NCBI GenBank assembly: GCA_024401215.1
Contig: JAKSLL010000019.1
Coordinates: 1 to 54,763, forward strand
Reading direction: 5' to 3'
From: Bacteroidaceae bacterium
GTDB lineage: Bacteria; Bacteroidota; Bacteroidia; Bacteroidales; Bacteroidaceae
Length of the DNA: 54,763 nucleotides
Numbering within the stretch: position 1 is the stretch's first letter; each line of letters opens with the position of its first letter. This document shows, piece after piece, positions 1-54,763 of the stretch. The position numbers and the translations under genes are program-made. The notes below the pieces were generated by a model. The model made no database searches, was not told the DNA's origin, and saw only the letters and a list, made by a program, of their open reading frames with translations.

Positions 1-160
1 TTGTTGCCCAGAGGGTGCCAGAAGGGAGGTCGAGGTCAACGTATTCGTGAGTGTCTGCTGGTTTTTCATCCTCACCATTACCTTTACATCCACATAAGCT
101 ACAGAAAACGGAAATGCAGAGCGCAGACAATGTGATAATTGCTTTTCTCATGTCATTCAT
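1..160 (-). CDS. FISUMP-type lipoprotein, partial (3' end outside window)
   Basis: Only the N-terminal 53 residues are present and the gene runs off the left edge. The start is ATG at 160, with an alternative ATG at 151. A hydrophobic signal segment ends in a lipobox-like stretch (LCGC), followed by a charged linker. Then comes EYVDLDLPSGTLWAT, the opening motif of the FISUMP / major paralogous domain common in Bacteroidales surface lipoproteins. The same motif opens the next gene upstream (249-932), so the two look like a tandem paralogous pair transcribed together across an 88-bp gap. Function unknown; a surface-exposed lipoprotein is inferred from the signal. Confidence 0.7.
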   Translation of the reverse strand, partial: MNDMRKAIITLSALCISVFCSLCGCKGNGEDEKPADTHEYVDLDLPSGTLWAT

Positions 161-248
161 TTTTGAATTGCTAATTACTAATAGGGTTATTAATTTGTTA
201 ATTCTCTATCAAAATAACATAACCTGCAAACTTGAAAAGTTGAATAAC

Positions 249-932
249 TTATTTCTTTGCACGAACAGCACGAACAGACTGACCGTAGCAACGGTAGCTG
301 CCGTAGAGCGCATAGTCTTTAGCATCGAAGCCGATAACGAAAGCGCCATCGTCACCTAAGGTTGATGACCAGTAATAGCCATCCTCACCCACCTCAACAG
401 CTTTGTCGCCAATGTAACCTGCTGCAGGCAGGAAGAGTGACTTGCCGTTCTTCTTCGATGTCACCTGATAACCACCCATCTCGTTCTGCTTTGTCCATGT
501 CCATGTGCAGAGGGTAGAATCGCGCAGCTCAGCAAGCTGTTCTTTGGTAGGCGTCTTCCAGTCATTGCCCCAGAATACGATAGCCGCATCATCTTCTGGC
601 TCGAGTTCTGAAAGACCATCAACGGTACCCTTCTCACTTTCAACGCAGTACTTTATCATGGTGTCGAGCGTACCCTCACACCACTTGTAGTTGCCCCAGC
701 CGCAGGTATCCTTCTCGGTTACCTCGCCCCAGGCAAAGTGAAAACCCTGTTCCTCTGGCTTCTCTGCACCCACATTGCAGGTGGCCCACAGCGTGCCCGA
801 AGGGAGAGCCAAATCTACATATTCGTGCTGCGCGGTTGCGTTGTTGTTGCTTTTTTCCGAGCATGAGCTTAACACCCATGTGCCGACCATGCAGCAAGCC
901 AAAGCTGCAATAGAGAATAATGTTTTCTTCAT
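249..932 (-). CDS. FISUMP-type lipoprotein
   Basis: A 227-residue lipoprotein. The signal peptide (MKKTLFSIAALACC...) ends at a lipobox with Cys24 (LSSC), so it should be exported and lipidated. Residues 37-56 carry EYVDLALPSGTLWATCNVGA, and the protein ends SVRAVRAKK; both ends are typical of the FISUMP / major paralogous domain of Bacteroidetes and Fibrobacter. Between them lie W/G/F-rich segments (FHFAWGEV, WGNDWKTPT, LPAAGY, YYWSST) usual in this family. No catalytic motif is seen. It precedes the partial paralogue at 1-160 on the same strand. The role is unknown; surface adhesion or ligand binding is a guess. Confidence 0.8.
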   Translation of the reverse strand: MKKTLFSIAALACCMVGTWVLSSCSEKSNNNATAQHEYVDLALPSGTLWATCNVGAEKPEEQGFHFAWGEVTEKDTCGWGNYKWCEGTLDTMIKYCVESEKGTVDGLSELEPEDDAAIVFWGNDWKTPTKEQLAELRDSTLCTWTWTKQNEMGGYQVTSKKNGKSLFLPAAGYIGDKAVEVGEDGYYWSSTLGDDGAFVIGFDAKDYALYGSYRCYGQSVRAVRAKK

Positions 933-1164
933 AAGTAATCAAAATTGTTTTTATATTTATCAAGAACCGTCAGCTCGGCGTGGCCAAATTAGAGAATTCT
1001 TCTTTCTGTTTGTCGCAAACTGTTCTTTTAGATTCTGAATTAAATCGTTACGATTGGAATTAAGAGAATCCATCCGGATGGCATTTCTCTCATTCTCTTC
1101 ATTAGCTACGCTGAGGCTGCTGTTTATTTATGTCGCACAGGTCGAAATAATTTTGACGAGATAC

Positions 1165-1824
1165 TTATAGCTTCTCGCCATACATCAAGTCGCCAGCATC
1201 ACCAAGACCAGGAACGATATATTTATGTTCGTTGAGACGAGGATCGATAGCACCGCACACGAGAACGACATCATCGGAAGGAAAGCACTTCTGGAGATAG
1301 TCCACACCTGATTGAGCAGCAATGACGCATGCCATGACAAGTTTGTCAGGCGTACCGTTAGCCTTGAGAGCCTCGTAGGCAAGCTCCATGCTGCCACCTG
1401 TGGCGAGCATTGGGTCAACAAGAATGAGCGTCTTGCCGTCAAGGGCAGGCGAAGCACAATATTCAACCTTGATGCCCACCTCATTCTTTTCATTGTCTTT
1501 GTAATATCGGTAGGCTGACACAAATGCGTTGTCTGCGCCATCAAAAATATCGAGGAAACTCTGATGAAGCGGGAGGCCTGCACGAAAGACTGTGCCAATG
1601 ACCACATCATCATCATAAGTGCTTACCATACAGGTGTCGAGCGGAGTGCGCACTGCCTTACGGCTGTATGTCAGATACTTGCTTATCTCATAAGCCTCAA
1701 TATGCCCCACTCGCACCACATTCTGGCGGAAGCGCATGCGGTCGCCTTGAACTGCTACATCACGAAGTTCTGCGAGGAACTTATTGAGTACGCTGTCTTT
1801 TTCACTTAGATTTATTACTTTCAT
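1165..1824 (-). CDS. upp: Uracil phosphoribosyltransferase
   Basis: Makes UMP from uracil and PRPP in pyrimidine salvage (cytoplasmic). The 219-residue protein carries the PRPP loop DPMLATGGS (137-145) and the C-terminal uracil-binding segment GLGDAGDLMYG (206-216), both diagnostic of UPRT. Length fits the family. The reading frame stays open upstream to 2007, but I chose the ATG at 1824. A promoter (CAAATGTA at 1856-1863, read TACATTTG on the minus strand) sits just upstream, and the protein from there aligns with the family from its first residues. It is divergent from the nucleoside phosphorylase gene deoD, so two salvage genes share one 0.5-kb intergenic region. Confidence 0.95.
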   Translation of the reverse strand: MKVINLSEKDSVLNKFLAELRDVAVQGDRMRFRQNVVRVGHIEAYEISKYLTYSRKAVRTPLDTCMVSTYDDDVVIGTVFRAGLPLHQSFLDIFDGADNAFVSAYRYYKDNEKNEVGIKVEYCASPALDGKTLILVDPMLATGGSMELAYEALKANGTPDKLVMACVIAAQSGVDYLQKCFPSDDVVLVCGAIDPRLNEHKYIVPGLGDAGDLMYGEKL

Positions 1825-1855
1825 ATATCTCTGTTCATGTTTTCCTATTCTGTCA

Positions 1856-1886
1856 CAAATGTACGAAGAATAAACGAAACAACAAA
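1856..1886 (-). promoter_or_regulatory. Promoter of upp
   Basis: On the minus strand this reads TTTG (plus 1883-1886), 19 nt, then TACATTTG (plus 1856-1863). That is the Bacteroidetes housekeeping -33/-7 consensus with ideal spacing. Predicted transcription begins near 1850, about 25 nt before the upp ATG at 1824. Confidence 0.7.
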
Positions 1887-1905
1887 CAACATGACAAAAT
1901 AATAG

Positions 1906-1980
1906 CTTAGTAATGGTAAAATAATAACTTTCTAAAGTTTCTCGAGCAATCAATATCAACAGCTTTGACTTGTCTTTTTG
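1906..1980. repeat. Dispersed ~75-bp repeat, copy 1
   Basis: Starts CTTAGTAATGGTAAAATAAT and contains AAAGTTTCTCGAGCAATCAA followed by TATCA. Nearly the same sequence recurs at 39922-39991 with a few substitutions and one short gap. It lies in the intergenic region upstream of upp and has no reading frame of note. Confidence 0.7.
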
Positions 1981-2128
1981 GCTCTTTTGCCCCAATTCAT
2001 AGGTCATGATGCCCGCATCACTCCTTCTTCATTAGGACAAAATAGCCTAAAAATACAAGCCAAATCTTCCAAAGTTATTATTTCACCATTACTTATTCTG
2101 CTCCAACGCCAACAATTTTCATAATATC

Positions 2129-2160
2129 TTTGTACCAAAAGAATAATTTGCCTATCTTTG
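2129..2160 (+). promoter_or_regulatory. Promoter of deoD
   Basis: TTTG (2129-2132), 20 nt, TATCTTTG (2153-2160): a near-perfect Bacteroidetes promoter. Transcription would begin near 2167, leaving a leader of about 180 nt before the deoD ATG at 2348. The leader contains the inverted repeat described at 2191-2318. A second TATCTTTG at 2125-2132 has no partner box. Confidence 0.65.
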
Positions 2161-2190
2161 CAAGAAATAGACTAACTATAATATAAGTTA

Positions 2191-2318
2191 CGCTTTTACT
2201 TGTTGTGGAGTTAAAGAGGAGTTAAAGTGATGAATGTCTGTATATGGCAAACGTCTCTATAACTCTGAGCGTAGCGATAACTCCACTTTAACTCCCCAAA
2301 ACGAGCAAGTTGAAAGCG
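2191..2318 (+). repeat. Long imperfect inverted repeat in the deoD leader
   Basis: The inner arms 2207-2224 and 2278-2295 match at 17 of 18 positions (GGAGTTAAAGAGGAGTTA against its reverse complement). The outer arms are CGCTTTTACTTG (2191-2202) and CAAGTTGAAAGCG (2306-2318). It lies entirely inside the predicted 5' leader of deoD, so it could fold as an RNA hairpin, or be a small palindromic mobile repeat. No riboswitch class was recognised. With the upstream region it accounts for the 523-bp gap between upp and deoD. Confidence 0.6.
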
Positions 2319-2347
2319 AAAGTTGAATAACTATAATTACACATTAT

Positions 2348-3064
2348 ATGGCTACACCACACAATTCAGCACAAGTTGGAGATTTCGCAAAAACCGTGCT
2401 TATGCCGGGCGACCCACTCAGAGCTAAGTTCATCGCAGAGACATTCCTTACAGACGCCAAGCTCGTCACATCTGTAAGAAACATATACGGATACACAGGC
2501 ACATACAAAGGAGTGCCAGTGTCGGTTATGGCAAGTGGCATGGGAATGCCAAGCATAGGCATCTACTCCTACGAACTTTACAACTTCTACGGAGTGGAGA
2601 ACATCATACGCATAGGTTCGGCAGGCAGCTACCGCGACTGGCTGAATGTGATGGATGTCACTCTCGCAGAGTCTGCCGTCAGCCGCTCATCCTTCGCCAA
2701 GGTGCAGGGCGGATGTACAGACATGGCGATAAAGCCAAGCCAGGAGCTCAACGATGTGATACGCCAGAAGGCTGAGGAGCTCGGCATAGAGTGCAAGATG
2801 AGCATCGTACACTCAAGCGACGTGTTCTACAGCGACCCGTCACAAGGGTCATGGGAGGAAATAGCAGAAGCGACAAAGAGTGACTGTGTGGAGATGGAAA
2901 GCTTCGCCCTCTTCCACAATGCCAATATGTGCGGAAAGAAAGCAGCCTGCCTGCTCACCATCAGCGACTCTTTCGTCAATCATGTGGAACTCACGGCAGA
3001 AGAACGCCAGAACTCATTCACAGAAATGATGAAGCTCGCACTCGAAAGCGCAATTGCCCTTTGA
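2348..3064 (+). CDS. deoD: Purine nucleoside phosphorylase, DeoD type
   Basis: Cleaves purine (deoxy)nucleosides with phosphate to base and (deoxy)ribose-1-phosphate in cytoplasmic salvage. The 238 residues match E. coli DeoD closely. They open MATPH, and carry the phosphate-site MPGDPLRAKF (19-28), R88 in IIRIGSAG and the ribose-binding EMES (182-185). The catalytic pair is D207 (TISDSF) and R220 (AEER), matching E. coli D204/R217. Length and start agree with the family. It has its own promoter and a long structured leader; the next gene begins 30 nt after its stop and may be cotranscribed. Confidence 0.93.
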   Translation: MATPHNSAQVGDFAKTVLMPGDPLRAKFIAETFLTDAKLVTSVRNIYGYTGTYKGVPVSVMASGMGMPSIGIYSYELYNFYGVENIIRIGSAGSYRDWLNVMDVTLAESAVSRSSFAKVQGGCTDMAIKPSQELNDVIRQKAEELGIECKMSIVHSSDVFYSDPSQGSWEEIAEATKSDCVEMESFALFHNANMCGKKAACLLTISDSFVNHVELTAEERQNSFTEMMKLALESAIAL

Positions 3065-3094
3065 GAGGAAGACAAAGAAAAAGACTAACAATAT

Positions 3095-5716
3095 ATGAAG
3101 AAACTATTACTGACTAACTTGCTGACACTTGCAGGCGCAGCATGCGCTGTAGCACAGACAGATGTCACATACAAGATTGCAAATCCGAACTTTGAGGAGA
3201 ACGGAACAGACGGATGGACATGCACAAATCTCTCTCCACAAAGCAACAACTCCTTCACAAAGAAAAGCGGGAAGGTATATCTTGAGAAATGGGTAAGTTC
3301 AGGCGGAGCTGCTGGCTCTGCCTCTCTGAAGCAGACGGTGAAGAACCTTCCAAAAGGCACATACCGCCTTACCGTAGCAGCACAGAACATACAGCAGAAT
3401 GACACAAAAAAGCAGACTGGTGCGTTCATCTACGCCAAGTCGGCAACAACAAAGCAGGAGGTCACCGACGCTGCTGACTACACTCTGGACTTCTCCATCT
3501 CAACCTCTACCGTCGCCATCGGCTTTACAGCGACAAATGCCACAGGCAACTGGATATGCTGCGACAACTTCCGCCTCACCTTCCTCTCTACCGACGCAGA
3601 GAATGTCAATTCACTCATCGAATCTGCCAAAGGACAGCTCGAGAAGAAGCTCAATGACGCACACTTCAACACCCTCAAGAAGGCAATAGTCGACGCTGAG
3701 GAGGCGGTAAAAAATAATGTGGAGGACCTCACCCAGGCAGCTAACAGCCTGCAAGATGCGTATGCCGACGCACAGGCAAACACAAAGGCATACTCCACCC
3801 TCGCCTCTCTCGTGATTAAGGCAAACATCATCGCCGAAAGAAAGATGAGCAACGCTGATTCTGAAGCTCTGAAGAATGCTATCGCCGCAGCTGATGAAGC
3901 TCAGAACACTACCGACAACGACCCTGTGAAGCTCGCAGAGACGCTGCAGGCTGCCTACGACAAAGCTAACGCGAGCATCTCCGCATACAGAAACCTCAAC
4001 ACAGCCGTGACAAAGGCAGAGACATCGCTCGACGAGACAAAGAACGATGCCGACAAGTATGCCGCTGTTGTTGACGCAGCAAGCAAGATGTACGAGCAGG
4101 GCACAGCAACAAATGATGAGATAAACGAGCAGATAGAAATGCTCACAAAGGCTCTGCTTCTCTTCAACCTCGCAAACGCCACTCCAGGCGAAGGCGCAGC
4201 ACCTCAGGTGACAGAGACAAACAGATATGTTGTGACAGGCTCCACAGAAGCTCTCATGCGCGCAACATTCAAAGGAGACAACATTCTTGAGAAGGGCGTG
4301 TGCTGGAGTACGGAGCACAACCCAACAATCCTCGACGGACGCACACAAAAGTCCTTCAGCCTCAACGGCACAATTATTCATGTCAAGGGACTCGAATCAG
4401 GCACAGTCTATTACCTGCGACCATACGTCATGAACAAGACATACACCGTTGCTTACGGCGAGGAGGTAAAGATTGTGACACACCCAAAGGGCACATGCGT
4501 AGGTTCGTGGGACGGCGGCGCACCAAGCGAGGATGCTAATACACGCTGCCGCAACGCCATCGACGAGACAATAGAATATTTCAACCAATGGACAGGCATC
4601 AAGGGCTTCCACCTCAGCGGCCACTATGGAGCACAGACTCCTACTGCTGACTGCTCTTACGGTGGATGGATGCGCATCGGACCTAATGCCGGCAACCAGG
4701 CTATAGGCACTGTCATCCACGAGACAGGACACGGCGTGGGTGTAGGCACACATGACAGATGGTGGGACACCAACGTGCATGACTGGGTGTGGAAAGGCAG
4801 AGAAGCCAACGACATCTACCACTTCCTTGAGAACAGCGACGAATATGTGATGGTAGGCGACAAGACTCACGGATGGGGCGACCACGCATCATTCGACTGG
4901 TTTGTGAATGGCGCAGACAAAGACAAGCACAACGAACTCCAATATATCGGAGGATGCGCACTGCTCTACGGACTCTTCATCGACGGACTATGCCCTACAA
5001 GCAGCTACTCAAACGGACTTGCAGGCTACACCTACAACTATGATGACAGGAAGAACTACTACATCATGTGCAAAAGTGCAGACCGCGGACTCGGAGACGG
5101 ACTGCTCTACCAGCGCAACTCAACATCTGTGGCATGGAAGCCTTTCCTTACGGCAGGAGAGACAATCGACGAGTCGGCAGCATGGAAGATGGAGTATGAC
5201 GCACAGACAGGATACTACTCTTTCAGAAATGCATCAACAGGCAAGTATCTCACACATGAGTCAACATCCATCAGCGCAAAGACAATAACAAAGTCACCAA
5301 GCAATGGGGAGAAATTCCAGATAATGCCTGACCGCACAGATGTGGAAATCAACACCCTCGACAACACTGGCAAGCACAAGACTCACGGCTACTGGTTCAC
5401 ATGGAACAATTCAGGCAACAAAGCCATGGCTGCCAACAAAATGACGGACACTGGCTATGGCACTATCACCACAGTGGCTTTCAACTTCGCAGACACAGCC
5501 ACCCAGCAGCAGTGGATTATACTCTCTGAGGACGACATCATGGCTCTCGGCGCAAATGTGGTGACCGACATCAAGGACGCTACAACAGAAGCCGACAACA
5601 TAAGCAAGAATGTGACAGGCATCTACACAGCCAGCGGCATAAAAGTAGAGAAAATGCAGCCTGGACTAAACATCATCAAATACTCAGACGGAACGACAAA
5701 GAAGATTATCAAGTGA
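3095..5716 (+). CDS. Secreted zinc-metalloprotease-like multidomain protein
   Basis: An 873-residue exported protein. Signal peptide 1-20 (cleavage near AVAQ). A jelly-roll-like N-terminal domain (about 25-165) resembles carbohydrate-binding modules. An Ala-rich helical repeat region follows (about 170-360, FIVAR-like). A fibronectin-like segment is at about 375-465. The putative catalytic domain (about 468-690) contains HETGHGVGVGTH at 542-553. H542, E543 and H546 form HExxH, but the next His is one residue later than in the metzincin motif. A ricin/CBM-like domain follows (about 700-810). The tail (GIYTASGIKVEKMQPG...TKKIIK) resembles T9SS sorting domains. Its stop overlaps the possible GTG start of the polygalacturonase gene, so the two probably act together on polysaccharide or glycoprotein. 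Substrate unknown. Confidence 0.75.
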   Translation: MKKLLLTNLLTLAGAACAVAQTDVTYKIANPNFEENGTDGWTCTNLSPQSNNSFTKKSGKVYLEKWVSSGGAAGSASLKQTVKNLPKGTYRLTVAAQNIQQNDTKKQTGAFIYAKSATTKQEVTDAADYTLDFSISTSTVAIGFTATNATGNWICCDNFRLTFLSTDAENVNSLIESAKGQLEKKLNDAHFNTLKKAIVDAEEAVKNNVEDLTQAANSLQDAYADAQANTKAYSTLASLVIKANIIAERKMSNADSEALKNAIAAADEAQNTTDNDPVKLAETLQAAYDKANASISAYRNLNTAVTKAETSLDETKNDADKYAAVVDAASKMYEQGTATNDEINEQIEMLTKALLLFNLANATPGEGAAPQVTETNRYVVTGSTEALMRATFKGDNILEKGVCWSTEHNPTILDGRTQKSFSLNGTIIHVKGLESGTVYYLRPYVMNKTYTVAYGEEVKIVTHPKGTCVGSWDGGAPSEDANTRCRNAIDETIEYFNQWTGIKGFHLSGHYGAQTPTADCSYGGWMRIGPNAGNQAIGTVIHETGHGVGVGTHDRWWDTNVHDWVWKGREANDIYHFLENSDEYVMVGDKTHGWGDHASFDWFVNGADKDKHNELQYIGGCALLYGLFIDGLCPTSSYSNGLAGYTYNYDDRKNYYIMCKSADRGLGDGLLYQRNSTSVAWKPFLTAGETIDESAAWKMEYDAQTGYYSFRNASTGKYLTHESTSISAKTITKSPSNGEKFQIMPDRTDVEINTLDNTGKHKTHGYWFTWNNSGNKAMAANKMTDTGYGTITTVAFNFADTATQQQWIILSEDDIMALGANVVTDIKDATTEADNISKNVTGIYTASGIKVEKMQPGLNIIKYSDGTTKKIIK

Positions 5717-5718
5717 AA

Positions 5719-7083
5719 ATGAAGAAAATAGTAATATCTTTGATGGCATGCGCACTTCTGTGCATGCCATCTTTCGCAAAAAAGAATGCTGACTTATGGC
5801 CTGACGGCAAGGAAATCGGCGAATGGTTCAGACAGATTGACGAGGTAAACATCAACAATCTCGGCAGGCAGTATAAAATCACCGATTATGGCGTCGTCAA
5901 CGACGGCAGAATACACACAGCGGAGTTTCAGGCGCTCATCGACAAAGTGGCAGCTGATGGCGGAGGCGTGATTGTTGTGCCCGAAGGCACATTCATGAGC
6001 GGAGCCCTCTTCTTCAAGCAGGGCGTTCATCTGCATATCGTCAGCGGTGGCACGCTTATGGGCAGCAACGACCCAAGCGACTACCCTCTCGTGAACACAC
6101 GCATGGAAGGCGAAAGCTGCAAATACTACTCCGCGCTCATCAATGCCGACGGCGTGGACGGATTCACAATCAGCGGCAAGGGTACAATAGACGGCAATGG
6201 ATTCACATTCTGGAAGCACTTCTGGGAGAGAAGAAGCTGGAACCCTAAATGCACAAACAAAGATGAGCAGCGTCCACGACTCGTATATGTGAGCAACAGC
6301 AAGAATGTGCAGATTGACGGTGTGAACCTCCAGAATTCAGCATTCTGGACCACACATATATATAATAGCGAGAACGTGAAGCTTCTCCGACTGAAAATCA
6401 CATCGCCAGAAAAACCCGTCAAGGCACCATCAACAGATGCCATCGACCTCGACGTAGTGAAGAATGTTCTTGTCAAGAACTGCTACATGTCGGTAAATGA
6501 CGATGCTGTAGCCATCAAAGGAGGCAAAGGACCATACGCCGACTACTGGAAGACAAACTACGACGGAATAGACATCAGCAAATATCCAGAGATGGTGGGT
6601 GACGGAGGCAACGAAAACATCATCATCGAAGACTGCGAATACGGATTCTGCCACGGATGCCTCACCCTCGGCTCTGAGTCGGTGTATGACCACAACATCA
6701 TCCTCAGGCGAATAAAGGTGTCAGAAGCCAGCAACCTGCTCTGGCTGAAGATGCGACCAGACACACCACAGCTTTACGAATATGTGACTGTGGAGGACAT
6801 CGAAGGCGACGGCAAGAACTTCATCCTCGTAGCGCCATGGACTCAATTCTATGACCTGAAGGGAAGAGAGACTGTGCCAATGTCATACTCCGACCACATC
6901 ACGATGCGTAACATCAAATTCGACTGCAACGTATTTTTCAATGTGAAAAAGCAGGACGACCAGTATCGCCTTAGCAACTTCACATTTCAAAATTTGTCTG
7001 TTACTGCAAAAAATACAGATTTCAATACTGAATATGTGCAAAATTTCCATATCGAGAATGTTCGTGTAGATAAAAAGCAGTAA
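5719..7083 (+). CDS. Polygalacturonase-like glycoside hydrolase, GH28
   Basis: Exported right-handed beta-helix enzyme expected to hydrolyse pectic alpha-1,4-galacturonan or a rhamnogalacturonan. The 454 residues have a signal peptide 1-20 (cleavage after SFA). The GH28 signatures are present: STDAID with D240, NDDAVAIK with the catalytic pair D261/D262, CHGCLTLGSES with H312 (usually GHG, here CHG), and WLKM with K344 in place of the RIK lysine. A GTG at 5713 is possible, but ATG 5719 gives the cleaner signal peptide. It follows the metalloprotease-like gene with no gap. The exact pectic substrate cannot be told from sequence. Confidence 0.88.
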   Translation: MKKIVISLMACALLCMPSFAKKNADLWPDGKEIGEWFRQIDEVNINNLGRQYKITDYGVVNDGRIHTAEFQALIDKVAADGGGVIVVPEGTFMSGALFFKQGVHLHIVSGGTLMGSNDPSDYPLVNTRMEGESCKYYSALINADGVDGFTISGKGTIDGNGFTFWKHFWERRSWNPKCTNKDEQRPRLVYVSNSKNVQIDGVNLQNSAFWTTHIYNSENVKLLRLKITSPEKPVKAPSTDAIDLDVVKNVLVKNCYMSVNDDAVAIKGGKGPYADYWKTNYDGIDISKYPEMVGDGGNENIIIEDCEYGFCHGCLTLGSESVYDHNIILRRIKVSEASNLLWLKMRPDTPQLYEYVTVEDIEGDGKNFILVAPWTQFYDLKGRETVPMSYSDHITMRNIKFDCNVFFNVKKQDDQYRLSNFTFQNLSVTAKNTDFNTEYVQNFHIENVRVDKKQ

Positions 7084-7172
7084 CTTTGTCTTAGTTTTCA
7101 AATATAGTAAAGGTAAAATAAGTTTCGGGATACAAGAATTCGGAGCTTATGGTTTTAGATTTATTTTAAGTT

Positions 7173-8882
7173 ATGGATTGGATAATTGATTTATTCAAAA
7201 CAGGAGGCGGAGTGGCTCACACAGTGATATTATACGCACTTGTCATCTCTGTAGGCGTTTTTTTAGGAAACAAGATTAAAATCAAAGGCGTATCGCTCGG
7301 TGTTACATGGATTCTGTTTGTCGGCATCTTAGTTGGCGACCTCTTGATGAGAGGCGGCATAGAGGAGAATGTCGCAGTAATCAATTTCACACAGGACTTT
7401 GGACTCATCTTGTTCGTATTCAGCATTGGATTGCAGGTTGGCCCATCTTTCTTCACATCTCTCAAACAGGGAGGTCTCAAGGCTAACGGCATCGCTGCCG
7501 GCGTGGTATTGCTTAACATCATCGTTATGCTTGCCCTATACTATGGCTTGCGCAATTTCATACCTGCTGCAAACAATCTGCCAATGATGGTGGGAACACT
7601 CTGCGGAGCTGTCACCAACACCCCTGGTCTTGGTGCTGCCAACGCCGCTCTCGAACAAATCAATCAGGTGAATCCGATAGAAGGCGGTGTGCCAGTCATA
7701 GCAAACGGCTATGCCTGCGCCTACCCTCTTGGTGTTGTAGGCATCATCGGAAGTATTATCTTCATCCGTATATTATTTAAAATCAATTTCCAGAACGAGC
7801 TTGACAATTTCAACAAGAAGAACAACGCAGCAGCCGTAAAGCCTCACCTCATGACAGTAGAGGTGGCAAACGCAGCTATCGCAGAGAAGACAATTCTTCA
7901 GATACGCGGATTTGTCGGGCGTGACTTTGTTTGTTCTCGAATCCTTCATAACGGACATGTAGAGGTGCCAACAAGAGACACTCTGCTGAGCAATGGTGAC
8001 AAGCTGTTCATCGTCTGCGCAGAGGAAGACGCTGCAGCCATCGTGGCATTCATCGGCAATGTTGTTGAGATAGAATGGGATCAGCAGGATGTGCCTATGG
8101 AGTCAAAGAAACTCACTGTGACAAAAGAAGACATCAACGGAAAGACTCTCGGCAACCTACATCCAAGCTCAATGTACGGAGTGAATGTCACTCGCATCTA
8201 CCGTTCGGGTATCGAACTTTTTGCCAGCCCAAGCGTCATCCTTCAAGTCGGCGACGTGCTCACGGTAGTAGGTCCTGGAGATGCTGTAGAACGCTTTGCA
8301 ATCAAGATTGGCGACAAGAAGCAGCAGCTTGACAAGCCAAACCTTCTCACTTTGTTTGTAGGAATCCTTGTGGGTATAATATTCGGTATGCTCCCTATAG
8401 AGATACCTGGTATGTCTATGCCAGTGAAGCTCGGTCTTGCTGGCGGTCCGCTCATCATCGCCATACTCCTCGGCCGCTTCGGCTATAAGCTCAAGCTCGT
8501 TGCTTACACAACAAACTCTGCTTCGCTGATGATCAGAGATATCGGTCTCGTGCTCTTCCTTGCCAGCGTAGGCATCAAGGCAGGCGGCAACTTCGTTGAC
8601 ACCGTACTGAACGGAGGTGTGCATTATGTGTGGATGGGATTCATCATCACCGTCGTGCCTCTCATCGCTATGGCAGTATTTGCAAGAATGAAGTGGAACA
8701 TGAACTACTTTCTCCTTATGGGTATCATGAGCGGCGCCACAACAGACCCACCTGCTTTGGCTTTCAGTTCTGCCACAGCAAACAACGGCATACCATCAGT
8801 GGGATACTCTACTGTTTACCCTCTTTCGATGTTCTTGAGAATCATCACCGCTCAGGTCATCATCCTTATGCTATGCAGCTAA
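7173..8882 (+). CDS. AspT/YidE/YbjL-family transporter with TrkA-C domains
   Basis: A 569-residue inner-membrane protein. It has two homologous blocks of about five membrane helices (about 10-200 and 390-569) flanking two cytoplasmic RCK_C/TrkA-C regulatory domains (about 215-375). Paired motifs confirm the duplication: LFVFSIGLQVGPSF with GTLCGAVTNTPGLGAA in the first half, LFLASVGIKAGGNF with GIMSGATTDPPALAF in the second. This is the layout of the aspartate:alanine exchanger family; the true substrate is unknown. A TAACTTTG box overlaps the upstream stop codon (7081-7088) and may be its promoter. The 3' end overlaps the next gene by 10 nt, implying translational coupling. Confidence 0.85.
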   Translation: MDWIIDLFKTGGGVAHTVILYALVISVGVFLGNKIKIKGVSLGVTWILFVGILVGDLLMRGGIEENVAVINFTQDFGLILFVFSIGLQVGPSFFTSLKQGGLKANGIAAGVVLLNIIVMLALYYGLRNFIPAANNLPMMVGTLCGAVTNTPGLGAANAALEQINQVNPIEGGVPVIANGYACAYPLGVVGIIGSIIFIRILFKINFQNELDNFNKKNNAAAVKPHLMTVEVANAAIAEKTILQIRGFVGRDFVCSRILHNGHVEVPTRDTLLSNGDKLFIVCAEEDAAAIVAFIGNVVEIEWDQQDVPMESKKLTVTKEDINGKTLGNLHPSSMYGVNVTRIYRSGIELFASPSVILQVGDVLTVVGPGDAVERFAIKIGDKKQQLDKPNLLTLFVGILVGIIFGMLPIEIPGMSMPVKLGLAGGPLIIAILLGRFGYKLKLVAYTTNSASLMIRDIGLVLFLASVGIKAGGNFVDTVLNGGVHYVWMGFIITVVPLIAMAVFARMKWNMNYFLLMGIMSGATTDPPALAFSSATANNGIPSVGYSTVYPLSMFLRIITAQVIILMLCS

Positions 8883-9583
8883 ACATCATCGACATAATAA
8901 AGCACCTGATGCAGTCAACAGATTTTCCCCTGTTGACTGCATTTGTGCTTGGAATAATTGTTGCTGTCAACCCCTGCCAGCTCGCCATCAGCATCAGCGC
9001 CTTGTCGTATGAATACAAAAATAACAAAACACTCAAGGACGGCATAATATACGCTCTTGGACGATCTGTAACCTATATCGTGCTGGGATGGGTTACCATG
9101 TGCCTCATCGGCGGCGGCAAGAATGTGTCAGGACTACAAAATGCTCTTGCAAAAGCGGAGTTTTTCCTTCCATACATAATAGCAGCAATAGGCATATACT
9201 TAATTTTCAGAGCATTCCACCATCACCACCATCATGGCGACGACTGCCATAACAGCGGACGACTGATTAAAAGAAACGGTCCTTTAGGTTCGCTGCTATT
9301 AGGAATGACACTGGCTATGGCGTTCTGCCCAGAAAGCGCAATATTCTATTTCGGCATAATGATACCACTAAGCATGACATCAAGCATAGGAATTGCTGTG
9401 CCAGTAGTCTTTGGCTTAGCATCAAGCATTCCTGTGGCTGTCATGGCATGGATAATGTCGAAGACATACGACAAAGCAAAAAACATAGCACATAGGTTCG
9501 AGCATTTCCAGCAGTGGATGAATGGTGTAACAGGAGTGCTTTTCATTGCAATCGCCATTCTGCTTCTGTTTGCAGACAATTAA
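8873..9583 (+). CDS. DsbD/CcdA-like membrane protein (ArsG-type permease family)
   Basis: A 236-residue protein with about six membrane helices. Cysteines sit in the two positions typical of the DsbD/CcdA transmembrane core: C35 in AVNPCQLA and C152 in AFCPESA. It therefore may pass electrons across the membrane, although relatives are labelled ArsG-type arsenical permeases. A cytoplasmic or periplasmic loop has six consecutive histidines (116-121) and GDDCH, suggesting metal binding. I chose the ATG at 8873 because the longer open frame before it has no membrane character and overlaps the transporter gene in another frame. No arsenic-resistance gene is nearby, so the permease label is doubtful. 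Confidence 0.75.
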   Translation: MQLNIIDIIKHLMQSTDFPLLTAFVLGIIVAVNPCQLAISISALSYEYKNNKTLKDGIIYALGRSVTYIVLGWVTMCLIGGGKNVSGLQNALAKAEFFLPYIIAAIGIYLIFRAFHHHHHHGDDCHNSGRLIKRNGPLGSLLLGMTLAMAFCPESAIFYFGIMIPLSMTSSIGIAVPVVFGLASSIPVAVMAWIMSKTYDKAKNIAHRFEHFQQWMNGVTGVLFIAIAILLLFADN

Positions 9584-9731
9584 CGACAAAACATCATATT
9601 CAGTCTTAATAATTCAAGAATCAAGTATAAAAACGCTACAAAAAACATCTTTTAAGATTTCATTTTTGCGAAAATAAAACATTTATACTAACTTCGTACA
9701 TTATTTAAATTGAACATTAGTTGACAAAACG

Positions 9732-10475
9732 ATGACCGAAGAAAACAAGAAGTTCCAGCAAGAATATGAAAACAAAAGTGCTGCTCAGATGATAGCAGTG
9801 CTTGCTAAGCTTATACTTGTACTTTTTGTGAAAATCTTGCAGAAAGGTTTGAAGATTATTGCCAGATTCGCCCTCTTCATCATTGAATGTCTGCAAGACG
9901 GCAAAGAACATCTCTCTGCATGGTGGCATGACAACAACACGCAAGAAAAAGTCACAAAAATAAAAGCCTGGATAAAGCGAAGCCTGAAAAACTTCGGCAG
10001 ATGGTGCATAAAAGCATTGAAAGCGACGGGCAGAGGTCTCAAGATAGCCGCAATAGCTACATGGCACGGCATAATTATCGGCATCAAAGCAACAATAAAA
10101 GGTCTCATCCATCTTGGGCCTACCATTAAAAAGCTGTGGGCTCTGACACAAAAGGGTGCAAAGGCGTTTGCCGCATGGACAAGAAGATGCGGACGAGGCA
10201 TGAAGCTATCACACATAAGGAGGAAGAGAGCATGGAACAAATTCCGCCAGAATAAGGGCATCAAAGGATTTATGGTTGATTCTTCACGAGCTATCAGCAA
10301 CAGCATAAAAACATTCATGGAAGAAGACCAAGAGGAAGCAACGGCAGACGCAATAACAGATGATGACATAATAGAAGAGAGTCTGCATGGCAAGGTAGAT
10401 GACAACAATAGAGCAAAGAAAATCGGAAAATCGATTTTCAAGAGCGCCCAAGAGATTGTCGAGATTGATGACTGA
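9732..10475 (+). CDS. Hypothetical basic amphipathic protein
   Basis: I do not recognise this 247-residue protein. It has no signal peptide. After an acidic start it has a hydrophobic stretch (about 19-55, IAVLAKLILVLFVKILQKGLK...). A long very basic region follows (about 70-180), with repeated patterns of K/R, W and small hydrophobic residues (KAWIKRSLKNFGRW, WTRRCGRGMK). The C-terminus is strongly acidic (about 195-247). It looks like amphipathic helices that could lie on a membrane or bind nucleic acid. It stands alone between the DsbD-like gene and the MscS channel with gaps of about 150 nt on each side. Confidence 0.6.
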   Translation: MTEENKKFQQEYENKSAAQMIAVLAKLILVLFVKILQKGLKIIARFALFIIECLQDGKEHLSAWWHDNNTQEKVTKIKAWIKRSLKNFGRWCIKALKATGRGLKIAAIATWHGIIIGIKATIKGLIHLGPTIKKLWALTQKGAKAFAAWTRRCGRGMKLSHIRRKRAWNKFRQNKGIKGFMVDSSRAISNSIKTFMEEDQEEATADAITDDDIIEESLHGKVDDNNRAKKIGKSIFKSAQEIVEIDD

Positions 10476-10633
10476 TGTCAACTTCTCTTTAACTCCAATA
10501 CAAGTGGAGCTTGCGGAACTTGTATAAAACCAATTTTTATCACCTACTTAAAACATAATAACTATCAATAACAATAGAACAATCCTTGTTAAATGAAAGA
10601 GTTTACAAGGACGCCATTCCACTACAGACTACA

Positions 10634-13204
10634 ATGAAGAGATTCATATCACTGTTGCTGCTATTCGCAGTATTCGCTCTGCAGAGTCATGCAGTATTGA
10701 AAGAGAAGGACCTCAACCAAACTTTACATGTCTTGCGCTTAGAGCTGCATAACAAATGCTTAAGGCAGGCAGAAAACATCAAACTGATGATGGCCCAGCG
10801 TGAAAACCAGCATCAGCAGCTCGTCTCATATATGAAAAGATGTGAGACTACAAGTCTCATCCTCTATTCTCAAGAACAGGACTTCACCTTCAACACGGCT
10901 TTCGCCTGCGAAGAAGCCACAAAGCTGTATTTCGACCTCTCCAACACTTCAAGACCTTTCAGTCAAATAAAGGGAGCAATGAAGAGCGAAATTGCAAGAT
11001 ATGACAGTCTCATCTATTCGCTTCAGCTTCTGCCTCCTTCTGTCGGACAGGCAAAGATTGACATACAAAATGCCAAGAGAGAGAGGGAGAAAAACTCAGT
11101 TCAAAGGAAGCAAGACGAGGTATTCAAAGATAAGGAGAAGAAGTCAAGCAAGCCATTCATGCTTGACAAACAAGGACTTGAAGACCGAGAGATGTGCATC
11201 ATCTATGCCACTATTCTGCGCGACAACCTTTCAAAAATGCTCACTCTCATAGAGAGAGACGACGAGCATTACGACACCTTAGACTCACGTGTGGCAAAGC
11301 TGCATGACTACGCACAAGAGAAATACAAAGCTCTGCAACAAAGCATATTCATAAACCCAGGAACAAACTACTTCAAGATTCTCATGTCCATACCTTTCAG
11401 ATGGCAATGGATGCAGAAAGACTTTGCACAGAAATATTACACCCTTGAAGAGGTGAACAAAACTACGGGCGAGGTGGAGAAGTACAGGTCAGAATGGCGC
11501 GGACCAATAGTCGGCTTCGCCAGCGTCTTCATGCTCGTATATATACTCATAGCCACACTGATAAGCCTCGCCATATTCAAATGGTGCATCCCTAAGAAAC
11601 TACGCACAAAGACATTCTACCAGAAGCGTCCTCTATTCATCATGTCGCTGGCAATCTTTATCTTCGCCATTGTGGTGATGGTGCTTAGGCTCTTCATCCA
11701 CCACAACCTTATGCTCATGGCAACAGGGCTGATGATAGAGACCGCATGGCTTATGGAGGTCATTTACCTGTCACTTGTCATACGCCTTAATGGCGAGCAG
11801 ATAAGAAATGGCGCCAAAGTTTATGCACCTTTCATTATAACATCCATCACCGTCATCTGCTTCCGTATCATATTGATACCAAACGCATTGGTAAATCTGA
11901 TATTCCCACCTATATTGCTCATTTTCACTATATGGCAGTTCATCACAACGCATAAATACAGCAAGCAGGTGCCAACACACGACAGATTATTCTGCAATAT
12001 ATCATCGATAGCAATGCTGTGCTCTTGCATACTCGCTTTCGTAGGCTTCACCCTCATGGCTGTACAAATTATGATATGGTGGACATTCCAGCTTGCTGCC
12101 ATCACAACTATAATATGCTGCTATGACCTGATGGAGATGTATGAGACACGCGTCTTAGAGAAAAGGATAAAAAAAGCTTACGGCAGCCATGTCAGCGACG
12201 GACAGGTGATATTCAGGATGAAACGAGGAGATTTCATCGACAAGACATGGTTTTATGATTTCATAAACCATGCTCTGGTACCTGTATGCGCCGTATATTC
12301 AATCATCTTCAGCATCTTATGGGCAGCAGACATTTTCGACCTCAGAGACCTCTGTATGGACTGGTTTGTGAAAGAATATAAAATAAAAGGTATAATGGAT
12401 GCGTCGGCTTTCAAACTGAGCCTTATCGCCGCCCTTTTCTTTGTGTTCAAGTATATCAACTATCTGATACGCTCATTGTGGTTCCGCTATAGAAGAAACA
12501 AAGGAAATAAAGATTTAAACACCACCCTGTCGAAAAACCTTATTGCGCTGCTTACCTGGGGCATTTACATTATCATCGGATTTCTTATGCTCGATGTACC
12601 AAGCACTGGTATCGCTGTTGTCACAGGAGGTCTCTCGACTGGTATGGGTTTTGCATCAAAGAGTCTTCTCGAAAACTTCTTCTATGGTATCTCGCTTATG
12701 ACTGGTCGTGTGAGAGTCGGTGACTATATCGAATGCGACGGAATGATAGGAAAAGTTGACAGCATAACCTATCAAAGCACACAGATTGTCACTCTTGATG
12801 GCAGCGTTGTTGCAATCCTCAATTCAGAACTCTTCAATAAGAACTTCAAGAATCTCACAAGAAATCATCAATACGAACTCACAAAGATTCCTTTCGGTGT
12901 CGCCTACGGTACGAATGTGGATGAAGTGAGAAAGCTGATTCTCGACGAAGTAAGACCGCTGTGTGTAAAAACTGCGGACGGCAGAGATATTGTGAATCCA
13001 AAAAATCCTATATCTGTGGCATTCTCCGACTTTGGAGCAAGCTCTGTGGATCTGTTCTTCGTGGCTTGGATTCTTGTCGATCAAAAAATCACCTTCACCT
13101 GCTTGGTTAAAGAAAAAATCTATGAAGTGCTCAACAAGAATAATATCGAAATTCCATTCCCACAGCAAGACATTTACATAAGAAGTATTGCAAAAATGGA
13201 ATAG
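10634..13204 (+). CDS. MscS-family mechanosensitive ion channel
   Basis: Releases solutes on membrane tension. An 856-residue protein of the large MscK/YbdG-like type. It has a signal peptide (about 1-20), a periplasmic region of about 260 residues rich in heptad-like helices, then about nine or ten membrane helices from roughly residue 295. The C-terminal MscS core contains the pore helix GIAVVTGGLSTGMGFASKSL, then LLENFFYGISLMTGRVRVGDYIE and the cytoplasmic beta domain to the end. An upstream TTG at 10586 keeps the frame open, but ATG 10634 starts directly at a good signal peptide. It appears to be a single-gene unit. Confidence 0.88.
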   Translation: MKRFISLLLLFAVFALQSHAVLKEKDLNQTLHVLRLELHNKCLRQAENIKLMMAQRENQHQQLVSYMKRCETTSLILYSQEQDFTFNTAFACEEATKLYFDLSNTSRPFSQIKGAMKSEIARYDSLIYSLQLLPPSVGQAKIDIQNAKREREKNSVQRKQDEVFKDKEKKSSKPFMLDKQGLEDREMCIIYATILRDNLSKMLTLIERDDEHYDTLDSRVAKLHDYAQEKYKALQQSIFINPGTNYFKILMSIPFRWQWMQKDFAQKYYTLEEVNKTTGEVEKYRSEWRGPIVGFASVFMLVYILIATLISLAIFKWCIPKKLRTKTFYQKRPLFIMSLAIFIFAIVVMVLRLFIHHNLMLMATGLMIETAWLMEVIYLSLVIRLNGEQIRNGAKVYAPFIITSITVICFRIILIPNALVNLIFPPILLIFTIWQFITTHKYSKQVPTHDRLFCNISSIAMLCSCILAFVGFTLMAVQIMIWWTFQLAAITTIICCYDLMEMYETRVLEKRIKKAYGSHVSDGQVIFRMKRGDFIDKTWFYDFINHALVPVCAVYSIIFSILWAADIFDLRDLCMDWFVKEYKIKGIMDASAFKLSLIAALFFVFKYINYLIRSLWFRYRRNKGNKDLNTTLSKNLIALLTWGIYIIIGFLMLDVPSTGIAVVTGGLSTGMGFASKSLLENFFYGISLMTGRVRVGDYIECDGMIGKVDSITYQSTQIVTLDGSVVAILNSELFNKNFKNLTRNHQYELTKIPFGVAYGTNVDEVRKLILDEVRPLCVKTADGRDIVNPKNPISVAFSDFGASSVDLFFVAWILVDQKITFTCLVKEKIYEVLNKNNIEIPFPQQDIYIRSIAKME

Positions 13205-13363
13205 AAATGGTTTTTAAAGAAAGAAAATCACTATCTTTTAATAAAAATTCATTCTTTTTTATCGATTGAATCAAAAAAATGTATTACTTTTGCCTCAAAT
13301 AGCAAAGTGCCTTAAAAGCACACGACACATTTAGTTGAATTAACTAAAAAATAAATATAAACT

Positions 13364-14080
13364 ATGGAAGTAAAAAAATCAAAAAAAGCGGATCTCGAAG
13401 GTGAGAAAGGCACAGGTATGCTTATCGGCTATATCGTTGCCCTCGCAACAATGTTCGCTTGCTTCGAGTACACTACTCGTGAGTACATTGAGACTTCAGA
13501 GGTCTTCACTACTGCTGCAGTCGTAGCAGAAGAGGAAATCGTCCCAATCACTCAGCCTATCTTCACTCAGGCTCCTCCACCACCAGCTGACGCTCCTAAG
13601 GTGGCAGAAATCCTCGACATCGTGGACAACAGCACTGAGATTGAAGAAGAGACAATCCAGACTTCAGAGGACACTCACGAAGCAATCTCTGGTCCTGTAT
13701 CTCACGTTTCTGGTCCTGTCATGGCAGGTCCTCCAGCACCTGTTCAGGAAGAGAGCGATGAGGGTGAGATTTTCGAAGTTGTAGAGCAGAACCCATCATT
13801 CCCAGGTGGTGACAAGGCTCTTATGGCTTACCTCACAAAGAACCTCAAGTACCCACCATCAGCACAGGAAAACGGTATTCAAGGACGTGTACTTGTACAG
13901 TTCGTTGTTAACAAGGACGGTTCTATCGTTGAGCCAAAGGTTCTTCGCTCAGTTGACCCAGCTCTCGACAAGGAAGCTCTCCGCGTAGTTCAGGCTATGC
14001 CAAAATGGACACCAGGTAAGCAGCGCGGTAAGACAGTACGTGTAAAGTTCACACTCCCTGTTACATTCCGTCTCTCGTAA
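13364..14080 (+). CDS. Energy transducer TonB
   Basis: Spans the periplasm to pass proton-motive energy from ExbB/ExbD to outer-membrane TonB-dependent receptors. The 238 residues have one N-terminal membrane helix (about 20-37), a proline/glutamate-rich periplasmic linker (APPPPADAP; GPPAPVQEE) and a C-terminal TonB domain (about 145-238; NPSFPGGDKALMAYL, IQGRVLVQFVV, VRVKFTLPVTFRL). A TACTTTTG box at 13285-13292 is a likely promoter. A strong terminator follows at 14105-14137, so it is monocistronic. The exbB/exbD operon lies about 2.3 kb downstream and is the probable partner. Confidence 0.9.
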   Translation: MEVKKSKKADLEGEKGTGMLIGYIVALATMFACFEYTTREYIETSEVFTTAAVVAEEEIVPITQPIFTQAPPPPADAPKVAEILDIVDNSTEIEEETIQTSEDTHEAISGPVSHVSGPVMAGPPAPVQEESDEGEIFEVVEQNPSFPGGDKALMAYLTKNLKYPPSAQENGIQGRVLVQFVVNKDGSIVEPKVLRSVDPALDKEALRVVQAMPKWTPGKQRGKTVRVKFTLPVTFRLS

Positions 14081-14104
14081 TAAAATACTTATTACAAATG
14101 ATAC

Positions 14105-14137
14105 AAGCCACACAGTATTTTATATATTGTGTGGCTT
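14105..14137 (+). terminator. Terminator after tonB
   Basis: A 10-bp perfect stem (AAGCCACACA at 14105-14114 with TGTGTGGCTT at 14128-14137) followed by TCTTATTT. It separates tonB from the polyprenyl synthase gene. Confidence 0.75.
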
Positions 14138-14212
14138 TCTTATTTATGGATGACATCCATAAAAACAAGAACACTAATTCATATACATAGAACGCCACGC
14201 ATATTCACCACT

Positions 14213-15181
14213 ATGTTCAACATCGACCAACTCATAGATATTGTAAACAAGAAAGTAGAGAACATACAATACCCTGCAGAACCGCAAAGACTCTACGAAC
14301 CAATAAGATACATACTCTCTATTGGGGGAAAACGCATCAGACCCGTATTAATGCTCATGGCATACAACCTTTACAAGGATGATGTAGAGTCTATCATTAA
14401 CAATGCCGTAGCACTCGAAACTTACCACAATTTCACATTGTTGCACGACGACTTGATGGACAACTCTGATGTAAGAAGAGGAAATCCTTGTGTTCACAAA
14501 AAATGGGACGCCAATACCGCCATCCTCTCTGGAGACACAATGCTCATCCTTGCATACAAGCTTTTCAATGCTGGCGTAAAGAACGAGAAAGCACTCGCTG
14601 ACTTTATCGAAGCCACACTTGGAGTATGTGAAGGACAGCAGTATGACATGGATTTTGAAACACGAAATGATGTGACAGAATCCGAATATATGGAGATGAT
14701 TAGACAGAAAACCTCCCTGCTGCTTGGTTATGCATTGAAGATTGGAGGCGTACTTGCTGGAGCAGATGAAGAGGATGCAAGAAATCTTTATGAATTTGGT
14801 GAAAAAATGGGCCTTGCCTTTCAGCTGCAAGACGACCTTCTCGATGTCTATGGTGACCCAAAATTATTCAAAAAGAAACTTGGTGGTGACATCGTTGAAA
14901 ACAAAAAGACATTCCTCCTCATAAATGCCCTTCAATTAGCAAACAAAGACCAGAAAGAGGAATTAGTTCAATGGATAGCAGACAAAAATGCTAATCCTGA
15001 CAAAAAAATCGCTGCCGTAACACATATTTATAACAGCCTCCAGATTGACAGACTCACTCAATGCAAAATTGAAGAAATGTTCAGCCTTTCTCTCAAAAGC
15101 CTCGACAAGATTAAAGTTGACGAGGAGAAAAAGCAAGAGTTAAGAGCTTTCGCCAACAGACTATTAGGTCGCAAATACTAA
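14213..15181 (+). CDS. Polyprenyl diphosphate synthase
   Basis: Condenses isopentenyl diphosphate with an allylic diphosphate to make isoprenoid chains for quinones or lipid carriers. The 322 residues have GGKRIRP (38-44), the first Asp-rich motif DDLMD (79-83) followed by RRG, and the second, DDLLD (207-211, in FQLQDDLLDVYGD). This is the trans-prenyltransferase pattern. The first motif lacks the two-residue insertion of bacterial farnesyl synthases, so a longer product (GGPP or octaprenyl) is possible; chain length cannot be fixed. ATG 14213 was chosen, since the longer frame before it runs through the tonB terminator. Confidence 0.88.
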   Translation: MFNIDQLIDIVNKKVENIQYPAEPQRLYEPIRYILSIGGKRIRPVLMLMAYNLYKDDVESIINNAVALETYHNFTLLHDDLMDNSDVRRGNPCVHKKWDANTAILSGDTMLILAYKLFNAGVKNEKALADFIEATLGVCEGQQYDMDFETRNDVTESEYMEMIRQKTSLLLGYALKIGGVLAGADEEDARNLYEFGEKMGLAFQLQDDLLDVYGDPKLFKKKLGGDIVENKKTFLLINALQLANKDQKEELVQWIADKNANPDKKIAAVTHIYNSLQIDRLTQCKIEEMFSLSLKSLDKIKVDEEKKQELRAFANRLLGRKY

Positions 15182-15273
15182 CTGGCGATAAAAGAGGAAA
15201 TACAAATTGCGCTACTTTTGTATCTTTCAAAAAACTAAAACACTTCTAAATTCATTTACCACATAACATAGAA

Positions 15274-16068
15274 ATGCTGATAGACACACATTCACACCTC
15301 GACACGGAAGACTTTGTCGATGACTTGGAAGAAACACTCCAAAGAGCAAAGGATGCAGGAGTAGGAAAAATCCTCATACCAGGAATATGTCTTAAAGACA
15401 CTCCACATCTTATCAGCGTTTGCAAGTCACACCCCGACTATCTATACCCAATGATAGGTCTTCACCCAGAAAACATAATGGATGAAGATTATCACCATGC
15501 ACTTGCAGAACTTGAAAAAATGATTATACCTTCAGGAGCCATCGCTATAGGAGAAATTGGATTAGACCTTTATTGGGACGACACACATAAGGCAGAACAG
15601 ATAGATGCATTTGAGACACAAATCGGATGGGCTGAAAAATATGACCTGCCACTGATGATACATTGCAGAAATGCACACAAAGAGATGATGGAGATACTAA
15701 GCAGGCACGACAAAAACAAGCTTAGCGGCGTGTTCCACTGTTTCACTGGTACGGAAGAAGAAGCTTGTGAACTGCTGACTTTCCCAAATTTCAAACTGGG
15801 AATAGGAGGAGTGCTGACATTTAAAAAATCTAATCTTCCAAACGTCATAGAAAAAGCAGTACCACTCTCAAGAATAGTCATCGAAACAGATTCACCGTAC
15901 ATGGCTCCGACACCAAATAGAGGGAAAAGAAACGAAAGTGCGTATGTGAAATTCGTAGCAGAGAAACTCAGCGAAATATTCAATACGGATTTTAACGATA
16001 TTGCACAGAAAACGACTGCAAATACAGCCGAAGTATTCAAAAAACTGACTTTTTTCACTGAAAAATGA
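15274..16068 (+). CDS. tatD: TatD-family metal-dependent hydrolase
   Basis: A 264-residue cytoplasmic TIM-barrel enzyme of the TatD DNase family. Metal-binding residues are visible: DTHSHLD (4-10), GEIGLDLYWD (about 94-103, with the family Glu), MIHCRNAH, HCFTGT and ETDSPYM near 205-211. The family has 3'-5' exonuclease activity on DNA or RNA, or D-aminoacyl-tRNA hydrolysis. Start, length and motif order are standard. It lies about 90 nt after the polyprenyl synthase gene and 130 nt before tRNA-Ser. Confidence 0.9.
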   Translation: MLIDTHSHLDTEDFVDDLEETLQRAKDAGVGKILIPGICLKDTPHLISVCKSHPDYLYPMIGLHPENIMDEDYHHALAELEKMIIPSGAIAIGEIGLDLYWDDTHKAEQIDAFETQIGWAEKYDLPLMIHCRNAHKEMMEILSRHDKNKLSGVFHCFTGTEEEACELLTFPNFKLGIGGVLTFKKSNLPNVIEKAVPLSRIVIETDSPYMAPTPNRGKRNESAYVKFVAEKLSEIFNTDFNDIAQKTTANTAEVFKKLTFFTEK

Positions 16069-16110
16069 AAGTTTCCCACAATTATTTTCAATTGGTAATA
16101 AAAAAATCAT

Positions 16111-16118
16111 TATTTTTG
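16111..16118 (+). promoter_or_regulatory. Probable -7 box for tRNA-Ser
   Basis: TATTTTTG matches TAnnTTTG. A TTG at 16092-16094 lies 16 nt upstream, so the -33 element is imperfect. Transcription would begin near 16125, about 70 nt before the mature tRNA. Confidence 0.45.
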
Positions 16119-16197
16119 TGACCAATTATAGGTGTGGAGTCCGCGAATACGCGAGAAGCCACTCAAAAAAGTCGATTTTTCGACCATTTCCTGTAAA

Positions 16198-16285
16198 GGA
16201 GAGATGCTCGAGTGGCTGAAGAGGCACGCCTGGAAAGCGTGTAAGCGTCAAAAGCGCTTCGCGAGTTCGAATCTCGCTCTCTCCG
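16198..16285 (+). tRNA. tRNA-Ser (GGA)
   Basis: An 88-nt class II tRNA. Acceptor stem GGAGAGA pairs with TCTCTCC (16278-16284). The anticodon stem is CACGC/GCGTG with loop CTGGAAA, giving anticodon GGA (codons UCC/UCU). A long variable arm precedes the T arm GCGAG-TTCGAAT-CTCGC. The discriminator is G, and CCA is not encoded. Confidence 0.96.
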
Positions 16286-16410
16286 CAGGAAGAGAGAAAA
16301 GAATTTCTCGTTAATGGAAAGAAAACACAAAAGACATTTTGATACTATAACTATTATAAATAAGAGAAAAATTAAATTAAATAATTATTAATCTTAAAAT
16401 TTTCAACACA

Positions 16411-17235
16411 ATGAAAAAAATTTTTGCAATCGTTGCATTGATGGGTGTGTTTACATTTGGTATGACACAGTCAGTATCAGCTCAGGACGAGGCTGCTGAC
16501 AGCGCAGCTACAGAGCAGGTTGATTCAGCAGCAGTAGATTCTGCAGCAGCTCCAGTAGAAGAAGCTGCTTCAACAGGAGATTCTGAACCAGTTGAAGCTG
16601 GTATGTACAAGACAATCAAGACAAAGTTCATCGAAGGTTCTGCAGGCTTCATGGCACTCGTAGCAGTAGCCCTCATCCTCGGTCTTGCATTCTGTATCGA
16701 GCGTATCATCTACCTCGCACTTTCAAAGGTTAACACAGTTAAGCTTATCGAGGACGTAGAAGAAGCTCTCATCAAGAAGGGTGACCTCGAAGGAGCAAAG
16801 TCAATTGCACGTGATACTCGCGGCCCTATCGCATCTATCTTCTATCAGGGTCTTACTCGTCTCGATGACGGTGCTGACGCAGTAGAGAAGTCAGTTGTTG
16901 CATACGGCGCAGTTCAGGCTTCTAAACTTGAGAACGGTTGTTCATGGATCACACTCTTCATCGGTATGGCTCCATCTCTCGGATTCCTTGGTACTGTGAT
17001 CGGTATGGTGCAGGCATTCGATGATATCCAGGCTGCAGGTGATATCTCTCCAACAGTCGTAGCAGGAGGTATGAAGGTTGCCCTCTTGACAACAATCTTC
17101 GGTATCGTCGTTGCCCTCATTCTTCAGGTATTCTACAACTACATCCTCGCTGAGATCGAAGGTCTTACAGCTAAGATGGAAGACTCTACTATTTCTCTCC
17201 TTGACATCGTTGCAAAGTACAGCAACAAGAAGTAA
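16411..17235 (+). CDS. exbB: MotA/TolQ/ExbB proton channel family protein
   Basis: Proton-channel subunit that powers TonB- or Tol-type energy transduction. 274 residues. Unusually for ExbB it begins with a cleavable-looking signal peptide (to SAQ near 25) and an Ala/Glu-rich exported linker (about 26-68). Three membrane helices follow (about 78-98, 190-212 and 222-248), with the family stretch IGMAPSLGFLGTVIGMVQAF and GGMKVALLTTIFGIVVAL. It leads a four-gene operon with a 170-residue membrane protein and two ExbD proteins. Confidence 0.9.
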   Translation: MKKIFAIVALMGVFTFGMTQSVSAQDEAADSAATEQVDSAAVDSAAAPVEEAASTGDSEPVEAGMYKTIKTKFIEGSAGFMALVAVALILGLAFCIERIIYLALSKVNTVKLIEDVEEALIKKGDLEGAKSIARDTRGPIASIFYQGLTRLDDGADAVEKSVVAYGAVQASKLENGCSWITLFIGMAPSLGFLGTVIGMVQAFDDIQAAGDISPTVVAGGMKVALLTTIFGIVVALILQVFYNYILAEIEGLTAKMEDSTISLLDIVAKYSNKK

Positions 17236-17292
17236 TTAGAGGACTATCATATAGAGTCACAAACTAATTATTAACTTAAAGGAGAAAAAGAA

Positions 17293-17805
17293 ATGAATAA
17301 TACACAAATAACATGTGCACAGGACAAGGTCGAGAAGGTTTCTAAAATCGTTCTCTGGGCTCTCATCGGAATCAGCCTTGTTGTAACTGCACTCTTCCTC
17401 TTAATTGGTTACGACACACCATACGAGGAAAACCCTAAGTTCAACGACCCACAGTTGACAGACCTCCTTATTTGCTGGACATACGCACTCATCGCAGGTG
17501 CTGCTGTTGCAACAGTTGGTGCTGTCATTTACACAGCAATCAATGGTGGTAACAAGTCTAAGAATGAAGATAAAGGTCTTCTCAGCAAGACAGGTCTTAT
17601 CGCATGGGGAACATGCATCGTTTCAGTTGTAATCGGTGTTGCAATCGGTGTTGCTGGCAAGGATGAGCAGCTTCTTATCAATGGTAAGGGTTGGAACGAT
17701 CCAACAGACATCATTATGACAGACGCATCAATGGTTTCAATTCTTGTACTTACAATCGTTACAATTATTGCAACTGCGTTCTCTATGGTAAATAACAAGA
17801 AGTAA
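17293..17805 (+). CDS. Four-helix membrane protein in the exbB-exbD operon
   Basis: A 170-residue protein with four predicted membrane helices (about 17-40, 58-80, 98-120 and 140-164), joined by short loops (DTPYEENPKFNDPQL; NGGNKSKNEDKG). No known motif. Its position between exbB and exbD, with gaps of 57 and 25 nt, argues that it is a subunit or assembly factor of the energy-transduction complex. From memory, Bacteroidales often carry such a protein at this spot. Function not established. Confidence 0.75.
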   Translation: MNNTQITCAQDKVEKVSKIVLWALIGISLVVTALFLLIGYDTPYEENPKFNDPQLTDLLICWTYALIAGAAVATVGAVIYTAINGGNKSKNEDKGLLSKTGLIAWGTCIVSVVIGVAIGVAGKDEQLLINGKGWNDPTDIIMTDASMVSILVLTIVTIIATAFSMVNNKK

Positions 17806-17830
17806 GTAACTTTAACTCAGAGCAAATAAT

Positions 17831-18421
17831 ATGGGAAAGAAAAGAAAAATGCCGGGACTGAATACCAGTTCAACAGCAGATATCTCATTCATGTTGCTCA
17901 TCTTCTTCCTTGTAACAACATCTATGGATACAGACCAGGGACTTCAGCGTACGCTGCCAAAGCCACCTGAGGATGAAGAAAAGAATAACGAAATCAAAGT
18001 AAAAGAGCGTAATATTCTTAACATCCGTATCAACAAGGATAACTACCTCCTTATCGGTGACGATTATTGTACCGTTCAGGATGTAAAGGAGAGAGCTAAA
18101 GTGTTTATTAAGAACGAGGAAAACAAGCCAAATCTTCCAGAGCTCAAAGCTAAGAAGATTAAGGGTCTCGGCGGCAAGACTATGATGGTTACAGAAAACC
18201 ACGTAATCTCTGTTCAGACAGACCGCGGTACTGATTACGGAGTTTACTTCGCAGTACAGGATGCGCTTGTTGCAGCCTATAATGAACTTCGTGATGAACT
18301 TGCAAAAGAAGAATTCGGATTTAAGTACGAATTCCTCAAGAAGGAGCAGCAGGAAGCTATCCGTGAAGTTTATCCACAGAAGATTTCAGAGGCTGAGCCA
18401 AAGCAATATGGAGGAAAATAA
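17831..18421 (+). CDS. exbD: ExbD/TolR family protein (first copy)
   Basis: Proton-channel partner of ExbB. The 196 residues have a short cytoplasmic N-terminus (GKKRKMPGLNTSSTADISF) and one membrane helix (about 19-36). D18 in STADISF matches the family's essential membrane Asp. A periplasmic domain follows. It is longer than typical ExbD (about 140 residues) owing to an inserted stretch (about 95-120) and a charged C-terminal extension. It is followed after 3 nt by a second ExbD gene. Confidence 0.9.
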   Translation: MGKKRKMPGLNTSSTADISFMLLIFFLVTTSMDTDQGLQRTLPKPPEDEEKNNEIKVKERNILNIRINKDNYLLIGDDYCTVQDVKERAKVFIKNEENKPNLPELKAKKIKGLGGKTMMVTENHVISVQTDRGTDYGVYFAVQDALVAAYNELRDELAKEEFGFKYEFLKKEQQEAIREVYPQKISEAEPKQYGGK

Positions 18422-18424
18422 ATT

Positions 18425-18892
18425 ATGAGTAGATTTAACAAAGGTGGTGGCAGAGAAATGCCTGAGATGAATACATCATCTCTCCCTGACTTGATCTTCA
18501 CAATCTTGTTCTTCTTCATGATGGTAACAACCATGCGTGAGGTAACATTGAAAGTGAAGTTTGACAAGCCAATTGGTACTCAGCTTGAAAAACTTGCTCG
18601 TAAGTCTTGTACTTCTTTCATGTACATTGGTCAGCCAACAGATGCGTTGAGAGGACAGTTCGGTACTGCTCACCGTATTCAGCTTAACGACAAGTACGCA
18701 GAGCCAAATGAGGTTTACGACTATGTGTTCCAGGAGCGTAATCAGCTTACTGAGGCAGACAAGCCATTGTTCGCTGTTTCACTCAAGTGTGACCGTGGTA
18801 CTCCAATGGGTATCATCACAGACGTAAAGCAGGTTCTTCGTAAAGCTTACGCACTTAAGATTGTTTACTCTGCAAATAAGCAGCAGGATTAA
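18425..18892 (+). CDS. ExbD/TolR family protein (second copy)
   Basis: A 155-residue ExbD paralogue. The N-terminus is [20 protein letters not shown], with the membrane Asp in LPDLIF, one membrane helix (about 20-37) and a periplasmic domain ending [11 protein letters not shown]. The gene starts 3 nt after the first exbD stop, so the two are almost certainly cotranslated and may form a mixed ExbD dimer. A strong terminator follows at 18906-18943. Confidence 0.9.
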
Positions 18893-18905
18893 CAATCATT
18901 TATAT

Positions 18906-18943
18906 AAAAAAAGCGACTTACACGTGTAAGTCGCTTTTTTTTT
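18906..18943 (+). terminator. Terminator of the exbB operon
   Basis: A perfect 13-bp palindrome (AAGCGACTTACAC at 18911-18923 with GTGTAAGTCGCTT at 18924-18936) flanked by A and T runs, so it may work in both directions. A TATCTTTG box (18945-18952) immediately after it is the likely thyA promoter -7 element. Confidence 0.85.
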
Positions 18944-18975
18944 GTATCTTTGCCAAAAATAACAACAAGAAAATC

Positions 18976-19770
18976 ATGAAACAATATTTAGATCTTCTAA
19001 ACCGCATATTAAAAGAAGGAACAAAGAAAGGAGACAGAACTGGCACTGGCACTATCTCAGTATTTGGCAATCAGATGCGCTTCAACCTCGAAGAAGGTTT
19101 TCCACTTCTGACAACAAAGAAGTTACACTTGAAATCTATCATTTATGAACTGCTGTGGTTTCTGCAAGGAGACACGAATGCTAAATGGCTACAAGAAAGA
19201 GGTGTACGCATTTGGAACGAGTGGGCAGACGAAGATGGTAACCTTGGACACATATATGGATACCAATGGCGTTCATGGCCAGACTATGACGGCGGGCATA
19301 TTGACCAGATAACAGAAGTTATCGAACAGATAAAAAACAATCCAAACTCACGCAGACTCATTGTCTCTGCATGGAATGTTGCAGATATCAAAAACATGAA
19401 TCTTCCACCATGTCACATTCTTTTCCAATTTTATGTGGCAGATGGCAAATTGAGCTGCCAGCTCTATCAGAGAAGTGCAGACACATTCTTAGGCGTGCCA
19501 TTTAATATAGCTTCATACGCATTACTTACAATGATGATGGCTCAAGTTTGCAATTTGAAACCAGGTGATTTTGTTTACACAACTGGAGACACACATCTGT
19601 ATCTCGACCATATAGACCAAGCAAATCTACAGCTTACTCGAGAGCCACGCAAGTTGCCAAAGATGAAGATAAATCCTGAAGTTAAAAATATATTTGACTT
19701 CAAATACGAGGATTTTGAATTGGTTGAATACGACCCACATCCACACATAAAAGCTACTGTTTCTGTATAA
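18976..19770 (+). CDS. thyA: Thymidylate synthase
   Basis: Methylates dUMP to dTMP with methylene-tetrahydrofolate, yielding dihydrofolate. Exactly 264 residues, as in E. coli ThyA. Visible motifs are the phosphate-site R21 (GDRTGTG), the catalytic Cys146 in [12 protein letters not shown], the Arg pair in [10 protein letters not shown], and the dUMP-binding D/N and HxY stretch ([15 protein letters not shown]). It is followed by folA, which recycles the dihydrofolate made; the two probably form one operon. Confidence 0.97.
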
Positions 19771-19841
19771 AAAGACATAGTGTAACACACAGCAGGATAG
19801 ATACTTGAAATTTAAAAAATCCGAACACAACTTACAAGAAT

Positions 19842-20345
19842 ATGATTTCTATTATTGTTGCTATATCAGAGAACAACGCAATAGGCTTTGAAAACAAGTT
19901 AATTTATTGGTTGCCAAACGACTTAAAGAGATTCAAATCTCTCACAACTGGTAACACAATAATTATGGGCAGGCGCACATTTGAAAGTCTTCCTAAAGGC
20001 GCTCTTCCTAACAGAAGAAATATAGTCCTTTCAAAGACAGGAAAGCCAGAAGACTTCCCTGGCGCGGACCTCTACCCTACTTTAGAAGCAGCACTCGAAT
20101 CATGCAAAAACGAAGATGGTGACAAGAATGAAATATTCATTATAGGTGGTGCTTCGGTTTACAAGGAGGCATATCCTTTAGCAGACCGTTTATGTCTGAC
20201 ATACATTTTTGACACACCGTCTCAAGCAGACACCTTCTTTCCCGAAATTAACTACGATGAATGGAAAGAGACACTTCATGAAGAGCATGAGATAGACGAG
20301 AAGCATCAGCATCGATATGCATTCATCAATCTTGAAAGAAAATAA
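19842..20345 (+). CDS. folA: Dihydrofolate reductase
   Basis: Reduces dihydrofolate to tetrahydrofolate with NADPH. 167 residues with the family landmarks: ISIIVAISENNAIGFENKLIYWLPNDLKRFK (written here in pieces: N-terminal strand, NAIG loop, WLPNDL with the active-site Asp), then GNTIIMGRRTFESLP and the NADPH loop IFIIGGASVY (about 98-107). Length and start are standard. It lies 71 nt after thyA. Confidence 0.95.
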   Translation: MISIIVAISENNAIGFENKLIYWLPNDLKRFKSLTTGNTIIMGRRTFESLPKGALPNRRNIVLSKTGKPEDFPGADLYPTLEAALESCKNEDGDKNEIFIIGGASVYKEAYPLADRLCLTYIFDTPSQADTFFPEINYDEWKETLHEEHEIDEKHQHRYAFINLERK

Positions 20346-20385
20346 TAATACAGCAGCATTTTGCTAGTTTCACTGATACCATAAG

Positions 20386-21825
20386 ATGCAACTACCATCA
20401 GATTTTGAAAAAGAAATGACAAATTACCTTGGCAAGGAAGAATACACAAAACTTGCTGAGGCTATAAATGGTCAGTCACCAACAAGCATCAGGATAAACA
20501 GAGACAAAATCTCTGACGAAGAAATAGATTACACCAAAGATGCAGAGAAAGTAAGTTGGTGTGAAAACGGCTATTACCTAAATGAACGTCCACAGTTCAC
20601 TTTCGACCCTCTTCTTCATGCTGGATGCTATTATGTACAGGAAGCGTCGTCAATGTTTCTCAGCCATATTCTAAAACAGCATTTTCAAAAAAATAATAGC
20701 ACTCCTATCGTAGCATTGGATTTATGTGCTGCCCCTGGAGGGAAATCCACGCTAACCATGTCTATGCTGCCAAAAGGATCGCTCCTCTTCGCTAACGAAG
20801 TGATGCGTCAGAGGGCAAACATCCTTGCTGAGAATCTCATAAAATGGGGCTATCCGAATTGCATCGTCACCAACAGCTTCGCCAAAGACTTTCAGCCACT
20901 TGGGCCAATTTTTGATTTAATAATATGTGATGCACCTTGTTCGGGAGAAGGTATGTTTCGCAAGGACCCTGCATCTATTGACGAGTGGAGCCTAGACAAT
21001 GTAGAGACATGTTGGAAAAGGCAGAGAGAGATAGCTCAAGACATCTGGCCAACTCTAAAGGATGACGCACTTTTCATCTACAGCACATGCACATACAATC
21101 CTCACGAAGACGAAGAGACTGTGGAATGGATTGCTGATAACCTCGGAGCAGAGATTTTGTCATGCAACCCAAATAAGGAATGGGGCTTGACAGATAAAAA
21201 CACACATTTCTTCCCAAGCAAGTCGCGAGGAGAAGGATTCTTCATCTCTGTTCTGCGTAAAAAAACAAGAGAATGCCAAGACGCAGAAAGCGATGATTAC
21301 AATAATAGCTATACGCTTGCCAATTCAAGCAAAAAAAACAAGAAAAAGGACAAAGGTTCAAAAAACGGCAACAACCGAAACAGCACAAAAAAGACACCTC
21401 AAGAAATAAATGCGTGGATAAAGGATTCAAACCAATTTACCATATACCAAGAAGATGAAACTTTCCACGCTTTCCCTACCACATACACAGACTTACTCGA
21501 ACAGGCAAGACAAACTGTTAGAGTTGTTCATGCAGGCATAGACATCGCAACGATAAAAGGCAAAAATCTTCAGCCATGTCACAGTTTAGCTTTGAGCAAC
21601 AGCCTCAACAGAGAAGCTTTCGTAACACACGAAATAGACTACAACCAAGCTATAGCATATCTGCGTACAGAAGCCATACAGCTCGACGCTGATGTGAAAG
21701 TTGGATATGTTCTTATCACCTTCAAAGGCCATCCACTCGGTTTTGTCAAGAACATTGGCAGCAGGGCTAACAACCTCTATCCATCAGAATGGAAGATAAA
21801 AAGCACATACACGCCCCATAAGTAA
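20386..21825 (+). CDS. 16S rRNA (cytosine-C5) methyltransferase, RsmF-like
   Basis: An S-adenosylmethionine-dependent RNA m5C methyltransferase of the NOL1/NOP2/Sun family; 479 residues. The catalytic core has the SAM loop LDLCAAPGGKST (about 112-123), the motif IV catalytic segment DAPCSGEGMFRKDP and the motif VI cysteine in YSTCTYNPHEDE. A Lys/Asn-rich low-complexity linker (about 305-345) leads to a C-terminal PUA-like RNA-binding domain ending LVITFKGHPLGFVKN. Domain order and length match RsmF (YebU), which modifies C1407 of 16S rRNA; the exact target is inferred. Confidence 0.88.
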   Translation: MQLPSDFEKEMTNYLGKEEYTKLAEAINGQSPTSIRINRDKISDEEIDYTKDAEKVSWCENGYYLNERPQFTFDPLLHAGCYYVQEASSMFLSHILKQHFQKNNSTPIVALDLCAAPGGKSTLTMSMLPKGSLLFANEVMRQRANILAENLIKWGYPNCIVTNSFAKDFQPLGPIFDLIICDAPCSGEGMFRKDPASIDEWSLDNVETCWKRQREIAQDIWPTLKDDALFIYSTCTYNPHEDEETVEWIADNLGAEILSCNPNKEWGLTDKNTHFFPSKSRGEGFFISVLRKKTRECQDAESDDYNNSYTLANSSKKNKKKDKGSKNGNNRNSTKKTPQEINAWIKDSNQFTIYQEDETFHAFPTTYTDLLEQARQTVRVVHAGIDIATIKGKNLQPCHSLALSNSLNREAFVTHEIDYNQAIAYLRTEAIQLDADVKVGYVLITFKGHPLGFVKNIGSRANNLYPSEWKIKSTYTPHK

Positions 21826-22025
21826 TGATAAAAACAAAAAAAAAACATAATACCTTTCTTTGTCTCAAAGAATTACAGTATCTTTGCAAAGCATATTTGC
21901 CAATAGGCTATATATAACTTGTTAGGAGTCATAACTTAACCGAAAGATATTCATATCTCAACCAATCCCCAACAAAACTTTGATAAAAGACTTTATTTAG
22001 AAATTCCGAAAAAGTATTAATCACA

Positions 22026-22592
22026 ATGAATTTATATGTAAGATATTTTGACCATGAATGTGTGGCTAAATCTGTTGAAGAATCTATAGATTTTCTCAAC
22101 AGCATTGGTGATATCAAACTTGAGTCAAACACAGCAAACAGAATAACAACATTCTTAAAATCCTCCAACTTATACCCTTTCCGTCTGAAAGTGAGCTTCT
22201 CTAATTACGTCCTTTTCCTTAAGACTGAAGCAGAGACTCTTGAAGACTTCAAAATAGAAGAGGCTAATCGCAAAGAGCAGAAAGTGGAAAGACCGATGTC
22301 GATGGCTGACAAGAAGAAGAGCATCTTGGAAGCTCTCAACGAGCAAAAAATCGGATGGTGGGATGGAGTAATAACTTTCAAGCGTGTGCTCACAGACAGA
22401 AATGGCAAATGCCAGTATGTTGACACTCGATTCCGCGCCCGTCTCAAAGCCATCAGCGCAATGGATGCATATAATCGCATCATCGACCATCTGAAATCTC
22501 GTGATGACATTGACCCTCGTTCACAGTTCCCTGCAGCAAAGAGTCCAAGCTGTCAATTCACATTCTTAGAGCCTACGGATGCTGAGCAATAA
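22026..22592 (+). CDS. Hypothetical protein
   Basis: A 188-residue cytoplasmic-looking protein I do not recognise. There is no signal peptide or membrane helix. The N-terminal half (1-75) looks like a compact alpha/beta domain (MNLYVRYFDHECVAKSVEES...). A charged segment follows (FKIEEANRKEQKVERPMS), then a conserved-looking stretch GWWDGVITFKRVLTDRNGKCQYVDTRFRARLKA (given as landmarks at about 118-150). Its own hairpin follows at 22690-22722, so it may be a single-gene unit. Confidence 0.65.
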   Translation: MNLYVRYFDHECVAKSVEESIDFLNSIGDIKLESNTANRITTFLKSSNLYPFRLKVSFSNYVLFLKTEAETLEDFKIEEANRKEQKVERPMSMADKKKSILEALNEQKIGWWDGVITFKRVLTDRNGKCQYVDTRFRARLKAISAMDAYNRIIDHLKSRDDIDPRSQFPAAKSPSCQFTFLEPTDAEQ

Positions 22593-22689
22593 TTACAGCG
22601 ACATTCAGCAGCATGTTATTCTTGTCAGCTATTGGATGTTCATTTAGCTTGCAATTGCTTTCGTTTATTTTCAACAACTACATTATAAA

Positions 22690-22722
22690 GAAGCACCGCA
22701 TTGAACTGACCAATGTGGTGCT
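22690..22722 (+). terminator. Stem-loop between a hypothetical gene and the EamA gene
   Basis: A 13-bp stem with one G.U (AAGCACCGCATTG with CAATGTGGTGCTT), loop AACTGAC, ending 15 nt before the transporter ATG. There is no strong U run, so it may be an attenuator or a weak terminator. Confidence 0.5.
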
Positions 22723-22737
22723 TCGTTAGAATTAGTG

Positions 22738-23631
22738 ATGACAAAAAGAATATACGGACATATAGGGGCTATAATTGTTATAGCTATATGGGGCACCACA
22801 TTTGTTAGCAGCAAAGTGTTACTCAACTCCAGCCTACAGCCTGCGGACATCTTTTTATACCGTTTCTCTATAGCATATATTTGCATGCTCATAATCTCAC
22901 ACAAGAGGCTATGGGCTGACAGCATAAAGGACGAGCTTGCACTTTTAGGGATGGGAGTTATGGGAGGTTCGCTGTATTTCCTAACCGAAAATATGGCTCT
23001 GACATACTCCACATCATCAAATGTCAGCATACTTGTAAGTACTACCCCTTTGGTAACAATGCTTGTTGTGTCCCTATTCTATAAAAGCGAAAGGATGAAA
23101 GCCAAACAGATAATCTCTTCGTTCATAGCATTTGCTGGTGTGGTGCTTGTCGTGCTTAATGGTCAGTTAGTGCTTCATCTAAATCCCAAAGGAGACATGC
23201 TCGCATTAGCAGCATCAACAACTTGGGCCTTTTATTCGCTGTTAATGAGGAGAGTAATGTCACGCTATAGTTCGGATTTCATCACCAGAAAAGTCTTTGC
23301 CTACGGACTTCTGACCATCTTACTCTATTTCATATTCATCACCCCGCTTTCTTTCGACATCGACATATTATTTCAGCCTGTAGTTTTATCCAATCTGCTA
23401 TTTTTAGGTTTCATAGCATCAACCGCAGGCTATCTTCTATGGAACTGGGTGATGAAACAGCTTGGAGCGGTTCACTCCTCTAATTATATCTATCTACAAA
23501 GTTTCATCACAATGCTTGCTGGTTCTATCATCCTCAACGAAAAGATAACTATGATGGGAATAGCAGGAGCCGTGATACTTATACTTGGTATGATTGGAGC
23601 GTTACGCAATGGAAAAAAAACGACTACTTAA
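22738..23631 (+). CDS. EamA/DMT-family transporter
   Basis: A 297-residue inner-membrane protein with ten hydrophobic helices in two EamA repeats (about 5-135 and 150-292). Signatures are the opening GAIIVIAIWGTTFVSSKVLL, NVSILVSTTPLVTMLV at the end of repeat 1, and TWAFYSLLMRRV starting repeat 2. These exporters move amino acids, drugs or metabolites; the substrate is not predictable. A GTG three bases earlier (22735) is an alternative start. A stem-loop just upstream may control read-through into it. Confidence 0.87.
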   Translation: MTKRIYGHIGAIIVIAIWGTTFVSSKVLLNSSLQPADIFLYRFSIAYICMLIISHKRLWADSIKDELALLGMGVMGGSLYFLTENMALTYSTSSNVSILVSTTPLVTMLVVSLFYKSERMKAKQIISSFIAFAGVVLVVLNGQLVLHLNPKGDMLALAASTTWAFYSLLMRRVMSRYSSDFITRKVFAYGLLTILLYFIFITPLSFDIDILFQPVVLSNLLFLGFIASTAGYLLWNWVMKQLGAVHSSNYIYLQSFITMLAGSIILNEKITMMGIAGAVILILGMIGALRNGKKTTT

Positions 23632-23643
23632 AAGCAGGGCCTC

Positions 23644-24648
23644 ATGGATTATTATATGAGCGCCTACTTTCACACCTCACTCAAACAAATACATAATACA
23701 TACTTAACATCTATGGGAGAAGACAAAAAGAAAAGAGCGGGAAGGAACAGAACACTCTCAATCACGCAAGCAGAGACAGAGGGATTGGAATCTCTCATAT
23801 ACTCATGCGATGACCTCAGAAAATCATTCCAGGACGACATGATTATCAACGGGGATTTATTTGATTGCTTGGATAACATTCCAAATGATTTTTTCTCCCT
23901 CATAATCATAGACCCTCCTTACAACCTTGACAAAAACTTCCATGGATTGAAGTTCTCGTCAATGAAAAGTGATGTGTTCGAAGACTACTTGCGCAGTTGG
24001 TTTTACAAGGTTTGCGACAAGCTCAAACCAAATGGCTCTCTGTATATGTGCGGTGATTGGAAATGCAGTTCATCAATGCAAAGAGTTATCGAAGAGAAAC
24101 TTACCATAATAAACCGAATCACTTGGCAGAGAGAGAAAGGAAGAGGAGCGAAGACTAACTGGAAAAATGGGATGGAAGACATCTGGTTTGCAGTAAAAAA
24201 CAAGAACGACTACTATTTTGATGTCGAATCCGTAAAGATGAAAAGGAAAGTTATCGCCCCATACAGAACAGAAGGCAAACCAAAAGACTGGTGTGAAACT
24301 GAAGACGGAAATTTCAGAATCACATACCCTTCCAACTTCTGGGACGACATCAGCATTCCATTCTGGTCTATGCCAGAAAACACCGATCATCCTACTCAGA
24401 AGCCTGAAAAGCTATATGCCAAGCTCATCCTTGCCTCATCAAAAGAAGGTGACTACATTCTTGACCCATTCCTCGGAAGCGGGACAAGTGCTGTTGTCGC
24501 ACGAAAACTAAACCGTCATTTCTGTGGCATAGAAATAAATAAAGAGTATTGTCTATGGGGTGCAAAACGACTTATAAACGCAGAAAGCGACAAGAAGATA
24601 CAAGGTTATGCCGATGGCATCTTTTGGGAAAGAAATAGCGGGAAATGA
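23644..24648 (+). CDS. Site-specific DNA methyltransferase (beta class)
   Basis: Transfers a methyl group to adenine-N6 or cytosine-N4 in a specific DNA sequence. 334 residues. The catalytic motif IDPPYNLDKNF (about 92-102) comes before the SAM-binding motif DPFLGSGTS (about 279-287), the beta-class order. Between them is a target-recognition region with TWQREKGRGAKTNWKNG and DHPTQKPE. An ATG at 23713 (MGEDKKKRAGRNR) may be the real start, giving 311 residues. No restriction endonuclease is beside it, so it looks like an orphan methylase. A bidirectional terminator follows. Confidence 0.88.
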   Translation: MDYYMSAYFHTSLKQIHNTYLTSMGEDKKKRAGRNRTLSITQAETEGLESLIYSCDDLRKSFQDDMIINGDLFDCLDNIPNDFFSLIIIDPPYNLDKNFHGLKFSSMKSDVFEDYLRSWFYKVCDKLKPNGSLYMCGDWKCSSSMQRVIEEKLTIINRITWQREKGRGAKTNWKNGMEDIWFAVKNKNDYYFDVESVKMKRKVIAPYRTEGKPKDWCETEDGNFRITYPSNFWDDISIPFWSMPENTDHPTQKPEKLYAKLILASSKEGDYILDPFLGSGTSAVVARKLNRHFCGIEINKEYCLWGAKRLINAESDKKIQGYADGIFWERNSGK

Positions 24649-24659
24649 AAACTGGAAAC

Positions 24660-24695
24660 AAAAAAAGCTTCAAAGAATTCTTTGAAGCTTTTTTT
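24660..24695. terminator. Bidirectional terminator
   Basis: A palindrome centred on GAATTC (AAGCTTCAAAGAATTCTTTG, then AAGCTT), flanked by an A run on the left and a T run on the right. It can stop the methyltransferase gene (+) and the tRNA-Gln transcript (-). Confidence 0.85.
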
Positions 24696-24697
24696 GT

Positions 24698-24768
24698 TGG
24701 GATACCCGGACTCGAACCAGGAAAAACAGGACCAGAATCTGTTGTGTTGCCAATTACACCATATCCCA
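24698..24768 (-). tRNA. tRNA-Gln (CTG)
   Basis: A 71-nt tRNA on the minus strand. Acceptor TGGGATA pairs with TATCCCA. The D arm is GTGT/ACAC. The anticodon loop TTCTGGT gives CTG (codon CAG). The T arm is CCTGG-TTCGAGT-CCGGG. The anticodon stem has one A.C mismatch at its base. CCA is not encoded. Confidence 0.92.
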
Positions 24769-24949
24769 ATTATTTCAGCAATCCATACATCAAGAACCCC
24801 TTGTTCTGAATTGCGATGCAAAGTTATTGCTTTTTATTGAATCCACAAAGATTATCTGCATTTTTTTTATCGTAAAGATGTTTTTCAGCACATCCACGCA
24901 GTTATAACAAAGAAAATTAGTAAATTTGTTGTCGAAAAGTAATATTACA

Positions 24950-25735
24950 ATGGAAAAACTCATTTTCATAAGCAACGATGACGGATACAATGCTCAGGGC
25001 ATAATTCAGCTGGCTGAGATTGCAAGAAAATTTGGCGATGTATGTGTTGTTGCTCCCGACGGCGGGCGAAGCGGCTCAAGCATGAGCATCAGCAGCCATA
25101 CGCCAGTCAGAAACACATTCATAAAAGAAGAAGCCGCTCACGACGACAAAGGCAGTCTCATAATCTGGTCATGCAGCGGAACTCCTGACGACTGCACCAA
25201 GATGGCTTTTGAGAAGATTCTACCCCGCACGCCAGACCTCGTACTCAGCGGTATTAACCATGGCGACAACTGCGCCATCAACGCTCACTACTCCGGCACC
25301 ATGTCCGTTGCTCTTGAAGGATGTATCAAGAAAGTACCTTCCATTGCCTTCTCAAGCGGGAAATTAGCTGCTAACGCCAATTTCTCATATATGGAGAAGC
25401 ACGTAGAAAGCATCATACAGATGGTTCTTGACAATGGACTCCCATTGGGGGTATGTCTCAACGTCAATACTCCTGACACAGAAAATCTAAAAGGAATAAA
25501 GGTCTGCAAAATGGGGTTAGGCGACTGGAAAGAAGAATGGCAAGAAAGAACACACCCACATGGCGGCAAATATTATTGGATTGCAGGGTATTATGAGCCA
25601 TACAATAAGGATGACAAAGATTGCGACTCTTGGGCATACCAAAATGGCTATACCGCAGTTGCGCCAATACATATCGACATGACTGCGTATGAAGCTTTAG
25701 ACGCTCTGCGCATTTTGGAAAAAACAAAACGATAG
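24950..25735 (+). CDS. surE: 5'/3'-nucleotidase SurE
   Basis: A metal-dependent nucleoside-monophosphate phosphatase, 261 residues. The metal site ISNDDGYNAQG has D10/D11. Further SurE marks are VVAPDGGRSGSSMS (about 37-50), GTPDDCTKMA and LVLSGINHGDN, then YSGTMSVALEG. The chosen ATG at 24950 places the SNDDG motif at the N-terminus as in the family; an upstream TTG frame is spurious. A TAAATTTG box (24921-24928) may be its promoter. lpxB follows after 73 nt, an arrangement I recall from other Bacteroidales. Confidence 0.94.
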   Translation: MEKLIFISNDDGYNAQGIIQLAEIARKFGDVCVVAPDGGRSGSSMSISSHTPVRNTFIKEEAAHDDKGSLIIWSCSGTPDDCTKMAFEKILPRTPDLVLSGINHGDNCAINAHYSGTMSVALEGCIKKVPSIAFSSGKLAANANFSYMEKHVESIIQMVLDNGLPLGVCLNVNTPDTENLKGIKVCKMGLGDWKEEWQERTHPHGGKYYWIAGYYEPYNKDDKDCDSWAYQNGYTAVAPIHIDMTAYEALDALRILEKTKR

Positions 25736-25808
25736 ATATTTAATTCCATTTAACTCCATACGATTAGCGATCTAAGATTTGCTAAAGTTGAATATTTGAC
25801 TATTCAAG

Positions 25809-26921
25809 ATGAAATACTATCTTATAGCAGGTGAAGCATCTGGCGACCTTCACGCCTCAAATCTCATGAAGTCTTTACAAAAGGAAGACGCAGAGGCAGA
25901 ATTCCGCTTTTATGGCGGTGACAAAATGGCTGCAGTAGGAGGCACATTGGTTAAGCATTACAGCGAACTCGCTTTTATGGGCTTTATACCTGTGCTACTC
26001 CATCTGCCTACCATATTGAAGAATATGCGTAAGTGCAAGGAGGACATAGCAAAGTGGAATCCAGACGTTGTAATCCTAATCGATTATCCCGGATTCAATC
26101 TCGACATTGCCAAATATGTACACAAGCATAAGATTAGCAAGGTTTACTATTACATAAGTCCGAAAATTTGGGCATGGAAAGAGTATCGCATTAAAAACAT
26201 ACGCAGAGATGTTGACGAACTCTTCTCTATCTTACCTTTTGAGGTTGAATGGTTTGCAGACAGACACTACCCTATACACTATGTTGGCAACCCATGTGTG
26301 GACGCCGTTTACAAAGGTGTACAAGAAGGCAAAAGCATCACAACTTCCAACAACAAGCAGATTGCCATCCTTGCCGGCAGCCGACGCCAAGAGATAAAAG
26401 ATAACCTGCGCATGATGCTTGAGGCTGCCTCAACATTCAAAGACTACAAACTTGTTATTGCAGGAGCCCCAAACATTGACGTTGATTTCTATAAAAGATT
26501 CATACCACAAGGAATTGATGTTGAAATACGCTTTGGACAAACATACGAAATCCTGCAAGAATCCTGCGCTGCACTTGTCACATCAGGCACAGCTACACTT
26601 GAAACAGCAATACTCAGAGTGCCTCAAGTTGTATGCTATTATCTTACTGCCGGCAAATTCTTCTCTTGGCTCAGAGGAGTATTGCTTAAAGTCAGATACA
26701 TCTCACTTGTCAATCTTGTAATCAACGAAGAGATTGTCCAGGAACTGGTGGCAGACCAGATGACAAAAGAAAATGTCATCAAGCACCTTCGTGACATTCT
26801 TCCTGAAGGTTCAAGAAGACAGAAGATGCTTGATGACTATGAACGAATGAATCGCATCCTCGGCGGACCGGGTGCGTCAGAAAGAGCGGCAAAAGAGATG
26901 ATGAAATGTTTGAAAGGATGA
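25809..26921 (+). CDS. lpxB: Lipid-A-disaccharide synthase
   Basis: Joins UDP-diacylglucosamine and lipid X to form the lipid A disaccharide (peripheral inner-membrane enzyme). 370 residues, usual length. It opens MKYYLIAGEASGDLHASNLM, the LpxB N-terminal signature. FYGGDKMAAVGG, VILIDYPGFNLDIAK, YYISPKIWAWKEYRI, YVGNPCVD and the GT-B C-terminal ALVTSGTATLETAI are all present. It is downstream of surE and convergent with rsmA, with 29 nt between stops. Confidence 0.95.
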   Translation: MKYYLIAGEASGDLHASNLMKSLQKEDAEAEFRFYGGDKMAAVGGTLVKHYSELAFMGFIPVLLHLPTILKNMRKCKEDIAKWNPDVVILIDYPGFNLDIAKYVHKHKISKVYYYISPKIWAWKEYRIKNIRRDVDELFSILPFEVEWFADRHYPIHYVGNPCVDAVYKGVQEGKSITTSNNKQIAILAGSRRQEIKDNLRMMLEAASTFKDYKLVIAGAPNIDVDFYKRFIPQGIDVEIRFGQTYEILQESCAALVTSGTATLETAILRVPQVVCYYLTAGKFFSWLRGVLLKVRYISLVNLVINEEIVQELVADQMTKENVIKHLRDILPEGSRRQKMLDDYERMNRILGGPGASERAAKEMMKCLKG

Positions 26922-26950
26922 AAGATAACGAATGCGAGCCACTGCCACTC

Positions 26951-27742
26951 TCACTCTCTACCCTTCAACTCTTCGTCCACCCTATTAGTCAAATCAATAT
27001 AATCTTGAACAGAAAGCTGCTCAGGACGTTTTGAAAACAACTCATCAGCAAGCATTGGGCAATCCTTGCCAAGTATCTGCTTCATTCCATTTCGCATCAT
27101 CTTTCGACGCATGGTGAACACTGTTTTCACTATGCGTCGAAATAGTTTTTCATCACATCCAAGACTATCCTTTCCGTTGCGAGTGAGACGAATAACTGCA
27201 CTCTTCACCTTTGGGGGCGGGTTGAACACATTCTCGTTCACAGTAAACAGATACTCAACATCATACCACGCCTGAATCAGCACACTCAGCACACCATAAG
27301 CCTTACCTCCAGGAGCTGCCGCCATACGTTCTGCCACTTCTTTCTGAATCATACCCGTACAACATGGTATAAGATTCTTGTTTTCAACCATCTTAAAGAA
27401 AATCTGAGATGAGATGTTGTATGGATAATTCCCTGTAAGGACAAACGGACGACCGTCAAACACTGTTTCAAGATTCATCTGCAGGAAATCCCCCTCTATG
27501 ATATTGTCACCAAGCTCAGGGAAATGTTCATGAAGATATGGCACTGATTCAAAGTCAATCTCCACAACCTTGAACTCCCTGTCCTTTTTCAACACAAACT
27601 GAGTAAGAACACCCATACCAGGTCCTACTTCAAGCACAGGAATATCTGGGCATGCATCCACAGTATCTGCAATGCGACTTGCCACACTGAGGTCGGTAAG
27701 AAAGTGCTGGCCTAAGAATTTCTTTGGTTTAACGCTGTTCAC
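26951..27742 (-). CDS. rsmA: 16S rRNA dimethyladenosine transferase
   Basis: Dimethylates A1518/A1519 in helix 45 of 16S rRNA (KsgA). 263 residues with KKFLGQHFLTD near the N-terminus, the SAM loop VLEVGPGMGVLTQ (about 35-47), the acidic VVEIDFE, EGDFLQ and the catalytic LTGNYPYNISSQI (NLPY-type, here NYPY). FNPPPKVKSAVIRL follows, as in all KsgA proteins. It is one of two minus-strand genes in the left half. Its start faces the flippase-like gene, with overlapping divergent promoters. Confidence 0.95.
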   Translation of the reverse strand: MNSVKPKKFLGQHFLTDLSVASRIADTVDACPDIPVLEVGPGMGVLTQFVLKKDREFKVVEIDFESVPYLHEHFPELGDNIIEGDFLQMNLETVFDGRPFVLTGNYPYNISSQIFFKMVENKNLIPCCTGMIQKEVAERMAAAPGGKAYGVLSVLIQAWYDVEYLFTVNENVFNPPPKVKSAVIRLTRNGKDSLGCDEKLFRRIVKTVFTMRRKMMRNGMKQILGKDCPMLADELFSKRPEQLSVQDYIDLTNRVDEELKGRE

Positions 27743-27786
27743 GGAAAAAATAATGAATTATGATTAATGAATTATGATTAATTTCG

Positions 27787-27794
27787 TAACTTTG
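27787..27794 (+). promoter_or_regulatory. -7 box for the YbhN-like gene
   Basis: TAACTTTG fits TAnnTTTG and lies 70 nt before the ATG at 27864. No clear -33 box is seen; the region upstream is a short tandem repeat (two copies of ATGAATTATGATTA at about 27753-27780). Confidence 0.45.
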
Positions 27795-27844
27795 CACAGA
27801 TAACAGAAAATTAAAATCAATTTCCGTATTGCAAGATTATTGTG

Positions 27845-27875
27845 CAAAGATACGACTTTTTTGATGAACAGCAAT
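27845..27875 (-). promoter_or_regulatory. Promoter of rsmA
   Basis: On the minus strand TATCTTTG (plus 27845-27852) is preceded by 19 nt and ATTG (plus 27872-27875). It overlaps the start codon region of the divergent gene, so the two promoters may interfere. Confidence 0.45.
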
Positions 27876-28862
27876 AAAACTATTAAAAAGGCGCTAAATA
27901 TTGGTATCCCATTTGTGCTTGGAGGGGCTATTCTATGGTGGATGTACCGCGACTTCGATTTCAAAGAGATGGAGCAGACTTTCCTCTATGACATGAATTG
28001 GGGCTGGATGTTGTTTTCGCTGATATTCGGAGTTACTGCCCAGCTTTTCAGAGGACTAAGATGGAGACAGACGCTCGAACCTCTTGGAGAAAACCCACGT
28101 ACATCCGACTGCATACACGCCATCTTCATCTCATACGCAAGCAGCCTAATCATACCACGAAGCGGTGAACTCTCCAGATGCGGAGTGCTGACAAAATACG
28201 ATGGCACATCTTTTCCAAAAGCTATTGGCACAGTCGTGACAGAACGCATCATTGACTCACTACTCATACTCATAATAACAGCAATCGTCATTCTCTCACA
28301 GCTGTCTGTATTCGACACTTTCTTTGACAGAACCGGCACAAACATAGAAGACACTCTTAGAGGGTTTACCACAACAGGATACATTGTCACCGTAGTCTGC
28401 GCTGTCATCACTATAGCTTTCCTCTGCTTCGCAATGAAGAGGTTTGCCTTCATGGCAAAAATACGCGAGACAATGGGTAAGGTAAAAGACGGCATCATGT
28501 CACTTAAAGACGTCAAAAACAAGCCTTTATTCACTTTCTACACTCTTGCTATCTGGGTAAGCTATTTCCTCCATTATTGGATAACATTCCGTTGCTTTGA
28601 CTTCACAGAAGGACTCGGCTTCACAGCTGCGATCGTGAGTTTCATCGTTGGCAGCATATCTGTGATAGTGCCAACTCCTAACGGAGCCGGTCCATGGCAC
28701 TTTGCTGTAAAGACCATACTCATTCTCTATGGACTGGCAGACAACGATGCTGTATCTTTCGTGCTTATTGTCCACACCATACAGACAGCTCTTGTCCCTT
28801 TGCTCGGAGTATATTCTCTTGTATGCCTGGGATTAAGAAACAAGACATCCCATCAAGAATAG
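27864..28862 (+). CDS. Lysylphosphatidylglycerol synthase TM-domain (YbhN/UPF0104) protein
   Basis: A polytopic inner-membrane protein of 332 residues with about eight helices. Family marks are LFRGLRWRQTLEPLG, the ISYASSLIIPRSGELSR-like stretch (landmarks IIPRSGE and RCGVL) and GSISVIVPTPNGAGPWHF near the C-terminus. It is the membrane domain of the LPG synthase/flippase superfamily without the soluble aminoacyl-transferase domain, so a lipid-flipping or glycolipid role is likely rather than lysylation. ATG 27864 was preferred to an in-frame start 24 nt upstream that overlaps the rsmA promoter. Confidence 0.85.
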   Translation: MNSNKTIKKALNIGIPFVLGGAILWWMYRDFDFKEMEQTFLYDMNWGWMLFSLIFGVTAQLFRGLRWRQTLEPLGENPRTSDCIHAIFISYASSLIIPRSGELSRCGVLTKYDGTSFPKAIGTVVTERIIDSLLILIITAIVILSQLSVFDTFFDRTGTNIEDTLRGFTTTGYIVTVVCAVITIAFLCFAMKRFAFMAKIRETMGKVKDGIMSLKDVKNKPLFTFYTLAIWVSYFLHYWITFRCFDFTEGLGFTAAIVSFIVGSISVIVPTPNGAGPWHFAVKTILILYGLADNDAVSFVLIVHTIQTALVPLLGVYSLVCLGLRNKTSHQE

Positions 28863-28903
28863 CATATACGCTAAGCTGCATACTGAATTTATTCACAAAA
28901 AGT

Positions 28904-28934
28904 TTTGTTGTAATACTGATTTAGCGTATCTTTG
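28904..28934 (+). promoter_or_regulatory. Promoter of pepD
   Basis: TTTG (28904-28907), 19 nt, TATCTTTG (28927-28934): an exact Bacteroidetes consensus, 22 nt upstream of the pepD ATG. Confidence 0.7.
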
Positions 28935-28956
28935 CTAACAAAATAGAATAATACTT

Positions 28957-30420
28957 ATGAATCCAATAGAAGAACTCTCCCCAAAAATCGTCTGGAAAAA
29001 TTTCTACTCATTGACACAGATTCCTCGTCCTTCAGGACATGTGGAAAAAGTTACCGACTATCTTGTGAAATTCGCTCAAGCACACGGAGCAGAGGCTTTT
29101 GTCGATGACGCTGGCAATGTGATAATGAAGAAAGGGGCAACTCCTGGCTATGAAGACCTTGAAACAGTGGTGCTTCAGGCACATATGGACATGGTGCCTC
29201 AAAAGACGAAAGACTCCACACATAATTTCGAGACTGACCCGCTTGATGTCTTCATTGACGGTGAATGGGTCACCGCTCGCAACACAACTCTCGGAGCCGA
29301 TGACGGCATGGGGGTTGCTGCAGCAATGGCAGTCATAGAAGACGAGAATGTAGCTCATGGCCCCATCGAAGTGCTAATCACAAAAGATGAGGAGACTGGC
29401 ATGTATGGCGCCTTTGGTCTGAAGGCAGGGATGCTTGAGGGCAAATATCTGCTCAACCTCGACTCGGAGGAGGAGGGAGAAATCACAATAGGATGTGCTG
29501 GCGGAATGGACGTTGTCTGTACTATGGAATATCAAGAGATGAATGTCAATGCAGATAATATGCTGGCATACAACATCGCTATCAAGGGATTGCTCGGCGG
29601 ACATTCCGGACTTGAAATAAACAAAGGAAGAGCAAACGCAAACAAACTCATGGCACGCCTTCTCTTTGCTGCTGTCAACACACAAATCGCATGGCTCTGC
29701 AGCTGGCATGGAGGGAACATGCGAAATGCCATACCTCGCGAATGTGAAGCGACAGTACTTGTGCCAAAGACAGCGGAAAAGGAGTTTATTGCGCTGATTG
29801 ACAAAAGCCGCAATATCTTCTGTGAAGAATATGCCGACATTGAAACTGACGGCATAACACTTACAGCAGAAGAGACTACGATTCCATCAAAAGCTATGCC
29901 ACAGGACATTCAGGAGAATATCATAAACGCAGTGATGGCTGCACATGATGGCGTGTTGCGCTTTACTCCTTCTATGCCTGGACTTGTTGAAACATCAAGC
30001 AATCTTGCAATAATAAATGCTGCAAATGGAAAGGTGGAGATAGATATTCTTGCACGTTCTTCAAAAGATAGCATGAAGACGTTCCTTTGCAACGGACTTG
30101 TATCATGTTTCTCTATGGCAGGCATGAATGTAACACTCGAAGGTGGATATAGTGGATGGCAGCCAAACCCTAAAAGTCCACTTGTGGCAACAATGTCCTC
30201 CATCTATGAGAAGATGTATGGGCAGAAGCCTACCGTCAGCGCATGTCATGCGGGATTGGAGTGCGGCATCATTGGAGTCAACTACCCGGACATGGACATG
30301 GCAAGCTTCGGCCCTACTCTCGTAAGTCCTCACACACCATCAGAGGCATGTTTCATTCCGTCTGTGGACAGATTCTATGCTTTCATACTTGAGATTCTAA
30401 AGAACATTCCAAAGAAGTAA
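28957..30420 (+). CDS. pepD: Aminoacyl-histidine dipeptidase (M20C, PepD)
   Basis: A cytosolic zinc dipeptidase with broad Xaa-His and other dipeptide activity; 487 residues, normal for the family. Metal ligands lie in LQAHMDMVPQ, LGADDGMGVA (bridging Asp) and ITKDEETGMYGAFGL (catalytic Glu). HSGLEINKGRANA is in the lid region, CHAGLECGIIG is in the C-terminal part, and a final metal His lies in GPTLVSPHTPSE. A merR-type gene follows 22 nt later and is probably cotranscribed. Confidence 0.95.
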   Translation: MNPIEELSPKIVWKNFYSLTQIPRPSGHVEKVTDYLVKFAQAHGAEAFVDDAGNVIMKKGATPGYEDLETVVLQAHMDMVPQKTKDSTHNFETDPLDVFIDGEWVTARNTTLGADDGMGVAAAMAVIEDENVAHGPIEVLITKDEETGMYGAFGLKAGMLEGKYLLNLDSEEEGEITIGCAGGMDVVCTMEYQEMNVNADNMLAYNIAIKGLLGGHSGLEINKGRANANKLMARLLFAAVNTQIAWLCSWHGGNMRNAIPRECEATVLVPKTAEKEFIALIDKSRNIFCEEYADIETDGITLTAEETTIPSKAMPQDIQENIINAVMAAHDGVLRFTPSMPGLVETSSNLAIINAANGKVEIDILARSSKDSMKTFLCNGLVSCFSMAGMNVTLEGGYSGWQPNPKSPLVATMSSIYEKMYGQKPTVSACHAGLECGIIGVNYPDMDMASFGPTLVSPHTPSEACFIPSVDRFYAFILEILKNIPKK

Positions 30421-30442
30421 GAATAAGACATTAACAGAAAAT

Positions 30443-30793
30443 ATGGCACTCAATAAGAACAAAGATTTGAAACTTTTTTACAGCATCAGCGAAGTAGCAA
30501 AGATGTTTGATGTCGCAGAGACTTTGCTCCGATACTGGGAAAAAGAATTCAGCAACATAAAGCCCCAAAAGACAAGCAGAGGAGTACGCCAATACACTAA
30601 AGATGACATCGAGCAGGTGCGTCTCGTCTATCATCTCGTAAAAGAGCGCGGTATGACTCTGCAAGGAGCCCGCGAAGCTATAAAGCATGACAAAAGCGGA
30701 GATACAAACAAGCAAGTGGAGGTCATAGACCGCCTTAAATCCATTCGTTCAGAACTGCAAGAAATTGGTAAAAACCTCGGCGGACTGGTATAA
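30443..30793 (+). CDS. MerR-family transcriptional regulator
   Basis: A 116-residue DNA-binding protein. The MerR winged helix covers about residues 10-80: FYSISEVAKMFDVAETLLRYWEKEF, then GVRQYTKDDIEQVRLV, with landmarks LLRYWEKEF and YTKDDI. A short charged helix follows (about 90-116), presumably a coiled-coil dimerisation helix. No Cys-rich metal-binding loop is present, so it is not a metal sensor of the classic type. The target is unknown; it shares a transcript with pepD and ends at a strong hairpin. Confidence 0.88.
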   Translation: MALNKNKDLKLFYSISEVAKMFDVAETLLRYWEKEFSNIKPQKTSRGVRQYTKDDIEQVRLVYHLVKERGMTLQGAREAIKHDKSGDTNKQVEVIDRLKSIRSELQEIGKNLGGLV

Positions 30794-30821
30794 CTGAATC
30801 CTGCCAACTTAAAAATGCACC

Positions 30822-30864
30822 AATGCATTGAAAAGGCTTTGTCAACAAGCCTTTTCAATGCATT
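30822..30864. terminator. Stem-loop at the convergent junction
   Basis: An 18-bp perfect stem (AATGCATTGAAAAGGCTT at 30822-30839 with its complement at 30847-30864), loop TGTCAAC. It lies after the merR gene where + and - strand genes meet. There is no long T run. Confidence 0.65.
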
Positions 30865-31006
30865 AGTGATATTGCTACAGGTTGCTTTTCCCTTTCATCT
30901 CTGTAACATTCATACTTTTCATCGCCAACTTCAATAGCAGAATGTAATTCTTGCTCTGTATGTCACTCCATCCACTTTTTTCGCTGCATTCTGGAGGCAT
31001 GAGGCA

Positions 31007-32596
31007 TCATTTGTACTCAATCTGTAAGTTGCTGATTACTGTGGCAGAAGCCCCTGTACTGCCTGTGTGCTGAATGTGAATGCCGCCATAGGAATTGACT
31101 GATGGAATCTGGGCGTTGAGAGTCTGCTGATTATCACCGTTGGTGAGGTGAGCCGAGAGTGTGTTGCCACGCATGGTGAGGATGAGATGAAGACCTGCAC
31201 GATAGAGGTTGCACAACTCGGTAGATGTGATAGGAACAATGTTGCCTTGCTGATATTCAACTAATTTCACTTCCACGGCTCGGTCGTAGTCGGGGGTGCG
31301 GATGAAACGCATGCCATAGCCTGTAAGGGTGTAGGGATCGAACTTGATGCAGACATCCATGTACTGACCAGTAGCACTTCCGAACCCCTGCCCAGCAGAC
31401 TTACATGGTGCGAGATCAACATTCAGCGTCATGTCGGCATAATTGCCTGGAAGGGCACAGTACATCATACGTGCACCACGCACATTCTGCATCATGCCAG
31501 AGTGCCCTTCTGCTCCATCAATGCCACTTGAATACACCCATGCCGCTCGGTCGTTAGCTGCTGTCCAGTTGTATTCTGCTGTGTCAGATGGCTTGTAAGC
31601 ATCGATAGTCCATTTTCCAGGGATTATGCTTGTCTGATTCGTTATCTCTATGCCAGGGAGCGTGACTGGCACGGGATAAGTACTCGCATTGGGCAGGTTG
31701 AGCGGCTCACCATTAAGAGTGCAGTTTATCATCTGGCATTCGCGACGCGGGTCAGGCTGCTTGCTCCACTCTATCCTCAAATTCTTGTCGTCGCTCGTCC
31801 ATCGGCAATTTTCAAGCTTTATGCGGTCGTGAACCTTGGTCAGGTACTGCACTCCGTGAACCTTGGTATGGATGTCGCAATCACGCAACAGGGCTCCTTG
31901 TGGGGATGTACAGTAAAATGGCTTGGAAGAGTAGAGAGTAAATTGGCAATGGTCGTAGATGCCTGTGCCACAAAGGGCGTCGTCAGTACACTCGAAGTAG
32001 CAATCACGGAAATTCACCTGCTCGGCACCTACGAATGGACAGAGGTTGAGACGACTGATGAAACGGCAGTTGTCTATCTTGTATCTTCCGCCATTGCAAA
32101 TGACCAGCTGTGCCTGAACAATAGCATCAGCCCTCTTCTTGCGACTGAGTTTGGGGTTGCGAGGATAGTCAAGGTCAACATTGCAGTAGTTGCCGAAGGT
32201 CACATTTCGAACCTCAACATCAGTGCCATCCCAAAGGAGCATAGTGTAGTTGCCCAATGCGCCTTGTGTTTGACCACGGTTGACAGCAAGGACCACATCT
32301 TCAGGATTTTCACTAAGACCAATGATGCGCGTGCGAGACATTTTCACTTTCATGCCGAAAGGGGTGGATTCGCCTTCTTCCGGGATACGCATAGTGCTGT
32401 CGTCGGGATTGTCTATCCAATACACTCCAGGAGACAGACGTATTTCTGTCCAAAGGGTGTCTGTGGCGTATCGTTCAGCCGTGCGCAGAGCCTTGCGGAT
32501 ATCATCACCCTGATGGACTGTAATGATGTGTACTTTCTGTGCATGTACAGAAAGGGCAAGAAGAGCGATGGCTATATATACGAATATCGTTTTCAT
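31007..32596 (-). CDS. Secreted right-handed beta-helix protein
   Basis: A 529-residue exported protein. Signal peptide 1-19 (FVYIAIALLALSVHAQ). Residues about 25-330 form repeated short beta strands with N/C/D ladders (VEVRNVTFGNYC, YKIDNCRFISRL, VNFRDCYFECTDDALCGTG, IKLENCRW), the pectin-lyase fold. The C-terminal about 200 residues look like a LamG/jelly-roll domain (AAWVYSSGIDG; YGGIHIQHTG). Carbohydrate binding or cleavage is likely, but GH28 or CE8 active-site signatures are absent. The ATG at 32596 starts a clean signal peptide. Four tandem palindromic repeats lie upstream (32713-32803). Confidence 0.75.
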   Translation of the reverse strand: MKTIFVYIAIALLALSVHAQKVHIITVHQGDDIRKALRTAERYATDTLWTEIRLSPGVYWIDNPDDSTMRIPEEGESTPFGMKVKMSRTRIIGLSENPEDVVLAVNRGQTQGALGNYTMLLWDGTDVEVRNVTFGNYCNVDLDYPRNPKLSRKKRADAIVQAQLVICNGGRYKIDNCRFISRLNLCPFVGAEQVNFRDCYFECTDDALCGTGIYDHCQFTLYSSKPFYCTSPQGALLRDCDIHTKVHGVQYLTKVHDRIKLENCRWTSDDKNLRIEWSKQPDPRRECQMINCTLNGEPLNLPNASTYPVPVTLPGIEITNQTSIIPGKWTIDAYKPSDTAEYNWTAANDRAAWVYSSGIDGAEGHSGMMQNVRGARMMYCALPGNYADMTLNVDLAPCKSAGQGFGSATGQYMDVCIKFDPYTLTGYGMRFIRTPDYDRAVEVKLVEYQQGNIVPITSTELCNLYRAGLHLILTMRGNTLSAHLTNGDNQQTLNAQIPSVNSYGGIHIQHTGSTGASATVISNLQIEYK

Positions 32597-32643
32597 TCTG
32601 TTAAACTTCGTGCTATTGAGAGAAAGCAAATGTAATTTCGTTG

Positions 32644-32672
32644 CAAAATTACATGATTTTTCAAGAAACAAA
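32644..32672 (-). promoter_or_regulatory. Possible promoter of the beta-helix gene
   Basis: Minus strand TTTG (plus 32669-32672), 17 nt, TAATTTTG (plus 32644-32651). A second TACATTTG box is at 32627-32634. Both lie between the palindromic repeats and the ATG. Confidence 0.4.
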
Positions 32673-32712
32673 GAACAAAACGCCCAATTTATTAGTGACA
32701 TCACTCAAAACA

Positions 32713-32803
32713 TTGTGTAACACGTGCAACATGCTCAGTGTTACACATGTAACATGCCCGATGTTACACACGTAACATAGAGCGTGTTACACGTGTTACA
32801 CCG
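32713..32803. repeat. Four tandem palindromic repeats (candidate operator array)
   Basis: Four units of about 22-24 bp, each with a core close to TGTTACACATGTAACA. They are TGTAACACGTGCAACA (32716-32731), TGTTACACATGTAACA (32739-32754), TGTTACACACGTAACA (32762-32777) and GTGTTACACGTGTTACAC (32784-32801). Each core is a near-perfect dyad, and the spacing is about two helical turns. They lie 40-130 bp upstream of the predicted promoter of the beta-helix gene and just beyond the 3' end of the kinase operon. They account for most of the 308-bp gap there. Confidence 0.8.
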
Positions 32804-32904
32804 AGCATCAGGTTCACAATGCAGGAGGCGCATATAAACTTACATTCTATTTACCTAAATGCTTCCATTACTTCCCTATTTTTTTAGAATATATTACCAT
32901 ATCT

Positions 32905-34233
32905 TCATCCGTACCATCCTTGCGACCAATTCCACACGAGATCTATAAGGGTAAGAGCAATACTAATGATGGCTGGAGTCAAATATCCTCCTGGATTCTC
33001 CACTTCCTTTCTCCTTACAAAATACAATATTATTCCCACGATTGGTATGAAGAAACATAACAAGGACATCCAACAACCAACATGCGATTTTCCATAAGAT
33101 GATGTTGATGGAGGGACTGGTTGTGGGCGAGGTATTGGTTGTGGTTGAGGTTGAGGTCTTGGCGGAGGGACCGGTTGAGGACGTGGAGCTGGTTGTGGTT
33201 GAGGCCTTGGTGGAGGGACTGGTTGAGGGCGTGGAGCTGGTTGTGGTTGAGGAACAGCAGGAGCTGATGCAACCAAAGCATGCATACATTTTCCCCATTC
33301 CTCTGCTGAAGGTCTATCTAATGCTACAGAAGAGAATGCTCTCAAGAACAATGTTTTTGCATTAGGATGTAACACATTAAATTTCTTGTGCAAGTCAGGA
33401 TATGACTTCACCTTACTTGCATTCGGACCAAATGGAAACAGGTTGGCAGCAATGTTCTGAAATATCTCATTACTATTCGCATCTTTTTGTACATAAGGAG
33501 TCACTACATAAGGATGAAGACCTAGCAAGATTTGGTAGAACACAACGCCTAACGCAAAATTATCCCAAGACTTATCCAACAAATAATCTGCAGTCTTTCC
33601 TACATTAGCAGAATAGTACTCAGGAGGCATATAATTTGGAGTTGCAGCTGTGCCAGGAAACAATAATCTTCCTTGGTCTGCAATTTGAACAGAGTCCATG
33701 TCAACCAATGTAACATATCCATTATGTGTAATCAATACATTTTCTGGTTTGAAATCACGTAGGACATATTTATTGGTTGAGTGGAGCAGATGAATAGGAA
33801 TAGATATATTTTTAATCAGCTTTAGACGCGAGATTAATGAAGGTATTCCATTTACTCTGTCATATCTATTATACCATGCTTGGCTTAACTTTTTACTGAG
33901 TTTTGGAGCGGTAAGTTTTATCAGTTGTTCACTATTTGGGAATGCCAAGGGCATGATAAATCCAATAAATTTACCACCAGCATCAGTTACATAGTCAAGT
34001 GGCCAACCAATCAAAAAACCATTACCTTTTACCTTTGCTGGAGGATTGGAAACCATAAACTTGATTTTCTTTTCAAGTTCAGGTGTTCGTTTCTTTTGGT
34101 AATAGAGTTTTACGCATATGTCCTTAAACTGAGAAGGAGCACTTAACACACGCCTTACTTCTCCTTCTCCACCAGAGGAAAAAGCATCGTTGTTTAATAT
34201 GATCTTTTCGCGTTTTGATGTATATACGTCCAT
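32905..34233 (-). CDS. Membrane-anchored Ser/Thr protein kinase (TerY-P-type)
   Basis: 442 residues. The kinase domain (about 8-320) has the Gly-rich loop SSGGEGEV (19-26), VAIK-type K42 in CVKLYY, the catalytic loop VLRDFKPENVL (157-167, D160 and N165), and VDMD (177-180) in place of DFG, with D178 as metal ligand. TPNYMPPEY follows (199-206). A proline-rich segment (327-375) of repeated RPQPQPAP/RPQPVPPP units comes next, then two membrane helices (about 386-406 and 417-436). It starts 5 nt after the PP2C gene stop and is the last gene of the operon; it should phosphorylate operon partners such as the VWA proteins (inference). Confidence 0.85.
   Translation of the reverse strand: MDVYTSKREKIILNNDAFSSGGEGEVRRVLSAPSQFKDICVKLYYQKKRTPELEKKIKFMVSNPPAKVKGNGFLIGWPLDYVTDAGGKFIGFIMPLAFPNSEQLIKLTAPKLSKKLSQAWYNRYDRVNGIPSLISRLKLIKNISIPIHLLHSTNKYVLRDFKPENVLITHNGYVTLVDMDSVQIADQGRLLFPGTAATPNYMPPEYYSANVGKTADYLLDKSWDNFALGVVFYQILLGLHPYVVTPYVQKDANSNEIFQNIAANLFPFGPNASKVKSYPDLHKKFNVLHPNAKTLFLRAFSSVALDRPSAEEWGKCMHALVASAPAVPQPQPAPRPQPVPPPRPQPQPAPRPQPVPPPRPQPQPQPIPRPQPVPPSTSSYGKSHVGCWMSLLCFFIPIVGIILYFVRRKEVENPGGYLTPAIISIALTLIDLVWNWSQGWYG
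33108..33262. repeat. Tandem repeats encoding the kinase proline-rich linker
   Basis: Imperfect tandem units of about 54-57 bp built on GGTTGTGGTTGAGG and GGAGGGACTGGTTGAGG (plus strand) encode the PxPxP segment. Such low-complexity DNA can vary in copy number. Confidence 0.6.
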
Positions 34234-34238
34234 ATTAT

Positions 34239-36083
34239 TTACATGTATAAAACACCAAGTATCATGGTTTTATCATCAGTTTCATCTTTGAATTTCTGAT
34301 TTCCTTCTTTGATGAACTGATACCATTCACTTGCTCTTTCATTCTCTGGCTTTCCTTGTTTTCTTGACTGTTTAAGTGTCTCACACAATGGTTCAAAGAA
34401 TCCCTTATGAGGCGTATTTGGATCATAGAACTTACCAGTTGTTTTATTTAATTGATTGTATAACCATGATGTATTTTCACATCCGTCACTCATCAATGTA
34501 AATGCAGAAACTGGCTGATTTATAACTCTAGCCTCAGGAACCATGACACCGGACATTTCGTAGAATGGAATATCCCAAAATTCTGAAGGTAGAAATATCG
34601 TCTGATTAGCTTCTTCTCCCTTATGAGGTGTTAACATACTATGCCATTCGCCGTTCATATCTCGATAGCCAGAACGTCCATCACCAACATGAGCAATCAA
34701 AAGACCCAAAGGTGAATGTATCACAACAATCACAGTTGCACTTAACGATTTAAAGACTATACCTCTTTGTTCTGCAAATTTCTGGATGTCATCATGCACT
34801 AACCTAAGTCCCTTCAAGGCAAGTTTTGTCCAACGAATCTCTGAAGGCAATTCATTTTTCGTCATCCAACCTTCATTCTCAACAACAGTTTTCATATAGT
34901 GCAAAGTTCTAGATACTGTTATCTTTGAACCTACATCTGAATGCTTGGCAGAGCCTGCACCATCAGAAGTTATAGCGATGCCCCAACCGTCACCAAGATA
35001 TTCATAAGCAGAATAATCCTGGCATGGTATATTGGAACTGATATGACCATTTCCTTGTACAGATGCTCCTACAACAATCCATTCTCCAGCATCTTTTGCA
35101 TATGCAACAATGTTCTGAGGTAGTGGATTCGGAGTAGGTTTTGGAGTAGGAACTGGCTGAGGTGATGGAACTGGCTGAGGTGATGGATCTGGCTTTGGAG
35201 TTGGGATCGGAGTTGGTTGTGGTGTTGGGATTGGCTTTGGAGTTGGAACAGGTGTGACTTGAGGAGTTGACACTGGTTCTGTTTCCTCGTTGCCTTTTTC
35301 AACCGCAGCTTTCCTGTTCATAATTTTTGAAAACATCTTTGCTATACTTTTCCTCTTAAAGAAGGCTATCAGACCAGCAATTAATGCCACAAAAGTAACA
35401 ACCACCCAATTTCCAAAAGCTCGAAGAATAAAGATAATTTTATCAAACATTCCTTGTTCTTTTTTGTTTAGATCTTTTACTTTTACTATATTGTTATTCG
35501 TAAAATCATTATTTGCTTTATCTTTTGATGGTTCATTTACAACCTCAGTAGAAGTAGATGAATCCTTATTTTCTTGAATTTCTTCTTGTGGTAACAAGAA
35601 AAGAAATCTTCCATTCTTATACTCTTTTCGGTAAGACTTTCCCGATTCTTGAATACATTTACATTCTTTGGTAAGATCTTCAATTACTGATTTGAAATTT
35701 GCAAATTTTTCATCAATTTCAGACTCTTTGTCCCCATAGGCTTTTGTTAATTCTGCTTTGTATGTCAAACGCATGGTATCAACAAGTTGGGCATATTGAT
35801 CAACTGTGTTTTTTGACAATCCTTTTGTTGATGTATTAACAATTCCATAGAGTTTTGAATCTTTCTTTTTAAGTGCAGTTTTAAAAAGCGAAAGATTGGA
35901 ATTTTCAATCTTGTTCAGTACTTTTTCATCTTCAAAGCCAGCAATTTGGCAAGCCGCTCTGGTCATATCAGCTCTAATCTCACCATACAAATTTATCAAA
36001 GTTGTGTCTGGTATAACAACCTCGGCGTTAGCTTGCAAAGCAAGAAATAAACAAATAATTATTAGAGAGAAATATCTTTTCAT
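34239..36083 (-). CDS. Transmembrane PP2C-family phosphatase
   Basis: 614 residues. Signal peptide 1-20, an exported helical region (21-213) with a Cys pair (C141, C143), then one membrane helix (about 214-242) that places the rest inside the cell. A proline-rich linker (about 274-322; PTPKPxPTPQP) precedes the PP2C domain (about 335-614). Its metal-site motifs are [15 protein letters not shown] (372-386), [18 protein letters not shown] and DDKTMILG. It should dephosphorylate proteins modified by the neighbouring kinase. An exported sensor region joined to a cytoplasmic phosphatase suggests envelope signalling. It begins 12 nt after the second VWA gene. Confidence 0.85.
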
Positions 36084-36095
36084 TTCAAATATTCA

Positions 36096-36857
36096 TTAAA
36101 TTGAAAACGATTCCATCCAATCAGTTGAACCATTTGACAAATCAACAGTTTGACCTTCTTCGGCTGATACGACAGTACCCATACTTGCACTAAGCCACTT
36201 GAAGAAAGAGCTAAACTTTGTTCCCTTTAGTTTCATCGCAGGAATTCGACCTTGAATCTGTTGCAGTACACTCATATTGGCGTTATCTACACCTATTGGA
36301 AGGAACTCGTATTTCTTACTTGCCGTATCTTGTTGTATTCTTTGAGCAAGAGCTGGAACATTTTGATTTGCATTTGGCTCTCCGTCAGTCATGAGTATAA
36401 TCCATGGACGATAATACGGTTGGTTTGTACTTTTGTACCACTGTTTTCTAGCAGCAACAAGATCAATTGCCTCATATACAGCATCAACCATTGCTGTATC
36501 TCCATCTGCTTCGAGTACTGGGAATGATGAGTTTGAAATCAATGCTGGTTCCTGAATAGTTTGGACATAGTCACCAAACGTTACAATTGACAATTCAAGT
36601 CTTTGCGAGGTAGTTGCATCATTCTCAATTTCATTGTAGAAATCATGCAAACCACTAATCAAATTATCCAACTTAGAAATACCACCAGTTACTACATCGT
36701 ATATCTTACCATCTACAGATACAGTTTGACCTGTATATTCTATATTTGTATTGTCAATGACTTCATTCATAGACCCTGATATATCAAGAACTAAGACACA
36801 AAGACATTTCTGTTCATAGTTTTCTGCTGCTTCAGCTGAGAAATCATTTTTAGCCAT
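36096..36857 (-). CDS. VWA-domain (TerY-like) protein, second copy
   Basis: A 253-residue cytoplasmic VWA protein with a complete MIDAS metal site: DISGSM near residue 24, GDTAMVDAV, and LMTDGEPNANQ. The first 24 residues (MAKNDFSAEAAENYEQKCLC...) are almost identical to those of the neighbouring VWA gene, and the C-terminal KLKGTKFSSFFKWLSASMGT is shared. It has an extra loop after DISGSM (NEVIDNTNIEYTGQTVSVDG). ATG 36857 was chosen over an earlier in-frame start because it matches the paralogue. It is 14 nt downstream of the first copy, so a tandem duplication. Confidence 0.85.
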   Translation of the reverse strand: MAKNDFSAEAAENYEQKCLCVLVLDISGSMNEVIDNTNIEYTGQTVSVDGKIYDVVTGGISKLDNLISGLHDFYNEIENDATTSQRLELSIVTFGDYVQTIQEPALISNSSFPVLEADGDTAMVDAVYEAIDLVAARKQWYKSTNQPYYRPWIILMTDGEPNANQNVPALAQRIQQDTASKKYEFLPIGVDNANMSVLQQIQGRIPAMKLKGTKFSSFFKWLSASMGTVVSAEEGQTVDLSNGSTDWMESFSI

Positions 36858-36871
36858 AATAGTAATATTTT

Positions 36872-37549
36872 TTAGATTGTAAATGCTGACATCCAATCAT
36901 CTGCACCTGCAGATAAATCGACCTGCTGGCCTTCCTCTGCGGAAACCACAGTACCCATACTTGCACTAAGCCACTTGAAAAAAGAACTAAACTTCGTTCC
37001 CTGAAGTTTCATTGCAGGGATGCCACTTTCTATTTGTTTAAGAATGCTCATCTTGGCACCTTCTACGCCAATAGGTAAAAAAGCGTACTTCTTTGCGGCA
37101 ACATCCAGCTTAATGCGCTGAGCCAATCCTGCAACATCCTGATCACTATCAGGCTCTCCATCGGTCATGAGTATGATCCAAGGGCGATAGTATGCCTGAT
37201 TTGTGTCTTTGTACCACTGCTTACGTGCAGCAACTTTGTCAATAGCATGGTTTACAGCAGTAACCATAGCTGTTGAGCCAGAAGCGCTTAGAGTTGGCAT
37301 TGTAAAATTCTCGACAAGAGCTGGCTCTTGAACTGTATTTACAACGTGACTAAACGTAATTAAAGAGACTTCAAGTCGCTGACGAGTTGTATTGTCTTTG
37401 TCAATCTCTTGATAAAAGTCTTGAAGACCTTTGTTTAATTCTTGAATTGGTTCACCTGACATTGAGCCAGAAACATCAAGAACCAATACGCATAAGCATT
37501 TCTGTTCGTAGTTTTCTGCTGCTTCAGCCGAGAAATCGTTCTTTGCCAT
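36872..37549 (-). CDS. VWA-domain (TerY-like) protein, first copy
   Basis: A 225-residue VWA protein of the TerY type. MIDAS motif residues: DVSGSM, GSTAMVTAV and LMTDGEPDSDQ. It ends DLSAGADDWMSAFTI. There is no signal peptide or membrane helix, so it is cytosolic. TerY-like VWA proteins encoded with a PP2C phosphatase and a kinase are known as a predicted phosphorylation triad linked to tellurite/stress systems. No terA-F genes are seen here. It probably serves as the phosphorylated adaptor. Confidence 0.87.
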   Translation of the reverse strand: MAKNDFSAEAAENYEQKCLCVLVLDVSGSMSGEPIQELNKGLQDFYQEIDKDNTTRQRLEVSLITFSHVVNTVQEPALVENFTMPTLSASGSTAMVTAVNHAIDKVAARKQWYKDTNQAYYRPWIILMTDGEPDSDQDVAGLAQRIKLDVAAKKYAFLPIGVEGAKMSILKQIESGIPAMKLQGTKFSSFFKWLSASMGTVVSAEEGQQVDLSAGADDWMSAFTI

Positions 37550-37589
37550 ATGGATTTATTATTTATTGATTAAAAGTCTTAGATCATTA

Positions 37590-38234
37590 TTATCTCAGAA
37601 CTCCAGAATGACTAAAAGCTGTATAGCCAAACCATACTATATAGATAAGAGACAAAACAATACATATTAATGTAGCAGGAGTTGCCGCTTGATTCTTAGA
37701 ACAAGAACAAACACCTTTATATAAAGAAGTCCATAAATAGATCATTGTACAACCCATCCAGCACCACAACAAACAATTATAAATTTGTGCGCATGCATAT
37801 AAACCTTGAAATTGTGCATATATTGCAACACAAAAGGTTAGGATTCCACATGACATCATAACATAATTGCCAGCCTTGGACAATTTATTTAATCCAATTA
37901 TAATTAAAAGGATTGAAGTAAGCATTGAAGTGAAAACACTTCCAATTAGGCAATTGTGTAACTCACCACCACCTGTTTTACATGTGCCTTCCAGTTGATT
38001 TATCCACAATATTTCCTTGGTGTCGTATGCAACCACTCCTATGCAGAAAAATGTAGCGGCATTGAGTATTACGCATAGACTTAAAAGAGCTCCAGAAACA
38101 GAAGAAGATGTCACCAATTTTTTATTAGATTGACTTCTATGCATTGGTGTCTGTATTGTAATTGTATTGCCGCATTTTGGACAATAGCTCATTCCTGAAG
38201 TTAACTGCGCACCACAGTTTGGACAATAATTCAT
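37590..38234 (-). CDS. Zinc-ribbon membrane protein
   Basis: 214 residues. The N-terminal zinc ribbon YCPNCG...YCPKCG uses C4, C7, C18 and C21. A short linker leads to about five membrane helices (from about residue 44 to the end). The ribbon should face the cytoplasm. It begins the five-gene block, 40 nt ahead of the first VWA gene, so it is probably the membrane partner of the kinase/phosphatase system. The type resembles zinc_ribbon_2 membrane proteins of unknown function. Confidence 0.75.
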   Translation of the reverse strand: MNYCPNCGAQLTSGMSYCPKCGNTITIQTPMHRSQSNKKLVTSSSVSGALLSLCVILNAATFFCIGVVAYDTKEILWINQLEGTCKTGGGELHNCLIGSVFTSMLTSILLIIIGLNKLSKAGNYVMMSCGILTFCVAIYAQFQGLYACAQIYNCLLWCWMGCTMIYLWTSLYKGVCSCSKNQAATPATLICIVLSLIYIVWFGYTAFSHSGVLR

Positions 38235-38410
38235 ATTTCGTTTTTAGTTTGTATGACTTTTATATTCAGCAACTATGCGGTTTATGCTTGTCACTTTGTC
38301 CCACATAATACTATGCTTTTCAATAAAGACTTAACGAGTGTATTAATTATTATTATATTTGCAATCACTAAATTCGTTTATATCAATTGCAACATCGATA
38401 TGACCCAAAC

Positions 38411-38776
38411 TTAAAACAAGGTCTTCTTCTTATAGACAATAGAACCAAAGGCACTATTCTCCGTTATCAGTCCGTTGTAGAAACGAAATGTGCTACTACT
38501 TCCATCCATGTTGTTGGTCGTGATATTCCCCATAGCATCCATTTCCCAATAGAACGAATATTTGCTACGAACAGAGCCACCATCAAGCAATGTAAAAGTT
38601 CCTGTCCCGTCTTGGTTAAAACGAAGTTGCGAAATTAGATAATCGTCTGATGGGTCATCAGCGCGATACTCTTTCCATACACCATAAACTGAGTCAGACC
38701 CCGTACTACTGCATGAAATTGTAATAGAGCCAACTAACATAATTGCAATGACAATCCAAAAATAAAAATGTTTCAT
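38411..38776 (-). CDS. Small lipoprotein (lipocalin-like)
   Basis: A 121-residue lipoprotein. The signal segment ends at a lipobox (ITISC). It continues as a short beta-rich domain, VYGVWKEYRADDPSDDYLISQLRF, with W and alternating hydrophobics (landmarks VWKEYR, LRFNQDGTGTFTLLDGG, YSFYWEMD). This looks like the small lipocalin-like or DUF5004-type lipoproteins of Bacteroidales. It lies between the zinc-ribbon operon and the first LytTR gene. Function unknown. Confidence 0.65.
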   Translation of the reverse strand: MKHFYFWIVIAIMLVGSITISCSSTGSDSVYGVWKEYRADDPSDDYLISQLRFNQDGTGTFTLLDGGSVRSKYSFYWEMDAMGNITTNNMDGSSSTFRFYNGLITENSAFGSIVYKKKTLF

Positions 38777-38889
38777 GATAATTATAATATTTTAACAATT
38801 GTTTTTACTATACAAATTTACACTCTAATTCCTTAATAATGTCTGCATCTTTTTCTATACTTTATGTAATAGCGGGAATACTTTACATA

Positions 38890-39321
38890 CTATCCCTTTT
38901 CATGAAATGCCTGCATCTTGCCGTTGTGAGTTTTGAAGTCCTCAATCGCAACAAGCGACTGCTCACCAATATTCTGCTTCAACTCTCGCAGGGAATCTTT
39001 CGAGGCTGATATTGCAATCAGCGGCAGTCCTGGCGAATCACGCAGCAAAATATTTTTGCGAAGGACGTTTATCTGATATAGATACTTTGTGTTGATGTAA
39101 TGGCTCTTTCCGACTCTTACAAATTGTATATTATCTATAGCCTTAAACACTTCTGCAAGACTGGTCATGCTAGTAAGCAAGTTTGTTGAAATGTTTCCCA
39201 AGCTCACCATCTTGATGTAGTTGCCATTAGATTCAAAGTATATCACTTCATTCAAGTGCACCCGGATTAGTTCATCACGAGTGGAAAAATACACGAGATC
39301 GTTGATTTTTAAGTCTTCCAT
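38890..39321 (-). CDS. Receiver-less LytTR DNA-binding protein (LytTR1)
   Basis: A 143-residue single-domain transcription factor. The LytTR fold is spread over about 10-115: LIRVHLNEVIYFESNGNYIKM (landmark VIYFESNGNYIKM), FVRVGKSHYINTKYLYQINVL. It has no receiver domain, so a membrane partner or ligand must control it. It is highly similar to the LytTR gene at 45617-46054. Its own promoter carries the TGTATGAA direct repeat, implying autoregulation. Relative to its paralogue, one extra base near the end (GGATAGTATG against GGCAGTATG) brings the stop forward two codons. Confidence 0.85.
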   Translation of the reverse strand: MEDLKINDLVYFSTRDELIRVHLNEVIYFESNGNYIKMVSLGNISTNLLTSMTSLAEVFKAIDNIQFVRVGKSHYINTKYLYQINVLRKNILLRDSPGLPLIAISASKDSLRELKQNIGEQSLVAIEDFKTHNGKMQAFHEKG

Positions 39322-39337
39322 TTCTTTGATTTTTATG

Positions 39338-39413
39338 CAAAGTTATGCATACTATTGTTCACTGAAAAACAATATCAGCCATGTTGTATGAACAGGTGTT
39401 TATAATGTATGAA
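39338..39413 (-). promoter_or_regulatory. LytTR-type control element A (LytTR1 promoter)
   Basis: Plus-strand TGTATGAA at 39385-39392 and 39406-39413 (period 21). The -7 box reads TAACTTTG on the minus strand (plus 39338-39345). The -33 position is a weak TTTT. The repeat edge lies exactly 40 nt from the -7 box, as in the three other elements. Confidence 0.75.
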
Positions 39414-39498
39414 ATAAAATAAAGGTGTATAAAATCGATGTTATATATAGAGAGGAATGCATTTTATACATAAAATATGGTACTACTAAAACACAAAA

Positions 39499-39824
39499 CG
39501 TAGGCATCCCTCTCTACCGCCCGATTCTTGAGGTCCTAGGAAAACCAGAATAGTTGAACGTGTAGAGTGTCTGCCTACGCCAAAGTATGAAGCATGCATC
39601 CCCGAAAAGTGTGCTTAGAGGATATAGCAAACCCTCACACGCACACTCCGGGATACAGTTATAACATACCCGTAGCAGTCACTTCTGACATTGTCCACTG
39701 AACTATTCGTTGAAATTTCCTAGGTTCCAAGAATCCAATTGACAAAGCATCAATGACGCCTTTACATTATGTAGTGTCCCACCCAGCCGCACACCCTTTT
39801 ATGATGGCACAGCGTAGGCAACGA
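39499..39824 (-). ncRNA. Probable structured non-coding RNA (~325 nt)
   Basis: An ORF-free, strongly self-complementary block. On the minus strand a TAACTTTG box (plus 39830-39837) would start transcription near 39824. The 3' end would be the TGCCTACG/CGTAGGCA hairpin (39499-39506 with 39572-39579) followed by TTTTGTGTTTT. An internal hairpin pairs CCCG...AGTGTGC with GCACACT...CGGG (39600-39652). Long-range arms pair GATTCTTG, CCTAGGAAA and GAATAGTT (39523-39559) with their complements at 39701-39735. A third copy of CGTAGGCA (39813-39820) could compete for pairing. RNase P, tmRNA and SRP signatures are absent. 6S-like or another Bacteroidales RNA family is possible. Confidence 0.5.
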
Positions 39825-39921
39825 CACTGCAAAGTTACTCTTTTTTATGAGGAGCGAAGTAAAAAAAATAAAAATACACACAAAAATTGCCTTTTAACTC
39901 AAAAACACACACAAAAAGCAC

Positions 39922-39991
39922 CTTAGTAATGGTAAAATTAATAACTCCCTAAAGTTTCTCGAGCAATCAATATCAGCAGCTGGTCTTTTTG
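39922..39991. repeat. Dispersed ~75-bp repeat, copy 2
   Basis: Matches 1906-1980: CTTAGTAATGGTAAAATTAA, then AAAGTTTCTCGAGCAATCAA. It lies in the ORF-free stretch between the RNA candidate and the YiiX-like gene. The rest of that stretch (39992-40152) is AT-rich with no feature I can support. Confidence 0.7.
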
Positions 39992-40152
39992 TATATATGA
40001 GTATAAATAACCTACGGCAATTTGATAATGAATAATTGATAATTAAAAATCGGCAAAAACATTTATGTGCTTTTGCCGAACAAATCATACATTAATTGTC
40101 AATTAACAATAAGCCTGAATTTATTAGTATCAAGCTAAACCATAAGCCTAGC

Positions 40153-40752
40153 TTAGATGAATCTCAATTCGTCAGAAAAGAAAAGATCTGAAGGTGCAAC
40201 AACTAAACCGTCGGGATCCATGCCACGCTTTTTCATCACCTTTTCCATACCGAAAGTAAAATATCTCGTCATTGGTTTAGGTTCACAAAGTTCCGTTCTT
40301 AGCTGATATTTGTAAATGTCATAGACAAGTTCAGAGCAATAGTAATTACTGTTGTTGAATGAGAATGCCAAATCATATCTTCTGCCTAACAAATGACCAT
40401 AACGGATTTTTCTGCTAATGCCCGACTTCGGACGCTTCACCCAATAAGCCCCACATCTGCCTCGCTTGATGAAATCGCGAAGGGGCGTAGTTTTAAGAGT
40501 GGAACTTGCCTCAAGCACATAAGGTTTACCAGATATCATCACTACCACTCCGCAATGCGTCAAAGGACTACCCGTTGCAATTGCTATGAGTGGCGACTGA
40601 TTGGAGGTTGACATATGGAATATCACATCGCCTTCTCGCACATCAGGGTTCGAGGCGAAACGAATGCCACGATAAGGAAGCAACACTATAAGAACCAATC
40701 CAATAATTAAGTATAAAATGATTTTACGCTTAGTAAGAGATTTTTTATTCAT
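40153..40752 (-). CDS. YiiX/YebB-family permuted papain-like enzyme
   Basis: A 199-residue protein with one N-terminal membrane helix (about 10-27); the rest is exported. The domain is a circularly permuted NlpC/P60 fold. It has GDVIFHMSTS, then catalytic-type H66 in GSPLTHCGVV, E81 in YVLEAS, and C139 in NYYCSELVYDIY; His before Cys is the permuted order. Relatives cleave or hydrolyse amide or thioester bonds in envelope or lipid substrates. It follows the CHAP-like gene by 12 nt and so belongs to the unit driven by control element B. Confidence 0.8.
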   Translation of the reverse strand: MNKKSLTKRKIILYLIIGLVLIVLLPYRGIRFASNPDVREGDVIFHMSTSNQSPLIAIATGSPLTHCGVVVMISGKPYVLEASSTLKTTPLRDFIKRGRCGAYWVKRPKSGISRKIRYGHLLGRRYDLAFSFNNSNYYCSELVYDIYKYQLRTELCEPKPMTRYFTFGMEKVMKKRGMDPDGLVVAPSDLFFSDELRFI

Positions 40753-40764
40753 ATTCTATACAAT

Positions 40765-41211
40765 TTATTTATTTTTTCTAAATATCACATAAGGAACTGG
40801 TCGCTTGTATGGGCACATGCTTCTTTGCTTAAAGTCTGAGATCCAACAGTTTCCTGTATATATCGCAATATGCCCCCATATACTATGCTTGCCGTTCTCG
40901 ATGACTACCACATCTCCCTTCTGCGGACGGAATCCGTTCATCACATTCCCTTTGCCTGAAGCGACCTTCTCATAACCATATAATGGAAGAACATCACGAT
41001 ATGCCCATGCTGGCAAGATAATCATTGGACACCCACCACTTTGCATAGAGCGCATCACAAACCATGCACAGCATGAGTGAGATTTGCTCAAATAGCTACT
41101 TTCTGCATGAGCAACAGCTTTGTCAATGTTATAGCTATATGTTCTGCACCATATCAAGTATCCAAGCAGAACAACTACTAAAGAAATAATGATTTTTTGT
41201 TTCGTCTTCAT
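40765..41211 (-). CDS. CHAP-like exported cysteine amidase
   Basis: A 148-residue protein with one N-terminal helix (about 6-22). The domain has SHSCCAWFVMRSMQSGG with C47/C48 as nucleophile candidates, KGDVVVIE, WGHIAIYTG with H114, and WISDFKQ with D126. That is the Cys-His-Asp order of CHAP/NlpC peptidoglycan amidases and similar to toxin amidases. ATG 41211 is supported because the -7 box (41244-41251) lies downstream of the alternative ATG at 41256. First gene of a two-gene unit with the YiiX-like gene; expression should follow LytTR control. Confidence 0.7.
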   Translation of the reverse strand: MKTKQKIIISLVVVLLGYLIWCRTYSYNIDKAVAHAESSYLSKSHSCCAWFVMRSMQSGGCPMIILPAWAYRDVLPLYGYEKVASGKGNVMNGFRPQKGDVVVIENGKHSIWGHIAIYTGNCWISDFKQRSMCPYKRPVPYVIFRKNK

Positions 41212-41243
41212 TCTTTTATAATTTGTTTCGTTTGATTTCATTG

Positions 41244-41319
41244 CAAAATTATTCATAATTCATTTGTTGATAGAAACAATTGCTGCTGGTTGTATGAACT
41301 ACCTCTATTTATGTATGAA
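41244..41319 (-). promoter_or_regulatory. LytTR-type control element B (CHAP-YiiX unit)
   Basis: TGTATGAA at 41291-41298 and 41312-41319 (period 21). The -7 box reads TAATTTTG (plus 41244-41251), again 40 nt from the repeat edge. No good -33 box is present, as expected for an activator-dependent promoter. Confidence 0.75.
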
Positions 41320-41361
41320 CTGCTCCGCAAGCAATTTACGACACCTCTATTCTCAGCCAAA

Positions 41362-41398
41362 AAAGAGGGTGTGTCTATGACTTTGACACACCCTCTTT
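41362..41398. terminator. Bidirectional terminator ending the six-gene unit
   Basis: A 14-bp perfect stem (AAAGAGGGTGTGTC with GACACACCCTCTTT) and a 9-nt loop. It lies just past the membrane-protein gene at 41445 and separates it from control element B. Confidence 0.85.
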
Positions 41399-41444
41399 CC
41401 CTTTTTATTCACCACTTTGTCGTTAGAATGCTAAAACTATTTCT

Positions 41445-41978
41445 TTATTGTAAATATTGTAAACAATGAATAATCACCGTTTTGATGATTTCTAATGCAG
41501 CTTGGGACGTGCCTGTAACTAATATTAATACTATTATTGCTACCACAAAAATCATTAATGTATATAAAAACATCATAAAAGGAGAAATAGCAACCAGCAA
41601 TTTGCTTTTCCATGAGCATTTTATTAACTCTTTCTTCTTCGCGTAATTAGGAAGAGCAAATGGGGAAAATATCCATAACAAATAACAAACAGCTATAGGT
41701 CTATATTTGGGGCTAAAAAGTAAAGCAATTAATATGATTGCAAAAGCAACTACAATCACTAATACAATAAGAAACAAAGCAAGTACTCCTATAATTATCA
41801 CAAAACCAATTCCAAGGAACACCCAATTCGCTGCATAATATCCATCCCCAGGTGGTGGCAAATCATCAACGTCTTCGGCGAATAGCATAACATTACAAAA
41901 TAAGGCTACGATTATCGCAATCATTTTTTGATAACATATAAAGAACCCATTGCCATTGGGAATCAATAACTTTCTCAT
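41445..41978 (-). CDS. Polytopic membrane protein
   Basis: 177 residues, three or four hydrophobic helices, no known family. A second ATG at 41924 gives MIAIIVALFCNVMLFAEDVDD, a good signal peptide, and may be the true start (159 residues). It has a short exported segment DLPPPGDGYYAANW, then two long adjacent helices (about 48-90), a Tyr/Lys loop (SPKYRP; NYAKKKELIK) and a final long helix. It is the last gene of the unit, 11 nt after the transglutaminase-like gene. The small size and position would suit an immunity or partner protein (inference only). Confidence 0.6.
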   Translation of the reverse strand: MRKLLIPNGNGFFICYQKMIAIIVALFCNVMLFAEDVDDLPPPGDGYYAANWVFLGIGFVIIIGVLALFLIVLVIVVAFAIILIALLFSPKYRPIAVCYLLWIFSPFALPNYAKKKELIKCSWKSKLLVAISPFMMFLYTLMIFVVAIIVLILVTGTSQAALEIIKTVIIHCLQYLQ

Positions 41979-41989
41979 AATCTGTAAAT

Positions 41990-42526
41990 TTACAATGTAG
42001 TTTCACAATCTTTCCAAAAGACATCATACAAGCTTGCGTCAGCATATATCGTTTTACCATCAATGTGGTACTCCACAAAGTCATGATCTTTCACAAAGTT
42101 CTTCCACCTTTTGTTTGGCATACACCATTTAAGGATATCGCAAAGATTGACTCCGTAGAACATGACATAGCCAACCACAGGTTTTGCAGACGCATTTATA
42201 CCATTCGTTCGGAAAGCATAATTACTGATGCCGGCACACATCTGCGCATAACCTACACAATTGGCTTTCCCATTCGCAAGGTTGTTCTTAACCGTAAATG
42301 ACAGCCTTTTAGCCGTTTTCTTTATGCTATACAAACGTATTTCCTCTGCCGACATGCCAGCCGTTTCTGCTTTTATTTCTTCTTTGAGAGCAGCATCTGG
42401 ATGATACGGATTGGTTCTGTCACCGAATTTTGTTAGCGTCAAAGGCGACCAAACGACATAGATTACAATAAGAATCAATATAGCAAAACCAATTATTTTA
42501 AGTTTCTTCATGTTTTGTTGATTCAT
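41990..42526 (-). CDS. Transglutaminase-like exported protein
   Basis: 178 residues, one N-terminal membrane helix (about 8-27), then an exported domain with a transglutaminase-type Cys-His-Asp triad: C90 in GKANCVGYAQMC, H148 in DHDFVEYHIDG and D163 in TIYADASLYD. This superfamily includes proteases and cross-linking enzymes with the papain fold. ATG 42511 is an alternative start. It is the fifth gene of the unit driven by element C and represents a third papain-like family within 5 kb. Confidence 0.72.
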   Translation of the reverse strand: MNQQNMKKLKIIGFAILILIVIYVVWSPLTLTKFGDRTNPYHPDAALKEEIKAETAGMSAEEIRLYSIKKTAKRLSFTVKNNLANGKANCVGYAQMCAGISNYAFRTNGINASAKPVVGYVMFYGVNLCDILKWCMPNKRWKNFVKDHDFVEYHIDGKTIYADASLYDVFWKDCETTL

Positions 42527-42560
42527 TTTGCTATTCCTGTATTTGTTGATTTTTAAATTG

Positions 42561-43709
42561 CTACTGCTTTTTTATATTATCAGAGATTATTCTGTTAGCT
42601 TTTTCTCCGCCATACTTTATAGCCAACTCCCGCATCTTCTCAAAATCAGATGTGTTGTTCTGTTTATAGTAAACTAATGCTAAGAACATGTAGGCTTCAG
42701 GATTCTTGTCATCTAGTTTGAGTATCTCCTTCGAGAAATGCTCTGTCTCCTCTAAGAAGTCATGAGAGTAGAATAAATCTATAGCTTCAATATAGTTCTC
42801 AACAGCCTTAGATGTGTTCTTTTTTATCGTGTAGATATCAGCCAGATTGATATAAGGGCGTGCATAATAAGGATTGATTTTTAGGGTTTTGTCATAACAC
42901 TCTATTGCTTTTGAGTAATCTTTCATAAGATGGTAGGCACAAGCTAATGATTGCCATCCCATATAGTCATTCGGATATTCTTCGCAGTATTGTTTGAGCA
43001 CAACTGATGCCTCTTTATACTTTTCCAAGTTGCACAAAGCATCAGCATAACCAATAGTAAGAGTACCGAGGGTGTCACCATCTGCAATCACTTTCTCACA
43101 TAGATATACACTTGTGTTCCAGTCCTCATTGTTAAGGGCGTTAACAATGGATTCTCTCATATCGTTTGAATTCTCAGGTAATGACAATGCTCCCAAACCT
43201 ATTCGAACACTACCAGCATTTGCCTTGCTTTCATCTTTTTCTGGAGACTCGATCACCATTATAACTCCAATTCTATAGCCTTTGTAGTTGTAGAAATTCA
43301 TGTATGACATGCTGTAAATGCCATCACTTGTCGCAGTCCATTCTTTCTGCTTCAATGGTTCACAATTATTATAGCGATTGTACAAAATACTGTCCATGCG
43401 ATCAAAAAGCGAACGAGCATCTTCTGCAGAGCCTTGAAAAACACAGGTAGTAGATGTCCGTCCTTCTGTCAGTTCATAGTCGTTGCCAAAACCGTCTGTC
43501 CACTCTTCAAGCTTTGTTCCATTCCAATCCAACTTTCCCGAAAGCAGAAGCTTGTGGAATTCTGCAACCTGTTCGTCCTTGTCAAGATTCAATCCAAAGA
43601 ATTCATTTGTCTTCCATTCTTCGAATGGCTGATTGGTATTTGTACATGCTGATAGAGTGAAACAACACATAAGTACAAATGATACGTTAAGCATTATTCT
43701 ATTAAACAT
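42561..43709 (-). CDS. TPR-repeat lipoprotein
   Basis: A 382-residue lipoprotein. The signal peptide ends at the lipobox LSAC. An N-terminal domain of about 170 residues (KTNEFFGLNLDKDE...; YRIGVIMVIES) has no known match. At least four tetratricopeptide repeats follow (about 195-350), for example GWQSLACAYHLMKDYSKAIE, YARPYINLADIYTIKKNTSK and EAYMFLALVYYKQNN. These usually bind protein partners. Cotranscribed with exported enzymes, it may hold or recruit them at a membrane (inference). The ATG at 43709 was preferred to an upstream TTG. Confidence 0.75.
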   Translation of the reverse strand: MFNRIMLNVSFVLMCCFTLSACTNTNQPFEEWKTNEFFGLNLDKDEQVAEFHKLLLSGKLDWNGTKLEEWTDGFGNDYELTEGRTSTTCVFQGSAEDARSLFDRMDSILYNRYNNCEPLKQKEWTATSDGIYSMSYMNFYNYKGYRIGVIMVIESPEKDESKANAGSVRIGLGALSLPENSNDMRESIVNALNNEDWNTSVYLCEKVIADGDTLGTLTIGYADALCNLEKYKEASVVLKQYCEEYPNDYMGWQSLACAYHLMKDYSKAIECYDKTLKINPYYARPYINLADIYTIKKNTSKAVENYIEAIDLFYSHDFLEETEHFSKEILKLDDKNPEAYMFLALVYYKQNNTSDFEKMRELAIKYGGEKANRIISDNIKKQ

Positions 43710-43819
43710 AAATAATAACAATATTAATTGTTAGAAACTTTTGTTGTGTATCTCTTTTTCCTATGAAAATCATCGCTTTCTTGTCGCCTTTTCTAAGTCT
43801 TCTTGCTATTATTAGAGAA

Positions 43820-44248
43820 TCAATATGAGAAACTGCAATTTGGCAATGATCTTAAAGTATTTATTTTGAGGTCGTCATACAAATCACTTGCCAATCTTGC
43901 ACCTGGACTACCGTTATAATATGCATCGGCCCTGTGCTGCTCCACAGAGTTTATGTCCTCGCGTATTTGCATTTCACTCTCCCAAGGATGCTCTCCTTGT
44001 TGTCCGTAGTTTGCGTATGCAACGATAGCAATTCCATTTTTAATTACCATCTTACTTCTCTCATCAGAAGAATACACATCTCCTGTATATGCTTCACCAT
44101 TGTAATAAGCATACCTCAAGCCATTCACTGTTCTGATATCAATATCATAAGTGTGTATTTTCTTTTGTCTATTATTACTATTTTCATAACACGAGCATGT
44201 CAATACACATGCTATCAAAATCACAATCAAATTCATTACTTTTTTCAT
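43820..44248 (-). CDS. MORN/YwqK-like small lipoprotein
   Basis: A 142-residue lipoprotein with lipobox Cys near 18 (LTCSC). The middle holds GLRYAYYNGEAYTGDVY and MVIKNG, resembling the MORN-like repeat of YwqK-family antitoxin proteins. The rest is unassigned, with REDINSVEQHRADAYYNG and a conserved-looking PNCSFSY end. It lies third in the element C unit between two other lipoprotein genes. An immunity role is only a guess from family resemblance and context. Confidence 0.6.
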   Translation of the reverse strand: MKKVMNLIVILIACVLTCSCYENSNNRQKKIHTYDIDIRTVNGLRYAYYNGEAYTGDVYSSDERSKMVIKNGIAIVAYANYGQQGEHPWESEMQIREDINSVEQHRADAYYNGSPGARLASDLYDDLKINTLRSLPNCSFSY

Positions 44249-44306
44249 AATCTTATACAATTTTCGATGATAACATCCTGTTTAATCATTTTACAACCTT
44301 TGAGTT

Positions 44307-44801
44307 TTAATAAATATTGAAGAAATAAGTACAATTGTCACCACGACTTCTATACTTGTATTTACTTACATCAAGCATTATTCTATCTGGCACTCCACTA
44401 CCATCAACAGGGACATCAAGCAAAGTCGGAAGTGTACTAATAGTTGATATGTCATTTTTGTTAATAGAGTACTTTTCTATATCATAAAGCACAAGGTAAA
44501 AACCGTCTTGTGTGTTAACAGCTTTTGCATATTTTGAATTGATATCATACCAGGTTTCACTATTGCCAATATACTGGATTCCAACTACTGAATATATTTG
44601 TTCTGCTTCGGCATTATTATCGTCCATACTATAATCGCCACCTTGATATGCGCCATCACTTTCTTCATACTCGTTGTCAGCCAATTGATCAATTTCGTGT
44701 AATACTTTGCCGATAACATGCGCCTTGCGAGGATTGCAAGAAGACATTGCTACTGTTACCATTAGTGACAGCACAATAAAAGATAATAGTTTTGTTTTCA
44801 T
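44307..44801 (-). CDS. Small lipoprotein of unknown function
   Basis: A 164-residue lipoprotein. Lipobox MSSC with Cys21. An acidic linker (about 42-66; NEYEESDGAYQGGDYSMDDN) is followed by a small domain with YSVVGIQYIGNSETWYDI, DGFYLVLYDIEKY and a C-terminal DNCTYFFNIY. No family was recognised. It is second in the unit, 57 nt after the NlpC/P60-like gene. Confidence 0.6.
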   Translation of the reverse strand: MKTKLLSFIVLSLMVTVAMSSCNPRKAHVIGKVLHEIDQLADNEYEESDGAYQGGDYSMDDNNAEAEQIYSVVGIQYIGNSETWYDINSKYAKAVNTQDGFYLVLYDIEKYSINKNDISTISTLPTLLDVPVDGSGVPDRIMLDVSKYKYRSRGDNCTYFFNIY

Positions 44802-44858
44802 ACGTGAATCATTCGTTTTCTATCATTATTTACTTAAGTAGTGATAAAAATTAGTTCT

Positions 44859-45392
44859 TTACTTCCCTGTATATCTATAATACTTCACATCACAGAAACC
44901 TACAGCATGCACGGCAAGAAAAGGTTTTACAGGTAGAAAATGAACAAAAATGCCTCCAACAACTGTATTTGCACAGAGCGGTCCGAGTAAAGAGTTCATT
45001 GTATAAACTCCCGCATGACGTGCTCCATCCCACTTGCGAAGGAAGAGCATCATATCACCAGGAACAGCTTCGTCAGCACTCACCTCATGGAATCCCCATC
45101 TACCAGGATTTGCCATGAACTTGTTGCAATTACCAGCACGATGCCCATTATTGTAGAGGGAACTGGCGGTATTGATGCAAGAAAAAGGTTTCCATGATGA
45201 ATTGGTAAAATCCTTTCTTGAATCCATTGGCAGATCCACACAATTGCGAAAATCATAATTAGCACCCTTGCAAGCTAAGGCTCGCTTTGCATATTCCCAC
45301 TGAGGCGATGTTGTGGCATGAAAGTAGAACCCAATTTGAACTATCACCAAAAGTGCTATTAGCACTAATACTGTCTTAAAGAACTTTTTCAT
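44859..45392 (-). CDS. NlpC/P60-like exported cysteine hydrolase
   Basis: 177 residues, one N-terminal helix (about 5-24), the rest exported. Papain-like marks are C72 in PFSCINTASSLYNNG and H126 in PGDMMLFLRKWDGARHAGVY, the usual Cys...PGD...H order of NlpC/P60 and amidase families. A third polar residue is not certain. Extra cysteines (C41, C51, C89) may form disulphides in the periplasm. First gene of a six-gene unit starting under control element C. The likely target is peptidoglycan or an envelope peptide. Confidence 0.65.
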   Translation of the reverse strand: MKKFFKTVLVLIALLVIVQIGFYFHATTSPQWEYAKRALACKGANYDFRNCVDLPMDSRKDFTNSSWKPFSCINTASSLYNNGHRAGNCNKFMANPGRWGFHEVSADEAVPGDMMLFLRKWDGARHAGVYTMNSLLGPLCANTVVGGIFVHFLPVKPFLAVHAVGFCDVKYYRYTGK

Positions 45393-45425
45393 ATCTTCTT
45401 CATAAATTAAATTTGAATTATGTCA

Positions 45426-45501
45426 CAAAGGTACGTTCGTTTCCCACAAGTACAAAAAACAAAGATACTCGTTGTATGAACACCTCAGTTTTGTGTATGA
45501 A
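45426..45501 (-). promoter_or_regulatory. LytTR-type control element C (six-gene unit)
   Basis: TGTATGAA at 45473-45480 and 45494-45501 (period 21). On the minus strand TTTG (plus 45453-45456), 19 nt, TACCTTTG (plus 45426-45433). The repeat edge is 40 nt from the -7 box and 16 nt from the -33 box. Confidence 0.8.
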
Positions 45502-45616
45502 ATATAGAATACTGCTCAGCTGCAGTTCAAAAGTACTAATTTTTCGTAAAGTTACATTTTCAAACTCATATAAGATTCTACATTCTCATCATAATTTATG
45601 TACACCATCGAATACT

Positions 45617-46054
45617 TTACATACTGCCTCTTTCACGAAAGGCTTTCATCTTGCCATTGTGAGTCTTGAAACCCTCAATCGCAAGAAGAGAGCGCTCACC
45701 AATGCTCTGTCTCAAGCTACGCAACGAATCTTTTGAGACTGACAGAGAGATGATCGGCAGTCCTGGCGAGTCACGCAACAGAAGTTGCCTGCGCAGAATG
45801 TTTATCTGATACAGATGACTGGTGTTGATGTAATGGCTCTTGCCAACCCTTACAAACCAAACACTCTCAATAGCATTGAACACTTCAGTCAAACACACCA
45901 TGCTCGTCAATAGGTTTGCGGCTATATTGCCTACACCAACCATCTTGATGTAGTTACCATTCGACTCAAAATATATCACGTCATGAAGATGCACTCGGAT
46001 AAGTTCATCACGAGTGGAGAAATACACGAGATCATCAGTCCTCTTATTTTCCAT
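45617..46054 (-). CDS. Receiver-less LytTR DNA-binding protein (LytTR2)
   Basis: A 145-residue paralogue of LytTR1. It shares DLVYFSTRDELIRVHL, VIYFESNGNYIKMV, FVRVGKSHYINT, LLRDSPGLP and FKTHNGKM. It has the LytTR fold only, with no receiver or sensor domain. It lies 70 nt downstream of a gene for a protein with about eight membrane helices, the arrangement of LytTR regulatory systems in which a membrane protein restrains the regulator (known from streptococcal HdrRM/BrsRM). Its own promoter does not carry a good direct repeat. Likely regulator of elements A-D, together with LytTR1. Confidence 0.85.
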   Translation of the reverse strand: MENKRTDDLVYFSTRDELIRVHLHDVIYFESNGNYIKMVGVGNIAANLLTSMVCLTEVFNAIESVWFVRVGKSHYINTSHLYQINILRRQLLLRDSPGLPIISLSVSKDSLRSLRQSIGERSLLAIEGFKTHNGKMKAFRERGSM

Positions 46055-46124
46055 GCTGTTGATTTTTACTCTGTTATAAACATATGTTTAGAAAATACGA
46101 ACACCTAATTATGACTAACCTTAT

Positions 46125-46937
46125 TTATGCTGTACGTTTCACGCTTTGATAGATTACTGCATTAACAATAATGTCGGCAACAAAAATGATGACAAAAATA
46201 ATGATGTTAACCATCACATAGCTCGTTCCTGTAAATGCAGCCATTTGATTCAGTTCTCTATAGCAGAGATCAAAACCATCTTCCAATGGCATCCAGTAAT
46301 GCACGCTAATAACATAAAACACAGCAGCGTGTAGCATTGCATTTATGACACAGAACGCTGTCTTCAAGATGCCTTTTCTTGTTCGCAAACATAGCATTAA
46401 TGGGGCGAGAGCTGATACCAGGCATAATCCTGCTTGCAAATAAATGTTGCCAAGCACACAAAATTCTTTGTATGTCAAGTCAAGCACCCACGCAAAATAC
46501 GCCATAATGCCACAACACTCCAAAAAGAAGTTCACCAACGGATTGCTGCCGGTTATGATGACAGCAGGAACACTCATTATACACATTATAACAATAACAA
46601 AAGCAAGGCTATACGTTATTGGACGCTTTGTCTTCTGGATGATAAAACCGATAATCACATTTGGAATAATCAATGCTAAAGTCAACACAGATACAATAAC
46701 TTTGAATTGAGTCAAAGTATTACCCATTTGTGTGATTGTATCAGCAACTTGTGATTGTACGCCAGCAATCCCACACTCTCGAATTACGACACCATAAAGA
46801 AGCACAAAAGAGTATAATACTAAACATAAGAAAAGTGCTAAAGAAGGCTCGTTGAACTCTTCTTTCATCTTCTTAAAAGACATAAAACAAGGGAAAAGGG
46901 TTGACAGAAAACAAAGAGTCAATGCTATAGTTACCAT
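46125..46937 (-). CDS. Polytopic membrane protein upstream of LytTR2
   Basis: 270 residues with about eight hydrophobic helices (about 2-20, 30-52, 78-100, 105-130, 138-157, 164-184, 190-208 and 238-262). No known motif. Loops are short, with one exported or cytoplasmic loop (VQSQVADTITQMGNTLTQFK) between helices 2 and 3. ATG 46937 was chosen; a TTG two codons earlier is less likely. Position directly before LytTR2 on the same strand suggests a membrane inhibitor or sensor for that regulator. Confidence 0.7.
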   Translation of the reverse strand: MVTIALTLCFLSTLFPCFMSFKKMKEEFNEPSLALFLCLVLYSFVLLYGVVIRECGIAGVQSQVADTITQMGNTLTQFKVIVSVLTLALIIPNVIIGFIIQKTKRPITYSLAFVIVIMCIMSVPAVIITGSNPLVNFFLECCGIMAYFAWVLDLTYKEFCVLGNIYLQAGLCLVSALAPLMLCLRTRKGILKTAFCVINAMLHAAVFYVISVHYWMPLEDGFDLCYRELNQMAAFTGTSYVMVNIIIFVIIFVADIIVNAVIYQSVKRTA

Positions 46938-46992
46938 AATCAATATTTATAAATGAGAAACAATTACATGCTTACTAACATTTTAGGCATAA

Positions 46993-47023
46993 GGGCCAAC
47001 AGACCTAAAAGATCCATTGGCCC
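46993..47023 (-). terminator. Stem-loop after the 125-residue secreted protein gene
   Basis: GGGCCAA (46993-46999) with TTGGCCC (47017-47023), loop of 17 nt. It lies 15 nt beyond the stop of the gene at 47038-47415. The T run is weak, so termination is uncertain. Confidence 0.45.
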
Positions 47024-47037
47024 ATAAATTAAGCAGA

Positions 47038-47415
47038 TTATAATTTGCCAAACACACTCTTAGCCATACTGATGATGTCAGAAGACTTCTTGGTCATAAG
47101 GCATTTACCTTTTACTTTGTCTGTCACTTCGAATGTGGTTGACTTGATGCGGTTGAGATCCTGCTCTGTGTACTTGGTGACATCCACTTCGCTATACAAG
47201 CGACAAATATCGCCTTCCTTTTGGTAATAGACAGTGATGGTGTTGCCATCGTTGAACTTGATTGTCTGCTTAACGATGAGGTTGACAGGGATGTCAAGCT
47301 TCAAAGACTGCTGGTTCTGTACTGTCATTGTCTCATTGCTAGTTGTCGCACTAGCGGTCGCTGCAGCAAATGCACTCATGAGTGCGATGCTCAGAATTGC
47401 AAAAATCTTTTTCAT
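47038..47415 (-). CDS. Small secreted protein of the LytTR regulon
   Basis: 125 residues with a clear signal peptide (cleavage near ATASA, about 24). The mature part is about 100 residues, beta-rich then helical (LIVKQTIKFNDGNTITVYYQKEGD; DVTKYTEQDLNRIK), ending SDIISMAKSVFGKL. No family recognised. It is a single-gene unit preceded by control element D, so it should be expressed with the peptidase genes. It may be a substrate, inhibitor or signal (unknown). Confidence 0.65.
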   Translation of the reverse strand: MKKIFAILSIALMSAFAAATASATTSNETMTVQNQQSLKLDIPVNLIVKQTIKFNDGNTITVYYQKEGDICRLYSEVDVTKYTEQDLNRIKSTTFEVTDKVKGKCLMTKKSSDIISMAKSVFGKL

Positions 47416-47442
47416 ATCTTGTCGTCTTTTTTATTGACGCTG

Positions 47443-47518
47443 CAAAGGTAATGCAGATTTAATACAAGACAAAAAGATATGATTGACGTTGTACGAACAC
47501 CTTAGTTTTTTGTATGAA
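47443..47518 (-). promoter_or_regulatory. LytTR-type control element D (small secreted protein)
   Basis: TGTACGAA at 47490-47497 and TGTATGAA at 47511-47518 (period 21). On the minus strand TTTG (plus 47470-47473), 19 nt, TACCTTTG (plus 47443-47450). The repeat edge is 40 nt from the -7 box, and the layout is identical to element C. Confidence 0.8.
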
Positions 47519-47598
47519 ATTCAAGAATAGCTAATAAATGCACAAAAAATATGGTTTGGATGCTTTGCGTTGACAGACCTATCAAGCACATGAAACAA

Positions 47599-47721
47599 GG
47601 GCACAACACTCTGCCCTTTCGGGTATATATGCTTTACGAAGCAAAGCATATATACTCGACGAGCTAAAGCATCTGCTGTTTAGCTCGTCTCGTTTTGAGA
47701 GTACAAAATGTGCATTCTCAA
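47599..47721. repeat. Array of four consecutive stem-loops
   Basis: GGGCA/TGCCC (47599-47616). GTATATATGCTTT/AAAGCATATATAC, a 13-bp perfect stem (47623-47655). GACGAGCTAAA/TTTAGCTCGTC, an 11-bp perfect stem (47658-47689). TTGAGA/TCTCAA (47695-47721). All lie in the 470-bp gap between relA and element D, with no reading frame. An RNA gene or nested terminators are possible; neither is proven. Confidence 0.6.
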
Positions 47722-47809
47722 CGGTTGAAAACTAATAGTTACTATATGCCATGCGTGCCACCTGAAACTTCCGAAAAAGCGAAGACCAACGTATAATACA
47801 TAATAATAA

Positions 47810-47849
47810 AAACAAAAGAGGAGACGCGTATACAACCCCTCTTTTGTTT
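47810..47849. terminator. Terminator of the parA-relA operon
   Basis: A 12-bp stem (AAACAAAAGAGG with CCTCTTTTGTTT), rich in A and T at the flanks, 40 nt beyond the relA stop. It can act on both strands. Confidence 0.75.
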
Positions 47850-47889
47850 TGTATATCAATAATAATTGTGAAGCAGAATAAAGTGATCA

Positions 47890-50139
47890 CTAAGTACGAG
47901 CAACCTCTTTAACATCAGGAATGGCTCTCAGGCTATTCACAATATCTTTCACTTCATTGCTATCGCGTACAAATAACTGTATGCGCGATTCAAAGAGTCC
48001 ATCATTAACTTCTATCTCCAATTTGCGAATGTTGACACTATGCAGCTGTGATATCACCTGAGTAATCTCGCAGAGCAATCCCAACTTATCAATACCTCTA
48101 ACATGAAGAGACACAGGGAATAGCACTTGGCGCTTCTTCATCTCCCATGACGCAGCAATCACGCGATTGCCATGGTTAGCCTTCAAACGTTCAGCAAGAG
48201 AGCATTCAAGCTTATGTATTACGATGTGACGATTGTCATCGATAAAGCCCATTACAGGATCGCCAGGAATTGGGCGGCAGCAGTCACACAATGTGTATTT
48301 CTGAGGTATCGTATCCTCCGAAAGCATAAGCACTTGCTTACGGTCGAAATTTTTACCTGCTGTAACAAGTGTGCCCACACCTTCATTCTTAGACATGACA
48401 CGTTTGCCGAAGGAGAAGATTTTCTTCCACCCCTTTGCTTCCTCTTTAGCTTTCAGCAATACAACATCCGACTCACCAAGCTTTATCTTATTGTTAGACA
48501 ATGCCATATACAAGTCATCAAGCTTTGTCACATTATGGTTCTTGCATAACTTGTCGAGAATAAGAGTATCTTTGGCTATGTCATGACTACTCAAGAAAGA
48601 ATCAAGAATTGCCTCTCCATTCTTCTTCGCCTCACGTTCTTCTCTACGCAGAATTGCGAGAATCTTTGTTGTCGCCTTAGCCGTGGTTGCAATATTCAAC
48701 CACTCACGACTTGGATGACTCGACTTAGAAGTCAGAATCTCCACCTGGTCGCCACTATTCAGCTTATGACTGATTGGTACAAGCTTATGATTGACTTTAG
48801 CACCTATACAATGGCTACCCACAAAGGTGTGGATAGAGAATGCAAAATCAAGCGCAGTACATCCAGCCGGCATAGTGCGTATCTCACCTTTTGGAGTAAA
48901 GACAAATATCTCTGACGCAAAAAGATTGAGTTTGATAGTGTCAAGGAAATCCATCGCATCAGGCTGTGGATCATCAAGAATCTCCTTTATAGTGGCAAGC
49001 CACTTGTCGAGTTCGAGTTCGGAGGATTTCTCGCCTTCCACACCATCCTTATATTTCCAATGCGCAGCAAAACCTTTCTCTGCTATTTCATCCATCCTGC
49101 GCGAGCGTATCTGCACTTCAATCCACTCACCCTTATGCGACATAAGAGTGACATGAAGTGCCTGATAGCCATTAGCTTTTGGTCGGCTTATCCAGTCACG
49201 AAGTCTGTCAGGATGAGAAGTGTATATCTTGCAAAGACGAACATAAATGTCGAAACACTCATTAAGTTCGGTCTGCAAATCATGAGGATCAAAGATGACA
49301 CGCACAGCAAGAATGTCATAAATCTCCTCAAATGGGATATGTTTGTTTTGCATCTTACGCCATATAGAATAAGGAGACTTGATGCGCTGTTTCATGTCAT
49401 AGCTTATGCCCATAGCATCCAGCTGCTGACGAATAGGAGCCGTAAACTCATCAAATACGGTATCACGTTCCGCCTTCGTTGCTGCAAGTTTGTTCTCTAT
49501 CTGAGAGTATTCCTCTGGATGTTCGAACTTGAAACTCAAATCCTCAAGCTCTGTCTTAATAGAATTGAGTCCCAAGCGGTTAGCCAAAGGAGCATAGATA
49601 TAAAGCGTCTCGCCAGCAATCTTATATTGCTTGCTTGCCGGCTGACTGCCAAGGGTGCGCATATTGTGCAGGCGGTCTGCAATCTTGACGAGGATTACAC
49701 GTATGTCATCGCTCATAGTAAGGAGAAGCTTCTTGAAATTCTCCGCCTGAGCGGACGCATGCTCGCCAAATATTCCTCCAGAAATTTTTGTCAAGCCGTC
49801 AACAATCTGCGCCATCTTTGGCCCAAACATGTTCTCTATATCTTCTACAGTGTAGTCTGTGTCTTCAACGACATCATGCAGAAGAGCCGAGCAAATCGAT
49901 GTTGACCCAAGTCCAATCTCAGAGCATACAATCTGCGCCACAGCCAAAGGGTGCATGATATATGGTTCGCCAGAAAGACGTCTGACACCTTTGTGGGCAT
50001 GCTTAGCGAAATTGAAGGCTTTTGTTATGATTTCAACTTTCTTCCTATGTTTTGTGGATAGATATGAGTCAATGAGGTGCTGAAAGGCATCATTCACCAT
50101 CTTTTCCTCGTCATCTGTGTTGACAAATACTTCCTCCAT
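47890..50139 (-). CDS. relA/spoT: Bifunctional (p)ppGpp synthetase/hydrolase (RelA/SpoT)
   Basis: Makes and degrades the stringent-response alarmone (p)ppGpp. 749 residues, full length. The HD hydrolase domain (about 45-195) has HAHKGVRR, PLAVAQI and ALLHDVVEDTDY (HD pair), so hydrolase activity is expected. The synthetase domain (about 240-370) has KSPYSIWRKM, DILAVRVIF, PKANGYQALHV and EVQIRS. TGS (about 400-470; VFTPKGEIRTMPAG, DFAFSIHT) and a C-terminal ACT domain (about 670-749) follow. Last gene of the par-mltD operon (52-nt gap) and the only long RSH in the window. Confidence 0.95.
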   Translation of the reverse strand: MEEVFVNTDDEEKMVNDAFQHLIDSYLSTKHRKKVEIITKAFNFAKHAHKGVRRLSGEPYIMHPLAVAQIVCSEIGLGSTSICSALLHDVVEDTDYTVEDIENMFGPKMAQIVDGLTKISGGIFGEHASAQAENFKKLLLTMSDDIRVILVKIADRLHNMRTLGSQPASKQYKIAGETLYIYAPLANRLGLNSIKTELEDLSFKFEHPEEYSQIENKLAATKAERDTVFDEFTAPIRQQLDAMGISYDMKQRIKSPYSIWRKMQNKHIPFEEIYDILAVRVIFDPHDLQTELNECFDIYVRLCKIYTSHPDRLRDWISRPKANGYQALHVTLMSHKGEWIEVQIRSRRMDEIAEKGFAAHWKYKDGVEGEKSSELELDKWLATIKEILDDPQPDAMDFLDTIKLNLFASEIFVFTPKGEIRTMPAGCTALDFAFSIHTFVGSHCIGAKVNHKLVPISHKLNSGDQVEILTSKSSHPSREWLNIATTAKATTKILAILRREEREAKKNGEAILDSFLSSHDIAKDTLILDKLCKNHNVTKLDDLYMALSNNKIKLGESDVVLLKAKEEAKGWKKIFSFGKRVMSKNEGVGTLVTAGKNFDRKQVLMLSEDTIPQKYTLCDCCRPIPGDPVMGFIDDNRHIVIHKLECSLAERLKANHGNRVIAASWEMKKRQVLFPVSLHVRGIDKLGLLCEITQVISQLHSVNIRKLEIEVNDGLFESRIQLFVRDSNEVKDIVNSLRAIPDVKEVART

Positions 50140-50191
50140 ATTACGACGAATGGTTTATTAGTTCAACATAGCCACCATAATGTCAGTAGCT

Positions 50192-51511
50192 CTACTTCAC
50201 TCTGATAGACTGGCCCGGTCTGATCATGTCACCCTTGATACCATTGAGGCGACGGATATTGGCAACTGTTGTGCCATTCCTCTTAGCGATGCCTGACAAT
50301 GTGTCTCCGCTCTTTACAGACACGTTCTTTGATGCAGAAGACCTACTAGCTGTGCTGCTACTGCGTCCTTTTCGTGAATTTCTGTTAGATGCTGCTCGAG
50401 AATTGCGTACGGCAGGAGCAGAATACGCCTCTACATCATCTGTGACAGCACGACGAGTGGATGCTACAGTGAATGCAGAAGATGCTGTTGAACCATAAAT
50501 GCTGTCTTCTTTTGCAACAAAATCCTCTACAGCACTTGCAGGAAGACGGAGGGTATATGAAGCTGGTACAATATCCTTTCGATATTGAGGATTGATGGCA
50601 CGAAGTTCATCAACGGACACATTACACTTAGAGGCTATCTGAGCGAACGAAACCTCGTTGCGTACAATTACTGTGTCAGACTCAAGTGGGAGAGTAGCGT
50701 CACGAGGAGTAATGCCATGGTCACAGTAATAGTTCATGATGTATGTTGCCGCAATAAATGCTGGCACATATCCACGAGTCTCTTTTGGAAGACGCCCATA
50801 CACAGTCCAGAAATCAGGTTTTTCCTGATTGCCTGATCGAATGATAGCCTTCTGCACATTACCTTCACCACAATTATAGGCTGCGATGGCAAGACTCCAA
50901 TCGCCAAACATACCATAGAGGTCAGACAAATAATGCGCTGCCGCTTCACTTGACTTTATAGGATCACGACGTTCATCAACCAAAGTGTTGATTTCAAGTC
51001 CATAACGCTTACCTGTTGCAATCATGAACTGCCACAGACCTGCCGCTCCCACACGAGAAGTGGCTGATGGACGAAGACCTGACTCTATGACTGGCAGATA
51101 TTTAAGTTCGAGGGGAAGACCATATTTCTCAAGAGCCTCCTCAAAAATTGGATTGTAGAAATTTGATGCACCAAGCATGACAGAAACAGAGCCTCCCATT
51201 CGGTTGCTGTATTGCTCGATAAATTTGCGTGTCACATCATTGAGCGGCATCTCAATAGTAGTCGGGATGCGTGACAACCTATTTACAATAACAGAGTCGT
51301 TATATGACAAGACACGACTCACGCCTGTTCCCTCAGACAAATTTGTCTTGTTAGTGTAGTCATTCATCAATTCATCCTCACTAATCAACATACCTTCTGG
51401 CATATCAACCTCCACAGCCTTTCCTACTTCATCACCATTAACAACTTCCTGCGCATTACAGAATGTAGTGAATAACGCAGAAAGAGAAGCAATAATAACT
51501 TTCTTATCCAT
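50192..51511 (-). CDS. mltD: Membrane-bound lytic murein transglycosylase, MltD-like
   Basis: Cleaves the glycan strand of peptidoglycan. 439 residues with a signal peptide (about 1-20; SALFTTFCNA). The SLT domain (about 118-235) has the catalytic Glu in PVIESGLRPSA, then SRVGAAGLWQFM, GLEINTLVDERRDP and AIAAYNCGEGNV. A LysM-like segment is at about 285-325 (CNVSVDELRAINPQY). After a Ser/Arg-rich linker a C-terminal LysM follows (about 394-438; VKSGDTLSGIAKRNGTT). Operon member between DUF5683 and relA, linking wall turnover to chromosome segregation genes. Confidence 0.9.
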   Translation of the reverse strand: MDKKVIIASLSALFTTFCNAQEVVNGDEVGKAVEVDMPEGMLISEDELMNDYTNKTNLSEGTGVSRVLSYNDSVIVNRLSRIPTTIEMPLNDVTRKFIEQYSNRMGGSVSVMLGASNFYNPIFEEALEKYGLPLELKYLPVIESGLRPSATSRVGAAGLWQFMIATGKRYGLEINTLVDERRDPIKSSEAAAHYLSDLYGMFGDWSLAIAAYNCGEGNVQKAIIRSGNQEKPDFWTVYGRLPKETRGYVPAFIAATYIMNYYCDHGITPRDATLPLESDTVIVRNEVSFAQIASKCNVSVDELRAINPQYRKDIVPASYTLRLPASAVEDFVAKEDSIYGSTASSAFTVASTRRAVTDDVEAYSAPAVRNSRAASNRNSRKGRSSSTASRSSASKNVSVKSGDTLSGIAKRNGTTVANIRRLNGIKGDMIRPGQSIRVK

Positions 51512-51560
51512 TTCTTTTTGGTATTATATCGGTTAATATATCTTAATAGTTATATCTGTT

Positions 51561-52409
51561 TCAAAAACTTAATCTGCACTGAAGTCCATACGACCCAGCA
51601 TTCATACCATTAGCCCTCATCGCAGAATATCTATCGTTAATTATCACTGGGCGGATTTTCATGGTAAGATCACGATTGATGTCAAAACTTGACATTTCAG
51701 CATCAACATACGCATCAACAATAGAAAGAGCATACACACCAATCATACAGAACATGCTCAAATCGCGATAACGTCTATAATAGTCCTTTTTGCGGCGAAA
51801 GAGATTCTTAAGTCTCTCCTCATTTTTCTCAACATCATAATGAGGAGGGAGGAAGTTCTCATAACTTTTTGTGTTGGTGTCTGTGTCCATAATATCTATA
51901 TAGGCTTGAGAATAATCTCGATACATCGTATTATTCCAATTCATAGCATAGACACAACCAAGAAATCCGCCATATACAAGAGGTAACTTCCAATATTTTC
52001 TGTTATAAATTTGTCCACCTCCAGGAAACACAATAGCCATCCACATCGCTCTTTTGGGATCCGGCACAAAATCTTTGCGAGTCTTTGTCAAAGACATTGA
52101 GGAAGCTAAAGAATCCAAATCCATGCGCAAAGTTCCTGTCGAATCCAATACCGCATCAAGAGTCTTGACAAATTTCTCTTCCATCAATAATGAATCTTCG
52201 GCAAGTACAGATTTGCTGTCTTTGGAATGGGCAGAATCTAATGCAACAGAGTCTGCAAGAACATTCTTCTCACCCCCCTCACGACGAATGCGGGCTTGAG
52301 GCAATGGAGTGTCACCGTCTTCGACATTCTGGGCTTTGCCAGAAACGACAAAACAGACAAGCGCAACAATCACATAAATTAGGCGATATGTATATTGTTT
52401 ATATCCCAA
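51561..52409 (-). CDS. DUF5683 domain protein
   Basis: 282 residues. Starts with TTG at 52409; there is a stop just upstream and no better ATG. A signal or anchor segment lies at about 8-27 (IYVIVALVCFVVSG), then a Ser/Asp-rich linker (about 28-110). The DUF5683 core (about 113-282) is PDPKRAMWMAIVFPGGGQIYNRKYWKLPLVYGG with two short helices (landmarks PGGGQIYN and YRRYRDLSMF). Function unknown. From memory, the position between parB and mltD is conserved in Bacteroidales. Confidence 0.85.
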   Translation of the reverse strand: MGYKQYTYRLIYVIVALVCFVVSGKAQNVEDGDTPLPQARIRREGGEKNVLADSVALDSAHSKDSKSVLAEDSLLMEEKFVKTLDAVLDSTGTLRMDLDSLASSMSLTKTRKDFVPDPKRAMWMAIVFPGGGQIYNRKYWKLPLVYGGFLGCVYAMNWNNTMYRDYSQAYIDIMDTDTNTKSYENFLPPHYDVEKNEERLKNLFRRKKDYYRRYRDLSMFCMIGVYALSIVDAYVDAEMSSFDINRDLTMKIRPVIINDRYSAMRANGMNAGSYGLQCRLSF

Positions 52410-52494
52410 TTGATTCGTTTTTAATTATCAATAAAGCAGCAGCTTAGAGCCTATTGTTTTAATTTCACTGCCATCCATTCATTACTGCCACCAT

Positions 52495-53373
52495 TTAGAT
52501 GAGTGACAGTATCTTACGAAGTTCCTCCTCGTTTTTAAATGCGAATGTCACCTTACCAGAGCCTTTTGCAGAGCAGGAAATTTTCAGTTCTGTGCCAAAC
52601 TTCTCAGCGAACTGCTGACGTATATTCTCATATTCAGCAGCAAGTGGCTTAGCAGGAGCCTTCTGACGAGTGTCCTCAACAGTGCCACCTCCTTCATTTC
52701 TGTTCTTTATAATCTCTTCAACCTGACGGACAGAATATCCTTTTTCCTGAATCTCCTTAAAGAGCCTAACTTGCTCTTTTGGATCGTCAAGAGCCAACAA
52801 AGCACGAGCATGACCTGTATCTATCTGATGATTCTGAATTGCCACCTGGACAGGAGCAGGAAGTTTAAGAAGTCGAAGATAGTTTGCTACAGTAGCCCTC
52901 TTCTTTCCTACCCTATCGCTAAGCTTTTCCTGTGTAAGATTGTACTGGTCAATAAGATGCTGGTATGCAAGAGCAATCTCAATCGAATTAAGATCTTGGC
53001 GTTGAATATTCTCAATCAAAGCCATCTCCATCACATTCTCATCGTCAGCAGTACGGATATACGCTGGTATTGTTGCCAGACCTGCAATCTGAGATGCACG
53101 CCAACGACGCTCGCCCGCAATTATCTGATAATTGCCATTCTCCATCTGACGGAGCGTTATAGGCTGTATAATACCTATCTCCGCTATTGACGCAGCAAGC
53201 TCACGAAGCGCCTCTTCATCAAATTCATGACGAGGCTGATTTTGATTTCGCTCAATGAGTTTTATGTCAATTTCATTTATCGTCGAAGATCCTTCTGGCT
53301 GAACGTCCTCTGTAGATATAAGGGCATCAAGTCCTCTACCAAGTGGAGATGCGAATTTCTTTCTAACCGCCAT
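52495..53373 (-). CDS. parB: Chromosome partitioning protein ParB
   Basis: Binds parS sites and spreads, working with ParA in chromosome segregation. 292 residues. The N-terminal ParB domain (about 33-130) has NQPRHEFDEEALRELAASI and GERRWRASQIAGL with the CTP-binding GERR motif. The helix-turn-helix is at about 150-190 (LTQEKLSDRVGKKRATVANYLRLL; landmark KLSDRVGKKRATV). The C-terminal dimerisation end is KVTFAFKNEEELRKILSLI. It starts 49 nt after parA. Confidence 0.94.
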   Translation of the reverse strand: MAVRKKFASPLGRGLDALISTEDVQPEGSSTINEIDIKLIERNQNQPRHEFDEEALRELAASIAEIGIIQPITLRQMENGNYQIIAGERRWRASQIAGLATIPAYIRTADDENVMEMALIENIQRQDLNSIEIALAYQHLIDQYNLTQEKLSDRVGKKRATVANYLRLLKLPAPVQVAIQNHQIDTGHARALLALDDPKEQVRLFKEIQEKGYSVRQVEEIIKNRNEGGGTVEDTRQKAPAKPLAAEYENIRQQFAEKFGTELKISCSAKGSGKVTFAFKNEEELRKILSLI

Positions 53374-53422
53374 TGCTGTATTACGTTATATAATGAATTA
53401 AACAGAGAATATTATTTTAGAC

Positions 53423-54190
53423 TCAGGCATTCTCTCTGGCAATTATTTCTTTTGCAAGCGAGGTATAGTTTTTAGCGCCATTAGATGTAGCGTCATACAA
53501 TATACATGGAATGCCATGACTTGGAGCCTCAGACAGCTTAACATTTCGCTGAATAACAGTATCAAACACTAATTCCTGGAAATGCCTCTTCACCTCGTCA
53601 TATATCTGATTTGCAAGACGCAAACGTGAATCATACATGGTAAGAAGGAAACCTTCAATTTCAAGATTGGCATTAAGCTTTGACTTAATAATCTTAATTG
53701 TATTAAGAAGTTTGCTTATTCCTTCAAGGGCAAAATACTCGCATTGAACAAGAATTATTACAGAGTCAGAAGCTGTCAATGCATTAACTGTAATAATACC
53801 AAGCGATGGCGAGCAGTCAATCAATATATAATCATATTCAGAACGCAATGGCTCAAGAACACGTTTAAGAACCGCCTCACGCTTTTCTATATCCAACATC
53901 TCAATTTCAGCGCCAACAAGATCTATATGGCTTGGAATAACATCTAATCCTTCTATATCAGTTGAATAGATCGCTTCATGAGGATCAATGTTATTTATGA
54001 TACAATCATATATTGATGTGTCAACTTGCTGCACATCAACGCCTAAGCCTGATGAAGCATTTGCCTGAGGGTCTGCATCAACAACAAGCACTTTTCTCTC
54101 AAGCACAGCTAAACTTGCAGCAAGATTTATCGCAGTTGTAGTTTTACCTACACCACCTTTTTGATTTACCAATGCAATTATTTTTCCCAT
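53423..54190 (-). CDS. parA: Chromosome partitioning ATPase ParA (Soj)
   Basis: A Walker-type ATPase for chromosome segregation. 255 residues. The deviant Walker [15 protein letters not shown] (10-23) has the signature lysine. [13 protein letters not shown] is Walker A', and [18 protein letters not shown] contains Walker B. Length is typical of the Soj type without an N-terminal DNA-binding domain. First gene of parA-parB-DUF5683-mltD-relA. A TAACTTTG box lies at 54228-54235. Confidence 0.95.
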
Positions 54191-54227
54191 ATAATTTTCT
54201 TTTTGGTTTTTTCACTCAATTCAAATG

Positions 54228-54276
54228 CAAAGTTAAGAAAATTCCGTGGAACAAACACAAGGATTTGTGTGGAACA
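54228..54276 (-). promoter_or_regulatory. parA promoter region with GTGGAACA repeats
   Basis: The minus-strand -7 box is TAACTTTG (plus 54228-54235). Two direct GTGGAACA repeats (54246-54253 and 54269-54276, period 23) lie across the -33 zone. They resemble halves of parS (TGTTCCAC), so they may be an operator. No full parS dyad was seen. The remaining upstream sequence to 54685 is AT-rich with no feature I can support. Confidence 0.45.
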
Positions 54277-54685
54277 TTTATTTGTTTTACAATTTTTATT
54301 ACACAACACACAAAACCAAATAAAGCAACCATCTTCACAAAGAAGATGACATAACAAGTTCAAAACACCTATTATAGGTAAGGATCTGATTGGATAAGCA
54401 ATTATAAAAGACTACAAAGATCAATATTCTTAGGCATTTGCTAACAAAGTATTTACCAAATATTCTTTATATATTGACCAACTATTCGTTATTAATGATT
54501 AGCCATATCTTGCAATCAAAAAAACTGACACAAAAGTGATCTTATTCAATTTAGCAGAAGCCCCTGCTTGTTTTTTGACATTTTTGCGGAAAACTCATGA
54601 CCAAATCATTTGGCTCGCTAATTTTTCTTTAATTTTACACTTCGATGAAGGGTATATTTACACGAAACACATTAGAACAACAAAA

Positions 54686-54709
54686 AAGGAATCCTAAATA
54701 GGATTCCTT
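54686..54709 (-). terminator. Terminator of the tRNA-Val transcript
   Basis: AAGGAATCCT with AGGATTCCTT, a 10-bp perfect stem and AAAT loop. On the minus strand it is followed by a T run, just after the tRNA. Confidence 0.8.
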
Positions 54710-54712
54710 ATG

Positions 54713-54763
54713 TGGGCGTTGACGGATTCGAACCGCCGACCCTCTGCTTGTAAGGCAGATGCT
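54713..54763 (-). tRNA. tRNA-Val (TAC), partial
   Basis: The 3' 51 nt of a tRNA that runs off the right edge. The anticodon arm TCTGC-CTTACAA-GCAGA gives anticodon TAC. T arm GGCGG-TTCGAAT-CCGTC, 3' acceptor AACGCCC and discriminator A follow. The 5' part lies outside. Confidence 0.88.

Follow-up and report, generated by a model that had tools for sequence, protein, structure and literature searches.

The question raised by this locus is which regulator reads four promoters that share one repeat architecture. The window, i.e. the whole stretch of 54,763 nucleotides that was analysed (contig JAKSLL010000019.1, assembly GCA_024401215.1, Bacteroidaceae bacterium), carries four sites on the minus strand, which is the transcribed direction for all of them, with the common pattern TTCATACA-N13-TTCRTACA-N39-TAnnTTTG. 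Site 1 (39338..39413, TTCATACA-N13-TTCATACA-N39-TAACTTTG) is the promoter of the LytTR1 gene and is followed by site 2 (41244..41319, TTCATACA-N13-TTCATACA-N39-TAATTTTG), site 3 (45426..45501, TTCATACA-N13-TTCATACA-N39-TACCTTTG) and site 4 (47443..47518, TTCATACA-N13-TTCGTACA-N39-TACCTTTG). The initial annotation had reported direct repeats of period 21 at exactly these coordinates, and they are indeed present. It had also given a fixed distance of 40 nt to the -7 box; the gap is 39 nt in four of four sites, and the box starts at position 40 if its first base is counted. A TTTG -33 box had been assigned to two of the promoters, which is true in substance, as TTTG lies 19 nt ahead of the -7 box at sites 3 and 4, with TTTT and TCTA at that position in the other two. 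The search pattern TGTAYGAA-N13-TGTATGAA has four matches in the window and none in 100 dinucleotide shuffles, in line with the earlier view that the pattern is hard to attribute to chance.

Directly below site 1, with an ATG 24 nt away from where the -7 box begins, lies the gene of LytTR1 (38890..39321, minus strand), a receiver-less LytTR protein of 143 aa (Pfam LytTR, E 9.9e-9), followed downstream by an ORF (38411..38776, minus strand) for a 121-aa probable lipoprotein, judging from its signal and lipobox-like N-terminus. Below site 2, a putative CHAP/NlpC-like amidase, secreted or membrane-bound (40765..41256, minus strand), matches Pfam CHAP at E 2e-5, slightly short of the cut-off; since its listed ATG falls inside the promoter, the true start is probably an internal ATG (158 aa). 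Its relatives occur below sites in five other loci, in two of them as the first gene. The second gene below site 2 encodes a predicted permuted papain-like amidase of the C92 type (40153..40752, minus strand; Pfam Peptidase_C92, E 7e-18), relatives of which come first below a site in loci L122, L153 and L165.

Site 3 precedes a 177-aa probable amidase (44859..45392, minus strand; weak NLPC_P60 match, E 0.096), possibly the start of an operon reaching down to about 41445; no relatives of this protein were found below sites in the other loci with sites. The gene run below site 3 includes a TPR protein (42561..43721, minus strand; Pfam TPR), presumably a member of the operon, and a 178-aa protein (41990..42526, minus strand) with a relative (38% identity) second below a site in L078. 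The 125-aa secreted protein below site 4 (47038..47415, minus strand) is a recurrent regulon member, with relatives below sites in 10 other loci and as the first gene in 7. It is followed by an ORF for a 272-aa polytopic membrane protein (46125..46943, minus strand), weakly similar (25%, E 2e-7, one pair) to another membrane protein, encoded below a site in the congener G022, and by the gene of LytTR2 (45617..46054, minus strand; 145 aa; Pfam LytTR, E 5e-7). No terminator-like site was found in the two gaps between 47038 and 46054, and LytTR2 is probably transcribed from site 4 as the third gene of an operon. Both receiver-less LytTR genes that had been noticed in the island are thus real.

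When the search was extended to the whole genome, six exact sites were found, all with N39: the four of the window and two on other contigs, against none in the reversed control. If as many as three mismatches are allowed with N39, 8 places match, and none do in the reversed control. At the same tolerance, the repeat by itself occurs at background level in this genome (69 + 67 matches versus 70 + 84 in the control), and degenerate sites were therefore accepted only where the box was correctly spaced and a related gene was preceded by an exact site. Two degenerate sites, again on other contigs, are supported by exact sites ahead of relatives in congeners; a third place with three mismatches, on contig C204, is without such support. 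Relatives of the targets in this genome retain the site. Four LytTR genes of this genome lie below sites: LytTR1 and the gene on contig C57 directly, the gene on contig C24 about 370 nt below, and LytTR2 probably via its operon. The island is only part of a larger regulon.

A scan of 84,980 genomes identified at least 118 contig stretches with a site; among the matches listed, 115 have Bacteroidales- or Bacteroidia-type names and the remaining three are without taxon assignment. For the 139 sites in these matches, the gap is 39 nt in 84, 40 nt in 51 and 38 nt in 4, a split that compares only these three values because the listed stretches had been preselected for a gap of 38–40 nt. The repeat period is 21 bp in the listed sites, and repeat pairs not selected for the gap agree: of the collateral pairs in the 118 listed loci, where spacers of 0–40 were tested, 15 of 19 have a spacer of 13, two (three copies) one of 34 and two one of 12. 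All ten pairs in the listed loci that lack an exact box have a one-mismatch box at exactly 39 nt, eight times GAnnTTTG, with a background of 72/9,975 for such a box. Searching the repeat alone in 37 genomes of the genus yielded 22 repeats, of which 16 are followed by an exact box at 39 or 40 nt and one (L208) by GACATTTG at 38 nt; four of the other five resemble one shared coding stretch. Within a sample of 295 genomes of the order, TTCRYACA-N13-TTCRTACA-N38-40-TAnnTTTG occurs at 16 places in 6 genomes (control: 0); 24 genomes of other families contain 8 repeat pairs, none with an exact box at 38–40 nt. Chance repeats are ruled out by the window-shuffle, own-genome (reversed) and order-sample controls.

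Gene calls in the site loci were made with a simple script, and 24 of the 139 listed sites had no called first gene of at least 60 aa and were excluded. For the remaining 115, among the matches listed, the first gene encodes a receiver-less LytTR protein in 22 cases, making this the commonest Pfam family, with a rough expectation of about 0.3%. Moreover, 49 of the 54 LytTR genes with a called next gene (among the matches listed) are followed by a gene of one membrane-protein family, nearly all members of which have a single span according to simple hydropathy. The LytTR protein of these cassettes is about 120 aa long and consists of the LytTR domain and little else, without a receiver and without room for membrane spans; its gene often overlaps that of the partner. 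In the genome under study, such a cassette, LytTR followed by partner, is present on contig C24; LytTR1 and LytTR2 have no adjoining partner gene. The partner is NAGPA-like: among the matches listed, 38 of 45 members match Pfam NAGPA at E 0.1 or better (best 1.7e-9), with the L098 partner at 16.8 bits for a curated cut-off of 25, and PDB sequence searches gave weak matches only. With the L133 partner as query at E 1e-5, none of 50,697 phage records matched, and a single match came from 72,556 plasmid records. On a plasmid of Prevotella sp. E2-28, a relative (45%) of the 125-aa protein lies upstream of a cassette.

Sites and cassettes occur together. In the 295-genome order sample, 6 genomes have a full site and 11 a cassette, and all six full-site genomes carry the cassette. 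The partner scores at least 250 bits in 10 of the 295, including the six, each with an adjoining LytTR gene. A Fisher test of full site versus partner gives 2.4e-10 (7e-9 without the own genome), with counts that are non-independent, as the six full-site genomes represent three genera, and a 250-bit cut-off that was chosen after the scores were known. An exact site is absent in five of the 11 cassette genomes, two of which have weaker N39 sites near the cassette. Two genomes of the genus, G004 and G032, lack the cassette despite an exact site, that of G032 preceding another LytTR gene. A protein search by itself gave 15 partner genes, only 7 of which have an above-threshold site in their flanks of about 1.5 kb. 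Three of these 7 sites (G000, G022 and G030) had been part of the matrix training set, and one precedes a broken partner gene (two frames) without an adjacent LytTR ORF in G021, which was not counted as a cassette genome. Conservation, placement and co-occurrence lend strong support to the LytTR-type regulon with fixed geometry that the initial annotation had proposed. Its implied assignment to LytTR1 and LytTR2 is not supported: the sites track the C24-type cassette.

LytTR1 and LytTR2 share 73% identity with each other and only about 30% with the cassette LytTRs, and their nearest congener copy (G022:C52, 40%) is on a contig without an exact repeat pair. They appear from these comparisons to be divergent extra copies, and the main reader of the sites is most probably the cassette LytTR of contig C24. 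Both may nevertheless take part in reading the sites, given that the LytTR1 gene is immediately preceded by one and LytTR2 probably belongs to the site 4 operon. Their position, and a site in L093 with a LytTR protein from the same loose group beneath it (a part of the tree with long branches), would also fit an island-local regulon, with LytTR1 and LytTR2 as dedicated readers and distant sites alike through related LytTR proteins. This is unlikely, however: congener G030, with two sites and a cassette, lacks any LytTR1/2-like protein at E 1e-8, G013 and G014 lack sites despite encoding LytTR2-like proteins (about 30% identity), two exact and two supported degenerate sites are located on other contigs, and the sites follow a cassette from whose clade both proteins are excluded in the tree. 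The 73% identity makes LytTR1 and LytTR2 duplicates, and the window sites could in the same way be recent duplicates of one promoter with no regulatory meaning. We give this next to no credence, since copies of one promoter are ruled out by the differing, seemingly unrelated sequence between repeat and box, the sites serving the two genes are differently placed, and what is retained in other genera is mainly the repeats and the box. The order-wide conservation of the geometry by itself contradicts this reading.

Another protein, e.g. an ECF sigma factor or another activator, might read the repeats, with LytTR genes merely being frequent targets. Sigma-70 region 4 matches, under the Pfam cut-off, were obtained for two of three suspected first-gene proteins tested, yet the 39-nt gap exceeds what a sigma -35 element would allow. 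The predominance of LytTR among the first genes and the 21-bp period, which is that of LytTR sites in the LytTR Regulatory Systems (LRS), also make such a reader quite improbable. A network, in which the LytTR proteins of C24 and C57, LytTR1 and LytTR2 bind the same sites and cross-regulate, like HdrR and BrsR of Streptococcus mutans, is a real though somewhat doubtful prospect. Four LytTR genes of one genome below one site type (one by a probable operon) suggest cross-regulation, LytTR1 and LytTR2 conform to all eight invariant positions in a family alignment that included them, and the HdrRM and BrsRM regulons were reported as largely overlapping by Zou et al. (2018; PMC6193735); against this, the low identity of LytTR1 and LytTR2 to the cassette proteins means that their specificity may have shifted.

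Overall, it is probable that the window sites are activator sites of a Bacteroidales-wide LytTR regulon, with the C24-type cassette LytTR as main reader and its membrane partner as putative inhibitor. Sites, geometry, conservation, placement, co-occurrence and the cassette are direct observations, on which binding, activation, inhibition and signalling may build as follows. Each promoter has two direct repeats with a consensus of about ATTTCATACA, whose 21-bp period would place a LytTR pair on one face of the DNA. The inner repeat ends 39 or 40 nt before the -7 box, about 15–16 nt before the -33 position, which could suit contact with RNA polymerase at promoters with a poor -33 or -7 box. The partner, predicted to cross the membrane once, with a short tail inside and a NAGPA-like domain in the periplasm, might by analogy keep LytTR inactive at the membrane until an envelope signal releases it. 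Released LytTR would activate its own operon and scattered genes that look envelope-related (amidases, L,D-transpeptidase, SIMPL, small secreted proteins). The broader reading, to which we give equal belief and doubt, is an undescribed Bacteroidales envelope-signalling system: a LytTR activator and a single-span NAGPA-like sensor that would act through a helix-phased LytTR site in a role like that of an ECF sigma/anti-sigma pair, with variable target operons (for amidases, L,D-transpeptidase, WG-repeat and DUF4846 proteins, Ser/Thr kinases and sigma factors), tolerance of poor -7 boxes (GAnnTTTG) and, in some genomes, networks of several LytTR proteins that read one site.

Bacteroidales are dominant gut and rumen bacteria, in which transcription control is known mainly through regulators of polysaccharide utilisation and sigma factors. 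No description of the system was found by title or abstract among the open PMC papers listed, and the switch appears not to have been described previously. A pattern-searchable promoter signature of 76–77 bp, together with a probable regulator and its membrane partner, makes the regulon readable across many uncultured species and lets one test if pairs of LytTR and membrane protein serve generally in envelope sensing. The 39/40-nt rule and the GAnnTTTG boxes also offer a handle on the mechanism of LytTR-dependent activation with the unusual sigma factor of the Bacteroidota.

Response regulators of the AgrA/ComE type have a LytTR DNA-binding domain and paired direct repeats upstream of their promoters, both of which recur here. 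LytTR1, LytTR2 and the cassette LytTRs have no receiver domain, however, which rules out an ordinary two-component LytTR system. In an ECF sigma/anti-sigma pair, a soluble transcription factor is restrained by a single-span membrane protein that is encoded alongside it and carries an outer sensor domain; the outline would be alike if the proposed mechanism holds, but the factor here would be a DNA-binding activator instead of a sigma factor.

Among the systems described by Zou et al. (2018; PMC6193735), the 'LRS-like' operons of Bacteroides thetaiotaomicron and B. ovatus (their Table 3) belong to the same order and likewise combine LytTR, a membrane protein and repeats before a TAnnTTTG-type promoter. 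However, their repeats are TCCGGTATTCA-11 bp-ACCGGAAATCA, their LytTR has N-terminal membrane spans, and their NfeD/DUF2154 membrane gene lies upstream, whereas the partner here is downstream; repeats, partner and gene order thus rule out membership in this group. According to the same source, the LRS HdrRM and BrsRM of S. mutans share with the cassettes a soluble receiver-less LytTR protein and a membrane-protein gene directly downstream, which C24 has and LytTR1 and LytTR2 lack. Also shared are direct repeats shortly upstream of the operon's own promoter, an autoregulatory placement, additional targets and a 21-bp period, mostly made up of 9 bp + 12 bp in LRS and of 8 bp + 13 bp here. The repeats of LRS are 11–13 bp apart, and the N13 spacer, at period 21 and 39/40 nt from the -7 box, falls within this range. 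As far as this source describes LRS, the present system differs in its repeats (TTCATACA instead of the ACCACTTAT type), in the distance from the inner repeat to -33 (about 15–16 nt instead of mostly 10), in a -7 box of Bacteroidota type, in many targets that look envelope-related, in having more than one LytTR gene below one site type and in a partner predicted to be single-span with a NAGPA-like outer domain. Pfam places the latter with NAGPA and lists no DUF2154, the domain named for HdrM. LRS are further characterised by a membrane protein that inhibits the regulator and whose loss sets off positive feedback, a role that the partner here may share. The LRS definition given there allows novel types of membrane protein without homology. 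LRS are, on present sequence comparisons, the closest known kind, and the system described here would be a variant of them.

The pattern TGTAYGAA-N13-TGTATGAA occurs four times in the 54,763 bases of the window and in none of 100 dinucleotide shuffles of it, confirming that the four sites proposed in the initial annotation are exact. On the minus strand, all four read TTCATACA-N13-TTCRTACA, followed after 39 nt by a Bacteroidota-type -7 box, TAnnTTTG. Site 1 (39338-39413) lies upstream of LytTR1, one of the two receiver-less LytTR genes in the window, site 2 (41244-41319) upstream of a CHAP/NlpC-like gene and a C92 amidase gene, and site 3 (45426-45501) upstream of a 177-aa gene and a further gene run. 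Site 4 (47443-47518) precedes the genes for a 125-aa secreted protein, a 272-aa membrane protein and LytTR2. Since no terminator-like element is listed within the gaps of the site-4 run, LytTR2 is probably site-controlled as well. Just 3' of LytTR1, positions 32905-38234 encode a Ser/Thr kinase-like protein, a PP2C phosphatase, two vWA proteins and a zinc-ribbon protein, a group which we take to resemble the TerY-P type triad. Kinase genes and vWA- and PP2C-looking genes are present below sites elsewhere too.

A collection of 84,980 genomes was scanned for TTCATACA-N13-TTCRTACA-N38-40-TAnnTTTG, the gap range being set beforehand, and at least 118 stretches with a site were found. Among the matches listed, 115 of 118 carry titles with Bacteroidales or Bacteroidia-type names, counting some Candidatus genera, and three read only 'bacterium'. 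Together with 16 sites from a search of the genus, the matches listed give at least 139 distinct sites, with a gap of 39 nt in 84, 40 nt in 51 and 38 nt in four. Beyond the searched letters, the sites have AT ahead of the first repeat and prefer AT or G ahead of the second, and in those with a 39-nt gap the -33 position, 15-17 nt past the repeat, is rich in T.

Because these scans had fixed the gap beforehand, the distance from repeat to box was also tested without prescribing it. A search for the repeat alone in 37 genomes of the genus gave 22 occurrences, against none in the control; 16 have the exact box at 39 or 40 nt and one has GACATTTG at 38. Four of the other five have one downstream sequence in common and are apparently one and the same piece of coding DNA. 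The 24 genomes searched from other families contain eight occurrences, against one in the control, and in no case does an exact box follow at 38-40 nt. Across the order, in a 295-genome sample that includes many from distant families, the repeat by itself is less common and gives a noisier picture: it was found at 39 places in 22 genomes (2 in the control), tandem arrays among them, and 6 of the 31 pairs examined have an exact box at 39 or 40 nt. A collateral test considered TTCRTACA pairs other than the locus-defining pair, with spacers of 0-40, in the 118 loci listed by the scan. The spacer is 13 in 15 of these 19 pairs, 12 in two and 34 in two, the last being a third repeat copy one period on. 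Five of the 15 have the exact box at 39 or 40 nt, two form the upstream pair of a triple, and the remaining eight lack an exact box. These eight and the two N12 pairs all carry a one-mismatch box at exactly 39 nt (10/10), compared with a background of 0.7% of nearby positions (72/9,975), and in eight of the ten this box is GAnnTTTG, as if an activator permitted a poor -7 box there. GAnnTTTG replaces TAnnTTTG at exactly 39 nt in loci L059, L064, L071, L101, L114, L117, L170 and L069, and several of these eight sites sit just 3' of a gene for the membrane partner described below. A triple repeat with a 21-bp period is seen in L143, L164, L179 and L200; two of these, L143 and L164, retain the 39-nt gap with the third copy. 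In the LytTR genes under sites in L133, L126 and L127, just 15 nt separate the ATG from the first base of the -7 box, so that the messenger would be nearly leaderless.

The genome containing the window (contig C101) is a 4.35-Mb assembly of 234 contigs, 93.6% complete and 7% contaminated. A whole-genome pattern search revealed two further sites besides the window's four, both with a 39-nt gap. One, at C24:31966-32041 (first repeat TTCACACA), stands some 370 nt ahead of a LytTR gene (123 aa) with a membrane-protein gene. The other, at C184:1825-1900, is upstream of an L,D-transpeptidase-like gene, the product of which is 68% identical to the protein first below a site in L054. With up to three mismatches and a fixed 39-nt gap, eight places were found versus none in the reversed control. 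One of the two places added by allowing mismatches, C112:7361, is upstream of a SIMPL-family gene, and the congeners G022 and G030 have SIMPL genes 54-56% identical to it with exact sites. The LytTR gene below a degenerate site at C57:10297 (first repeat TTCGTACC, gap 40) has a relative in congener G032 (79% identical) with an exact site, where the gap is likewise 40. The C204 place has no support from sites of relatives. There (G000:C204:11646, L270), the three-mismatch N39 site is immediately 3' of another small LytTR gene, with a vWA-like gene about 500 nt further on.

Relatives of the site-4 125-aa protein are encoded below a site in ten other loci, as the first gene in seven. C92 genes are first below a site in three loci, CHAP genes occur in five (first in two), L,D-transpeptidase genes in five (first in one) and SIMPL genes in two, both first. 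Other first genes encode WG-repeat proteins (9), DUF4846 proteins (5), protein kinases (4) and M23 peptidases (2), and some first-gene proteins have sub-threshold sigma-70 region 4 matches. A target pair recurs in L075, L079, L084, L102, L103, L155, L163 and others. One of its genes encodes a lipoprotein-like protein of some 340 aa bearing a YYWKT...RxFDV motif (in L102 with a weak DUF3142 match, E 0.004); it is overlapped or adjoined by a gene for a secreted-looking protein of 700-820 aa. The two of these larger proteins that were scanned gave no convincing Pfam match. FHA-domain proteins are encoded after a second type of LytTR gene in L119, below a site, and in L013 (contig C180 of the same genome as the window). 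On a Parabacteroides distasonis plasmid (L273, 4492-9099), this LytTR type is followed by FHA, FHA, PP2C and Ser/Thr kinase genes.

LytTR proteins are themselves encoded by 22 of the 115 first genes below sites (matches listed plus genus search), with a rough expectation of about 0.3% of genes (11 LytTR matches in the window's own genome). One LytTR subfamily is present in 53 of the 118 listed loci (mean 7.2 kb) versus 1 of 24 chance loci of that genome, and this single locus adjoins the C57 site. All loci together hold 67 distinct subfamily LytTR genes, 54 with a called following gene, which in 49 of the 54 belongs to one membrane-protein family; the two genes frequently overlap. This partner is about 300 aa long and is predicted to span the membrane once. 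Its inner tail is short and often contains DDEIRIIG or PIIIIER, and in 38 of 45 members Pfam places the outer part with NAGPA (E 0.1 or better). In the 295-genome sample, 16 genomes have a partner match, ten of them at 250 bits or more, a cut-off placed at a visible gap in the score distribution. A subfamily LytTR ORF adjoins the partner in all ten, and also in the weaker-scoring G187, where the partner match is in two pieces; it is absent beside the partner match in the other five. The full site occurs in six of the 295 genomes, all within these ten (6/6 inside 11 cassette genomes when G187 is included). The co-occurrence of site and partner gives a Fisher p of 2.4e-10, or 7e-9 without the window's genome, values which overstate independence because the six genomes fall in three genera. 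Within the genus, LytTR plus partner is present in 4 of 37 genomes (G000, G022, G030 and G031), each with exact sites. A site without the cassette is seen in G004 and G032, and in G032 it lies upstream of another LytTR gene. In G021, the partner gene is split over two frames, with no LytTR ORF beside it, and the repeat has a one-mismatch box; the genus-level Fisher p of 0.001 counts G021 as a cassette genome. A weak N39 site stands some 130 nt upstream of this two-frame gene (L259, 1459-2363). When partner genes were found by protein alone, 7 of 15 loci (flanks of about 1.5 kb) had an above-threshold site, each N39; of these seven sites, three had been used to train the matrix and another belongs to G021. 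Several other such loci have a site farther along the contig.

The initial annotation implied LytTR1 and LytTR2 as the readers of a four-promoter LytTR-type regulon. A LytTR-type regulon with fixed geometry has strong support. The two island proteins, 73% identical to each other, are not retained as its main readers: both lack a partner and fall outside the clade (SH-aLRT 99, in a quick tree with a warning of long branches) holding the cassette LytTRs, C24 included. The copy closest to them in a congener has 40% identity, and no exact repeat pair is present on its contig. For these reasons, the C24 cassette LytTR is taken as the putative main reader, and LytTR1 and LytTR2 may be additions reading the same sites.

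Among named isolates, the cassette is present in Parabacteroides faecalis AGMB00274 (L111) and in Prevotella sp. E2-28, which carries the LytTR and partner genes (L6465_RS15075/15070) on its 205-kb plasmid pE2-28. Upstream of the plasmid cassette, across the record start, a degenerate N39 site accompanies a gene related (45%) to the 125-aa gene; further along, a DUF4846 gene is preceded by a site (TTCGTACA, TTCATACA, N39, TATTTTTG). Near the cassette, a one-strand gene run (L272, 716-14882) includes DUF1810, DUF6717, ADP-ribosylglycohydrolase, NUDIX, radical SAM and sigma-70 factor genes; DUF1810 and ADP-ribosylglycohydrolase are below sites elsewhere too.

If the system works like a LytTR Regulatory System (LRS), as proposed here, the LytTR protein would bind the repeats and activate the promoter, the partner would act as inhibitor and a signal would presumably be involved. 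As described in PMC6193735, an LRS pairs a LytTR regulator with a membrane inhibitor; direct repeats, mostly 11-13 bp apart, lie ahead of the operon's promoter, and the system feeds back positively on itself. Identity with the Bacteroides LRS-like operon of that source was considered and rejected, as far as it is described there. The present system agrees with LRS in period, placement and gene order, and differs from the systems described there in its partner domain, repeat letters, promoter type and target set.
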